From positions 1-45,656 of the forward strand of contig JAFLKR010000150.1 of the NCBI GenBank assembly GCA_019163135.1: a stretch of 45,656 bases of DNA, given 5' to 3'. The position numbers were made by a program, and so were the translations under genes. Shown piece by piece: positions 1 to 45,656 of this stretch; position 1 is the stretch's first letter, and each line of letters opens with the position of its first letter. Origin of the DNA: Desulfobulbaceae bacterium (GTDB taxonomy: Bacteria > Desulfobacterota > Desulfobulbia > Desulfobulbales > Desulfobulbaceae). A model generated the notes under the pieces. That model worked only from the letters and a program-made list of their open reading frames with translations. It ran no database searches and was not told the DNA's origin.

Positions 1-1063
1 TCTGTTCGAGACGGCGTGAGCGCCAGTCGAGCACGGCGGTATGTTTTCTCATTTTCAGGGCGAGTTCGCCGAATTCGTGATGTAAAACTCCGGCTGCGAA
101 GTTGGAAAGAAAATGCGCCTTCAATTCGGCCCGGGCCCGGTCGACGCCGATCTCATCGTAGGGCACGGAGGCCAGCAGCAGAAAGCCATCGTTCGGGATG
201 CGACCAGCCTGCATGTTGGCCTCGATGATTGCCGCTGCTTTGCGTAGCGGGTCGGCGAGGTCGGGGCTGTAGGGGCCAATGATCAGGGCAAGGTTGGGGG
301 TGTGGAGGAAGTCGAAGCCGCGCCCAAGGCAGATCATCCACTCACGGTGTTCGATATCGAGGGTCCGTTCGTGCCGCTGCGCCTGTTCCCGTACTTGGGC
401 GATGTGTTCAAGGTTGCCGTGCAGCAATGGCAGGAGATCGGCGCGCATCTGTGCCGACATGTCGGGAAGTAGCGCCGCCAGGCGATGGGGCAGGGTGGCG
501 GCATCAGCAGTGGAGACGCTGGCGAGATCGAGTACGGCGTCGTCGGTGCCGTGGATCACCAAGGCGTCTTCGTCGGTCTCGAAGCCGCAGACCAGGGGGT
601 AGACCGTGCCGTGGCCGATCCCGAAAATGTGTTCGACCTGACTCCGAATCTCGCGGGTGTGGGCAATCGCTGCCGTCGTGTCGTGCTTAAAGCCGGCGCA
701 GCCGCGCTTGGGGTCGCCCTTTGACCAGTGATAGGTAATGAGGATAAGCACCCGCCGGCCGGAGGCCGTCATGCGCAAGACGTGATGGGCGAGCACTTCG
801 CCGAGGTGGGGCCAGCCAAGGTCGAACATGCCGCCCAGGTTACGGAAGGGCATGAGGATGCCGGTGGGCGTGTTGGTTGCCACAGGAATATTGATGCGGC
901 CGTCCATGCACTTCAAGACAGCAATCGCCGTGGGGTGTTCGGCGAGATATCGTTCACGCGCCAGCCACGCCTCAGGGCTGCTATAGGTCTCACCGTGACG
1001 GCTGGCAAGTTCGAACAGCCAATCAATACGTGCCGCAATGGGCTTGCTTTGGATATCACTCAT
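1..1063 (-). CDS. Beta-carbonic-anhydrase-like protein resembling carboxysome shell CsoSCA (3' end off window)
   Basis: Reading leftward from an ATG at 1063, the frame stays open for 354 codons to the window edge, so the C-terminus is missing. The visible part has the zinc-site signature of beta-carbonic anhydrases: Cys52-x-Asp54-x-Arg56 (KCMDGR), an Arg74-Asn75-x-Gly-Gly stretch, then His112 and Cys122-x-Gly. In ordinary beta-CAs the His and second Cys are two residues apart. Here nine residues separate them, which from memory is closer to the stretched spacing of the carboxysomal enzyme CsoSCA. If active it would interconvert CO2 and bicarbonate. No other carboxysome gene (RuBisCO, shell proteins) is visible in this window. 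Function is inferred from motifs only; it could be a non-catalytic relative. No signal peptide is seen, so a cytoplasmic location is likely. Confidence 0.72.
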   Translation of the reverse strand, partial: MSDIQSKPIAARIDWLFELASRHGETYSSPEAWLARERYLAEHPTAIAVLKCMDGRINIPVATNTPTGILMPFRNLGGMFDLGWPHLGEVLAHHVLRMTASGRRVLILITYHWSKGDPKRGCAGFKHDTTAAIAHTREIRSQVEHIFGIGHGTVYPLVCGFETDEDALVIHGTDDAVLDLASVSTADAATLPHRLAALLPDMSAQMRADLLPLLHGNLEHIAQVREQAQRHERTLDIEHREWMICLGRGFDFLHTPNLALIIGPYSPDLADPLRKAAAIIEANMQAGRIPNDGFLLLASVPYDEIGVDRARAELKAHFLSNFAAGVLHHEFGELALKMRKHTAVLDWRSRRLEQ

Positions 1064-1100
1064 GCGCTGGCTCCTCACAGAAAACGATAGCGTGGACCCT

Positions 1101-1841
1101 TCATCGTAATGGCCGGATACGCACTTCTATCCCCGGCGTGTTTTTCAAGAGTTTGGTGAGTGTTGTCGGGTCAGTCTCATTGTAGTGGTAGGGGTAAAGA
1201 ATTTTCGGTTTGAACGCCTTGGCCGCATCGGCCACCATCTCCGGCGTCATCGTAGAGGGCACGCTCATGGGCAGGAAGGCGCAGTGGATTCCTTTCAACG
1301 CCTTCATTTCCTTTATGTTTTCTGTGTCGCCGGCCACATATATTCGTTTATCACCAAAGGTCAGCACGTAGCCGTTACCAATGCCTTTCGGGTGATAGGC
1401 TTGACCGTTATCCCGCACATGCACCATGTTGAAGGCAGGCATAGCTTTAACCTTAATGCCCTGCACCGTAATGGTTTCGCCATTTCTCATGATCAAACCT
1501 TCCGGAATCATTTCAGAACAGATTGGGGGGAGTATCACGACCGTATCTTTTGTTTGGATACCCTGCAGAGCCGTCATGTCGAAATGATCGTTATGGTCGT
1601 GGGTAATGAAAATAAGGTCGGCCTTGGGCAGTCTCGTGTAATCCGCCATTTTGCCGTAAGGGTCAAAATGGATGGTTTTCCCGTTGAAGGTCATCATAAG
1701 TGATGAGTGTCCAATGAAGATAATTTCCAGGTCACCGCTCGATGTTTTGATGACATCCCTTTTGGTCACGGTCACCTCCTGGGCGGTCGCCGTCAGCGTA
1801 CCGATGGTCATCATGACCATGAAAACTAATAGGATTTTCAT
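1101..1841 (-). CDS. Exported metallo-beta-lactamase-fold hydrolase (UlaG-like)
   Basis: 246 residues. Residues 1-20 form a signal peptide (Lys-2, hydrophobic core, cleavage near ATAQ), so the protein probably acts in the periplasm. The metal-binding motif of the metallo-beta-lactamase superfamily is intact: His81-Asp-His83-x-Asp85-His86 (THDHNDH). It is preceded by a GHSSLMM strand with HFDPYG, and followed by AGDTE and a C-terminal PYHY His. This arrangement resembles the UlaG/UPF0173 branch, whose members hydrolyse phosphoester, lactone or other substrates; the substrate here cannot be read. It lies 37 bp upstream of the carbonic-anhydrase-like gene on the same strand, so the two may be cotranscribed. 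An 11-bp inverted repeat lies about 110 bp upstream of the start. Confidence 0.82.
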   Translation of the reverse strand: MKILLVFMVMMTIGTLTATAQEVTVTKRDVIKTSSGDLEIIFIGHSSLMMTFNGKTIHFDPYGKMADYTRLPKADLIFITHDHNDHFDMTALQGIQTKDTVVILPPICSEMIPEGLIMRNGETITVQGIKVKAMPAFNMVHVRDNGQAYHPKGIGNGYVLTFGDKRIYVAGDTENIKEMKALKGIHCAFLPMSVPSTMTPEMVADAAKAFKPKILYPYHYNETDPTTLTKLLKNTPGIEVRIRPLR

Positions 1842-1952
1842 ATGAGGTGATCCTCCATAGATTGTTCAAGGTTGTCTTCAGAAAATAAAAAATGTCGGAT
1901 TTTTTCCTGAACGATACCCGCATTATTTCCGGTACAATACAAGATCCCTTTG

Positions 1953-1980
1953 TTTCAGCAAAAGGAATATTTTGCTGAAA
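1953..1980. repeat. Perfect 11-bp inverted repeat, possible operator
   Basis: TTTCAGCAAAA at 1953-1963 is the exact reverse complement of 1970-1980, with a 6-nt AT-rich loop. It sits in the divergent region between the exported hydrolase (start 1841, minus) and a plus-strand promoter at 1991. There is no T-tract typical of a terminator, so a protein-binding site is the better guess. An RNA hairpin in either leader is also possible. Confidence 0.6.
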
Positions 1981-1990
1981 TTTTCACTGA

Positions 1991-2020
1991 TTGACAAAGC
2001 TGCCACCTCATCTTTAATAA
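1991..2020 (+). promoter_or_regulatory. Candidate sigma-70 promoter (TTGACA / TTAATA)
   Basis: A consensus -35 TTGACA at 1991-1996 is followed after 17 nt by TTAATA (2014-2019), or after 18 nt by TAATAA. It begins 10 bp after the 11-bp inverted repeat, so a protein bound there could control it. The first gene downstream is the small gene at 2299, which also has a nearer promoter. Confidence 0.45.
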
Positions 2021-2105
2021 GGGATGCGAATTGATTTAAGCGGTCATGATTGTTGCTCTCCCTGAGCAAGTCCCTTTCGATCTACGGCTTCATTGTTTGC
2101 CGACA

Positions 2106-2134
2106 TTGACAACCGCATTTCTAATTCGTACAAT
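2106..2134 (+). promoter_or_regulatory. Strong sigma-70 promoter (TTGACA-17-TACAAT)
   Basis: TTGACA (2106-2111), a 17-nt spacer and TACAAT (2129-2134) make a near-perfect housekeeping promoter. Transcription from about 2141 would give a 5' leader of roughly 158 nt before the small gene at 2299, an unusually long and structured leader for an 86-codon gene. Confidence 0.7.
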
Positions 2135-2212
2135 TTTTATAAGAGCTGATTCTACTCGGGCGCGCGGACTGGCTTCCGGACTTAGCAACAGGATTCCGCG
2201 TAAAGGTAGGTG

Positions 2213-2251
2213 CTCTCCGGGGACGGTGGAGAGACCATCGCGACTCTCCAC
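2213..2251 (+). promoter_or_regulatory. Leader segment with two mutually exclusive hairpins
   Basis: Three short segments can pair in two ways. CTCTCC (2213-2218) pairs with GGAGAG (2228-2233). Alternatively GTGGAGAG (2226-2233) pairs with CTCTCCAC (2244-2251), a perfect 8-bp stem with a 10-nt loop. Both CTCTCC copies could also pair with the GGAG of the ribosome-binding site at about 2284. Competing stems of this kind occur in attenuators, riboswitches and RNA thermometers. No known riboswitch class is recognised here. Confidence 0.4.
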
Positions 2252-2298
2252 AGCATAAATTCCTTTGGTGGTATCGGAGTTTTGGAGGGGGTAATATT

Positions 2299-2559
2299 AT
2301 GGCAAAGTACAATATAGAATCAGACGGCCACGCCATTGAGATTAAAAAAACAGTGTTTGGTAGAGACGAATCGGTAAAGTATGACGGTAAAGGGGAGATC
2401 AAAACATTCTCCGATTCCTCCTTTACGGATTATATTTTTGAAAAAGAAGAGAACGGCGAGATTGTGCGGTATAAGGTTTTCATATCTGACTATATCTGGC
2501 CTATCTCTTGGCGAATTAAAGTCCAAAAAAACGGACGGGTTATTTTTACTAATCATTGA
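2299..2559 (+). CDS. Small hypothetical protein, 86 aa
   Basis: An ATG at 2299 follows a strong ribosome-binding site (GGAGGGGG, about 7 nt upstream), behind the strong promoter at 2106. The product is charged and soluble, with no signal peptide or membrane segment. Alternating polar and hydrophobic stretches (YNIESDGHAIEI, ETVRYKVF-like runs, WRIKVQKNGRVIF) suggest a small all-beta fold. I do not recognise a family. The gene stands alone: downstream lies a hairpin at 2593-2634, then a convergent gene. It is AT-richer than the flanking housekeeping genes, which may suggest acquisition by transfer. The good promoter and ribosome site make it likely to be expressed. Confidence 0.6.
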   Translation: MAKYNIESDGHAIEIKKTVFGRDESVKYDGKGEIKTFSDSSFTDYIFEKEENGEIVRYKVFISDYIWPISWRIKVQKNGRVIFTNH

Positions 2560-2592
2560 AAAAGAGCGCAAATGTGACCCTGTAAATGACTG

Positions 2593-2634
2593 CACCCGCC
2601 CTTTCGTCTCTGCGCAGAGATTCTGGGGCGGGTG
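2593..2634. terminator. Compound hairpin between convergent genes
   Basis: CACCCGCCC (2593-2601) is complementary to 2626-2634 (9 bp). It encloses a 14-nt perfect palindrome TCTCTGCGCAGAGA (2607-2620). It lies between the ends of the converging genes at 2559 and 2688, where a bidirectional terminator is expected. There is no clear U-tract on either side, so the terminator role is tentative. Confidence 0.45.
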
Positions 2635-2687
2635 AGATGTTATTGTGTAATTAAAGATCCAGGTACGAACGCCTCATTTGTGTTTTT

Positions 2688-2903
2688 TTAATGTCTGATT
2701 AAATCCGGATCACAGAGATGTTCGGCGTCCGCCGATACGCTGCCGCATCCACCGCATACGTATTTCATAGTCGTTAGTTTTTCCTCGCAAACCTGGGCTG
2801 CCGGGGTACCGCAAAATTTACTTTCGAGTTCTTCACTGGCTGGATTGCAGAGGCTGCTGGAATTATTTGCGGTAGTACCACAGTTCTGACAAGTGTAAGT
2901 CAT
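2688..2903 (-). CDS. Tandem zinc-ribbon-like small protein, 71 aa
   Basis: The protein contains two copies of the same module: Cys5-x2-Cys8-x10-Cys19-Asn-Pro and Cys50-x2-Cys53-x10-Cys64-Asp-Pro, with the spacing conserved exactly. Two more Cys (31, 39) lie between them. Each module looks like half of a rubredoxin or zinc-ribbon knuckle, so the protein probably binds one or two Zn or Fe ions; whether it is structural or redox-active cannot be told. The start has a good ribosome-binding site (AGAGGAGA). No signal peptide, so cytoplasmic. The gene is monocistronic. Small Cys-rich proteins of this kind are common in anaerobic Desulfobacterota, but no function is assigned. Confidence 0.7.
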   Translation of the reverse strand: MTYTCQNCGTTANNSSSLCNPASEELESKFCGTPAAQVCEEKLTTMKYVCGGCGSVSADAEHLCDPDLIRH

Positions 2904-3164
2904 GACAATTCTCCTCTTGGTTACTCTATAATACAGTCTCGTTTCGCAACAATGAGTGCTGGGGTTGATAATCTGCCCAATCGTTCACTCTTGGAATACG
3001 GTAAGAGGCTCTCCTGGTTGCCTGTTGAATCAACCGGGAAACCTGCTGTAAAAATTAAGAGGTAGATATAATGTTGTCAATGTTAGGGGTGCCGAAATAA
3101 CAAGCCATGACAAACTGCGCTTTACGGCCACGCTTATTCTCAGCTGGGATTACAGCCCACTGCC

Positions 3165-3563
3165 TCAGCGGTATTGGCAGGCGGCACCGATCAGATCGTA
3201 ATTGTTACTGATACGGGTGGGGAGGCCGCGGTTGGCGTATAGTTTGATCGAGTTGTTTGTATTGACGGGTAAGGCCAGGGTTGCCCCCATCCGCGTATTG
3301 CTCTGCAGATCTTCCCTCTCTACGCCGTTTACGGTTGGGCGCCCGCCGTAATCATAGGTCCCGCTCACCGGTAGCCACACCCCTCGGCCAAAATTATAGG
3401 TGGCGTGCAATTGTGGAGTGCAGGTCGGCTCCTGCTCAAGCCTCCTTCCGTTGAAGTAGGAATCGTTATAGGTGAACTGAACAAGGCTAGCGATGATAGC
3501 CCTTATGTTTTTCCGTCCCTCCTGATTCAAAATACAAAAACAGCGCGATCTCGGTTTAGGCAC
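3165..3563 (-). pseudogene. C-terminal fragment of an outer-membrane barrel (phenol-degradation MetA-like family)
   Basis: About the last 110 codons (from near 3505 to the stop at 3165) read like the end of a 250-300-residue beta-barrel of the 'phenol MetA degradation' or SphA-like transporter family: QFTYNDSYFNGRRLEQEP, LHATYNFGRGVWLPVSGTY, GGRPTVNGVE, QSNTRMGATLALPV, then a C-terminal LIGAACQYR. The first two-thirds, including the signal peptide, are missing, because another gene begins immediately upstream. The first ~20 residues of the open frame have no barrel character, and the Met at 3563 is unlikely to be a real start. I read this as a deletion remnant. A functional short product is unlikely, since the final membrane strands alone could not form a barrel. 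Confidence 0.65.
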
Positions 3564-3621
3564 TGGTTCAAGCCAGGGTCAGCGTTTTGGGTGGCCCGGT
3601 CGATGGGGCTTGCCGCGCGTT

Positions 3622-3957
3622 TTATTTTTGATTTTGGCGCGGAGGCTGTTCGCAATCGAAATGACCCAAGGGGCGTTTAAAGGTGTAATCCGCCGGCGAG
3701 GCAACCAAACTCTCCCAAGCCTCCTTGCTATTGCCGCCAAGCGCCGAAAAGGGTGAGGACACCACGAAAATTGCCAATCCGGCGACCGTTGCCACCGCTC
3801 CTACCGGTCGAGCAAGAGCAATATCCGCAGTCATCAAGCCCGGATCTTTTTGGAGCCCTGCCGCACAATCCTCGGACAATACAGGAGTCGTTGAAAAAAC
3901 AACCGTTAAAACAGCGAGTAAAAGAGATGCCATGGTTCTTTTTCTGTAATTATGCAT
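3622..3957 (-). CDS. Hypothetical exported protein with a central hydrophobic segment, 111 aa
   Basis: A strong ribosome-binding site (GGGAGG) precedes the ATG at 3957. Residues 1-28 form a signal peptide ending near LSE. A mature segment of about 80 residues follows, with a hydrophobic stretch (VGAVATVAGLAIFVVSSPFSALGG, residues about 52-75) and a PADYTFKRPLGHFDC tail. I recall similar short envelope proteins of unknown function in Gram-negatives, but cannot name the family with certainty. It is followed 58 bp later by the truncated barrel gene, so the pair may be what remains of a small envelope operon after a deletion. Confidence 0.55.
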   Translation of the reverse strand: MHNYRKRTMASLLLAVLTVVFSTTPVLSEDCAAGLQKDPGLMTADIALARPVGAVATVAGLAIFVVSSPFSALGGNSKEAWESLVASPADYTFKRPLGHFDCEQPPRQNQK

Positions 3958-4092
3958 TGAATTTTTCCTCCCTAAAATTGAACAGTTATTTTTTTAAAAA
4001 GATTCTTGCTGCCGGGTGGTTAAACGTCCTTTAGCTTGCCCGCCCCATCCGTTGAAACCTTATTAACTAACAATAAAACCGTTTGCCCCCGC

Positions 4093-4121
4093 TTGACTTC
4101 TAAAAGTAATCCGCTTGTAAT
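4093..4121 (+). promoter_or_regulatory. Candidate sigma-70 promoter upstream of the crotonase gene
   Basis: TTGACT (4093-4098), 17-nt spacer, TGTAAT (4116-4121): one mismatch at each box from consensus. It is about 217 bp upstream of the gene at 4338. The 380-bp gap 3958-4337 shows no gene. Confidence 0.4.
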
Positions 4122-4337
4122 TTCTGTATAGGACTCTCCAGAGCCCTGATCGACAGCGCAGATAGCGTGACCAGAGGAGGGGAGAGGAATTTTGTGTCAG
4201 TTAACTGTAAGTTGATATATTAATAAAAGCTAGTTGATACCCGACGTGTTGGTGCCTTTGGGGGCAAGTTCGTTGTCTTAAAAGGTATTCCGGGTTTCTT
4301 TCGGCAATGTAACTATTTTATTAACAGGGAGAACAGA

Positions 4338-5141
4338 ATGGAATTCAAGGAAGTTTTGTTTCAAGTCGACGAGGGCATTGCCACGTTGACCCTTAATCGA
4401 GCCGACATTCGAAACGCAATTACCCATCCTGATATGATCGCCGAGATCAAATCGGTATGCAACTACGTTAATTCTCACTTAGACACGCGGGTGCTTATTC
4501 TCACCGCCGTCGACCCAGCGTTTTCTTCCGGTGGGAACGTCAAGGACATGAAAGAACGGAAAGGGATGTTCGCCGGAACTCCGGCGGAACTCGTGGAACA
4601 GTATCGAAAAAATCTTCAGGAAGTCCTGTTGAGTGTGCATAACGTGGAAGTGCCAACCATCGCCGCTATCAACGGCTCCGCTGTCGGGGCCGGCTGCGGT
4701 CTGGCTCTTATGTGCGATATCCGCGTCGCTTCCCAAAAAGCCACCTTTGGCGAAACGTTTTTAAACGTGGGGCTGATCCCCGGCGACGGCAGTGCTTTCA
4801 CGCTGCCCCGGCTCATCGGCATGGCCAAGGCCAGCGAGTTGATCTTTACCTCCGAAACCATCGATGCGAACACCGCCCTTGCCCTGGGGCTCCTCAATCA
4901 TGTGGTCGACCATGAGAATCTGTTACAAAAGTCCCGCGAAATCGCCACCAAAATCGCCAGTAAGCCACCGCAAGCCGTGCGTCTGACTAAAAAACTGCTG
5001 CGTCTCGGGGAGCATTCCACCCTGGAGACGAGCATGATGCAGGCCGCCGCCTATCAGTCACTGTGCCATTTCACCGAAGACCACATGGAGGCCCTGAACG
5101 CCATGTTTGAAAAGCGAAAGCCGCTTTTCCAAGGAAAGTAA
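4338..5141 (+). CDS. Enoyl-CoA hydratase/isomerase (crotonase) family protein
   Basis: 267 residues, usual crotonase length, starting at an ATG after ACAGGGAGAACAGA. The CoA-binding and oxyanion-hole elements are present: FSSGGNVKDM (62-71) and INGSAVGAGCGLALMCDIRVAS (111-132). The catalytic positions are odd. Where classical enoyl-CoA hydratases have Glu144 this protein has Gly121 (GAGCG), and where they have Glu164 it has Phe141. An Asp150 in LIPGDGS is the most likely remaining acid. Hydration of 2-enoyl-CoA is therefore doubtful; isomerase, dienoyl-CoA isomerase or another CoA-thioester reaction is more likely. The gene is monocistronic with its own terminator, and no other beta-oxidation gene is adjacent. 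Confidence 0.88.
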   Translation: MEFKEVLFQVDEGIATLTLNRADIRNAITHPDMIAEIKSVCNYVNSHLDTRVLILTAVDPAFSSGGNVKDMKERKGMFAGTPAELVEQYRKNLQEVLLSVHNVEVPTIAAINGSAVGAGCGLALMCDIRVASQKATFGETFLNVGLIPGDGSAFTLPRLIGMAKASELIFTSETIDANTALALGLLNHVVDHENLLQKSREIATKIASKPPQAVRLTKKLLRLGEHSTLETSMMQAAAYQSLCHFTEDHMEALNAMFEKRKPLFQGK

Positions 5142-5184
5142 CGGTGCCCGCACCTCGAAAAAACTTCGACCGGTAACCCCGAAT

Positions 5185-5221
5185 GGCCTCATTGTTCCCT
5201 CGAGCATGAGGCCTTTTTTTT
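5185..5221 (+). terminator. Rho-independent terminator after the crotonase gene
   Basis: GGCCTCAT (5185-5192) pairs with ATGAGGCC (5206-5213), followed by an eight-T run. It lies 44 bp after the stop codon and ends transcription before the convergent dnaA. Confidence 0.9.
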
Positions 5222-5301
5222 GCACAGAAAAACGGATTATCACACCCTGTGAGCACTCCCCGAAAAGGCTCCTTCATCTAAGAAAGGATGCGGCGGTAGG
5301 G

Positions 5302-6621
5302 TTATTTTTTGATTTTGTTGCAGAGCAGCTCCACTTGCTCGCGGATCGATGTCTCACGAGACATGTCTTTGGTGATGACTTTGATTGCATAGAGAACCGT
5401 CGAGTGGTCGCGGTTATACATGTCACCGATATCGGCCAACGATTTCTTGGTATATTTTCGGGTAAGATACATAGCCATCTGCCTGGGAAAGGAGACCGAA
5501 CGTTTCCGGGAACGAGAGCGCAGATCGTCGATACTGACCCTGAATTGGCTACCGATGAGGTCGCGGATGGATTCACCGGTAATTTCTACGGCGCGGCCGA
5601 TGAGTCCATAGATCACTTCCTTGGCAATGTTTAGGTCTGCCGGGGTATTGTGCAGGCATGATTTGGCTTTAATGCCGATGATGGCACTCTCCATTCGCCG
5701 GATATCACCCTGCAGGCTTTCCGCCATGAAACCCACCAGATCATCATTCCCGCCCAACCCGTGCAACTGCAGTTTATGGCGAATGATTCGGGCCCTGGTG
5801 GCATAATCCGGTGATTCGATCCCGGTTACCAGGCCCGAGGTCATTCGGCTGCGGAAATCGTCATCAATCCCTTTAATTTTGTTCGGGGCAAGCGCTGAGG
5901 TCAAGATCACCCGTCGTCCCGATTTAATCAAATAGTCGAGAATAGTGTTGAGTTCTTCCTGGGTTTTGTTCTTGCCGGTCAGGGTATGGATGTCCTCAAC
6001 CAGCAGCATGTCGCAGTTATTGATATATTTTTTGGAAAACTGCTCCATGGAGTTAGAACGAATTCCCTTGACCATCTCCGCTGAAAATTGCTGGGCCGTC
6101 AGATAGTGCAAGCGGGTAGAAGGGGCGGAGCGGAGCACTTGATGGACCACCGCCTGGGTCAGGTGGCTTTTGCCCAGTCCAGTGGAACTGTTCATGAACA
6201 GACAGTTGCCAAAAGTGGAATCACCGGTGGCCAGGGCACTGCAGGCTGAGCGGGCCAGCAGGTTCGATTCGCCGACCATGAACTGCTCGAAAGTGAAGGC
6301 CGGATGAAGCGAACGCAGACGGGCACCGCCGCTGGCAATCCCAGGAAGGCGGAGCTGTCCACCTTTGTCACTTTCAACCTGCATGGGTCGATTTTCTGCG
6401 ACTTTTAGCTGTATATTTGAAATCTCACCCAACTTTTCGGCAGTCTGACGGATGAGGCCTAGGTAGCGATCTTCAACCCAGGCACAGAAAAACCGGTCTG
6501 GGCCAACAAGCTCGAGCACCTGTTTCTCTTCCCGTCGACATTCAAGCGGTTTGATCCACAAGCCGAATTCACTTTCTGGCAAGGTTCCTTGCAAAGAAGT
6601 TTTGATCGCATTCCACAACAT
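5302..6621 (-). CDS. dnaA: Chromosomal replication initiator protein DnaA
   Basis: 439 residues, normal for the family although with a short linker. Order: N-terminal domain I (1-75), a brief linker, AAA+ ATPase domain with Walker A at 144-153 (NSSTGLGKSH), Walker B at 206-210 (LLVED), a sensor region near 250-265, and a C-terminal DNA-binding domain with the DnaA-box-recognition motif at 405-412 (DHSTVLYA). DnaA-ATP opens oriC to start replication. The Walker B first acidic residue is Glu where most DnaA proteins have Asp. The gene stands alone: no dnaN, recF or gyrB is adjacent. The upstream region 6622-7200 is AT-rich with one near-consensus DnaA box, which could be an autoregulatory site or part of an origin. 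Confidence 0.95.
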   Translation of the reverse strand: MLWNAIKTSLQGTLPESEFGLWIKPLECRREEKQVLELVGPDRFFCAWVEDRYLGLIRQTAEKLGEISNIQLKVAENRPMQVESDKGGQLRLPGIASGGARLRSLHPAFTFEQFMVGESNLLARSACSALATGDSTFGNCLFMNSSTGLGKSHLTQAVVHQVLRSAPSTRLHYLTAQQFSAEMVKGIRSNSMEQFSKKYINNCDMLLVEDIHTLTGKNKTQEELNTILDYLIKSGRRVILTSALAPNKIKGIDDDFRSRMTSGLVTGIESPDYATRARIIRHKLQLHGLGGNDDLVGFMAESLQGDIRRMESAIIGIKAKSCLHNTPADLNIAKEVIYGLIGRAVEITGESIRDLIGSQFRVSIDDLRSRSRKRSVSFPRQMAMYLTRKYTKKSLADIGDMYNRDHSTVLYAIKVITKDMSRETSIREQVELLCNKIKK

Positions 6622-7226
6622 AGATTATTTTCCTTGTGTATTCAAAAGTTCTTCCTGGTGACCATGCGAGGTGCCGGTCGGAAGAGTGCGGTGATCTACA
6701 GAAAAAACGGGGAGCAGTCAAAAGCGGTATGAGCTGATTTGATGCGGCGATCAGGATGATTTGCACATTCAATCAGGCTCCTGCCGGCAGCATGATTTTT
6801 TTGAGGAGAAAGCGCGCAACTCTTTATAACGAGGTTATTTTGAGGGATGAATCGGTAATTTTCAATTAAAACGAAAGGTTAGGCTAGTGATTGAGAAGTT
6901 TTCAATAAGTTATCAACAGGTTGCCAACAATAGGTTATCTTCGCATACCTCCAGTTTAAGCTGAAAAGCTCTCCAATGCTCAATTTTTATCTTAGAAGGC
7001 GGTGGGTTTATTTAACCCCGTTCCACTCCATGGTTTCATGGGCAAAGAGGAGCAAGGAAAAATCTTCATCATCTTCGGGTATATTTTATCCATTAAAAAC
7101 AACCAGAAAAAGTTCTTCCCCAACTGCTGCACTTAAGGTAATGCGCCTATATTTTCTTCTTCTGGGGTAGCGTCCACGCCCCCCTGCAGACACCATCTAC
7201 TGTTCGAGATGTGGGTAGGCCGGTAA
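6622..7226. other. AT-rich non-coding region upstream of dnaA
   Basis: No convincing gene is seen here. It contains one near-consensus DnaA box, TTATCAACA at 6910-6918 (one mismatch to TTATCCACA), a weaker match ATTTGCACA at 6755-6763, and AT-rich stretches at 6840-6910 and 7060-7100. The dnaA promoter should lie here. A TTGAAA-like -35 around 6860 is the best I can point to, and it is weak. With only one or two boxes, the region is poor evidence for oriC. Confidence 0.4.
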
Positions 7227-7382
7227 TCACCTCCATTGCGCTACGATCGCCTCAATCTGGTCGCAGTTGTCTCGCCAGGGAACCTCGGGATATGTGTCGG
7301 CGCCGCTAACTTCGACAATGAAGGTGTCCGGTAGAGAAGGTTTTTTCGGAATGATACGGGGTAAAAAGAAAATTTTTGCCAA
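7227..7382 (-). CDS. Possible small protein or gene remnant, 51 codons
   Basis: A TTG-initiated frame from 7382 to a TGA at 7227-7229 encodes a plausible, non-repetitive peptide (ending FIVEVSGADTYPEVPWR then DNCDQIEAIVAQWR). Its composition and codon choice look natural rather than random. There is no clear ribosome-binding site, and a stop codon lies five codons upstream of the TTG, so it could equally be the 3' tail of a decayed gene. No family is recognised. Confidence 0.25.
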   Translation of the reverse strand: MAKIFFLPRIIPKKPSLPDTFIVEVSGADTYPEVPWRDNCDQIEAIVAQWR

Positions 7383-7543
7383 TAGGTATATTTACCGGTA
7401 GGTTGCTACAGCTTGATCAAAAAACAATTTTGATTTGTTCGAGGTGTTTTTTGGGTGAGTGCAACATTGTGGTGGTAGAGAGAGGCAATGGAGCCTGATG
7501 AAATCTCAGCGGTTTCTACGTGATTTCAACATGGAGGGTTGGT

Positions 7544-7786
7544 ATGGCTGTTGACAAAAGAGACGCAATCTGTAAACGTCCTCGACGGTTCCGCTCTGAG
7601 GCGAGACCCGAAGAAAAACCAAACCCTTACATGACGCTTGCCTTCCCTCGTCTCAACCGGTATTGGTCAGCGCGGCATAAGAGCTTTATACACCTGCGGA
7701 GGTTGTTGATGGCCGCTCGGGATTTAAGCGTTGTTCAGATTCACATGGAAGAGGACGCTGCAAAGACAAATGGCTGCCTTGGTTGA
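7544..7786 (+). CDS. Doubtful small ORF leading into the glycosyltransferase operon
   Basis: The ATG at 7544 has an excellent ribosome-binding site (GGAGGG, 6 nt upstream). The TGA at 7784-7786 is followed 1 nt later by an ATG (7788) in the frame of the next gene, a layout typical of translational coupling. The 80-residue product is Arg-rich, low in hydrophobic residues and resembles no protein I know. It is either a leader ORF that couples translation of the mannosyltransferase or a chance frame. Confidence 0.25.
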   Translation: MAVDKRDAICKRPRRFRSEARPEEKPNPYMTLAFPRLNRYWSARHKSFIHLRRLLMAARDLSVVQIHMEEDAAKTNGCLG

Positions 7787-8939
7787 TATGGTGCAAGCGA
7801 AATTGTCAGCCGTTTCGTCGGCGCTACCCCTCCCCGTCCGGCGTAACCTTGCCATGACTGCGGCGTGGCTCGTCATTATCAATATCTTTGCGCTGCTGGC
7901 CTTTAACCGGTTGAACCTCGCTCCCGACACCGCCTTCGAGTGGATGACCCCGACCGCCATCGGTCCGGTTCAGCAGAGTTGGGACCTCATCGCCCTGCAT
8001 AGCCGCTGGGATTCCTACTGGTATCTCGATATCGCTCAAAACGGGTATTATCTGCGCGGTCCGGAAGATATTGCCAACGTCGTTTTTTTCCCGCTCTATC
8101 CACTGCTGATGCGTCTGGTCGCGCCGGTTGCAGGTGGAAATCTGGTACTGGCCGGCTGGATGCTGAGCAGCCTGTTTTTGTTGCTGGCAGTCGCCTTGCT
8201 GACCCGACTCTGCCAGCAATTTCATCCGGACATCGACCCGCATCTCCCCGTCGCCTTTCTTCTGGTCCACCCCACGGCCTTTTTTCTCAATGCGGTCTAC
8301 TCCGAGTCGCTGTTTCTGTTTCTGTCGCTGGCCACGGTGTTTTGGGCTCTACGCCGTAATTTTATGATAGCGAGTCTCTGGGCCGCCCTGGCTTCGGCCA
8401 CGCGTGTCGCCGGGGTCTTTCTTTTCGTGGTGCTGCTGGTCGAATTCATTCAAGCCAACGGCTGGCGGGCGTTGTTGACCCGCCGGGTCTGGCCGCTGGC
8501 GCTGGCGCCGCTCGGCGCCCTGGCGTTTTTCCTGTACCACTGGGCTGCCTTTGGCGATTTTTTTCTGTATCTCAAGGTGCAGACCTTCTTTGGTAGAGAT
8601 TTTTCGGTGGATGCCAATGCGCTTTTTATTCGCAACAACCCTGATCTGGCCAACACCCTGCTCGATTTTGCCTACACGGGCCTGGCCATACTTTTTGGAA
8701 TTATCGCGCTATGGCGGGTCCGGCTTTCCTACGGCCTGTACATGCTGATCTCGTTGAGCATCGCCTTGAGCACCGGCTCATTCCTGGCGATTTCCCGGTA
8801 CAGCATGGTGCTGTTTCCGATTTTTATCATCGGGGCCGGCATCCGTTCGCCCGTTGGTCGGAGTGCCTGGCTTTTCGGATCGACCCTGCTGCTGGCGCTT
8901 GATACTATTCGTTTTGTCAACCACTACTGGACCAGCTGA
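7770..8939 (+). CDS. PIG-V-like integral-membrane mannosyltransferase
   Basis: About 390 residues with roughly nine to ten membrane segments. The diagnostic motif RWDSYWYLDIAQNGYY lies at residues 79-94, matching the catalytic luminal loop of PIG-V/Gpi18 (GT-C) mannosyltransferases. Bacterial members use a polyprenyl-phosphate sugar donor and transfer the sugar on the outer face of the membrane. The ATG at 7770 was chosen; a TTG at 7731 and an ATG at 7788 are alternatives, and none has a convincing ribosome site. Its stop codon overlaps the start of the next gene, a GT2 enzyme of the type that makes polyprenyl-phosphate sugars, so donor synthesis and transfer are encoded together. The sugar and acceptor are unknown. 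Confidence 0.82.
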   Translation: MAALVDMVQAKLSAVSSALPLPVRRNLAMTAAWLVIINIFALLAFNRLNLAPDTAFEWMTPTAIGPVQQSWDLIALHSRWDSYWYLDIAQNGYYLRGPEDIANVVFFPLYPLLMRLVAPVAGGNLVLAGWMLSSLFLLLAVALLTRLCQQFHPDIDPHLPVAFLLVHPTAFFLNAVYSESLFLFLSLATVFWALRRNFMIASLWAALASATRVAGVFLFVVLLVEFIQANGWRALLTRRVWPLALAPLGALAFFLYHWAAFGDFFLYLKVQTFFGRDFSVDANALFIRNNPDLANTLLDFAYTGLAILFGIIALWRVRLSYGLYMLISLSIALSTGSFLAISRYSMVLFPIFIIGAGIRSPVGRSAWLFGSTLLLALDTIRFVNHYWTS

Positions 8940-9961
8940 TGATGAATCCGTCTTCTGAAGGTGCGGCTTTTATCCGGCCAACCATCCCCGACACCCGCGA
9001 CGTCGTTCCTGTCGTCAGCGTGGTCGTTCCTGCCTTCAACGAGGCCGAGAACATTCCTCTGCTCTATCGGCGTGTCGGCGAGGTCTTGCAGAAAATGGTC
9101 GGGAAACGCTGGGAATTGATCTTGGTTGACGACGGCAGCCGCGATGCCACCTGGTCGGTGATCTGTGGGTTGGCCGCAGACGACCCCAAGGTCCTGGGGG
9201 TGCGTTTGTCCCGGAATTTTGGCCATCAGTTTGCCCTGTTGGCCGGCCTGGAGATTGCGCAAGGGGAGGCGGTTATCACCATGGACTGCGATCTGCAGCA
9301 CCCGGTGGAAATGCTTCCCGTGCTTTTTGAGAACTGGTGCGCCGGTTTCAAGGTTGTCAAAACTCTGCGCCAGGATGTCTGCGACGTTGGCTGGTTCAAG
9401 GGCTGGACCTCGCGTAATTTCTATCGACTGTTCTCTTATCTCAGCGGGGTGCGTTTGCAGCCCGGAGTGGCTGATTTTCGGCTGATGGACCGCCAGGTCC
9501 TCCATGAATTGCTGCGTTTCGGTGAGCAGGGACTCTTCCTGCGGGGACTTACCGAGTGGATCGGCTTTTCATCCTGCTCGATCCCCTACAATGCCGATCC
9601 GCGGGCCTGCGGGCAGCCCCAATACAGCCTGAGGAAAATGATCAGCCTCGCCTGGAAAGGGGTGAGCTCTTTTTCGATTATGCCCCTGCGGGTCGGGATC
9701 GTTATCGGCGTGATGGGCAGCCTGCTCTCGCTGTTTGGGGTCTGTTACGCTTTTTTCGGGAAGATTATCGGTGCGGGGGTGGTGCCCGGCTGGGCCTCGA
9801 CCTTGATGGTGCTCTCGTTTTTATTTCTGCTGCTGTTTATTTATTTGGGTATTCTCGGGGAGTATGTCGGCCGCATTGTCATTGAGGTGCGGGGACGGCC
9901 CCGTTTCATTGTCCGCGAAACTGCAGGATTCGGCAGCCGTCGTCCTTTCCCCTATGAGTGA
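8939..9961 (+). CDS. GT2 polyprenyl-phosphate glycosyltransferase (DPM1/GtrB/ArnC-like)
   Basis: 340 residues. GT-A fold: VVVPAFNEAENI (28-39), the DD motif at Asp64-Asp65 (LVDDGS) and the metal-binding DxD at Asp116-x-Asp118 (MDCDLQHP). Two C-terminal membrane helices (about 255-280 and 290-316) are typical of the GtrB/DPM1 class, which loads a sugar from a nucleotide donor onto undecaprenyl or dolichyl phosphate at the cytoplasmic face. The ATG overlaps the upstream TGA (8937-8941), indicating translational coupling with the PIG-V-like transferase that probably uses its product. The last 8 nt overlap the next gene. Which sugar is used cannot be read from sequence. Confidence 0.9.
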   Translation: MMNPSSEGAAFIRPTIPDTRDVVPVVSVVVPAFNEAENIPLLYRRVGEVLQKMVGKRWELILVDDGSRDATWSVICGLAADDPKVLGVRLSRNFGHQFALLAGLEIAQGEAVITMDCDLQHPVEMLPVLFENWCAGFKVVKTLRQDVCDVGWFKGWTSRNFYRLFSYLSGVRLQPGVADFRLMDRQVLHELLRFGEQGLFLRGLTEWIGFSSCSIPYNADPRACGQPQYSLRKMISLAWKGVSSFSIMPLRVGIVIGVMGSLLSLFGVCYAFFGKIIGAGVVPGWASTLMVLSFLFLLLFIYLGILGEYVGRIVIEVRGRPRFIVRETAGFGSRRPFPYE

Positions 9962-10817
9962 TGCCATCCGGCTGGTGGTCAATGCCGACGATTTTGGGAT
10001 TTCGCCGCGCATCAACGAAGGTATCCTCCGGGCACATCGGGAGGGGATCGTCACCTCGACCTCTTTGATGGCGGTGGGGCGAGCTTTTGAGCATGCCGTC
10101 GATTGCTGCCGGATGGTCCCGACGCTGGATGTGGGGGTGCATCTGACTCTGGTTGCCGCGCGGCCCGTGCTACCGGATCGCTCCTCCCTGGTCGGTGCGG
10201 AGGGGAATTTTCCAAAGGGTGCGGGGGCGTTACTGCGCCGTTGGCTGGCGGGAAGCATCCGGCCCGCGGATGTGCAGGCGGAATGGGTGGCGCAGATCGA
10301 GCGCGTTCTGGATCAAGGGATTCCGGTGACGCATCTGGACAGCCACCAGCATGTGCACACCTTACCGGGGTTAGCCGATCTGAGTCGGCTGCTCGCCGCC
10401 CAGTATCATATCCCGTTCGTGCGCGTCCCGTTTGAAAATCTGCTGTTGGAGCGATGGTCGAGCCGGCATGGGATCAATCGGATGCTCGGGGCTCTGGTGC
10501 TCAGGGGTTGCGGGTGGCTGGCGGGCTTGACCGGTAACAAGGCAGGAACGGGTGCGTCGCCTCGGTTTTTGGGATTTCAGGATGGCGGCCGACTCGATGC
10601 CCATCGCCTGCGGTCGCTGCTTGATTCCCTTCGACCGGGCCGGACCTATGAGCTGATGTGTCATCCCGGATGCCGTCCGGAGGAACCGGAGATACAGCAC
10701 TGGGGCTACCGCCACGAAGTGGAATTGGAGGCATTGCAAAGCCCCGCCATCCGCGCCGAGATCGCCGCGCGGGGGATTGCGCTGTGTAGTTTTGCCGATC
10801 TGGCAAACAGTAATTGA
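9954..10817 (+). CDS. YdjC/ChbG/HpnK-family carbohydrate deacetylase
   Basis: 287 residues from the ATG at 9954, chosen because the family begins right before its NADDFG motif (residues 10-15) and because it gives an 8-nt overlap with the GT2 gene. The metal and catalytic residues of this TIM-barrel family are visible: Asp12-Asp13, His63 (GVHLTL), and the His-rich HLDSHQHVH (127-135), plus a late CHPG. Members deacetylate N-acetylated sugars such as chito-oligosaccharides; HpnK belongs to hopanoid gene sets. No hopanoid or squalene gene is nearby, so here it more likely trims an N-acetyl-sugar carried by the lipid intermediate made by the two upstream enzymes. That link is inferred from operon structure. 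Confidence 0.87.
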   Translation: MSDAIRLVVNADDFGISPRINEGILRAHREGIVTSTSLMAVGRAFEHAVDCCRMVPTLDVGVHLTLVAARPVLPDRSSLVGAEGNFPKGAGALLRRWLAGSIRPADVQAEWVAQIERVLDQGIPVTHLDSHQHVHTLPGLADLSRLLAAQYHIPFVRVPFENLLLERWSSRHGINRMLGALVLRGCGWLAGLTGNKAGTGASPRFLGFQDGGRLDAHRLRSLLDSLRPGRTYELMCHPGCRPEEPEIQHWGYRHEVELEALQSPAIRAEIAARGIALCSFADLANSN

Positions 10818-10926
10818 GCTGGCCCCGGATCGCGACCGCTCAATCTGCTTTTCAGCCGTAAACCCTATCTTTGCAATTTACCCTCGCGGTCCCAAAGTAC
10901 TCAACTCTTCACCGCTCGCAAGCGGG

Positions 10927-11685
10927 TCAATCGTCCTCTGCCGCCCTCCGCACCGATTCGCCCTCATTTTTAAACATCACCCAGTATTGTGCGCCCATGG
11001 GGATTTGGGCCAGTTTGCTCTCAAGGGCGGCCACCGCCGGCCATCGATGCAGTCCGGGCGGCAAGACGTTGAGGTAGGCATGGGTTATATAGCGGAAGGC
11101 CTGGGCTTGAAACAGTGAGATGGTCGTGGTCAACCGCAGCAGATGCGCGTCCTTGTCAAAGGGACAGGCCTTGACGATCAAGCGGGTCAGCGGGTTGAAC
11201 GGATTGTGCTCCCAGATTATCAAGGTGGCATTGGCCTTCATTCGGGCCCGCAAGGCCTGCACTGTTTCGGCCCTTTCGGCGGGGGGGATGTGATGAAAGA
11301 CGTTGCAGCTGATCACCAGATCAAAGCGGATATCTTGGGGAAGCGCCCCCCAATTATTCACCAGGCTAATCCGGTCATCGCCGGCGATGGCTTTAGCTTC
11401 CTTGAGGGAGTCCACCGAGGTGTCAAATCCGAACAGTCGCAATCCGTTGTGGGCCAGCAGCGGTTGTAACAGATCGGAGGCGACCAGGCATTTGAACAGC
11501 CGGCCGTTGCCGCAGCCGAAGTCCAGGTAGCAAAACTCCTGATCGGCATATTCATCCGTGATCCATTGCACGACCTTGGCGGCTTTCTGGGTGACAAAGG
11601 TGTCGCTGCGGACCCCGGGCGGCAGACTGCGGTTGTGGATTTGTTCGTAATCGGGAGCGACTCGGTCAAACAGATTTTTGGTCAT
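10927..11685 (-). CDS. Class I SAM-dependent methyltransferase
   Basis: 252 residues. Motif I is clear at 53-64 (YLDFGCGNGRLF), followed by an acidic end of strand two (LFGFDTS), motif IV (DLVISCNVFHHIPP) and a post-motif LIIWEHNPFNP. The first residues (NLFDRVAPDYEQIHNR) match the start of ubiquinone/UbiE-like and lipid- or polyketide-modifying enzymes. The EHNPFNP(L)TR stretch is common in methyltransferases near glycan or lipid-carrier clusters. It converges on the deacetylase gene with a 109-bp gap, so it is not in the same transcript, but it may act on the same glycolipid. Substrate unknown. ATG start at 11685. Confidence 0.85.
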   Translation of the reverse strand: MTKNLFDRVAPDYEQIHNRSLPPGVRSDTFVTQKAAKVVQWITDEYADQEFCYLDFGCGNGRLFKCLVASDLLQPLLAHNGLRLFGFDTSVDSLKEAKAIAGDDRISLVNNWGALPQDIRFDLVISCNVFHHIPPAERAETVQALRARMKANATLIIWEHNPFNPLTRLIVKACPFDKDAHLLRLTTTISLFQAQAFRYITHAYLNVLPPGLHRWPAVAALESKLAQIPMGAQYWVMFKNEGESVRRAAEDD

Positions 11686-11882
11686 GGGGGATTAGGCCTT
11701 GCCTTCTATGGTTGCTATAAAAAAACGAATTTTGGTTTTGAACTTCAAATAACCAGGAGATCATGGCTAATCTTTGTATCCAAGCTTCGCAACTTTTTCC
11801 TTACCAGCTTGTTTAAACATGGGCTGGCGCTCTATGTTATCGCTTGCAGTGGGGGATGGCGTAATAGCAGGGGGCTGCGTGA

Positions 11883-11916
11883 AATGGACGAACTGCAGAG
11901 GAGCAGTTCGTCCATT
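11883..11916. terminator. Perfect 14-bp hairpin after the 809-residue gene
   Basis: AATGGACGAACTGC (11883-11896) is the exact reverse complement of 11903-11916, with a 6-nt loop. It lies 26 bp after the stop codon of the minus-strand gene ending at 11943 and upstream of the methyltransferase start (11685). Its strength and position suit a terminator, but the T-tract is poor (ATTTCA), so it could instead protect the mRNA 3' end or be a repeat element. Confidence 0.6.
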
Positions 11917-11942
11917 GGGAGACCTTGTACGGGTACGGATAT

Positions 11943-14372
11943 TTATCTGCCCCTGCCTCCACCGCCGGCCCTACCGCCTCCTCCGGCCCGGCCACCGCCT
12001 CCGCCTGCGCGCTGTTGTGCCTGTGCCCGGCCACTGCCTTGGCTGAATTGGCCGCCGCCCCGTTCTCGCGGTTGGGCCTGGGAGGCAAAACTTTGTCGGC
12101 TCTGGCTGAGTTGGTTGCCGCGCGAGCGAGCCTGCGCTTGCGAATCCAGGTCGCGGGTGCTCGGGCTGAACTGGCTGCCGCGTGAGGAGGGCTGCATTTG
12201 GGCGCGGCTGGATTGGGCTAGGTCCGCGCGCGGCTGAACCTGTGCACGGTCGACGGCTTGCCTGGAGCTGGCCCGCTGCTGGGTTTGGGCTTGCGCAGCG
12301 CTCCTGGACGCTGTCCTATCTACCGGTGCCCAGCCATTTCCGGTATTGGAACTCCAGTTGCCGCTGCTGTCTTTTTTGTACACATTCCCGTCTTTACCGG
12401 CATAGACATTGCCGCCTTTACCTTTGACAACCGCCCCCTGACTGTTTTTGGTGTCCCAGGCAACCGCGCCTGACCCTCTATTGGTTTGTACGCCGGCAAC
12501 GGTTCCATAATCGTTGCTCCGGTATCCGCCGCGGACGGCGGTGCCAGTGTTCGGATTGTAGGTTGCCGCTCTCCCCGCCGAGCCATAGGTGGTATCGACG
12601 CGAGCGCCGGCGGCCCGGGTACCCGTATAAGGATTATAGGCTCGGCCTACAGCCGCGCTGCCCCGAGGTCCATAGACAGCCGCGCCGCGTGCATAGGTTC
12701 CGGTGGCCGGATTATACGCCATGGCGACTCCTCCGCCCCGGTATGGACCATACTGGGCATAGGGGGGGCGGTAATACCCGCCGTAGCCATAGTTATACCT
12801 GGCGCCATAGCCGTATGAATAGGGCGCGGGATAATGGTAATCGTGATAGTGGTCGTTAATCAGTGCGCCCACGATCATCCCGGCGCCAAACATCAGCACG
12901 CCGTTCGCCGCCACGTATTCGCCGCTATAGCCGGCGGTTTGCGAATAGACCACCGTGGTCGGCGTGCTGTTCTGCACGGTGACGTAGGTCACGTTGTAAG
13001 CGGGGTGGGAAGGCGGAATAGTGTAGATGGCCGCCGGCACGTTGGTGCAATAGGCCCAGGGGCCATCGGGGGAGTTGCTGGAATACCAGACCCCCTGGTC
13101 GCAGCAGTAGTAAGCGCCGTTGACGAGGAAGACCGCACTGCCGGTGTTGGTGGCATACTGGACGCTCGTTGACGGAATGGCCTGAAAGTTCGGGTGTCCG
13201 TTATAGGCCACCTGTACTTTCGGGGGCGTGTTGACATCCAGGGTTGTGGTATTGGGCACCGAGGCCAGCAGGACCGCATCCTTAGCCTCGGTGGTACCGG
13301 GCACGGAGGCCTTGACGAAGGCGGCGGGATCGCTATCCGGTATCTTGGAAAAATCCGAGGGCAGATTGTTGCTGGCACTTGTCCAGGGACCATCCAGGCT
13401 GGTGGCGCGGAACCAGCGCCCAGCGGTCAGGAAGTAATAGTTGCCATCGCCGGAGTTGAGGAACAGCGGGCTCTCGGTATTGGTCACCCGCATCAACTTG
13501 GTGCCGGAAATGGGATTGTAAGTAGGTTCGCCTTTGGTGAGGATCAATTCCGCCGGTTCCTTGCTGATCAAGACGATCGGCGGATTTTTATCCAGCTTGC
13601 CTGGCACCAGTGTACGGATAGCGTCCCAGTTGTCGCCCTCGGGCAGAGAAGACATGCCGGGCGGCAGGGTCGTGGTTGGCGCCCAAGGTCCATTGACCAA
13701 GTCCTTGGTGGTCAGCCAACTCTCCTGGTTAAGGAGATAATACCCCTGTCCGGCGGTATCGTAGAAGATGTCCCAGTTGGTGTTGGCCACAAACATCAGA
13801 TCCTTCTGCTTGGGATCAACAGGTTGCAGTTGCGGTTCTCCCTGCATCATCACCAGGATGGCGGGTTTACTGCTTGAGAAGATCTTTGGCGGATCCAAAT
13901 TCAAGTCAACCGTCGCTTGTTGCCGCTGCTGCGCCGGATCAATATAGGCGAGGATTCGATCCAGCGACACGGTTAGCGCCTGACCGAATGGCCGCAGTTC
14001 GTCCACCACACTTCGCAGGGCGGCAGCTTCCGCATCCGAGGTGTTCGGGAACCGCAGCTCACGTTTTTTGGGGATCACCGCCACCACGCGGGCGGCCTGA
14101 TCCACCACGGTCTCCGCATCCAACTCAGCCACGCCGAAGGTTTCCTTTTTGGATTTTCCGTCTTTGACGGCGATGGCAAACCGGACATGAATATTCTTGT
14201 AGTCCTGCCAACTATCCACCTGGGGCTGATAGATGGTAAGTTCCATGCTGTTTTTCTTGGTCACCCTTGGCCAGCCGGGATCATTGGGGGGTGTGTCGGC
14301 CGAAAAAGCACAGGTCGCCCCGAAAAACATGAGCAACAGTGCCAGTAGGATGGAAATTCTGGGAATTTTCAT
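11943..14372 (-). CDS. Large exported repeat protein with Gly-Tyr and Arg-Gly-rich C-terminus, 809 aa
   Basis: The ATG at 14372 was chosen over an upstream one because it has a strong ribosome site (GGAGG) and begins a clean signal peptide (1-24, cleavage after FSA). An N-terminal globular region (25-175) is followed by three tandem copies of a ~55-residue module at about 177-231, 280-331 and 391-440. Each has ATNT or VTNT, a YY(F/L/C) strand and a closing GPW. Next come a Tyr/Gly-rich section (515-545), short YNPxTGT repeats, then a Gln/Ser/Arg region and an RAGGGGRAGGGG-type tail. Databases label similar proteins 'carbohydrate-binding family V/XII'; I treat that label with caution. Probably surface or periplasmic. 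It seems to be the last gene of the minus-strand envelope cluster. Confidence 0.8.
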   Translation of the reverse strand: MKIPRISILLALLLMFFGATCAFSADTPPNDPGWPRVTKKNSMELTIYQPQVDSWQDYKNIHVRFAIAVKDGKSKKETFGVAELDAETVVDQAARVVAVIPKKRELRFPNTSDAEAAALRSVVDELRPFGQALTVSLDRILAYIDPAQQRQQATVDLNLDPPKIFSSSKPAILVMMQGEPQLQPVDPKQKDLMFVANTNWDIFYDTAGQGYYLLNQESWLTTKDLVNGPWAPTTTLPPGMSSLPEGDNWDAIRTLVPGKLDKNPPIVLISKEPAELILTKGEPTYNPISGTKLMRVTNTESPLFLNSGDGNYYFLTAGRWFRATSLDGPWTSASNNLPSDFSKIPDSDPAAFVKASVPGTTEAKDAVLLASVPNTTTLDVNTPPKVQVAYNGHPNFQAIPSTSVQYATNTGSAVFLVNGAYYCCDQGVWYSSNSPDGPWAYCTNVPAAIYTIPPSHPAYNVTYVTVQNSTPTTVVYSQTAGYSGEYVAANGVLMFGAGMIVGALINDHYHDYHYPAPYSYGYGARYNYGYGGYYRPPYAQYGPYRGGGVAMAYNPATGTYARGAAVYGPRGSAAVGRAYNPYTGTRAAGARVDTTYGSAGRAATYNPNTGTAVRGGYRSNDYGTVAGVQTNRGSGAVAWDTKNSQGAVVKGKGGNVYAGKDGNVYKKDSSGNWSSNTGNGWAPVDRTASRSAAQAQTQQRASSRQAVDRAQVQPRADLAQSSRAQMQPSSRGSQFSPSTRDLDSQAQARSRGNQLSQSRQSFASQAQPRERGGGQFSQGSGRAQAQQRAGGGGGRAGGGGRAGGGGRGR

Positions 14373-14674
14373 GTTACGCCTCCTTCCTGCCAAAAAAAAT
14401 GAATTCATGCCGCCGGAATGTAAAGTTATTCCGTTGTTAATTTGTGCCGATTGCGTGCAGTACGCATTATTTGATTTGCACAAATGCTACCTCAGCGACT
14501 TGATGCATGGTTGCCGAAAAGCCGACCCGGGCGAAAACCCAGTCCCATTCCCGGGTTTGATCAGACCTCCACTGCGGGGAGGGCTTACCGCAGGCAAAAG
14601 AACCTGTTAGAGGATACCAGTTCACTTTTGCCTGGGTTTGCGCGTGGTTGCAATGGGTATCGGAACAATTTGAA
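14373..14674. other. Intergenic region, no gene recognised
   Basis: This 302-bp spacer separates the 809-residue gene from the upstream lipoprotein gene. No credible gene is seen on either strand. The gap is long enough for a separate promoter for the 809-residue gene, but no close match to a -35/-10 pair was identified. Confidence 0.4.
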
Positions 14675-15241
14675 TTATTTCTTAGCCCGAACGGAGAGGG
14701 CCACGGCTTCGGTATAAGTGATGACGATAGTCTCGCCGACCTTGACTTTATCGAAGTTGGCGGGATCCTGTACTTTGACGACCGTCACCTCGCCATCGGG
14801 CATTTTGAGCGTTGCGGTCCCTTGCACCTTATCAAGCGCCAGGATGGTGGCGGTCACTGTGGTTTCGATCATCTCGGCCACCCCCGGTTTGTTGCCTGGT
14901 TTTGCCCTGGTCATCATTTCGGCGGTTTCATTCCTTACCTCCCCGGGTTTGGCCATCCGGACCGCCAGTGATTGGACATAATCCAGTTCTATTTTGTCAC
15001 CGACCCGGACCTGCGGCAGGTTGACCACCTCTTCACCGGCATGGATGGTCATCACATTGCCTTCGGACCCACGGATGGTGACCAGCCGTTTCTTCATGTC
15101 GATCTTTTCGACGGTTGCCGTTGCAGACACCACATTGGTTCTTTCAACGTTCAGTGCTTGTTTGGGGGCCGAATTGGTACAGGCCCAGACATTCAGGGAC
15201 AGCGTCAGTGTCAGTAGTACTCCAAGGTGTTTTTTCATCAT
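14675..15241 (-). CDS. Lipoprotein of unknown function with two similar halves, 188 aa
   Basis: Signal peptide with lipobox LNVWAC, lipidated Cys at 21, so membrane-anchored. The mature protein appears to be two related small beta domains. Residues about 41-95 read TATVEKIDMKKRLVTIRGSEG then LPQVRVGDKIELDYVQSLAVR. Residues about 127-185 read TATILALDKVQGTATLKMPDG then FDKVKVGETIVITYTEAVALS. Both halves have the pattern TAT-(V/I)-x2-(I/L)-D, a VT or TL strand, VGD/VGE and a closing Y-x-(Q/E)-(S/A)-(L/V)-A. I recall similar proteins in Geobacter-like bacteria without a function. It has an ACGGAGAAC ribosome site and lies 126 bp after the mechanosensitive-channel gene on the same strand. Confidence 0.72.
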   Translation of the reverse strand: MMKKHLGVLLTLTLSLNVWACTNSAPKQALNVERTNVVSATATVEKIDMKKRLVTIRGSEGNVMTIHAGEEVVNLPQVRVGDKIELDYVQSLAVRMAKPGEVRNETAEMMTRAKPGNKPGVAEMIETTVTATILALDKVQGTATLKMPDGEVTVVKVQDPANFDKVKVGETIVITYTEAVALSVRAKK

Positions 15242-15367
15242 GTTCTCCGTAAAGGGTTTTTAAGTGGTCATTCAGCCAGTTGTCGTAATGGTATTGATGA
15301 ATTTCTGTTTAATATTCGATAGGTTATTCTGTGGTGCTGTGGATGGCGGCCTCCAGCCCGCTGGTCT

Positions 15368-18300
15368 TCAGTCTTCCGCCCCTGAGTCAACTTTGTTCGG
15401 AATGGCACCCTTCTCCTGCACCAGCCTGATGTCGAGCGGCCGGTTGGTGTCGAGATGGACATCACGCTGGGGAAAGGCCATGGAGATTTCAGCCACCCGG
15501 AATTTTTGGTCGATGACCTGGTGGAGTGCGCTCTTGGCCGGAACCCGATCATCGACGTTGCCGATAAAACAGCGCAGCGTCAGCAGCAGGCTGTTATCCC
15601 CGAAGCTGTCAAAGGTGACGGCGGGTTTGGGATCCTCAAGCACCAGCGAATTTTCTTCCGCAGCCTGCTTCATTAGCGTCATGGCCAGTTGCACATCGCT
15701 GCCATAGGCAATGCCAACCGGCAGCAGGAGGCGGATAACAGGATCGGAGAGCGACCAGTTGAGCAGGCGACCGGAGATGAATTCCTTGTTGGGGACGAGC
15801 AGTTCTTTGCGGTCGAAATCGCGGATGGTGGTGGCTCGGATGCGGATACGGGTGACTACCCCGTCGGTCGTGCCGATGGTGACCACATCGCCCACTCGAA
15901 TGGGGCGCTCGAACAGGATAATGAGACCACTGATGAAGTTGGCGACGATTTCCTGCAAGCCAAAACCAATACCGACACCCAGCGCCGCAACCAGCCATTG
16001 AATCTGCGACCAGCTGAATCCGAGGATATTGGCAATCGTCATCAAGCCGGTGCCGCCGATCAGGTAGCGGGTCAAAGTGGTGGCGGTATAACGGCTGCCG
16101 GGGGTCATGTCCAGATGCTGGAGCAGGACAATCTTCAGCAGAGAGGGAAAATGACGGGTGGCCGTCAGCGTAATAATGCCGATCAGAATCACCAACCCGG
16201 CATCCGCCAGGGTGACGGGGACGATGGTGGCCTGGCCGTTGATTTGGGCGGTGTAACCCCAGAGGGTAAACTCGTTGAAAATGCGCAGTGCCGGCAACAC
16301 TTCGGCCCAGACTGCCCATAACCCGAAACATAAGGCGAGTGCCGTCGCGGTATCGAGCAGTTTGCGGCTCTCAGCGCTCAACTCAAACAGATCCTCCGTC
16401 GGCTCTACGATCGGGCCGGATTCTTTATCGAGGGCGAGTCGCTCCGGATGCCGGTCCACCTTAGCTTGGGCGCGGAGGCTTAACGTTTTTTGCAGAGCAA
16501 GTCGGCGACTGGATTGGATCAGCCACCGTTCGATCAGCTGGTGGCAGATGGCAAGCCCAACGGCCAACCATACACTGTTGATAAGGCAGCGGATCAAGGC
16601 TGCCACCGCAAAAACATATCCAGCCAGGACCAATCCGCTCATCACCACGGGCAGGGAGACGATGAGCAGGAAAAAAAGCGGATAGAGGCGGGCCAGGAAC
16701 TGGCTGGCATGTTCTGTTAAATAACGATGCCACACCCCGGTCTTGGGGTGGAGTACACGGTAGAGCGCGAAGGCAAGAATGATCAGGGTGGCGATAAACG
16801 TCAGCCTGCCCAGAATATGACTGCCGCCGGCACGAAAATTGGCCCAAAAAGCGATTTGGGTGAGAAGGATTGCAGGTAAAAAGGTGACGATAAATAATCC
16901 CGTTTCGCGGCGAAGCAGACTGAGCGTAGATTTTTGCCAATGGAAAAAGCCGCTTGCCAACCCTTTGGGCAATACCAGGAGGCGGAAGGCCCGCAGGAGG
17001 AAATAACGGTAGGCCAGCGCCATCAGGCCCATGGCGAGTACACTGGAAAACTCGGTTGTTTCGTCGTGAATGTGCAACTGCCACCCCAGGATCATGAGCA
17101 GCAGCGGACCTGGCAAGGCGAGCAGCAAGGTCGATCCCAACGCCTGCAGCGGCAGGGCGAAGTTGTAGCTGGCCGGATTGCCGGCCTGGCGGACAGCTGT
17201 TTCCAGGGCACCCTGCAGCGAGCGTTTGCCCCAGTGCAGAACGATGGTCAGCAGGCCGGCCAGCAGGAAAAATGGCGAAGTGACTACCTGGGTGCCGATC
17301 AGTTTTCCGGTGGCCAGCCAAGGGCCGGGAGCGAAGAGCACTGCAGCTTCATGCGGCAGGCTGGCGAAATCTTTGAGACGCATAAAAGGGGTGCCGCGCA
17401 GCCAGAGCAATCGTTCCGCCAGATAGTTGTCAAAGGCAACTACGGCTTTCAGGAGTTGGCGACCAGAAGCTTCGAGTTCGGCCAGCAGGCTGAGGTAGGA
17501 TTGATTGGAGGCGATGATTTTGTCGAGAAGGTTCCGCCGACTGGCGAGGAGGTTTTTGAGTTCCGGGCCGATCTTTGCCAACACTTCCTGAGGTGTGTCA
17601 GCTGCAAGTTTTGCCGTATACCCTTCCATATCGTCGAGTTGCTTGCGTTCTTCCCGGTACTGCACCTGGAGCAGGCCGGTTTCGGCAATGGCCATTTCAT
17701 TCTGGGCCGTCTTTTTTTGCAGGAGCCGTCCATCGGGAAGTGATCGCCGCTGTTCGAAGAGGAGCAGACCTATGGCTTGGCTCAGGCCAGCCAGTTCAAT
17801 CTTCTGTTTGGTGTTTCGGAAGCTCTCTTCGAGGTTTTTTACGTCCTTCTCAAGGGTGTCCTTTTCTGTGCTCATCTGCTCCAGGGCGGTGGTGACCTTT
17901 TGTAGTTCGTCACCTAAGGTGGCGTTTGCCGCCGCCGCCTGCTGCAGGATCGGATAACTGTCCGCAACCTGGCGCATGGCTTCCTGGGCTTGGCCCATAC
18001 TCAAGGTTGCTTCATCCTGCCGTTTGCGGTTGGCTTTTGCCTCCAGTCGCAGCACTTGGGACCGGGCCTCCTCCAATCGTTCGGCCGCAGCATCTCGCTG
18101 AGCGTTGGCCAGTTCCACCAGTACGGGCATGCTTATCAGTTCCTGGTTGAGCATGCGGGATTCACTGTGGAATGCCTGCATCTGGGTCTGCTGCAACCAA
18201 CGCCGTGCTTCGGTAATCTGCGGGTTTTCAGTTGCTGGCGAAGGGATCGTAAGGGTTGCAACCAATTCGTCCACGCTTTCCTTGATGACAGCGAGCCGCT

Positions 18301-18841
18301 GGCCGGATTTGACCGGTTTTTCGTTCAGAGATGCAAGTTGGCGGGTCAAGGCCGCCACATCCGCCTCCGCCGCGGCGTAGGCGGCCTTGGCAAGAAGGAG
18401 TTGCTGCTCGATATCCTTGAGCGGGACCTCATCGGCAAGGTCGTCTACTTTTGTTTGAAGATCGGGCTGATGCGCCAGCTTGTTCATTCCATCCCGAATC
18501 TTTTTAATATCCGCCGGCGCAGTCTCGATGACCTGGACGTATTTCTTGGACTGAGCCTCCTGGGATGCGGCGATATCCAGGTTTTCAAGGCTCATGCGGT
18601 AGAATTCAAGCAGTTGTTTTTTGGAGTTCTCCTCAAGTCCGCTGGTTTGCTCAATTTCCTTGGCTTTGGCTTTGAGCGTATCAGCGGAGACGAGCAGTTG
18701 GGCGTCCGAAAGCGGCTCGGTAGCCTCTGCGCCCAAACCCTGCTGCAAGGGGAGCAAAAGGAGAACCAGCAGCAGGGCAAGGTGCGTAAGGAAGCGTGCA
18801 GAAACCTTCAAGTTATTAATAACCTCACAGAATAGGACCAT
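15368..18841 (-). CDS. Large MscS-superfamily mechanosensitive channel (MscK/MscM-like)
   Basis: About 1,157 residues, close to E. coli MscK and MscM. Layout: signal peptide (hydrophobic stretch ending GLGA), a long periplasmic coiled-coil region (to about 500), a set of about ten membrane helices (roughly 520-930), then the MscS pore helix and beta domain with GFGLQEIVANFISG, LFERPIRVGDVV, TIRDFDRKELLVPN and a C-terminal alpha-beta domain. Such channels open under membrane tension and release solutes during hypo-osmotic shock. Start choice is uncertain: TTG 18868, ATG 18841 and TTG 18811 (with GAGG upstream) are all possible. It lies 48 bp or less after the lipase-like lipoprotein gene, pointing to one transcript. 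Confidence 0.9.
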   Translation of the reverse strand: MVLFCEVINNLKVSARFLTHLALLLVLLLLPLQQGLGAEATEPLSDAQLLVSADTLKAKAKEIEQTSGLEENSKKQLLEFYRMSLENLDIAASQEAQSKKYVQVIETAPADIKKIRDGMNKLAHQPDLQTKVDDLADEVPLKDIEQQLLLAKAAYAAAEADVAALTRQLASLNEKPVKSGQRLAVIKESVDELVATLTIPSPATENPQITEARRWLQQTQMQAFHSESRMLNQELISMPVLVELANAQRDAAAERLEEARSQVLRLEAKANRKRQDEATLSMGQAQEAMRQVADSYPILQQAAAANATLGDELQKVTTALEQMSTEKDTLEKDVKNLEESFRNTKQKIELAGLSQAIGLLLFEQRRSLPDGRLLQKKTAQNEMAIAETGLLQVQYREERKQLDDMEGYTAKLAADTPQEVLAKIGPELKNLLASRRNLLDKIIASNQSYLSLLAELEASGRQLLKAVVAFDNYLAERLLWLRGTPFMRLKDFASLPHEAAVLFAPGPWLATGKLIGTQVVTSPFFLLAGLLTIVLHWGKRSLQGALETAVRQAGNPASYNFALPLQALGSTLLLALPGPLLLMILGWQLHIHDETTEFSSVLAMGLMALAYRYFLLRAFRLLVLPKGLASGFFHWQKSTLSLLRRETGLFIVTFLPAILLTQIAFWANFRAGGSHILGRLTFIATLIILAFALYRVLHPKTGVWHRYLTEHASQFLARLYPLFFLLIVSLPVVMSGLVLAGYVFAVAALIRCLINSVWLAVGLAICHQLIERWLIQSSRRLALQKTLSLRAQAKVDRHPERLALDKESGPIVEPTEDLFELSAESRKLLDTATALALCFGLWAVWAEVLPALRIFNEFTLWGYTAQINGQATIVPVTLADAGLVILIGIITLTATRHFPSLLKIVLLQHLDMTPGSRYTATTLTRYLIGGTGLMTIANILGFSWSQIQWLVAALGVGIGFGLQEIVANFISGLIILFERPIRVGDVVTIGTTDGVVTRIRIRATTIRDFDRKELLVPNKEFISGRLLNWSLSDPVIRLLLPVGIAYGSDVQLAMTLMKQAAEENSLVLEDPKPAVTFDSFGDNSLLLTLRCFIGNVDDRVPAKSALHQVIDQKFRVAEISMAFPQRDVHLDTNRPLDIRLVQEKGAIPNKVDSGAED

Positions 18842-18889
18842 AAAGACCAAACTGAAAACTGGTGGCAATGGTCGGCTGGATCATACCCA

Positions 18890-20839
18890 TCAATGTTCCT
18901 TCCCCGGCAACGGTTGGTTTTCTTTGAGATGCGCCAGGAGGATGCGGCGGACCTCTTCGATCACCAGGGGCTGACCCTGACAGGAGTGGCCAGAGCGCAC
19001 CAGAAACTCCGACTCCACATAATCGACATGAGCGCTGGTGTATTTGACCACGCCGTCATCTCCGTCGGGCGGCATTTCATTGCCATCGATGGCGATGATG
19101 GAATGGCCCTTGATTCCAGGAGCGAGGGGGATGTCCGCCAAAGTCTTGATCGTCGGGTTGTCCGGCGACATTGCATCGAGGCTGGTAGTGGAGATGAACT
19201 GCTGTGCCTGGGCATCAGGGACGCCCAGGTTGGCAACGGTTTTCATGATATTGGCGGTCGATTGGAGTACCCCTTGGGGGAGGGTGATCACCTTGAGGAC
19301 CAGGGTGCGGATCCAGTTCTTGGATAAATAGCTGCCCCGGTGGGGAGTCGAAATGAAGATCACCCGTTTGACAAAGGGCAACGGTGAAAATACAGCCTCT
19401 TTTTCGATACGATGCCGATCTTCATCCGACACCTTGAGTTCGGCCAGCGATTTACCGGTCACCATCCGTACAAAGGCTTCCCCGGTGTCGGTGGCGGTCA
19501 GTTTGGTGAGCAGTCCCCCCTGGCTATGGCCAATAACCACCATTTGGCGCAATGCGGTATTGTTCCCCTCCGGATCCAGATTTTGCACTTGGGCGCTCAG
19601 GGTTTCTCTCAATTCATTGGCCGAAATACCGATTCGTTTGCCGCTGTCGTAGAAAAAATTCCAGATCTGGTATTTCCGGTTGATGACGGGATCGGCGCGG
19701 AGCGTGTTGACCATTTCAGCCCAGGCAACGGGACTGCTGAAGGTGCCGTGAACGAGAACGATGGGGATTTTGTCCGGTTCATACGGTTGCATGTAGAAGA
19801 CGCCGGTTTTGATATAGCTCGTCCCGTATAGAAATTCTTTAAAGCCAAGCCCTTGGATATAGGGCTGATCGATCGTATACGCAAGTTGCGCGGTTACGTC
19901 TCGCTCCAGAGGAACTCTTTGGTCGCCGACATCTATCTCGGTTTGGTTGTAGGCGGAGAACAGTTCCAGTTTACCGGAGCAAGTGCCTGCCTCAATTTCC
20001 TTCAACCGGCAGTTAAACCGCAGAAAAAGGGTTCCTGGACTAGTCCGGAACATAGGCGCCCCTTCCAGCTTTTTTTCAACGGCGATGATGGGCGCACCCA
20101 ATCCTGCCTGCCGGTTTCTTCGGCTTAAGCCTCTGATGCCGAATCGGTCCGTGGAAATAAATTTCTCGAACTCTGCCACCTTTTGATCGAATTTTTTGGT
20201 ATCAACGGAAAAGGCAAATCGGCCGACCGGCAGTTCCACCTCGGCGGGAACAATCTGGAGATTGCCGTCAGCATCGGCCAAGGCTTCAGCCAGGCTGCCG
20301 TTATACAGATCGCAGGCGATCCGGAATCGCCGGTCAAAGGGATTGGGAGGCTCCAGCCATTCTTTTCCTATTAAATAAAAATAGGCATAGATCGCCGAGG
20401 CGAAAAAATGGGGATGCGATTGTTTGATCCCCTTTTGCCGATACCGCATGCCGAGAAAATAATTAAGTTCCGACAGGGCAAAGAGCAGATCGTTGCGATA
20501 ATCTTTTTCGGCCTCGTGATGGAGGAAGGTGAGAACCTGTTGGGGATCCTCATTAAAGGCCTGGGTCAGATTGTAGCGAGTGAGGACATCTTGGGAGAAT
20601 CTGGAGTAGTCGTCGGCGCTGATGGCGCTGACTGCTATCTGTGCGTAGGTTTCGCGGGGGTCGTTTCGGTCTACCCCCACTGAAGTGGCGCAGCCGGTGA
20701 TGCCGAAGGCGGCTACGATGAGCAACAGCCGAAGACCTGCCTGAGAAAATTTGGCAAGAACCTGCTGTCCCGTTCCCCTTTTTATACGAATCGTCCTTAA
20801 AAGGGGTTGCAACTGCCGGGAAAGGAAGGGTCTTGCCAT
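18890..20839 (-). CDS. Alpha/beta-hydrolase lipoprotein (lipase/esterase-like), 649 aa
   Basis: A lipobox (GITGC, Cys50) after a hydrophobic stretch marks it as a lipoprotein. The N-terminal ~350 residues have no fold I recognise. The hydrolase core begins at VLVHGTFSS (361-369, oxyanion-hole region) and has the nucleophile elbow GHSQGG with Ser439. A late Asp (DGDDG) and a His in SGHSCQG are candidates to complete the triad. The substrate may be an acyl lipid or ester in the envelope. It sits between the mechanosensitive channel (about 50 bp) and the MipA-like gene (63 bp), on the same strand. The start has a GGAGACC ribosome site 9 nt upstream. The long N-terminal extension before the lipobox is unusual. 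Confidence 0.83.
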   Translation of the reverse strand: MARPFLSRQLQPLLRTIRIKRGTGQQVLAKFSQAGLRLLLIVAAFGITGCATSVGVDRNDPRETYAQIAVSAISADDYSRFSQDVLTRYNLTQAFNEDPQQVLTFLHHEAEKDYRNDLLFALSELNYFLGMRYRQKGIKQSHPHFFASAIYAYFYLIGKEWLEPPNPFDRRFRIACDLYNGSLAEALADADGNLQIVPAEVELPVGRFAFSVDTKKFDQKVAEFEKFISTDRFGIRGLSRRNRQAGLGAPIIAVEKKLEGAPMFRTSPGTLFLRFNCRLKEIEAGTCSGKLELFSAYNQTEIDVGDQRVPLERDVTAQLAYTIDQPYIQGLGFKEFLYGTSYIKTGVFYMQPYEPDKIPIVLVHGTFSSPVAWAEMVNTLRADPVINRKYQIWNFFYDSGKRIGISANELRETLSAQVQNLDPEGNNTALRQMVVIGHSQGGLLTKLTATDTGEAFVRMVTGKSLAELKVSDEDRHRIEKEAVFSPLPFVKRVIFISTPHRGSYLSKNWIRTLVLKVITLPQGVLQSTANIMKTVANLGVPDAQAQQFISTTSLDAMSPDNPTIKTLADIPLAPGIKGHSIIAIDGNEMPPDGDDGVVKYTSAHVDYVESEFLVRSGHSCQGQPLVIEEVRRILLAHLKENQPLPGKEH

Positions 20840-20902
20840 TGTTGCCGGTCTCCTGTCGAGCGTATGCCGATCGGGTCGATTTAATCCCGGATCGGGGAAG
20901 TT

Positions 20903-21631
20903 TTACCACATGATGTAGCCAATACCGATGCCGTCCATCCACTGGGTCGAATCGCCACGCTGCTCCACGATCGGGCTGTCGCCAGGATCACCAGCAATGG
21001 AAGAGCCGACGTTACCGGGATTAACCCCGAAGTAGCAATCGGCATACTTGTCATCTTGGTAGATCATACCGGCGCCGAGGTTAAGGTCAACGGGTTTGGC
21101 CACCGGTTGCCAATAACGAACACCCAGGTTAGCCCGGAAACCGTCGCTGACGTCCCCGACATCCTGATATACTTTGGCATCGAGGATGATGCGCTGGCGT
21201 TTCTCGTTGGCGTTGGCCCAGACAAGGTCTATAAAGGCGCCGGCTTCAATGGTCCCGTCGATCTCCTCCATCTTACTGACCATCGGATCGTCGACATTGT
21301 CATCACGGTCAAAGCGGTAGTTCAGTAGCGGGCCGAAACGAAACATCTGGTCGTCAAGGACATTAAGGGGCAACTCGTTGGCAATCAGTTGGACATAGCG
21401 TTCCTGATCCTTGAAGATATAACCGAAGAAAGGGGCGGCGCCCATGGTGTAGTCATCGGAGCCGCTGTAGTCGGGCATCATACCAACGCCCGTGCCGATA
21501 AAGGTGGGGACGTTCTCGAAGTCGAGATCAATGAAACCAGCAGCATTGGCCAACGAGAACGGTACGGTCGCAACCGAATCGGCAAGTGCGGCCGCAAGGA
21601 CCAGAAATTTGACGTTTGGTGCTTTTTGCAC
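20903..21631 (-). CDS. MipA/OmpV-family outer-membrane protein with an apparent internal deletion
   Basis: Starts at a GTG (21631), the only in-frame option. Signal peptide to about residue 30. The family hallmark GVGMMPDYSGSDDYT is at 48-62, and later strands match (RFGPLLNYRF, GAFIDLVW, YQDDKYADCYFGV). After YFGVNPGNVGSS (200-211) the sequence jumps directly to IAGDPGDSPIVEQRGDSTQW and the final strand. In E. coli MipA about 38 residues, two to three beta strands, separate those points. The barrel may therefore be incomplete. MipA proteins are outer-membrane or scaffold proteins linked to murein synthesis. It sits in the envelope cluster between a lipase-like lipoprotein and a DUF3313 lipoprotein. 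Confidence 0.8.
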   Translation of the reverse strand: MQKAPNVKFLVLAAALADSVATVPFSLANAAGFIDLDFENVPTFIGTGVGMMPDYSGSDDYTMGAAPFFGYIFKDQERYVQLIANELPLNVLDDQMFRFGPLLNYRFDRDDNVDDPMVSKMEEIDGTIEAGAFIDLVWANANEKRQRIILDAKVYQDVGDVSDGFRANLGVRYWQPVAKPVDLNLGAGMIYQDDKYADCYFGVNPGNVGSSIAGDPGDSPIVEQRGDSTQWMDGIGIGYIMW

Positions 21632-21705
21632 TGGACCGTTCTGTTGGCAATTGAAAAGGTGACGTTATTGGCAAGATATGCGCTTCATGCGGCCTTGGAT
21701 TTCGA

Positions 21706-22404
21706 TCAGGGGGTTTTTGCCGCGGGGCTCGGACTCGTGCCATGGGCCATGTCCAGGGTTACCCGCAGCCGTTTGGCCCAGAACTCAAAGGCCTCTTGGG
21801 TGGCGGCGAGTTTGCTGAAGCCGCTCATCTTCGAACCGTTGAAGGTATCAATGGCGGCGGCAAGACGCTGGCTGGTCATGGAGTCAAGAAATTCAACTTC
21901 CATGCTCGCACTACCTACACCTGTGTGGGAACCGGTTGTAGCTTTTTTGGCGACGCTGATGGCCAACCCTACCGGCAATACCGTAGTGATCCCGCTCGCG
22001 GCCGGGTTGCTCAATTCGATATCGGTGATCGCCACCCGGATGCGCAGGACATCATCGCCCGGTTCAGTGACCAGGGGATAGGCCGTGCCCAGGGCCTCGA
22101 AGACGGCTCGAGAAAAGGTATCGGACAGTTCCTTCAGTTCGCTGGCCTGCAGTCCTTGACTCTCTGCATCCTTCTTCAGGAAGAATTGCACCTCGTCGAG
22201 CATCACCCGGTGATATTTTTTCAAATCCATCCCCGGTTTGGTATAGACCTTATCCGCCCCGTCGGTCGGCCCCGGTTGGAACTGCGGATAGTCCTTGAGA
22301 AAACCGGAAGGGCTGCCCTTGGGGGCCGCGGCACAGCCGTAGAGGAGCAAACTTGCCAGCAAAATCACGAGGCCCTTTACCATGGATTGCGATTTATTCA
22401 TCAT
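21706..22404 (-). CDS. DUF3313-family lipoprotein
   Basis: 232 residues from the ATG at 22404, preferred over 22422 because an AGGAAGG ribosome site lies just upstream. Lipobox LLYGC (Cys24). The mature protein matches the DUF3313 pattern: SGFLKDYPQFQPGP, KYHRVMLDEVQFFL, LSDTFSRAVFEAL, a DVLRIRVAITDIE strand and a Gly-rich SHTGVGSASMEVEFLDS. The function of DUF3313 proteins is unknown; they are envelope lipoproteins, often near outer-membrane or stress genes. It is probably the first gene of a transcript continuing through MipA, the lipase-like lipoprotein and the channel. A hairpin at 22557-22591 separates it from the SYLF gene. Confidence 0.78.
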   Translation of the reverse strand: MMNKSQSMVKGLVILLASLLLYGCAAAPKGSPSGFLKDYPQFQPGPTDGADKVYTKPGMDLKKYHRVMLDEVQFFLKKDAESQGLQASELKELSDTFSRAVFEALGTAYPLVTEPGDDVLRIRVAITDIELSNPAASGITTVLPVGLAISVAKKATTGSHTGVGSASMEVEFLDSMTSQRLAAAIDTFNGSKMSGFSKLAATQEAFEFWAKRLRVTLDMAHGTSPSPAAKTP

Positions 22405-22556
22405 GCACCTTCCTGAAAGCAAATAGTATGGGGTGGTTGTTCTTGTTTGGCAACGCTGGGCAAACGGGATAGCCTGAGCGATCAGGGGCTGTCTTCCGAT
22501 CCATTGCCGTTTATGCGGTCAAACCATCCGAAAGGTCGATAAGGCTGCTACAAGGG

Positions 22557-22591
22557 GCCGTGACAAAGGCGACGAGCCCCTTTGCCACGGC
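22557..22591. terminator. 13-bp hairpin between the SYLF and DUF3313 genes
   Basis: GCCGTGACAAAGG (22557-22569) pairs with CCTTTGCCACGGC (22579-22591) with one G-U or A-C position and a 9-nt loop. It starts 17 bp after the SYLF stop codon in the direction of transcription. There is no U-run on either side, so termination may be partial. Confidence 0.5.
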
Positions 22592-22607
22592 TCTTGCTCT
22601 TGGGCGC

Positions 22608-23201
22608 TTATTTTTCCGGGGTAATCTTGGTAATTTTGCTGCCCTGGATGCCGATACCGGCCATCAAGCCTTCCTGCTTGAAGATAAAGGCGTAAATTCC
22701 GGATTTGGCTGTGGAGGTGGTGAGTGAGCGCGCCACCCCTTTATCAACGACAACAACGCTGGGTCCTACGCCAACTTCCCAGCCTTCGCTTTTATTGAGA
22801 TACTGCAAGCTGGCGTCATCGAGGAAGAACATGGCATACCCAAAGGATTGCGCCCCTGCCTGCAAACCATACGATGCGGCCACGGTATTGTAGTAACCGG
22901 TGGTCTTGCCGCCCACCCGGAGCGCCCCTTCACCATACTGACCGCCTACGATGAGTCCGGCTTTGACCACATCGGGAAAGACCAGGATTCCCCTGGCAAC
23001 CTTGGCCAATTTTTTGGCGGCTGGGGTGGTCCGGTACAGGGTCTGCAAGGCGCTGTTGACGTCACGGTCGATTTCAGCGGCAGTGGCGGCTGCCGATATC
23101 CGCGGGACGGACAGGACAAAGACCGCTACCAGCAAGGCCAGGCAGGTCAGCGCCAGTTGTTGGATTCTCCGGGTGGGATTGCTTTTCTGTGGTGTGTTCA
23201 T
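22608..23201 (-). CDS. SYLF/YSC84-domain lipid-binding exported protein
   Basis: 197 residues from the ATG at 23201, which has an AGGAGCAGC ribosome site and starts a signal peptide (1-38, cleaved near SAAA); the longer frame upstream lacks protein character. The SYLF (Ysc84 actin-binding or lipid-binding) domain fills the rest: AKKLAKVARGILVFPDVVKAG (62-82), GGQYGEGALRVGGKTTGYY, SYGLQAGAQSFGYAMFFLDD (110-129) and a final strand GLMAGIGIQGSKITKI. Eukaryotic SYLF domains bind phosphoinositides; bacterial ones are periplasmic and of unknown role. It is the first gene of the envelope cluster, likely with its own promoter in the gap upstream. Confidence 0.88.
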   Translation of the reverse strand: MNTPQKSNPTRRIQQLALTCLALLVAVFVLSVPRISAAATAAEIDRDVNSALQTLYRTTPAAKKLAKVARGILVFPDVVKAGLIVGGQYGEGALRVGGKTTGYYNTVAASYGLQAGAQSFGYAMFFLDDASLQYLNKSEGWEVGVGPSVVVVDKGVARSLTTSTAKSGIYAFIFKQEGLMAGIGIQGSKITKITPEK

Positions 23202-23898
23202 GCTGCTGCTCCTTTTATAGGTGTTGATGTTTTGCCATGCCGGCTTCGCCGCAACGGGACAAAACTGCATGGCTTTCCTGGCGATTGTTTTGCCGTTCCC
23301 ATTGGGGAAGCAGGGCGGATGCGGTGCATTTGCAGACGCCCCCCTTTTAGCAGGTACGCTCATTCTACATCGATAGTGTTCAATTTAGAGTGCAAATTAC
23401 CTGAGATGATGAGGGAAATCATTAAAAAAAAATGCTAATAACCTTCTTTTTTTACAAGATTAATTAGGGATAGATCGTAATTTTCAATAACCTTTCATGC
23501 TGGTGACCGTCCACCTTTTCGTCTTGTAGCTTTATTGAGTCCTGTATCGAGATGATCTAAATGGAAGGTGCGGTCATGGGGGGCGTTCTCGTTTGGCGTC
23601 GGGCGTCGCCGTCATGTATAAGAGGCAGAAGGGCGTGCTCTTGCCGGAAAGGTGCAGGGGCGCGTCTGCAGATCGCTATCGGAGTTGACGTAGGCTGGGG
23701 TGGAGTGAGGGGCTCTGTGCTGCTGGACACCTATCCCTCTTCTTGGTGGTCGATGAAGTTGACTTCCGGCTGGCGTACCAGTACCGGTTCGGCCCTGTAA
23801 TTCGAATTTATTTTTAATACGGCTGCCGATGGCCAACTCGGGTGGGGGGGCCGTAGGGCTCCCTCATGTTAAAGGACAAAAAAACAAGCATGCTCGCA
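23202..23898. other. Long intergenic region, possible eroded coding remnant
   Basis: About 700 bp without a convincing gene. The part nearest the SYLF gene should hold its promoter. At 23738-23817 one plus-strand frame reads like the tail of a protein (LVVDEVDFRLAYQYRFGPV then IRIYF and TAA), while the frame just upstream (about 23671-23740, RLQIAIGVDVGWGGVRGSV) also looks protein-like but is offset. Together they suggest a frameshifted, decayed gene, on weak evidence. Confidence 0.3.
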
Positions 23899-23974
23899 TA
23901 AAAAAAGGGTTACAGGTAAAAAACTGTAACCCCTTGCTATTATTTGTGGGCTAAGCGGCATCGAACCGTTAACC
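23899..23974 (-). repeat. Degenerate copy of the tRNA-Ala 3' end plus terminator (att-like direct repeat)
   Basis: Read on the minus strand, this matches the T-arm and acceptor 3' side of the tRNA-Ala at 24763-24838 and the terminator behind it. Shared exact blocks are ATCGAACCG, GCTAAGCGG and CTGTAACCCCTT in the same order and spacing, 820 bp apart. The 5' half of the tRNA is absent and the CCA end is mutated. A 9-bp stem (23907-23915 with 23924-23932) followed on the minus strand by a seven-T run still forms a terminator. A repeat of only the tRNA 3' end is what integrases leave at the far end of an island. Confidence 0.75.
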
Positions 23975-24010
23975 ATCGTGGGTGAAATGAAAAAATGGTG
24001 TTTTAAATGC

Positions 24011-24394
24011 TCAGATTGAAAGGAAATCTCTGTAATAGGGGCAGTCTTTCTTGCTTGCACCTTCGTTGTAAAGACATACCGCCTGAGAAACGGATTTGGT
24101 TTCCAATTTATCCTCGAACCAATCTTTCACTGCTTCCCTGTCCATTCCCTTTTGGAAGCATTTATATTTTTTTCCGTAAGTTCCAAATCCGTACTCATTG
24201 AACAGGCCCTTTGATTCACATTTCGGGAAGTTGCGTTTTCCTTGTGAACTTTCAAGGATGTGGATTTTGGTGACAATGGTTTCAATGTCGGCTGTGTCGT
24301 TTGATGATTTCGTGTCCGTATAGCTTCCTGTCTTTGCCTGACTGCTTGATGCTATTGACAACGCAACCATCAATAATATTAGTATTGTTTTCAT
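24011..24394 (-). CDS. Small secreted Cys-rich protein, possibly lysozyme-like, 127 aa
   Basis: Signal peptide 1-20 (SSSQA). The mature part has an ILESSQGKRN segment with Glu48, four Cys (59, 79, 107, 118) suited to two disulfides, an NEYGFGTYG stretch and a C-terminal CLYNEGASKKDCPYY. The Glu-Ser-Ser-x-Gly start, a YGxG segment and a late YN(E)G resemble short lysozyme or transglycosylase-like domains, but this is only a resemblance. The gene is the sole occupant of the 820-bp segment bracketed by the tRNA-Ala 3' end and its copy. It is AT-rich compared with its neighbours, consistent with transfer. No ribosome-binding site is seen; a perfect 9-bp inverted repeat lies directly upstream. Confidence 0.6.
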   Translation of the reverse strand: MKTILILLMVALSIASSSQAKTGSYTDTKSSNDTADIETIVTKIHILESSQGKRNFPKCESKGLFNEYGFGTYGKKYKCFQKGMDREAVKDWFEDKLETKSVSQAVCLYNEGASKKDCPYYRDFLSI

Positions 24395-24397
24395 GAC

Positions 24398-24428
24398 TGC
24401 AATATATCGGAAAATACTTTATATTGCA
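24398..24428. promoter_or_regulatory. Perfect 9-bp inverted repeat just upstream of the secreted-protein gene
   Basis: TGCAATATA (24398-24406) and its exact reverse complement TATATTGCA (24420-24428), separated by 13 nt, begin 4 nt before the start codon of the minus-strand gene. A TATAAA reading leftward overlaps the outer arm and could be a -10 box. The layout suits a repressor operator over the promoter, or a hairpin over the translation start. Confidence 0.5.
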
Positions 24429-24718
24429 AAAACTTTTTTATTAGTTGTTTTAAACCAAATGGTTACTGTGTAAGTTTTATATATTTTCCGCACTGCATAA
24501 AATTTAGTTGTCAATGATATATTTCCGTGCGGTTGTTCCCGTTTTTTCATGGCTCCGCTAAGGGGAACGGGGGGCCGTTGGGGTGTATGCTGGTCACCCC
24601 GAAACGGGGATTCAGGTTCAGGCAGATTTTTTTTGAGGGGGAAGTAAAAGGCTGGATGATTTTGAAAGTGGAACTGGTACTTGAGGGGGGAGCGTTGCCT
24701 GAAACTCGTCTGTTGGAC

Positions 24719-24754
24719 ATAAAAAGGGGTCACAGAAATAATCTGTAACCCCTT
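24719..24754 (-). terminator. Rho-independent terminator of tRNA-Ala
   Basis: On the minus strand a 12-bp stem (24753-24742 with 24736-24725, one G-U pair) and a 5-nt loop are followed by a T-run. It begins 9 nt after the encoded CCA end. The same structure recurs in the copy at 23899-23932. Confidence 0.85.
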
Positions 24755-24762
24755 AATATTGT

Positions 24763-24838
<76 letters not shown>

Positions 24839-24856
24839 TTGAATTTCTTGGTGCCA

Positions 24857-24884
24857 ATTACCACGCTTTGCAGGGCGCTGTCAA
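24857..24884 (-). promoter_or_regulatory. Promoter of tRNA-Ala
   Basis: On the minus strand, TTGACA (24884-24879), a 16-nt spacer and GGTAAT (24862-24857). A start about 6 nt after the -10 box would leave a leader of roughly a dozen bases before the tRNA 5' end, suitable for RNase P trimming. Confidence 0.6.
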
Positions 24885-25044
24885 GTTTTTATCATTTCTT
24901 TTTCGGGCGACCGCCATATACGTTGCCAAGCGGTGGTTCTATTGGTAATGTGTGGGGCTTGTTTGTATCAACGATTATCATTGTGTCAGCACCTACCGTT
25001 TGACCAGAAATACTTTATTGGTTGAGCGGGCTGATAACACTTAG

Positions 25045-26103
<1,059 letters not shown>

Positions 26104-26181
26104 TTCTGGTAAAATCCCTATGATTTTGTGTTGTTACCTGTTACCTGATCTGTTGGTCAGCCGGTTTTAGCAGCTCGCTCA

Positions 26182-27063
26182 ATGAGAAATAAGATCACCA
26201 GAAAACGAAGCAGCCGTGTCGGGCTCTTTCGTGTCGTTATTCTTGCCGGCTTACTGCTGACTCTGGCGTTTATCTTTCTTGTCTCAACCTTGGGGAGTCA
26301 GAAATTCGGATCATTCCATAAACTGGTTCTTGAGGTCGTGGCGCCACTCCAGAAAGTTGTCACTTCCGGCAGCTCTTATGTCAGCACGTTCAAGAGCGAA
26401 TATCTTGATATCCTTCAGGATACCCTTAAGCTTCGCGAGGAGAACAAGCGGCTTGTCCAGCAACTGCAGGAAAACGAAGCCATTCTCAATAAAAGCCGAG
26501 AAGCCCTGGCCACCAATGCCAGTCTTCGCAAGTTGCTGGAATTCAAGAGTAGGGTAGGGCAACCGGTCATCGCGGCCACCATTATCGGCAAAGACCCTTC
26601 GGCTTGGTTCCGTTCGGTTATTATCGATCAAGGTTCCAATAGCGGGATAATGAAAGGAAATCCGGTGGTGAGCAGCGATGGGGTGGTCGGCCAGATTTTC
26701 ACCCTTTCGCCCAATTATTCTAAAGTCCTGCTGGCAATTGCGCCGTCGAGTGCCATTGATGTACTGTTGCAGAAATCGAGAGTCCGTGGCATTTTGAAAG
26801 GAACGGGAACTTTGACCTATCGTCTTGAGTATATCCTGAAAACCGCAGAAGTCGAAGAGGGCGAACATGTAGTGACCGCGGGGTACGGAGGGGTTTTCCC
26901 CACCGGTCTGCCGGTGGGTGTGGTTTCGAAGATCATTAAAAAACCCCGGGGAATGTTTCACGAAATCGAAGTGACCCCATCGGTTGATTACCAGACCCTT
27001 GAAAATCTGTTGATTATCGAACAGCAAAACCTCACCGAACTCAAGCATATGGGGCCTCGTTGA
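26182..27063 (+). CDS. mreC: Rod-shape-determining protein MreC
   Basis: 293 residues: one N-terminal membrane helix (about 12-34), a coiled coil (roughly 65-100, rich in Leu, Glu and Lys) and a periplasmic beta-rich domain with VIGKDPSAWFRSVIIDQGS, the family's most conserved stretch, and GYGGVFPTGLPVGVV. MreC links MreB inside the cell to PBP2 in the periplasm and stimulates it. It lies 78 bp after mreB. The ribosome site at the ATG (26182) is weak. Confidence 0.95.
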   Translation: MRNKITRKRSSRVGLFRVVILAGLLLTLAFIFLVSTLGSQKFGSFHKLVLEVVAPLQKVVTSGSSYVSTFKSEYLDILQDTLKLREENKRLVQQLQENEAILNKSREALATNASLRKLLEFKSRVGQPVIAATIIGKDPSAWFRSVIIDQGSNSGIMKGNPVVSSDGVVGQIFTLSPNYSKVLLAIAPSSAIDVLLQKSRVRGILKGTGTLTYRLEYILKTAEVEEGEHVVTAGYGGVFPTGLPVGVVSKIIKKPRGMFHEIEVTPSVDYQTLENLLIIEQQNLTELKHMGPR

Positions 27064-27246
27064 CGCCGCAAGGGCCACTGTCTAAGGTTTGCTGTGGGTA
27101 TTGGGCTGGGATGCAAGATGCCTCGGTGCCGGGATTTCTTTTAAGGGCAGTTTTACCGTTGCAACGGTTTCGTTGCGAGCTCGGCATGAAAAGACACGTT
27201 TCGTGCTTTCCCAATACCTGGTCCGTGCGATTGGGAATAACAGGTT

Positions 27247-27789
27247 ATGATTGCTTTTAACTTTATTTTGGTAGGTCTACTGTTGGTTATCATGCAAACA
27301 ACCGTTTGCATGCCCTCGCCCGTTTGGCTTCTGACGCCGGATTGCTATTATGTCCTGGTCGCTTATCTGGCCTATCGCCTCGACCTCATGCGTAGCCTGA
27401 TCGTGCTTTTCCCTTTGGTCTGCATTCTGGATGTTCTTTCGGGTACGGTACTGGGGATGTATGCCATTCTCTGTTTTAGCGCATATTTCCTTATTCGTTT
27501 TATTTCAAGGAAGTTACCGGTTAATGAGTCCTTGTATCAGATCCCCTTGGTCGGAGTAAGTTATCTGTTGATTTCGTGGGGTGTATACTTGTTCATACGA
27601 TTTATTGAACCAGAGGTATTGGTTTCTTGGTCCTGGTGGAAAATGGGCACCCGTGCGATGCTAGTTGCCGCTTTGGCCTACCCTCTTTTTTATGTTTTCG
27701 ATCTGGTGCAGAAATATTCACATCGCAGTCTTTTCCCCTGGAGCAGGCTGCGCCTGCGCACCGATAACCGGCGTCGGCGTAAAGCCTGA
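27247..27789 (+). CDS. mreD: Rod-shape-determining membrane protein MreD
   Basis: 180 residues with about five membrane helices, small and poorly conserved as usual for MreD. It is identified by position between mreC and mrdA and by features such as LLTPDCYYVLVAYLAYR, the DVLSG motif and YLLISWGVYL. MreD is part of the elongasome, but its exact action is unsettled. The 183-bp gap after mreC is wider than usual and has no recognisable gene. The C-terminus ends in a very basic tail (RLRLRTDNRRRRKA) that should face the cytoplasm. Confidence 0.9.
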   Translation: MIAFNFILVGLLLVIMQTTVCMPSPVWLLTPDCYYVLVAYLAYRLDLMRSLIVLFPLVCILDVLSGTVLGMYAILCFSAYFLIRFISRKLPVNESLYQIPLVGVSYLLISWGVYLFIRFIEPEVLVSWSWWKMGTRAMLVAALAYPLFYVFDLVQKYSHRSLFPWSRLRLRTDNRRRRKA

Positions 27790-27812
27790 TTTCTCTGGGA
27801 GTTGAGTTTGTC

Positions 27813-29915
27813 GTGAATATTGTAGATCTGTTTGGAAACAGCATGAAGAATATTAAAAAACCGAACCGGAAAAGAGCGGAGCCGCTGCTCGACGCCGAGC
27901 GAAAAAAGGATACCGGAGTCACCAGGCTGACCCCTCGGGACGATGGCGATCTGAGTGGCTATAAAAAGAAAGCCTTATATGCGCTCGTAGTCCTCATTTT
28001 TTTCTTTGCTATTGTCATCACCCGTCTCTGGTATCTGCAGGTTCAGCAGGGTACATATTACAACGAACTGGCGGACTCTAATCGGGTCCGCTCCATTGAA
28101 ATTGCCGCCCCCCGCGGCAATATCTATGACCGCAAGGGCAGGGAAATTGTCACCAATCGCCCGTCTTTCAATGTCGTCTGGATTCGCGAGAATAACAAAA
28201 TTAATGATGAATGGCTCAAGAGCCTGACTAAGATACTTGGCCAGGATGCTTCGAGTATCCTGGAGAAAATCCGCAAGATGACCGGGGTCGCGGGGCATGT
28301 TCCGGTACGCCTGGCTGAAGACATCAATTGGGAGACGGTTGCCCGTATCGAAAACAACCGGATGTATCTGCCCGAAATCAAGATTGAAGTGGTGCCGTTA
28401 CGCATCTATCATTACGGCAATCTGGCCTCGCACCTCATCGGCTACATGGGGGAGATCAGCAAGGCCGAATTGGATCAGGTGGATCAGCGACTCTATCGGG
28501 GGGGGGATCTCATCGGTAAAATGGGATTAGAGCGGTTGCGGGATGGCGATCTGCGCGGGGAGAAGGGGCACGATTATATGGAGGTAAACGCCCTTGGCTT
28601 TGAACAGAAAAACCTGAAAGGAGACGAGCCTCTTCCAGGCAGGGATCTGTACCTCACCCTGGATGTCGAGTTGCAAAAAATTGCGGAAGAAGAAATGGCG
28701 ATCGGTAATCGGGCCGGGGCCGTTGTGGCGATGGAAGCGAACACCGGCCGAGTGCTGGCACTGGCCAGTGCCCCGACCCTCAAACTTGACGAATTCGTCG
28801 GCGGGATATCCCAGAAGGACTGGCAGGCCATGCTTTCCAATCCCCTGCATCCGCTGGTCAATAAACTGGTGCAGGGACAGTATCCGCCGGCCTCGACATA
28901 CAAAACCGTTACAGCGCTGGCCGGTTTGGCCGAAGGCGTGATTACGCCCGACACAACCTTTCATTGCGGAGGATCGCTCCAGTTCGGCAACCGGGTATAC
29001 CGCTGCTGGAAAAAAGGTGGTCATGGTCCGGTGAGTTTCAAGCGAGCGGTTGCTGAATCCTGCGACGTCTATTTTTATCAGGTGGGGCAGCGACTCGGCG
29101 TTGATCGGCTTGCTCGCTATGCCAATTTGTTCGGCTTGGGCAGCAAAACCGGGATTGAAATGGAGCATGAAAAGCCTGGCCTCATCCCCACCTCGGAATG
29201 GAAGAAAAAACGCTATGGCAAGCCCTGGCAGGAAGGAGAAACCCTGTCCATCGCCATCGGCCAGGGTTTCGACCTGGCTACCCCGGTGCAGGTGGCGGTG
29301 ATGACCATGGTGATTGCCAACGGCGGGACGCGCTATAAACCGGCAATTGTCGAGCAGGTGCGTGATCCCGACGGCAAGGTGGTCAGTTCTTTTACCCCCG
29401 AAGTCCTGAGCCGGCTTACTGGACAGGGAAAGAATCTTAAACTGGTTCGCGAAGGTATGGTCGAGGCGGTCAACAGCAAGCGGGGTACCGGCAGGGAAGC
29501 CCAGATTGACTCCCAGGGGATCATTGTCGGAGGCAAGACCGGTACCGCGCAGGTCGTCCGTTTGGCCCAATATAAAGGGCTGAAAGAGGCGAACATTCCC
29601 TATGAATACAGGGATCATGCCTGGTTTACTTGCTTTGCACCCGCCTCCAACCCGGAAATCGTGGTCACGGTGCTGGTGGAACACGGGTTGCACGGCGGTT
29701 CGGCTTCTGCCCCCATCGCTTCCAAAATATTGAACCGGTATTTCGATGATAAATTCAAGGAGCAACAGGGGGAGGCTCCTGGGGCATCAGGCTCAGGGAA
29801 GTCCCCTGGCAGCCGTGTTCTGCTTTCCCCGGAGATGATCATGGAAGCCGATGATGCGCCTCCCGACGATGACGGGGGAGACACTCCGCCCCTGCAACCA
29901 GATGATTCTCAATAA
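27813..29915 (+). CDS. mrdA: Penicillin-binding protein 2 (MrdA), elongasome transpeptidase
   Basis: About 700 residues, longer than the usual 620-650. One membrane helix (about 52-75), a dimerisation or pedestal domain with RGNIYDRKGREIVTNRP, and a transpeptidase domain with all three active-site motifs: S361-T-Y-K (nucleophile Ser361), S416-C-D, and K575-T-G. It cross-links peptidoglycan during cell elongation together with RodA, encoded 9 bp downstream. The extra length is an acidic, Pro/Gly-rich C-terminal tail (from about 655) absent from E. coli PBP2. The start is GTG 27813; ATG 27843, with GGAAAC upstream, is an alternative. Confidence 0.96.
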   Translation: MNIVDLFGNSMKNIKKPNRKRAEPLLDAERKKDTGVTRLTPRDDGDLSGYKKKALYALVVLIFFFAIVITRLWYLQVQQGTYYNELADSNRVRSIEIAAPRGNIYDRKGREIVTNRPSFNVVWIRENNKINDEWLKSLTKILGQDASSILEKIRKMTGVAGHVPVRLAEDINWETVARIENNRMYLPEIKIEVVPLRIYHYGNLASHLIGYMGEISKAELDQVDQRLYRGGDLIGKMGLERLRDGDLRGEKGHDYMEVNALGFEQKNLKGDEPLPGRDLYLTLDVELQKIAEEEMAIGNRAGAVVAMEANTGRVLALASAPTLKLDEFVGGISQKDWQAMLSNPLHPLVNKLVQGQYPPASTYKTVTALAGLAEGVITPDTTFHCGGSLQFGNRVYRCWKKGGHGPVSFKRAVAESCDVYFYQVGQRLGVDRLARYANLFGLGSKTGIEMEHEKPGLIPTSEWKKKRYGKPWQEGETLSIAIGQGFDLATPVQVAVMTMVIANGGTRYKPAIVEQVRDPDGKVVSSFTPEVLSRLTGQGKNLKLVREGMVEAVNSKRGTGREAQIDSQGIIVGGKTGTAQVVRLAQYKGLKEANIPYEYRDHAWFTCFAPASNPEIVVTVLVEHGLHGGSASAPIASKILNRYFDDKFKEQQGEAPGASGSGKSPGSRVLLSPEMIMEADDAPPDDDGGDTPPLQPDDSQ

Positions 29916-29924
29916 CTAACTGCT

Positions 29925-31040
29925 ATGTTTCGATTTGACCGACAGTTGTTGCAACATTTTGACTGGGTTATGCTGTTGATGCTCCTGCTTGTCTGCGGGA
30001 TGGCATTGACCAATTTGTACAGTTCGACGCATATCGCCGGAGTTGGCGCGTCCTCAATTTTTTACAAACAGCTCCTTTTTTCCGCAGTCGGGTTGATGCT
30101 GATTTTGTTGGTGGTCTCGCAGGAATATCATAGAATTGCCAAATTCGGATATGCGTTGTACGTTGCAGTTCTAGGCCTGCTGATCTATGTCCTCCTGTTT
30201 GTTAAGGCCATCTCCGGTTCCCAGCGGTGGATTGATCTCGGTTTTTTCAGTCTGCAACCCTCGGAACCGGCTAAGTTAGCCCTGATCCTGGTGTTGGCCT
30301 CCTGCTATGCGAATACCAATGTCACCAACGGCTATCGGCTGCGTGATTTGATCAAGCCGATCATTCTGACCGCCTTGCCGTTCGTTCTGATTGCGCTGCA
30401 ACCTGATTTAGGGACGGCACTGATCTGCGGCATTATTTTTGTATCCATGACCTTGTTTGTCAGGTTGCGATGGGGGACGCTCGCCATCCTCGGGGGCACC
30501 GGTATGACTTGCATCTTTATCGGCTGGAAATTTTTGTTAAAAGATTACCAGCGGAAACGGATCGAGACCTTTCTCAATCCCGAGAGTGATCCCATGAACC
30601 ATGGGTACCAGATCCTGCAGTCCAAGATAGCGGTTGGCAGCGGTCAGATCTTCGGCAAAGGTTTTCTGGAAGGGACCCAGGGGCATCTTCGATTTTTGCC
30701 GGAACGTCATACGGATTTTGCATTTTCGGTATGGGCGGAGGAGTGGGGCTTTGCCGGGTCGCTGTTCTTTTTGAGCTGTTATTTTTTTATGCTTATCTGG
30801 GGTATCAACGTCGCCATGTCGGCCAAGGATAAATTCGGTGCTATCCTGGCGTTCGGCTGCATCATGCTGATTTTCTGGCAGGCGGTGATTAATATTTTTA
30901 TGGTTTTGGGTTTTTTGCCGGTAGTCGGCGTGCCCCTGCCGATGTTCAGCTACGGAGGGTCGTCGTTGCTGACCAATATGGTGGCCGTCGGTATTTTAAT
31001 GAGTGTGCGGATGCGAAGTTTTCCAACAGCTCAGCAGTGA
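29925..31040 (+). CDS. rodA: RodA, SEDS-family peptidoglycan glycosyltransferase
   Basis: 371 residues with ten or so membrane helices. The family's key acidic residues sit at the same numbers as in E. coli to within a residue or two: Glu114 (QPSEPAK) and Asp264 (LPERHTDFAFSVWAEE). The conserved GVPLPMFSYGGSS segment is near the end. RodA polymerises lipid II into glycan strands in complex with PBP2. It is the last gene of the rod-shape operon and converges on hemH with only 8 bp between the two stop codons. Confidence 0.97.
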   Translation: MFRFDRQLLQHFDWVMLLMLLLVCGMALTNLYSSTHIAGVGASSIFYKQLLFSAVGLMLILLVVSQEYHRIAKFGYALYVAVLGLLIYVLLFVKAISGSQRWIDLGFFSLQPSEPAKLALILVLASCYANTNVTNGYRLRDLIKPIILTALPFVLIALQPDLGTALICGIIFVSMTLFVRLRWGTLAILGGTGMTCIFIGWKFLLKDYQRKRIETFLNPESDPMNHGYQILQSKIAVGSGQIFGKGFLEGTQGHLRFLPERHTDFAFSVWAEEWGFAGSLFFLSCYFFMLIWGINVAMSAKDKFGAILAFGCIMLIFWQAVINIFMVLGFLPVVGVPLPMFSYGGSSLLTNMVAVGILMSVRMRSFPTAQQ

Positions 31041-31048
31041 CCCCTGGA

Positions 31049-32008
31049 TTAGGCCTGGTAGCGCTTGCTGACCAGATTGGCTAGGGCTTCGATAAACAGT
31101 GGGTCGGCGTTGAGGGCCCTGGTGGATTCGAAATGCATGCCCAGACCTTCTGCCATTTGCCGGTATTGGATGTCGATCTCAAAGAGCGTCTCAACATGAT
31201 CGGAAACAAAAGATAAGGGCATAACCAGCATATTTTTGGCTCCTTGCGCCGCCAATTCTGTGATGATCTCGGGTAACGCCGGTCCCAACCACTCTACCGG
31301 TCCGCTTCGGCTCTGGTAACAGAGTTTTCCCCGGATTCCGGTCAGCTGTTCGATAGCCCGGATGGTTTGTTCAAGATCGTCGACATAGGGATCGCCTTCC
31401 TTGATGAATTGCACCGGCAGGCTATGGGCGCTGTAAATCAGGTGTACCGGTTCCTCGTCAAAGCGGCGTACTCCCTCTTCGATTCGTGCCGCCAAGCAGG
31501 CTATGTACTGTGGTTCAGCGGGCCAGGCGTGAATTTCCTTGATCGGGATTTGGAGCTGGCTTTGTTGGTTGGTTCGGTGCAGGTCGGACAAGGACGAGCC
31601 AGTGGTGGCGATGGAGTAATGGGGATAGAGCGGCAAAGCGATGATCTCCCGGACCTGCGCTGCCGCCATTTCCCGGAGGGCCTCGTCGGCAAAGGGGTGC
31701 CAGTAGCGCATGCATGAACGGACTACGAAATTGCCGTCTTTCGTCAGTAGTTTTTCGAGGGCCCGCGCCTGTTCCTCGGTTTTTTCACGGAGGGGAGATC
31801 CTCCACCGATCTGTGCATAATTAGCCATGCTTTTTGGGGCCCGCCGATAGGCGATGAAGCGGGCAATGGTGGTCTGCAGAAATGCCGGGCCCAGGCGAAT
31901 AATCTGCCGATCGGAGAACAGGTTGATCAAAAACGGGCGGATATCTTCAAGTCGTCCGGGACCACCCAGGTTCAGGAGTAATACGCCGATTTTATCTTGA
32001 GTATTCAT
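31049..32008 (-). CDS. hemH: Ferrochelatase
   Basis: 319 residues from the ATG at 32008, chosen because the family starts at IGVLLLNLGGP and the longer frame begins with a TTG and a non-conserved segment. Key features: RYWHPF, IYSAHSLPVQF (His of the active site), CYQSRSGPVEWLGP and PLSFVSDHVETLFEIDIQYR. It inserts Fe2+ into protoporphyrin IX (or into coproporphyrin in some lineages). No other haem gene is adjacent; its position behind rodA looks incidental. No clear ribosome site. Confidence 0.95.
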   Translation of the reverse strand: MNTQDKIGVLLLNLGGPGRLEDIRPFLINLFSDRQIIRLGPAFLQTTIARFIAYRRAPKSMANYAQIGGGSPLREKTEEQARALEKLLTKDGNFVVRSCMRYWHPFADEALREMAAAQVREIIALPLYPHYSIATTGSSLSDLHRTNQQSQLQIPIKEIHAWPAEPQYIACLAARIEEGVRRFDEEPVHLIYSAHSLPVQFIKEGDPYVDDLEQTIRAIEQLTGIRGKLCYQSRSGPVEWLGPALPEIITELAAQGAKNMLVMPLSFVSDHVETLFEIDIQYRQMAEGLGMHFESTRALNADPLFIEALANLVSKRYQA

Positions 32009-32063
32009 GTCGTTAATGTACCGGGCTGATTGTATGGCCGTCAAGAAAATGTGACATGCCCCC

Positions 32064-32093
32064 TTGATTTCCCTTTCGGTCAGTGTCTATAAT
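32064..32093 (+). promoter_or_regulatory. Candidate promoter of the hibernation-factor gene
   Basis: TTGATT (32064-32069), 18-nt spacer, and a perfect TATAAT at 32088-32093. It would give a leader of about 185 nt before the start at 32284, long enough for post-transcriptional control. Divergent from hemH. Confidence 0.55.
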
Positions 32094-32283
32094 TAAGATA
32101 TGGTCAAGTGGTATCCTTTCAAATTCAGTCACTTCGTGTGCGGTTCGCACAGCTATCCAAGTAATGCCTATAACAGGGTCATGCAGGGAGAAAGCAAGCT
32201 TATGACCTTGAGTAAAGGATACCGGTGTATGATCCAAGGCAGTGGCATGGGGCCGCTGGCGCCTTTCTCAGTGGAGGATTAGT

Positions 32284-32826
32284 ATGGAACTGAAAATCGA
32301 GGCCAAAAATCTTGACATTCGAAAGAGCTGGCAGGAAAAAATAGAAGAAGAACGCAACAAACTCATTCGCCATTATGCGAATTTTGTTCTGCATCTGCGG
32401 GTAACCATTGAAGCCACCCCCGGTTATAAAGAAGGCGGGTATGAGGTTCGTCTTGTTGCCTCCGTTCCCAACGACACGGTTGCCGTTAAGCGGTGGGGTG
32501 AGAGTGTTCGGCCGTTGCTGGTCGAGGCTTTCGATGTGTTAGGGGCGCAACTCAAGGAAATCGTCAAGAAGAAGCAGAATCATAAAACCGCGAAGCTCCA
32601 AGGGGCCACCATAGACGGCAAATCCTCGGGGGTGATCCGTAAAATTTTTCCGGACGAAGCCTACGGATTCATTATTACCGATGATAAGCTCGATGTTTTT
32701 TTCCATGCCAATGCCCTTCGGGATGTTGCTATCAACGACCTCGCTGAAGGCGATGAGGTGTTGTTTGCCATGGAAGATGGCGACAAAGGGCCCCAAGCCA
32801 CCTGGGTGAAGGTCGGCCAAGCCTGA
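32284..32826 (+). CDS. HPF/RaiA ribosome-hibernation domain fused to a cold-shock domain
   Basis: 180 residues from the ATG at 32284 (GGAGG ribosome site). Residues 1-97 match the HPF/RaiA (sigma-54 modulation, S30AE) fold: the MELKIEAKNLDI start, HYANFVLHLRVTIE and EVRLVASVPND, then AFDVLGAQLKEIVKKK. Residues 115-178 are a cold-shock domain with RNP1-like AYGFI (126-130) and RNP2-like DVFFHANAL (137-145). The first part should bind the 30S decoding centre and silence ribosomes in stress; the second should bind RNA. The fusion is known to me from some proteobacteria and is less common than the fusion to the long-HPF dimerisation domain. Monocistronic with its own promoter and terminator. Confidence 0.9.
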   Translation: MELKIEAKNLDIRKSWQEKIEEERNKLIRHYANFVLHLRVTIEATPGYKEGGYEVRLVASVPNDTVAVKRWGESVRPLLVEAFDVLGAQLKEIVKKKQNHKTAKLQGATIDGKSSGVIRKIFPDEAYGFIITDDKLDVFFHANALRDVAINDLAEGDEVLFAMEDGDKGPQATWVKVGQA

Positions 32827-32892
32827 CTTCGTCGTAAATTTTCAATTCGGCTTGCGGAGCGTCACGTTATTCCTGCAAGCCAATTAACTGCA

Positions 32893-32921
32893 AACCCTGC
32901 CCGCAAGGCAGGGTTTTTTTT
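32893..32921 (+). terminator. Rho-independent terminator after the HPF fusion gene
   Basis: AACCCTGCC (32893-32901) pairs with GGCAGGGTT (32907-32915), followed by a run of T to 32921. A textbook terminator 66 bp after the stop codon. Confidence 0.95.
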
Positions 32922-33133
32922 GTCGAATTCGGGGGCGTGCGTCTTTCGCTGCAACTTGAGGAAAAAAGTGCTTGGTCGCGATTGCGTTGCCGTGTACTTA
33001 TGAGGAGATTCGGTGCCGGTTTGAAGGGGCGCTTTTTGCTGCACCCATGCGTTCCCTCTTCAGGCAAGAAAATTGAAAGGTGCTGATTTTGCCTTGCCGG
33101 CAAGCCACGCCATTTTGTTCTAAAAGTGAGACT

Positions 33134-35821
33134 ATGACCGCACCCCAACTGTATCTGATCGACGGCAGTGCCTATATCTACCGCGCTTATCATGCTATTA
33201 AGCCGCTTTCCAATTCCAGTGGGTTGCCGACTCATGCTGTCTTCGGGTTCATCAGTATCCTGCGGCGTTTAATCAAAGAGCGTCAGCCGCAATATATAGC
33301 TGTGGCCTTTGATACCAAAGGACCGGTTTTTCGTCACCAACTCTACAGCGATTACAAAGCCAATCGCCCGCCGATGCCTGAGGATTTAGTGCCGCAGATT
33401 AGCTACATCCGCCAAATGGTTGCGGCTTATCGGATTATGAACTTGGAGCAGGATGACCAAGAGGCCGATGATCTTATTGCCTCTGCCACCACCAAGATGG
33501 TAGAGCAGGGGTACCGGGTAGTGATTGTTTCTGGCGATAAGGACCTGCTGCAGCTTGTCTCCGCCGGTGTCACGCTTTGGGACCCCATGAGCGATCGGGT
33601 CATGGATGAGGCCGCGGTGGTGGAAAAGTACGGAGTTTCGCCCTCCCAGTTACTCGATTATTTTGCACTGACCGGCGATTCCTCGGACAATATTCCCGGT
33701 GTCCCCGGGATCGGTCCTAAATCGGCGCAAAAGATGATCAGCGAATACGGTAATCTGGAGCAGCTTTATGAGGCGATTGACGGGATAAAGCCGTCACGGA
33801 TATCCCAGTTGGTCAGCGTCCACAAAGCACAGGCTTTTTTGTCCCGCGATCTCGTACGGCTCAACCACGCGGCCGAGGTGCCTGAAGACCTTGAACAGTA
33901 CCGCTTGGTGGAGCCAGATAACGACCGTCTTCGCGCCTTGTTGACCGAGCTTGAATTTCATTCGTTGCTCAAGGAGGTCTCCCGGGCGGTGAAGATCGAT
34001 TCCGCAAGGTTTCATCTGGTATGCCATTCGGATGCGCTCGTTGATCTGGGGCGGAATCTCGCCCATTTCCGAACACTAGCTGTCGATACCGAGACCGATT
34101 CTCTTGATACCTTGGCCGCGCACCTGGTCGGTGTTTCACTGAGCACCGAAGATGGTGAGGCCTGGTATATTCCCTGCGGTCACCGCGATGACAAGGGAGA
34201 GTTGGTTGCAGGCCAGTTACCCCTTGAAAAGTTAATTTCGGTTTTGCGTCCTTTGCTCGAGAATCCTGAAATTACCAAAATCGGTCATAATCTCAAGTTT
34301 GACCTTGCCGTCTTTGCTGCACCCCAAAACGGCGCCCTGCACTTGGCTGGTCCCCTCTATGACACCATGATTGGCGCCTGGTTGCTTGACCCGGACCGCC
34401 GATCCTATAAACTTGACGATCTTTGCCGGGACATTAACCTCCAGATGACCAGTTTTGCCGAGGTGACGGGGCATGATAAAGGCGAGGACGCCTTTTGCCG
34501 GGTGGCGTTGGGGGCCGCTAAAAATTACAGTTGCGAGGATGTGTTTGGCGCCCTGGAGTTGTATCGGGACCAGGTACCGAAATTGACCCAAGCCAACCTG
34601 CTGCCCCTGCTGCATGAGGTTGAAGCGCCGTTAATCCCTGTGCTGGCGGCCATGGAACAGGCCGGCATCAGGGTTGATGCCGAGATGCTGCAACGGCTTT
34701 CGATCGAATTCGGCCAGCGGTTAGAGGTCTATGAACACGCCATTTATCGGTCGGCGGGGATGCCGTTTAATATCAATTCGCCCAAGCAACTGGGCGAATT
34801 GTTGTTTGAAAAGCTGCAGTTGCCTAAAGGGCGTAAAACCAAGACCGGTTGGTCTACCGATGTCAAAGTGTTGGAGAGTTTGAGCGCAACGCATGAACTG
34901 CCAGCACTCATCCTTCAGTATCGCAATCTGGCTAAACTCAAATCGACTTATGTGGACCGGTTGGCCAGTCTGTGCAATACGATCAGCGGTCGGGTGCACA
35001 CCTCATTTAATCAATGCGGCACGGCCACCGGACGGCTCAGTTCGAGCAACCCGAACCTGCAGAATATCCCTATTCGCACCGAGGAAGGGCGACGCATTCG
35101 TTCTGCCTTTATTGCAGCGGAAGGATGTTGTCTATTGGCCGCCGATTATTCGCAAATCGATTTGCGCGTGCTTGCACATTACTCCGGAGACGTGGAATTG
35201 GTGGAAGCCTTTCGGCACGGGCAGGATATCCATCGGCGGACTGCGGCGCAGATCTTCTATGTCGCTCCTGAGTTAGTGACCTCCGATATGCGGCGGGTGG
35301 CCAAGACCATCAATTTTGGTATTGTCTATGGTATGTCAAGTTTTGGACTAGCCAGTCAACTTCATGTCAGTCGTAAAGAGGCCCAGATTTTTATCGATCG
35401 CTATTTCACCCATTTTTCCGGAATAAAGGACTTTATGGAAACTGTGGTCGTACAGGCGAGACAGGATGGCTTTGTCACCACTCTGTTGGGGCGCAGACGA
35501 CCTTTGCCGGAGATCAACAGCAGCAATCGGGTTCAACGCGAATTTGCTGAGCGGACAGCCATTAATACCCCCATTCAAGGGACCGCCGCCGATATCATCA
35601 AATTGGCGATGCTCCGGGTCCATAGGGAGCTTGCCGTGCGCAAGTTACAAGCCCGCATGTTACTGCAAATACACGATGAATTGGTTTTGGAAGTGCCGGC
35701 ATCCGAACTGGAAGAGGTTTCCCAATTGCTCAAGAACCATATGGAAACAGCGATGTCACTCCGGGTTCCACTGGTGGTGCACCTCAGTAATGGTTCAAGT
35801 TTGGAGAAAGCTGAGGGGTAA
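33134..35821 (+). CDS. polA: DNA polymerase I
   Basis: 895 residues from the ATG at 33134, where the conserved LYLIDGSAYIYRAYHA begins; the longer frame upstream is not conserved. It has all three domains: an N-terminal 5'-3' exonuclease (EADDLIAS, SGDKDLLQL, TGDSSDNIPGVPGIG), a 3'-5' proofreading domain that looks intact (Asp318-x-Glu320 in DTETDS, GHNLKFDL, and a Tyr-x3-Asp in YSCED), and the polymerase with motif A ADYSQIDLRV (Asp671), motif B RRVAKTINFGIVYG and motif C HDELV (Asp848). It removes RNA primers and fills repair gaps. Monocistronic. Confidence 0.97.
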   Translation: MTAPQLYLIDGSAYIYRAYHAIKPLSNSSGLPTHAVFGFISILRRLIKERQPQYIAVAFDTKGPVFRHQLYSDYKANRPPMPEDLVPQISYIRQMVAAYRIMNLEQDDQEADDLIASATTKMVEQGYRVVIVSGDKDLLQLVSAGVTLWDPMSDRVMDEAAVVEKYGVSPSQLLDYFALTGDSSDNIPGVPGIGPKSAQKMISEYGNLEQLYEAIDGIKPSRISQLVSVHKAQAFLSRDLVRLNHAAEVPEDLEQYRLVEPDNDRLRALLTELEFHSLLKEVSRAVKIDSARFHLVCHSDALVDLGRNLAHFRTLAVDTETDSLDTLAAHLVGVSLSTEDGEAWYIPCGHRDDKGELVAGQLPLEKLISVLRPLLENPEITKIGHNLKFDLAVFAAPQNGALHLAGPLYDTMIGAWLLDPDRRSYKLDDLCRDINLQMTSFAEVTGHDKGEDAFCRVALGAAKNYSCEDVFGALELYRDQVPKLTQANLLPLLHEVEAPLIPVLAAMEQAGIRVDAEMLQRLSIEFGQRLEVYEHAIYRSAGMPFNINSPKQLGELLFEKLQLPKGRKTKTGWSTDVKVLESLSATHELPALILQYRNLAKLKSTYVDRLASLCNTISGRVHTSFNQCGTATGRLSSSNPNLQNIPIRTEEGRRIRSAFIAAEGCCLLAADYSQIDLRVLAHYSGDVELVEAFRHGQDIHRRTAAQIFYVAPELVTSDMRRVAKTINFGIVYGMSSFGLASQLHVSRKEAQIFIDRYFTHFSGIKDFMETVVVQARQDGFVTTLLGRRRPLPEINSSNRVQREFAERTAINTPIQGTAADIIKLAMLRVHRELAVRKLQARMLLQIHDELVLEVPASELEEVSQLLKNHMETAMSLRVPLVVHLSNGSSLEKAEG

Positions 35822-35884
35822 TTTTTTCATTTTCATTTTTTCATTCGGCCGAGTATACACAAGGAATCTTGTTACGACGGAACC

Positions 35885-35896
35885 ACGTAATTACGT
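35885..35896. promoter_or_regulatory. 12-bp perfect palindrome, possible operator
   Basis: ACGTAATTACGT reads the same on both strands, and the following bases repeat ACGTAATT once more as part of a direct repeat. It lies in the 289-bp gap (35822-36110) after polA, before the small protein and PilZ gene. The same gap has T-rich direct repeats (TTTTTTCAT) at 35824-35845. A dimeric regulator could bind the palindrome, but chance cannot be excluded in AT-rich DNA. Confidence 0.35.
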
Positions 35897-36043
35897 AATT
35901 GAAAGGGGACTGGAGTTACGACACTGTTTCGTTTTTCCGGAAAACAGGCCTTATTTGTTCGTGATTTCGGAACGCAAGGTTCTTTTTCCGGGAGAAAAGG
36001 ATCCTTGTTCTTTGGAAAACAATGCAACTACAGAAATTTAAAT

Positions 36044-36110
36044 ATTCTTACAGCGGGTATGTTTCTTGCATAAGTGAGGGTAAGAAACGTTGCAATCTGG
36101 AGGTAAGAAT
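36044..36110 (+). promoter_or_regulatory. Nested hairpins over the ribosome-binding site of the 40-residue gene
   Basis: ATTCTTAC (36044-36051) is complementary to GTAAGAAT (36103-36110), which lies between the GGAGG ribosome site and the ATG at 36111. Inside it GTTTCTT (36061-36067) pairs with AAGAAAC (36082-36088). Folding would place the ribosome site in a double-stranded context, so translation of the small gene may depend on unfolding (temperature, protein or ribosome binding). Structure inferred by eye only. Confidence 0.4.
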
Positions 36111-36233
36111 ATGAGCCTACGTGAAGCCATTCGCATTCTGATGCTCAGCCCCATCTATTTTCGTTTAAGTCTGCCGCAACGCTGGCAACTGGTGCGGGAA
36201 TACTGCCAGCGATTTAACGCCAGTAAAACCTGA
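36111..36233 (+). CDS. Small conserved-looking protein, 40 aa
   Basis: ATG at 36111 with an ideal ribosome site (TGGAGG, 7 nt upstream) and stop at 36231-36233. The peptide begins MSLREAIRILMLSPIYFRL and continues SLPQRWQLVREYCQRFNAS, giving two probable amphipathic helices split by a Pro. I have a recollection of similar 40-50-residue hypothetical proteins in Desulfobacterota but cannot name a family. Twenty-three bases separate it from the PilZ gene, so they are likely one transcript. The amphipathic, basic character suggests membrane or partner binding. Hairpins in its leader may control translation. Confidence 0.65.
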   Translation: MSLREAIRILMLSPIYFRLSLPQRWQLVREYCQRFNASKT

Positions 36234-36256
36234 GGAAAGACGGAGAGTGATCCGGC

Positions 36257-36637
36257 ATGGAGAGTAAAGCGGATACATTTGATGGCGCTGAACGCCGCCG
36301 TAATCGACGCTTTCGGGTCCAAGATGACGCGTTGGTCTTTCTTGGCAAGGATACGGGGACGATCTTGGATATCAGCAAGGGCGGTCTCTCTGTACATTTT
36401 GCCGCATTTGAACAAAAAAAAACAGTTCCCTCGCATCTCGATATATTTTTCGCGCATTCGCGGTTTTATCTGCCTAATCTCCCCATTGTCCTGGTCGGCG
36501 AGGTCCAAACCCTCACCAACTCGATCTTCAGTTCGCTCCGGGTCAAACGGCTCAGCATGAAATTTGGTCCACTGTCAAGCGAACAGCAAATTCGTCTTGA
36601 TGATTTCATCCTCCACCATACCGTTGCCGAGAGTTGA
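36257..36637 (+). CDS. PilZ-domain protein (cyclic-di-GMP receptor)
   Basis: 126 residues, a single PilZ domain. The two c-di-GMP-binding motifs are both present: an RxxxR-type basic run at 13-20 (RRRNRRFR) and D38-I-S40-x2-G43 (DISKGGLS), followed by VHF and the rest of the barrel. Binding of c-di-GMP typically alters motility, pili or exopolysaccharide output through a partner. The partner is unknown; the 40-residue protein encoded immediately upstream is a candidate. The next gene (36713) starts 75 bp downstream and may be cotranscribed. Confidence 0.9.
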   Translation: MESKADTFDGAERRRNRRFRVQDDALVFLGKDTGTILDISKGGLSVHFAAFEQKKTVPSHLDIFFAHSRFYLPNLPIVLVGEVQTLTNSIFSSLRVKRLSMKFGPLSSEQQIRLDDFILHHTVAES

Positions 36638-36712
36638 TCGGATTTTACAATTCTGGCAAGCTTTCCGTAGTACCTCCCCAAACATTCCGTCCTCTTTTTA
36701 ACGGAGAATTCC

Positions 36713-38146
36713 ATGAAACAGGTGTTGTTTTTTCTAGCGGTGTTTTTGCTCTGTATCACCTCCGTTCGAGCCAAGGCTGAAATCAATGTTTCCGCCCATG
36801 ATCAGCAGTCGGTGGGCATCACTATCTATAATAAAAATTTGGCGCTGGTTAAAGACCGCCGCAAAATCGACGTTCCCAAGGGGATACAGGAGCTCGCCTT
36901 TCGTGAGGTGAGTGCGCAGATAAAACCGGAAACGGCCTTGATGAACGGCCAGGACCTGGCGGTTCTCGAACAGAATTTCGAATATGATTTGTTGACTCCG
37001 GAATCGCTACTCCATAAATATGTGGGGCGAGAAGTCACCATGATAAGGCGTCATCCGACCACCGGTGAGGATCAACCCGTGCAGGTCAAGGTGTTGAGTG
37101 CAGGCAACGGTGTGGTGTTGCAGGTCGGGGATCGCATCGAAACCGCGGTGAGCGGGAGATTGGTATATCCCGATGTTCCCGACACGCTCCGTGACCGACC
37201 GACCCTGATCATGCAGGTCGAGAGTCAAAAAGATGGGGCCCGAGAGGTCGAATTGTCCTATCTGACCGGAGGGCTTTCCTGGCAGGCGGACTATGTCGCC
37301 GAACTCGATGCAACTGAGGATCACCTTAATTTGAGCGGTTGGGTAACCGTGACTAATGAGAGCGGTGCCCGGTACCCGCAGGCGCAATTGCAGTTGGTTG
37401 CCGGTGATGTCAATGTTGTCCAGAAGGATATGGAATCTAAGGCGAGGCGACCGGTGGCCATGTCCGCTGTTGCACCGGCTCAGGCACCCACTATGGCGGA
37501 AGAAGTGATGTTCGAGTATCACCTCTACACCCTCCGGCGCCCCACCGATATCGAAGTGAACCAGAAAAAACAGGTGGCCCTGCTTCAAGCGGCAGGGGTT
37601 GAATGTCGCAAGGAATTTTTGCTTCAAGGCCAGGACAATTATTACACCACCCAGGCCGGCGAGATCGGTCGTAAGATCAAGGTGGGTGTGTTTGTGGAGT
37701 TGAAAAACGACCAAGAGTCCGGTTTGGGACTTCCTATACCTGGAGGGGTGTTTCGCGTCTATAAAAAGGATGGTGGCGGGTTGCTGCAGTTTGTGGGGGA
37801 GGATCGGGTCGATCATACCCCGGAGAAGGAACTCATTCGTCTTTATTTAGGCGCTGCGTTTGACATCACTGCCGATAAACGTCAGGTTCATTTTAAAAAG
37901 ATCGCTGGCTCCGGCCCATGGAACACCGTTTTTGAAAGCGAATATGAAATTAAATTAAAAAACGCCAAGAAAGAGATGGTGATGGTTAAAATTCTCGAGC
38001 CGCTTCCCGGTGACTGGGAAGTATTGGGGGAATCGGTCGGGCATACCAAAGAATCGGCCCATGCCGCATCCTGGAAGGTGGCAGTGCCGCCGATGGAAAC
38101 GGCCATTTTGACCTATCGAGTTCGGGTGAAAATACTAAGCAAGTGA
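36713..38146 (+). CDS. Exported DUF4139-domain protein
   Basis: 477 residues with a signal peptide (1-20, SVRAKA). Family features: an early VGITIYNKNLALVKDRRKI strand, IQELAFREVSAQIKPETALM, a central LTGGLSWQADYVAELD, and later VFVELKNDQESGLGLPIPGGVFRVYK. DUF4139 proteins are beta-rich, predicted to be in the periplasm or on the surface, with no established function. It has an AACGGAGAA ribosome site and a strong terminator. It may share a transcript with the PilZ gene, which hints at a c-di-GMP-linked surface function, but that is only positional. Confidence 0.85.
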   Translation: MKQVLFFLAVFLLCITSVRAKAEINVSAHDQQSVGITIYNKNLALVKDRRKIDVPKGIQELAFREVSAQIKPETALMNGQDLAVLEQNFEYDLLTPESLLHKYVGREVTMIRRHPTTGEDQPVQVKVLSAGNGVVLQVGDRIETAVSGRLVYPDVPDTLRDRPTLIMQVESQKDGAREVELSYLTGGLSWQADYVAELDATEDHLNLSGWVTVTNESGARYPQAQLQLVAGDVNVVQKDMESKARRPVAMSAVAPAQAPTMAEEVMFEYHLYTLRRPTDIEVNQKKQVALLQAAGVECRKEFLLQGQDNYYTTQAGEIGRKIKVGVFVELKNDQESGLGLPIPGGVFRVYKKDGGGLLQFVGEDRVDHTPEKELIRLYLGAAFDITADKRQVHFKKIAGSGPWNTVFESEYEIKLKNAKKEMVMVKILEPLPGDWEVLGESVGHTKESAHAASWKVAVPPMETAILTYRVRVKILSK

Positions 38147-38173
38147 CGGGAACAGCGCGGGGCAGAAATTTAG

Positions 38174-38208
38174 CGGATCGTGCGTGCGGGGACGCACGAT
38201 CCGTTTTT
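38174..38208 (+). terminator. Rho-independent terminator after the DUF4139 gene
   Basis: CGGATCGTGCGT (38174-38185) is perfectly complementary to 38192-38203 (12 bp), loop of 6, then five T. It also lies downstream of the convergent citrate synthase gene. Confidence 0.93.
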
Positions 38209-38257
38209 CAAGAAGGCATGGCAGGGATGAATCTATTTGATTGTTGGCAATCCTTGG

Positions 38258-39559
38258 TTAGTGACGTTCTCCCAGCGGTACGAACTGGCGAGGCGGCGAC
38301 CCGGTATAGATCTGCCGAGGACGATATATTTTGGTCTGCGGATCCTCCCGCATTTCTTTCCACTGGGCAATCCAGCCAGGGAGTCGGCCCAGAGCGAACA
38401 TCACGGTGAACATGTTAGTGGGGATACCGAGGGCCCGGTAGATAATACCCGAATAAAAATCTATATTTGGGTAGAGGTTGCGGCTGACGAAAAACTCGTC
38501 GTTGAGCACGATTTCTTCGAGGTTGCGCGCTATTTCGAGCAAGGGATCCTTGACGTTGAGGACGGTGAGAATCCCATCGCAGGCATCTTTGATGATCTTG
38601 CCACGTGGGTCGAAGGTCCGGTAAATCCGGTGACCAAAACCGGAGAGTCGAAAAGGGTCGTTTTTGTCCTTGGCCTTGGCGATGTATTTCTTGTAATCGT
38701 TGTTATCCTTATGGATCGCTTCCAGCATCTGGATGACAGCCTCGTTGGCTCCCCCGTGCAAAGGACCCCACAGGGCATTGATGCCTGCCGATATGGAAGA
38801 ATACAAATTGCCGCCGGCGCTACCCACCAGGCGGACTGCCGAGGTTGAGCAGTTCTGTTCGTGGTCGGCGTGGAGGATAAGCAGTTTGTTCAGGGCCGCG
38901 ACGACCTCGGGCAGGACTATATACGGTCGTACCGGGGTGTTGAACATCATGTTGAGGAAATTACCGCAATACGACAAGTCGTTGCGCGGATAGATCAACG
39001 GATGGCCGATAGATTTTTTATAGGAAAAGGCGGCAATGGTCCGGATTTTGGAAATCAGTCGGCTGGCCGTCTGGTCGATATTTTCCAGCGGATCCGCGCT
39101 CATTTCCGGATAATAGTTATGCAGGCTGTTCACCATGACCGAGAGGATCGACATGGGGGGGGCGTTGGGCGGGAATCGATCGAAAAAATGAATCATGTCC
39201 TCATGGATCAGGGCGAACTGCTCAAGCAAAGTCCTGAAACTTTCCAGTTCTTCCCGGTTTGGCAGTTTGTTATGGAGGAGGAGATAGGCGACCTCAATGA
39301 AAAGACAGCGTTCGGCCAGGTCTTCGATGGCATAACCCCGATAGAACAGCACGCCTTTGTCACCGTCAAGGTAGGTAATGGTGCTGCTACAGGACGCCGA
39401 GTTTTTATAGCCGGTGTCAAAGACGGTATAGCCGGTGTTACGGAGCAAACCTCGGATATCAATGGCCTTGTCGCCTTCGGTCCCCTCGATAAGCGGCAAT
39501 AGTATTTTTTTTCCGTCGATGAACAGTTCTGCGATTCTCGATTGATTGGTTTCGGACAT
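38258..39559 (-). CDS. gltA: Citrate synthase
   Basis: 433 residues, GltA length and type. Substrate and catalytic motifs: LHADHEQNCSTS (230-241) with binding His233, GPLHGGANEA with His268 and GFGHRIYRTFDPR with His310, plus a late NIDFYSG Asp. It condenses acetyl-CoA and oxaloacetate to citrate. The N-terminal beta domain typical of Gram-negative hexameric enzymes (ELFIDGKKILLPLIEG) is present; NADH inhibition is usual for that type. The start has a strong AGGAGA ribosome site. Monocistronic. Confidence 0.96.
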   Translation of the reverse strand: MSETNQSRIAELFIDGKKILLPLIEGTEGDKAIDIRGLLRNTGYTVFDTGYKNSASCSSTITYLDGDKGVLFYRGYAIEDLAERCLFIEVAYLLLHNKLPNREELESFRTLLEQFALIHEDMIHFFDRFPPNAPPMSILSVMVNSLHNYYPEMSADPLENIDQTASRLISKIRTIAAFSYKKSIGHPLIYPRNDLSYCGNFLNMMFNTPVRPYIVLPEVVAALNKLLILHADHEQNCSTSAVRLVGSAGGNLYSSISAGINALWGPLHGGANEAVIQMLEAIHKDNNDYKKYIAKAKDKNDPFRLSGFGHRIYRTFDPRGKIIKDACDGILTVLNVKDPLLEIARNLEEIVLNDEFFVSRNLYPNIDFYSGIIYRALGIPTNMFTVMFALGRLPGWIAQWKEMREDPQTKIYRPRQIYTGSPPRQFVPLGERH

Positions 39560-39982
39560 GGATATCTTTCTCCTGCAAAAAATGCTCGGAAGATGATGAT
39601 AACAGGGGGCGACGTATGCCGAACAACTTGTGGCACCGTTGAAAAGCCATGCACGGTCGATGCTGTTTCGTTAAAGTGCCGGAGCAAGGTCTGTGTGCCA
39701 GCGTTAGGGGAAAGCAGGGTGAACGCAGCCGCAGTGCAATGTAACCGTCAGATTCGGTCCCGCTTCTCGAATGTTGAGCGCACTTTATAGTATTTGACCG
39801 TGAAATTCAAGACAGGCGGCCTCTTTTGCAAAGCGCGACTGTCGATAGACAGAGACCGATCGAGCCGTTACGGCACCTGCTATCTTTTTTTATCGCTGCA
39901 AACCCACAACGTCGATTAATTTTGAGTGGCCGGTGTGACGAGGCCTTACAAAAAAAACACAAAAAAAACAGGAAAAGGTGAG
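39560..39982. other. Divergent intergenic region between citrate synthase and a zinc-ribbon gene
   Basis: 423 bp with no gene seen. A possible minus-strand promoter for citrate synthase is TATAAA at 39789-39784 with TTGAAT at 39810-39805, but the 15-nt spacer is shorter than ideal. The right end is A-rich (runs of A near 39951-39970) just before the zinc-ribbon gene. Confidence 0.4.
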
Positions 39983-40657
39983 ATGTTGAAGGACTTGAAC
40001 GAGAAAAAAAAGGCCATCCTTGAAGCCATGGACCATGCCGTCCCCGAAGAGCATCGGGCAGAGGCCGAGGATGTCCTTGACATATATCGGGAGGATTTGA
40101 TTGGGTTGACCCTGTTGTTGGAATTATATAGCCGCCACCCGGAGGCCCGGGATGAATGGGTACGGGAAATACGGGTGGTCAACCGGCAACGCGGCATTTT
40201 TCTTTTGGTCGCGGTCACCGTGCAGGAAAAATATCTGTATCTGGTGTCAAGCGAGGGGGTGGAATTTCAAGGCCGTTTGGCCGATGGCTTTTTGGCGGAT
40301 GAGCTGATCGATTTTTTTGGCTATGACAGCGCCGAGGCTTTTAAAAAGATCTGTGCCGCGGTTGACGCCTTGCCGGTCTATGAGCCGCTGCAACTCGATG
40401 AAGATATCTGCCCGGCCTGCCATGCCGCTACCGGAGAGGTCCACGAACTAGGGTGTCCGGTGGAGATCTGTCCGTGGTGCGGTGGCCAGCTTATTCATTG
40501 TGACTGCCGGTATGAAAAACTCGGGTTGGATTCGATTGCCTCGGAAGAGGAATTAGTGCAATTTGAAGTCCTGCTTGAGGAACGGGGTCGGATTCCCTAC
40601 TCCAGCGAGCAACGCCCCAGTTTTGCCGACGATGGCGTCGATATCGTCTTTGACTGA
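39983..40657 (+). CDS. Hypothetical protein with a C-terminal double zinc-ribbon, 224 aa
   Basis: ATG at 39983 chosen for its AAAAGGTGAG ribosome site; the upstream extension is a Lys/Thr-rich run without protein character. Residues 1-130 are a helical, charged domain of no recognised family. Residues 143-175 carry seven Cys in the order CPAC-x11-C-x4-CPWC-x6-CDC, with a His (GEVHELGCP), consistent with two metal sites like a small zinc-binding module. Several bacterial proteins of unknown function have the same CPxC...HxxxCPxExCPxC pattern. The acidic C-terminus (EEELVQFEVLLEERGRIPY) may contact a partner. Function unknown. Confidence 0.75.
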   Translation: MLKDLNEKKKAILEAMDHAVPEEHRAEAEDVLDIYREDLIGLTLLLELYSRHPEARDEWVREIRVVNRQRGIFLLVAVTVQEKYLYLVSSEGVEFQGRLADGFLADELIDFFGYDSAEAFKKICAAVDALPVYEPLQLDEDICPACHAATGEVHELGCPVEICPWCGGQLIHCDCRYEKLGLDSIASEEELVQFEVLLEERGRIPYSSEQRPSFADDGVDIVFD

Positions 40658-40780
40658 ATGACAGCGGGAAGGCTGGCCATTGCAGGGCGAAACCCCGGAT
40701 GAGGAGGCGGCAACCCTAAGCTACCGGCCGAGCCACCTCGGTGACCAATATAGGGGGTGCGTTGCCGCACCCCCTTGGGG
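40658..40780. terminator. Convergent intergenic region with a strong GC hairpin
   Basis: GGGGGTGCG (40753-40761) pairs perfectly with CGCACCCCC (40766-40774) around a TTGC loop, 6 bp after the hflC stop codon. It probably ends hflK-hflC transcription, though no T-run follows on the minus strand. The left part (40690-40745) has a shorter CCGAG/CTCGG stem and a GC-rich run; I considered a riboswitch there and found no matching class. Confidence 0.55.
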
Positions 40781-41722
40781 TCATTTTTTAGCCTTTTGGT
40801 TTTCCAGATAGCGGAAGAGATCCGAATCGGTAGAAAGCACTAGTGAAGTATTTTGGGTGAGGATATTGCGGTAGCTCTCCAAACTTTTCTGGAAGGCATA
40901 GAATTCCGGGTGGCTCGAGTAAGCTTGTGCGTAAATACGGGTCGCTTCGGCATCGGCCTTACCACGGACTTCGGTAGCCTCCCGCTGGGCTGCCGAGGTT
41001 ATTTCTTGGAGCTCGCGTTCTACCCTGCCCAGAATCTCTGCTTTGCGGCCTTCACCGGTCGATCGTTTTTCCGCGGCGATTCGTTTCCGTTCTGAAATCA
41101 TCCGGTCATAGACCTTCAGGCGGACCGTTTCGATGTAGTTGACCCGCTTGAACATAACGTCCATCAGTTCAATGCCGTATTGCGGGGTAATTTTCGCGGC
41201 ATCATCCAGCACCATCTGGCTGATTTTGTCTCGGCCCACTTTGGGAGGCAGAACCATGTCTCTCGACTCAATCACTGCTGCCATGAAGTCCGGCGACCAA
41301 TCTGAGCTGCGGATAATTTCGATCAGATCGTTTTTGTTGACCAGGTCCCGTACCGTACCATCGAGAATGTCGTCAAGCAGGGTCATGGCCCTTTTTTCCG
41401 TACCGACGGCCTGCAGGAAGCGCAGGGGATCGGCGATGCGCCAACGGGCGGTGTTTTCCATGTAGATGAAGGTTTTGTCATTGGTGGGGATCTGGTTGGG
41501 ATCACCGTTCCAGGTGAGAATCCTTTTGTCGAAATACTGCACCTGCTGGATAAAAGGCGTTTTAAATTTCAGGCCGGCTTCGGTCAGCGATTTGCCGACC
41601 GGGGCGCCAAACTGGGTGATGACGGCCTGTTGGCCCTCCGGGAGGATGAAGAAACCGTCCCAGATGGTGATTGCTACAGCGCCAACGATGAGCACGATGA
41701 GAAAATGTAGTATTTTTTGCAT
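40781..41722 (-). CDS. hflC: HflC, SPFH/prohibitin-family membrane protein
   Basis: 313 residues from the ATG at 41722, where the membrane anchor (QKILHFLIVLIVGAVAITIW) begins; a TTG at 41767 gives a longer, less typical N-terminus. The SPFH domain follows (FFILPEGQQAVITQFGAPVGKS, then LTEAGLKFKTPF), then a coiled-coil with EGRKAEILGRVERELQEI and a C-terminal AYSSHPEFYAFQKSLESY typical of HflC. HflC and HflK form a large periplasmic complex around the FtsH protease and restrict its access to membrane substrates. It lies 54 bp after hflK. Confidence 0.94.
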   Translation of the reverse strand: MQKILHFLIVLIVGAVAITIWDGFFILPEGQQAVITQFGAPVGKSLTEAGLKFKTPFIQQVQYFDKRILTWNGDPNQIPTNDKTFIYMENTARWRIADPLRFLQAVGTEKRAMTLLDDILDGTVRDLVNKNDLIEIIRSSDWSPDFMAAVIESRDMVLPPKVGRDKISQMVLDDAAKITPQYGIELMDVMFKRVNYIETVRLKVYDRMISERKRIAAEKRSTGEGRKAEILGRVERELQEITSAAQREATEVRGKADAEATRIYAQAYSSHPEFYAFQKSLESYRNILTQNTSLVLSTDSDLFRYLENQKAKK

Positions 41723-41776
41723 AAGGTCGTGTCGTTTGAAGTGTTTTAAGAACAGTGAGCCCCGCAAAGGAGGTGG

Positions 41777-42898
41777 TTATTTAGTCTCGGCTGCAGGAGG
41801 TTCTTTGCCGGTTTTCCTGGAGAGGTCGAGCAAAGGCAGAACGTTTTGCTGGCTTTTATCCATAACATAGACATGTTCGACATGAGGGATGATGTCCTGC
41901 ATGGCCTCAAGATACATCCGTTGCCGGGTGACCTCTTCGGCACCCTGATATTCTTTGACTATCGCTTTAAACCGATTGGTTTCACCGTTAGCACGATTGA
42001 TCCGTTCTGCTGCATATCCATGTGCTTCTTCAATGATTTTCTTGGCGCTGCCTCCGGCCTTGGGGATGACCTTGTTGTAGGTCTCTTCCGCCTCGTTGAT
42101 CAATCGCTTCATATCCTGGTCCGCCTCGTTAACCTCGTTGAATGCCGGTTTTACCTGTTCGGGCGGATTGATGTCCAGGAGTTGCAGGGTAACGAGGGTA
42201 ATGCCGCATTGCAGCCGATCCATTTGACTCTGCAATTCTTTTTTGGCACTGGCGGCCAGTACCTCACGGTTGCTGAGCACATAATCAAAGTCCATATTGC
42301 CGACAATCCGCCGGGTGACGGTTTCCGACCCATCCCGCACCATCTGGGAGACATCGCGAACCTTGAAGAGGTAATGCACCGGATCGCTGATCTTGTATTG
42401 GACAATCCAGGCGACTTCGATCACGTCTTTGTTGCCGGTGAGCATGAGGGCTTCCATGGCGTATCCTTTACGATCGAAGGCGGTGTTGACGCCTGGGGAA
42501 CGGGTGCGAAACCCGAATTCCTCTTTGCGGACGCTTTCGACATCAACCTTAGCCAAATCTTCCAGATAGGGAACTTTAAAATGAAGACCGGATTGGGAGG
42601 TGCGGTTATATTTTCCCAAACGCAGGATGATGCCGACCTCACCCGGTTTGATGGTGTAGAAACTGGAAAAAGCGGTTTGCAGAGCAATCGCCGCCAGTAC
42701 GATTGCGACAATTTTACTGGCGCTGGATAGAAGGTTCGGTTGCTCTTCGGGGGGCGGGGCACCCGATCCATTGGGCTTCGGTTTTTGCTCCTTACCCGCA
42801 AAGGAGTCTCTGATTTTTTGGATAAGAATGGCTAGAAAATCTTCCGGCCCGGTGGGTTTCTTTTTCTGCCCCCAGGGAGGTTGTTCATTCATCGGCAT
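41777..42898 (-). CDS. hflK: HflK, SPFH/prohibitin-family membrane protein
   Basis: 373 residues. A Pro/Gly/Gln-rich cytoplasmic start (NEQPPWGQKKKPTGPEDF), one membrane helix (about 58-78), the SPFH domain (FYTIKPGEVGIILRLGKYN) and a coiled coil (EVNEADQDMKRLINEAEETYN, then AERINRANGETNRF), all as in HflK. It pairs with HflC encoded directly downstream and modulates FtsH. GGAG 9 nt before the ATG supports the start at 42898. The family usually has Arg-Ala after the coiled coil; this one has a similar long tail ending in KTGKEPPAAETK. Confidence 0.95.
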   Translation of the reverse strand: MPMNEQPPWGQKKKPTGPEDFLAILIQKIRDSFAGKEQKPKPNGSGAPPPEEQPNLLSSASKIVAIVLAAIALQTAFSSFYTIKPGEVGIILRLGKYNRTSQSGLHFKVPYLEDLAKVDVESVRKEEFGFRTRSPGVNTAFDRKGYAMEALMLTGNKDVIEVAWIVQYKISDPVHYLFKVRDVSQMVRDGSETVTRRIVGNMDFDYVLSNREVLAASAKKELQSQMDRLQCGITLVTLQLLDINPPEQVKPAFNEVNEADQDMKRLINEAEETYNKVIPKAGGSAKKIIEEAHGYAAERINRANGETNRFKAIVKEYQGAEEVTRQRMYLEAMQDIIPHVEHVYVMDKSQQNVLPLLDLSRKTGKEPPAAETK

Positions 42899-43130
42899 GG
42901 ATACAGCTCCATTTGTTGGACTTGGAATACGAGATTAAGTTTGAGGTCGATGTATCAGCGGCAATCAGAACTGCATTGAGCGAGGGCAGGCAACGATCCT
43001 CGCGCGCAGGTGGGTATAAACGGGATTACTTTATGCACGATGAATTGTAACGTCAATTAAGATCGGACATGGTGGAGGTATTTCTTGAATGGGGTGCCAG
43101 CAAGACCACGGATGGGCAAAATCAGGTGGA

Positions 43131-44066
43131 TTAGTAAAGGGCCAGCAGCCAGCAGAGCATTATGGTTGCCAGGGAGATGCCAAAGCTAATGGCTTGAAAT
43201 AACGGTCTGCGGAATTTTTCGATCAAACCGGTGCTGCCCAGCAGCACCCCGGTGCTAATACCGGTGATGAATCCGAAAAAATGAGCGCCCAGATCGGTCT
43301 GCACCCCTTCGCTGCCGAGAAAGGCCAGCAGGCCGGCCCCGGCTCCAAGGGGCAGGAGGAGTCCTTTGACGGGACGTGCCGACAACCGGGTGAGTTGCAG
43401 GCCAGTGAATATACCGATGGCGGCAAAAACGGAGGTAGAAAGACCTACTGAGATATGGGGTTGGCGATGCAGAACGACATTCAGCAGATTGGCGATAAGT
43501 CCATCCAGGATCAGGAGCAGCCATGCCAGACCGTATCCGGTGGTCCTGCCGAGGAAGTGAATCGTCAGGCCGCCAATGAGGCAGTTGCCGGCAAGATGGA
43601 CCAAGTCGGCGTGCAGAGTGAGGGCGGTCACCAGGCGCCACCATTGCCCTTGGGTTAGAATGGCCACGCTGTCGATTGCCCCCTGGGCAAACCAGCGGCT
43701 CTCTGATGCCCAAGGACCGGTGTGTAAATAAAACAGGGCGAGCAACCCCAACATCATCAGAGTAGGCGGAGTCTGCGGGTGCAAGGTTTGCCGGGGCGGG
43801 GGCGGTGCCGGCCAGTTTTGGTTTTCTGCCAGGAACTCGTTGAGGTGAAAAACAGCGGTTTCGGCATCCTCGACGGCTACCTGGAGTTCGTCGGTCTGTT
43901 CATCGAGAAAATGTTCGATGCCAACGGCGGATAAGACCAGTGACAAGGACTCGAGGGGCGCGGTATTCTTACCGGCTATCCGCACCAGTGCATCGGTTTC
44001 TGCCGCGTTTTGAATCGAAGGCTTAAGCTTGAAGCGGTGGCGGTGCACTCTAAACGAGGATGTCAT
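43131..44066 (-). CDS. Rhomboid-family intramembrane serine protease
   Basis: 311 residues. An N-terminal ~90-residue soluble region, then a Pro-rich linker and six or so membrane helices. The catalytic features are present: HADLVHLAGNCL (152-163, with His157 and Asn161 of the oxyanion site), the nucleophile loop VGLSTSVFA with Ser210 (GxS-x2-F type), and the histidine His262 in LGAHFFGF. The nucleophile loop is GLSTS, not the common GASG, so it belongs to a diverged branch. It should cleave helix-breaking segments of membrane proteins; the substrate is unknown. It is 232 bp from hflK, and the spacer has no gene. Confidence 0.87.
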   Translation of the reverse strand: MTSSFRVHRHRFKLKPSIQNAAETDALVRIAGKNTAPLESLSLVLSAVGIEHFLDEQTDELQVAVEDAETAVFHLNEFLAENQNWPAPPPPRQTLHPQTPPTLMMLGLLALFYLHTGPWASESRWFAQGAIDSVAILTQGQWWRLVTALTLHADLVHLAGNCLIGGLTIHFLGRTTGYGLAWLLLILDGLIANLLNVVLHRQPHISVGLSTSVFAAIGIFTGLQLTRLSARPVKGLLLPLGAGAGLLAFLGSEGVQTDLGAHFFGFITGISTGVLLGSTGLIEKFRRPLFQAISFGISLATIMLCWLLALY

Positions 44067-44239
44067 CAGAAAACGGGGAGGAATCGCTGTAAGCCGGAAT
44101 ATCTTGACAATGGATTTATCGTCATTAGAATTAATTTTGTTTAATGTACCAGGCCTTCACTGTGGATCCCTTGGGAACTGTCGGCAATGGCAGCGCCACA
44201 CCAGATTCTATCCCACAATGTACTTACGGAAAAATTATT

Positions 44240-45184
44240 ATGCTTGCACTAATGAAACGATGCACCCCCTTTTTGCTGGTTTTTTTCGCGCTGACCTTCA
44301 TGGAAGCCGGAATATCAGCGGACTATGCTGAAGCCCGTTCACAGTCCGGCGGTCGATCCTTTAGCAGTCCCGCCAGCCGTCAGGCACCGCAATCGGCTCC
44401 GAGTCAATTCGGTCAGAAGCAACAACAATCACAGCCGGGCGGATTTGGCAGAGGCCTGATGGGGGGGCTAGTGGGAGGGGCTCTAGGCGGCATGCTGTTA
44501 GGCAGTATGTTTGGCGCCAGCGGCAGCGGCATGGGCATTCTTCCTCTACTGTTACTGGGCGGGGTTGGCTACTTTCTCTATAAACGCTTTGCCAATCGGC
44601 CGTCTGTACCCTCATCCGGCGGTTACCAATCGCCACCCGAGGCCAACCGATTTCAGGGGGCCGGCGGCGGGTTCGGCGGCAGTTCCATACCGCCGGTGCC
44701 GCCACCTATTCCACCGATTCGGGAAACCAATTCTATTGAAGGTGGCTTGGCGGAAATTCGGTTGACCGACCCTGGCTTTGACGACAAACATTTCCTTGAG
44801 GTGGCCTCGGATGTTTTTTTCAAGATTCAGGCGGGCTGGATGCGACGCGATCTGAGTTCCTATCGCAATCTGCTGGGTGATCAACTGGCCGCTGAGTACG
44901 ACCGACATTTTGCTCAGATGAAGGCGGCGGGGCATATCAATAAACTGGAAAGTATCGCGGTCCGTCGGTTGGAAATTGTCGCTGCGGGGAGTGAAAATGG
45001 TGAGGACTTTGTCACCGTCCTGTTCACTGCTAATCTGCTGGATTATAAGGTGGATGAAAAAACCGGGGCTCTGGTCGAAGGCAGCATGACCGAACCGGTG
45101 AAATTTGCCGAGCAATGGACTTGGGCCCGACCCATTCGTACTGAAAACTGGCGACTGGAAGGCATTGAGGTCGTGGAAGGCTAA
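44240..45184 (+). CDS. Tim44-like domain membrane protein
   Basis: 314 residues from the ATG at 44240, just before a signal peptide or anchor (MKRCTPFLLVFFALTFMEAG); an upstream frame start is not conserved. Next are a Gln/Ser/Pro/Gly-rich spacer (35-70), a Gly-rich hydrophobic hairpin or membrane segment (RGLMGGLVGGALGGMLLG, then GILPLLLLGGVGYFLYKR; 71-117), another Pro/Gly linker, and a C-terminal Tim44/TimA-like domain (about 170-310; VASDVFFKIQAGWMRRDLSS, VKFAEQWTWARP, NWRLEGIEVVEG). Bacterial Tim44-like proteins are membrane-attached and of unsettled function, linked to cell-surface or transport roles. Monocistronic. Confidence 0.9.
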   Translation: MLALMKRCTPFLLVFFALTFMEAGISADYAEARSQSGGRSFSSPASRQAPQSAPSQFGQKQQQSQPGGFGRGLMGGLVGGALGGMLLGSMFGASGSGMGILPLLLLGGVGYFLYKRFANRPSVPSSGGYQSPPEANRFQGAGGGFGGSSIPPVPPPIPPIRETNSIEGGLAEIRLTDPGFDDKHFLEVASDVFFKIQAGWMRRDLSSYRNLLGDQLAAEYDRHFAQMKAAGHINKLESIAVRRLEIVAAGSENGEDFVTVLFTANLLDYKVDEKTGALVEGSMTEPVKFAEQWTWARPIRTENWRLEGIEVVEG

Positions 45185-45215
45185 ATAAATATCCGTTTAA
45201 CCCCCTGACGACAAA

Positions 45216-45246
45216 GGGCTGCACCTCAGAGGTGCAGCCCTTTTTT
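45216..45246. terminator. Bidirectional rho-independent terminator
   Basis: GGGCTGCACCT (45216-45226) pairs with AGGTGCAGCCC (45230-45240), loop of 3, flanked by A-run and six T, so it can terminate both the Tim44-like gene and the convergent etfA. Confidence 0.95.
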
Positions 45247-45282
45247 ATTTTCCAATTAGGCACTCCACTGGGGAGCTTACGG

Positions 45283-45656
45283 TCAACGTGCCTGCAGTTT
45301 TTCGGTCAATACCGGCAGAAACTGCTTGAGATCGGCCACTACGAACACATCGGCCACCTCGCCGATGGGCGCATCCTTGTCGGTATTGATGGCCACGATG
45401 AAGTCTGATTTCTTCATGCCGGCCAAGTGCTGGATCGCCCCGGAAATGCCGCAGGCCACATAGAGCTTGGGAGTAACGGTCCGGCCGGTGGTGCCGACCT
45501 GGCGATTGTGGTCCACCCACCCGGCGTCAACCACCGGACGACTGGCGCCGTATTCGCCGCCGAGTGCCGCCGCCAGTGCCTGGACCATGGCGACATTCTC
45601 TGGCTTACCCACCCCCCGGCCGGCGCTGATAATGATCTCGGACTTGGTTAGGTCAA
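45283..45656 (-). CDS. etfA: Electron-transfer flavoprotein alpha subunit, C-terminal part (5' end off window)
   Basis: The frame is open from the right edge to a TGA at 45283, giving the last ~123 residues. This is the FAD-binding domain of Etf[77 protein letters not shown]. It carries electrons from acyl-CoA and other dehydrogenases to the quinone pool, or to bifurcating enzymes. The partner EtfB is expected upstream, beyond the window. The start of the gene is not visible. Confidence 0.95.

Follow-up and report, generated by a model that had tools for sequence, protein, structure and literature searches.

An accessory envelope gene block beside tRNA-Ala in a Desulfobulbaceae bacterium, and the Lnb_N-type neighbour common beside its putative lipase elsewhere

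The domain DUF4105 (Lnb_N, PF13387) is cited in PMC12994826 as the lipoprotein N-acyltransferase Lnb, an enzyme of Bacteroides. In Pseudomonas aeruginosa, MipA and MipB act as polymyxin sensors on MexXY (PMC10936184), and the MipA-MipB/ParRS/MexXY system ties a MipA barrel to a lipoprotein and to RND efflux. SYLF is described as a lipid-binding domain in PMC10787603, and the lipoprotein BPSL1445 carries one. Two further points of comparison are the large mechanosensitive channels MscK and MscM and the lipid transport system PqiABC.

Relatives of some of these proteins lie together in the window, by which we mean the whole stretch of 45,656 nucleotides from a Desulfobulbaceae bacterium that was analysed. 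Seven minus-strand open reading frames at 11943–23201 encode exported or membrane proteins; no description of this gene combination was found in the literature searched. The features are as follows.

22608..23201, minus strand: SYLF-domain exported protein, 197 aa, first gene (NF049970, 7ofn)
21706..22422, minus strand: DUF3313 lipoprotein (PF11769, E=1.3e-48)
20903..21631, minus strand: MipA-family outer-membrane barrel (PF06629, E=4.1e-30)
18890..20839, minus strand: putative lipase lipoprotein, 649 aa (lipase fold in the predicted model; lipobox C50)
15368..18868, minus strand: MscK/MscM-like mechanosensitive channel, 1166 aa (MscS_porin, MscS_TM and MscS domains)
14675..15241, minus strand: lipoprotein of 188 aa with two similar small domains, as read by eye
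11943..14372, minus strand: exported repeat protein, 809 aa (open reading frame; good ribosome site before ATG 14372)
24763..24838, minus strand: tRNA-Ala(GGC) beside mreBCD, an integration hotspot in the genus by genus comparison
24721..24794: degenerate repeat copy 1, tRNA 3′ end plus terminator
23902..23974: degenerate repeat copy 2, 75% and 88% alike to copy 1 in two parts
24011..24394, minus strand: exported protein, 127 aa, between both repeat copies

Composition and layout of the block

From the SYLF gene to the 809-aa gene the intergenic gaps measure 185, 74, 63, 21, 126 and 302 bp, and four of the six are at 126 bp or less, in agreement with the sequence-only reading that most fall below 130 bp. 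Its description of seven same-strand envelope genes also holds, on the strength of the reading frames, the family matches, and leaders and lipoboxes judged by eye without a signal-peptide program: the DUF3313, lipase and 188-aa proteins show lipobox cysteines, and the other four (SYLF, MipA, channel and 809-aa) have leaders of the Sec type. Frames on the opposite (plus) strand are mostly much shorter. No terminator-like sites are listed in the minus-strand gaps, and promoter-like sites are no more frequent than chance predicts (9 against 9.1 expected); the 185- and 302-bp gaps could house promoters. A sigma-54 promoter was looked for 5′ of the SYLF gene and not found: the best match there has 7 of 12 positions in agreement. 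Scores of that size are common in the window, and two sites in it reach 10 of 12. On contig C135, a 10-of-12 sigma-54-like site lies 5′ of an ABM gene and overlaps coding sequence.

The SYLF gene starts with the ATG at 23201, behind AAAGGAG. Scanned as a longer frame of 251 aa, its product matches NF049970 at E=1.6e-53 with 181.1 bits, under the curated cut-off of 200, and its structure-database matches are 7ofn (E=2.5e-37) and BefA 7rfq (E=8.5e-4). It has the SYLF domain in common with BPSL1445 through the 7ofn match, but the window protein scores below the NF049970 cut-off and its leader has no visible lipobox. The DUF3313 protein is well over the PF11769 gathering cut-off (165.7 against 26.1 bits), and its predicted fold (mean pLDDT 70.7) resembles the PelC/PqiC/LptE outer-membrane lipoproteins (PelC Z 11.2, PqiC Z 9.5), several related folds of which none is singled out. 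The MipA protein likewise exceeds its PF06629 cut-off (106 against 24.2 bits). It lacks a 38-residue stretch present in all six aligned relatives, and judged from its sequence it may be defective. That the Pseudomonas MipA belongs to PF06629 too is taken from its name; in the window, the MipA gene has SYLF, DUF3313 and lipase genes as its neighbours instead.

The channel has the full domain set of MscK/MscM channels and matches the MscK structure 7uw5 at E=4e-104, but scores 613 against the MscK equivalog NF008438, below its cut-off of 991, and lies in an envelope cassette; on its sequence it is classed only as MscK/MscM-like. For the 188-aa lipoprotein there are only sub-threshold DUF3857 and CusF matches. 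The 809-aa protein matches no Pfam family; the 127-aa protein has no Pfam match up to E 0.1 and one sub-threshold NCBIfam match.

The lipase and its Lnb_N neighbour

No Pfam family scores over its cut-off against the 649-aa lipoprotein. In the predicted model (pLDDT 84.3), residues of about 343–640 match bacterial lipases with Z up to 20.4, a comparison that barely covers residues 50–340. Of 80 available full-length sequences 53 were aligned, and C50, S439, D595 and H618 are invariant in all 53; S439, D595 and H618, named by position, are the likely catalytic triad. From fold and residues together we infer a serine lipase of the alpha/beta hydrolase type, predicted to hydrolyse lipid esters. 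A role for this lipase family, or for DUF3313, was not found in the literature searched. Searching the genome contigs with the single protein returned no matches, and an alignment-based search supplied the loci used here, the best 80 of 244 relatives. Distant lipase matches number six, in four genomes. When the lipase tree is labelled by group from record titles, by hand and with untitled records counted as Desulfobacterota, it needs 6 changes, against 28 on average in shuffles and a minimum of 2 for three groups, which suggests some transfer of the lipase between groups, but mostly not.

Neighbours were counted as single-linkage BLAST clusters of mechanically called frames. Among these best 80 loci the commonest neighbour is Lnb_N, present in 46; all 47 copies are on the lipase strand and 39 are immediately upstream. 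It occurs beside the lipase in Desulfobacterota- and Verrucomicrobiota-type records. One cultured relative, Desulfoprunum benzoelyticum DSM 28570, carries the genes SYLF-DUF3313-Lnb_N-lipase at locus L029. The 34 loci without it include 8 of 8 Methylococcales-type and 14 of 24 Verrucomicrobiota-type loci, and 5 of the 34 hold less than 1.5 kb upstream. DUF3313 is found in 19 of the 80, and MscS-type channels in 8, counted with an HMM built from channels already found (that of the window and one from genome G183). Expected numbers are about 0.04 each for Lnb_N and DUF3313, assuming a mean genome of 3.3 Mb, and about 0.6 for channels, with a base rate taken from matches to the Pfam family in Desulfobacterota genomes alone. 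Because the loci are related, Poisson and permutation figures overstate independence. The seven lipase-adjacent channels outside the genus match neither MscS_TM nor MscS_porin.

Across 198 genomes of the phylum, all five with the lipase (E<=1e-40) also carry Lnb_N, against a total of 21 Lnb_N genomes among the 198 (hypergeometric P=8e-6; P=8e-5 without the genome of the window). DUF3313 is weakly associated with the lipase at this scale (3 of 5 genomes, P=0.01; 2 of 4, P=0.06, without that genome). The distances among Lnb_N proteins correlate with those among the lipases (r=0.71, 0 of 2000 permutations, without a control pair), as they also would under vertical descent alone. The Lnb_N frames of the lipase genomes measure 337, 348, 349 and 460 aa in four of the five, and 996 aa in G183; in genomes without the lipase, 15 of 16 are 634 aa or more. 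The partner shares with Bacteroides Lnb the PF13387 domain and its His and Cys (H148 and C250, invariant in 23 of 23), and is a probable acyl-transferring enzyme. It differs in being the partner of a lipase lipoprotein and in being usually short, about 335 aa. In the genome studied here, Lnb_N is absent from the window and is encoded on a different contig, C135, where it follows a regulator of the sigma-54 type.

Arrangements within the genus

All seven genes occur in the same order in G010, with one gene inserted and the two outermost genes truncated where contigs end, and in G019, spread over two contigs; the complete order was encountered only inside the genus. The co-occurrence that the sequence-only reading had named as a check is borne out by these two genomes, and pieces of the block recur around the lipase in the 80 loci. 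A self-standing, dedicated seven-gene system was rejected, because members of the genus split the genes over other arrangements. In G014 and G022, the SYLF, DUF3313, MipA and two-domain lipoprotein genes sit after an RND efflux operon and before PqiABC. MFP-RND-OMF genes precede shared cassette genes in G003, G014 and G022; PqiABC follows DUF3313 or MipA in G011, G014 and G022 only, and the DUF3313 model has the PqiC/LptE/PelC fold, but the cassette has no PqiA, PqiB or PqiC gene. In G010 the 809-aa gene is divided between the end of C55 and that of C23, which goes on as MFP-RND-OMF-AI2E; the efflux operon appears to lie downstream of the cassette there. The nearest relative of that RND pump in the genome of the window is only 40% identical. 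Sister clusters are headed by a sigma-54 activator, where the Pseudomonas system has ParRS. The genus context of the cassette genes is one of envelope defence, made up of RND efflux, lipid transport by PqiABC and a regulator of the sigma-54 type.

The cassette abuts tRNA-Ala, and the contents beyond the tRNA vary in the genus, though they are not different in every genome. Repeat copy 2, between cassette and tRNA, is a possible old attachment site. These observations, with gene order shuffled between genomes, could be read as envelope genes that piled up in a hotspot by chance, without a joint function. Shared order in G010 and G019 speaks against such a pile-up, as do the counts of Lnb_N, DUF3313 and channels far above expectation, and we regard it as improbable.

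A possible role in envelope lipid remodelling

Our best explanation, to which we give about as much credence as doubt, is that Desulfobulbus-type bacteria have an accessory envelope-stress gene set that recombines, of which the seven genes represent one arrangement, and that its lipase and the acyltransferase remodel the acyl chains of lipoproteins or membrane lipids. The lipase often lies beside a probable acyl-transferring enzyme elsewhere, and for that reason the probable task of the gene group is to remodel envelope lipids that have been damaged. In the proposed scheme, a compound that is toxic or membrane-active would be sensed at the envelope, with the MipA-type barrel and the sigma-54 activator of the sister clusters as candidates, and cleared by efflux and lipid-transport parts where these are present. 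The cassette would then repair the membrane: the lipase, putatively at the outer membrane, would strip damaged lipid or lipoprotein of acyl chains, and Lnb_N, encoded on another contig of the same genome, would pass an acyl chain to an acceptor. The DUF3313 and SYLF proteins may serve as lipid binders or carriers, and the channel may relieve tension or a turgor change. Gene composition, synteny, the invariant residues, the Lnb_N–lipase link and the neighbourhood are observed; where the proteins sit in the membranes, what their substrates are, which way acyl chains move and what parts SYLF, DUF3313, the channel and the 188-aa and 809-aa proteins play belong to the proposal. Counting against remodelling are the location of Lnb_N outside the window, the 34 loci without it, the want of a convincing sigma-54 site 5′ of SYLF, the possibly defective MipA and the distant relationship of the G010 pump.

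It is also worth considering that the lipase and its wider neighbours form an outer-membrane and periplasmic pathway for uptake or degradation of external lipid, sulfate-ester or aromatic compounds. Outside the genus the genes around the lipase often encode sulfatases, radical SAM and DUF1254 proteins and porins, a setting that also fits such a role; the 80 loci contain sulfatase 17, radical SAM/SPASM 10, DUF1254/1214 9, FadL/Toluene_X 9, and MetA-type barrels 11 and 9 times. None of these genes, however, was found in the cassette or G010 stretches (L028, L158), the genus context is efflux, with PqiABC in three members, and Lnb_N and MscS-type channels are ill-suited to simple degradation. We consider this pathway possible but unlikely.

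The sequence-only reading took a tension sensor next to a lipase and lipid-binding proteins to suggest a coordinated response to membrane or outer-membrane damage. Cast as a model, the seven genes would be a dedicated tension-sensing unit centred on the MscK-like channel, which would trigger the lipase and the lipid-binding proteins; the 21 bp between channel and lipase genes and the channels in 8 of 80 loci fit this, but it is very doubtful given that 72 of the 80 loci, many of them short, have no channel, that the MscK gene lies apart from cassette genes in G001, G014, G022 and, as a second MscK-like gene, on C24 of the genome of the window, that none was found in the other genus arrangements fetched (L126–L132), that the genus splits the genes, that Lnb_N is outside the window and that the seven channels outside the genus match neither of the two domains named above.

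Returning to lipid remodelling, we tentatively suggest a more specific form of it, possible but less likely than not: a periplasm-spanning acyl-exchange module that pairs a short, inner-membrane-anchored Lnb_N protein with a lipase lipoprotein at the outer membrane. Lipid binders of the DUF3313 and SYLF kinds would often accompany the pair, an MscS-type channel sometimes, and in Desulfobacterota- and Verrucomicrobiota-type genomes the module would remove and replace acyl chains of damaged lipids or lipoproteins. No such module was found named in the literature searched. The Lnb_N–lipase pair offers a testable enzymatic context for DUF3313 and for this lipase family, and it suggests Lnb-type acyl transfer outside Bacteroidota, jointly with a lipase. 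The shuffled yet recurrent gene set ties RND efflux, PqiABC lipid transport and putative lipid remodelling together in little-studied anaerobes.

Composition of the cassette and its arrangement in related genomes

ORF calling and family scans bear out the sequence-only reading of a seven-gene minus-strand cluster at 11943-23201, within contig C14 of a 3.64 Mb genome. The SYLF gene starts at 23201 and the 809-aa protein at 14372, the intergenic gaps are 185, 74, 63, 21, 126 and 302 bp, and leaders and lipoboxes were judged by eye rather than by a signal-peptide program. The SYLF protein shows a relationship to BPSL1445 (7ofn) and a weaker one to BefA, and the predicted DUF3313 structure (pLDDT 70.7) is similar to PelC, TraT, PqiC and LptE. 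MipA (20903-21631) lacks 38 residues present in 6/6 aligned relatives, through true loss or an assembly fault.

In genome G010, contig C55 carries all seven genes in the window's order plus Lnb_N, a PF13387 protein and putative acyltransferase partner of the lipase (SYLF-DUF3313-Lnb_N-MipA-lipase-MscK-188-aa-809-aa), with SYLF and the 809-aa gene truncated at the contig ends. Another portion of this 809-aa gene ends contig C23, followed by MFP-RND-OMF-AI2E-PPK2-SulP, and we infer that C55 and C23 are adjacent; the nearest relative of this RND pump in the window genome is 40% identical. In G019, SYLF-DUF3313-MipA-lipase reaches the end of C350 and MscK-188-aa-809-aa lies on C57, an arrangement compatible with a single block split by assembly.

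Elsewhere some of the same genes sit beside efflux and lipid-transport genes (identified by Pfam matches, except PPK2 and SulP, by eye). Specifically, G014 and G022 share regulator-ABM-MFP-RND-OMF-188-aa-SYLF-DUF3313-MipA-PqiA-PqiB-PqiC-AI2E-PPK2, with an 809-aa relative 12-14 kb past DUF3313; a second G014 locus reads MFP-RND-OMF-188-aa-DUF3313-809-aa; G011 has MFP-RND-OMF-DUF3313-PqiABC; and G003 has RND-OMF-188-aa-SYLF-DUF3313-MipA-AI2E on C257, its lipase adjoining Lnb_N on C303. Given these loci in G003, G010, G011, G014 and G022, the cassette is one arrangement of a larger, shuffled gene set. In G238, PqiABC lies ~5 kb from the lipase.

Lnb_N as a partner of the lipase

Among the best 80 of 244 lipase loci, 46 contain Lnb_N. 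All 47 copies there are on the lipase strand: 39 directly upstream, 3 directly downstream and 5 more distant. By group, as labelled from record titles, it occurs in 32/41 Desulfobacterota-type, 10/24 Verrucomicrobiota-type, 4/7 unplaced and 0/8 Methylococcales-type loci of these best 80. Within the 36-genome set, including the window's own, all five genomes with Lnb_N (G000, G003, G010, G017, G059) also have the lipase; Lnb_N was not found in G019, a fragmented genome of that set with the lipase. A survey of 198 phylum genomes placed the lipase (E<=1e-40) in 5 of them and Lnb_N in 21; all 5 lipase genomes are among the 21 (P=8e-6; 8e-5 without the window's own genome), and in 4 of these 5 the two genes are less than 1 kb apart. 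Over 44 loci, the distances computed for Lnb_N and those for the lipase are correlated (r=0.71; 0/2000 permutations), as computed without a control pair.

PF13387 is, we take it, the former DUF4105. In an alignment of 23 Lnb_N proteins, about half of the sequences gathered, H148 and C250 are kept in 23/23, a pattern consistent with permuted NlpC/P60 enzymes and their His/Cys pair. A 2026 paper cites DUF4105 as the Bacteroides lipoprotein N-acyltransferase Lnb (PMC12994826).

The window genome's own Lnb_N lies in another cluster:

C135 (locus L146), 2424-7793: second, related cluster, near a contig end

Its order is sigma-54 activator (PAS-3 match; GAF slightly below cut-off), ABM, 102-aa frame, Lnb_N, full-length MipA, second 188-aa-type lipoprotein and contig end.

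The lipase, its neighbourhood and the channel

The lipase is present in 11/95 genomes, including the window's own (E<=0.001). Within the genus the four others are G003, G010 and G019 (77-80% identity) and G017 (41%, truncated at a contig end, with one internal stop); matches in G059 (43%) and G031 (32%) span most of its length, and the six remaining, in G023, G050, G051 and G064, cover the hydrolase core only (27-33%). C50, S439, D595 and H618 are conserved in all 53 of the 80 sequences that were aligned, and residues 343-640 of the model (pLDDT 84.3) resemble bacterial lipases (Z up to 20.4).

Other neighbours at the best 80 of 244 loci are DUF3313 (19), the 188-aa type (17), sulfatase (17), SYLF (11), MetA-type barrels (11 and 9), radical SAM (10), an unassigned 365-aa lipoprotein type (10), FadL type (9), DUF1254/1214 (9) and MipA (5). 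Loci L019, L029, L032, L105 and others supply examples of sulfatase, radical SAM, DUF1254/1214, MetA barrels, FadL and the 365-aa lipoprotein, mostly on the lipase strand. Single-linkage clustering places a minus-strand ORF at 3165-3563 of the window among the MetA-type barrels, as a candidate member. Given the sulfatase-rich lipase loci outside the genus, the lipase and its neighbours may instead have a degradation role.

An MscS-type channel is present at 8 of the best 80 of 244 lipase loci; 7 of these loci are from outside the genus, and 1/8 channels is on the opposite strand. At the Desulfobacterota base rate (178 matches/319 Mb), 0.6 would be expected in the 1.08 Mb of flank. The excess gives P=3e-7 for 8 and 3e-6 for 7, or 6e-4 and 3e-3 with the base rate tripled, for loci that are non-independent and partly from other phyla. 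In the phylum genome G183, a channel lies ~3 kb from the lipase on the opposite strand. A second copy of the window's MscK-like gene, 55% identical to it, lies on C24 of the same genome; cassette genes were not found in the 18 kb fetched around that copy or the MscK loci of G001, G014 and G022.

Genomic place and possible function

The tRNA-Ala(GGC) beside mreB is conserved in 7/7 genus members fetched, and the window's cassette genes have no match in those seven stretches. Of the five stretches listed past the tRNA, those of G001 and G014 share the first gene, and those of G007, G009 and G010 differ. In the window, the tRNA end and its terminator recur in degenerate form ~820 bp away, immediately outside the cassette. 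In G014, the second RND-OMF-188-aa-DUF3313-809-aa locus (L128) lies 18-20 kb from both tRNA-Ala copies, and a related cluster is therefore near the same hotspot. Cassette G+C is 53-61% in 2-kb windows and that of most flanks 46-55%; the genes immediately left of the cassette are also G+C-rich. Features around these sites are:

Window 5302-6621, minus: DnaA gene
Window 7731-11685: PIG-V-like mannosyltransferase, GT2, YdjC-like and methyltransferase genes adjoining the cassette
Window 23902-24838: tRNA-Ala hotspot; worn tRNA-end repeat flanking a 127-aa exported protein without clear family
G014 (L150), 15753-15828 and 17276-17351: two tRNA-Ala(GGC) copies
G010 (L153), 5395-18631: integrase-like and phage-like genes adjoining tRNA-Ala (read by eye)

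The cassette is real, conserved and accessory; its composition, order, recurrence, conserved residues and co-occurrence have been demonstrated. As a function, we suggest envelope repair, which would proceed through acyl removal and transfer. The closest working parallel is the MipA-MipB/RND response: in that work (PMC10936184), the MipA barrel is proposed to sense a membrane-active drug and upregulate an RND pump. The most interesting partner of the cassette, Lnb_N, is located beyond the window.
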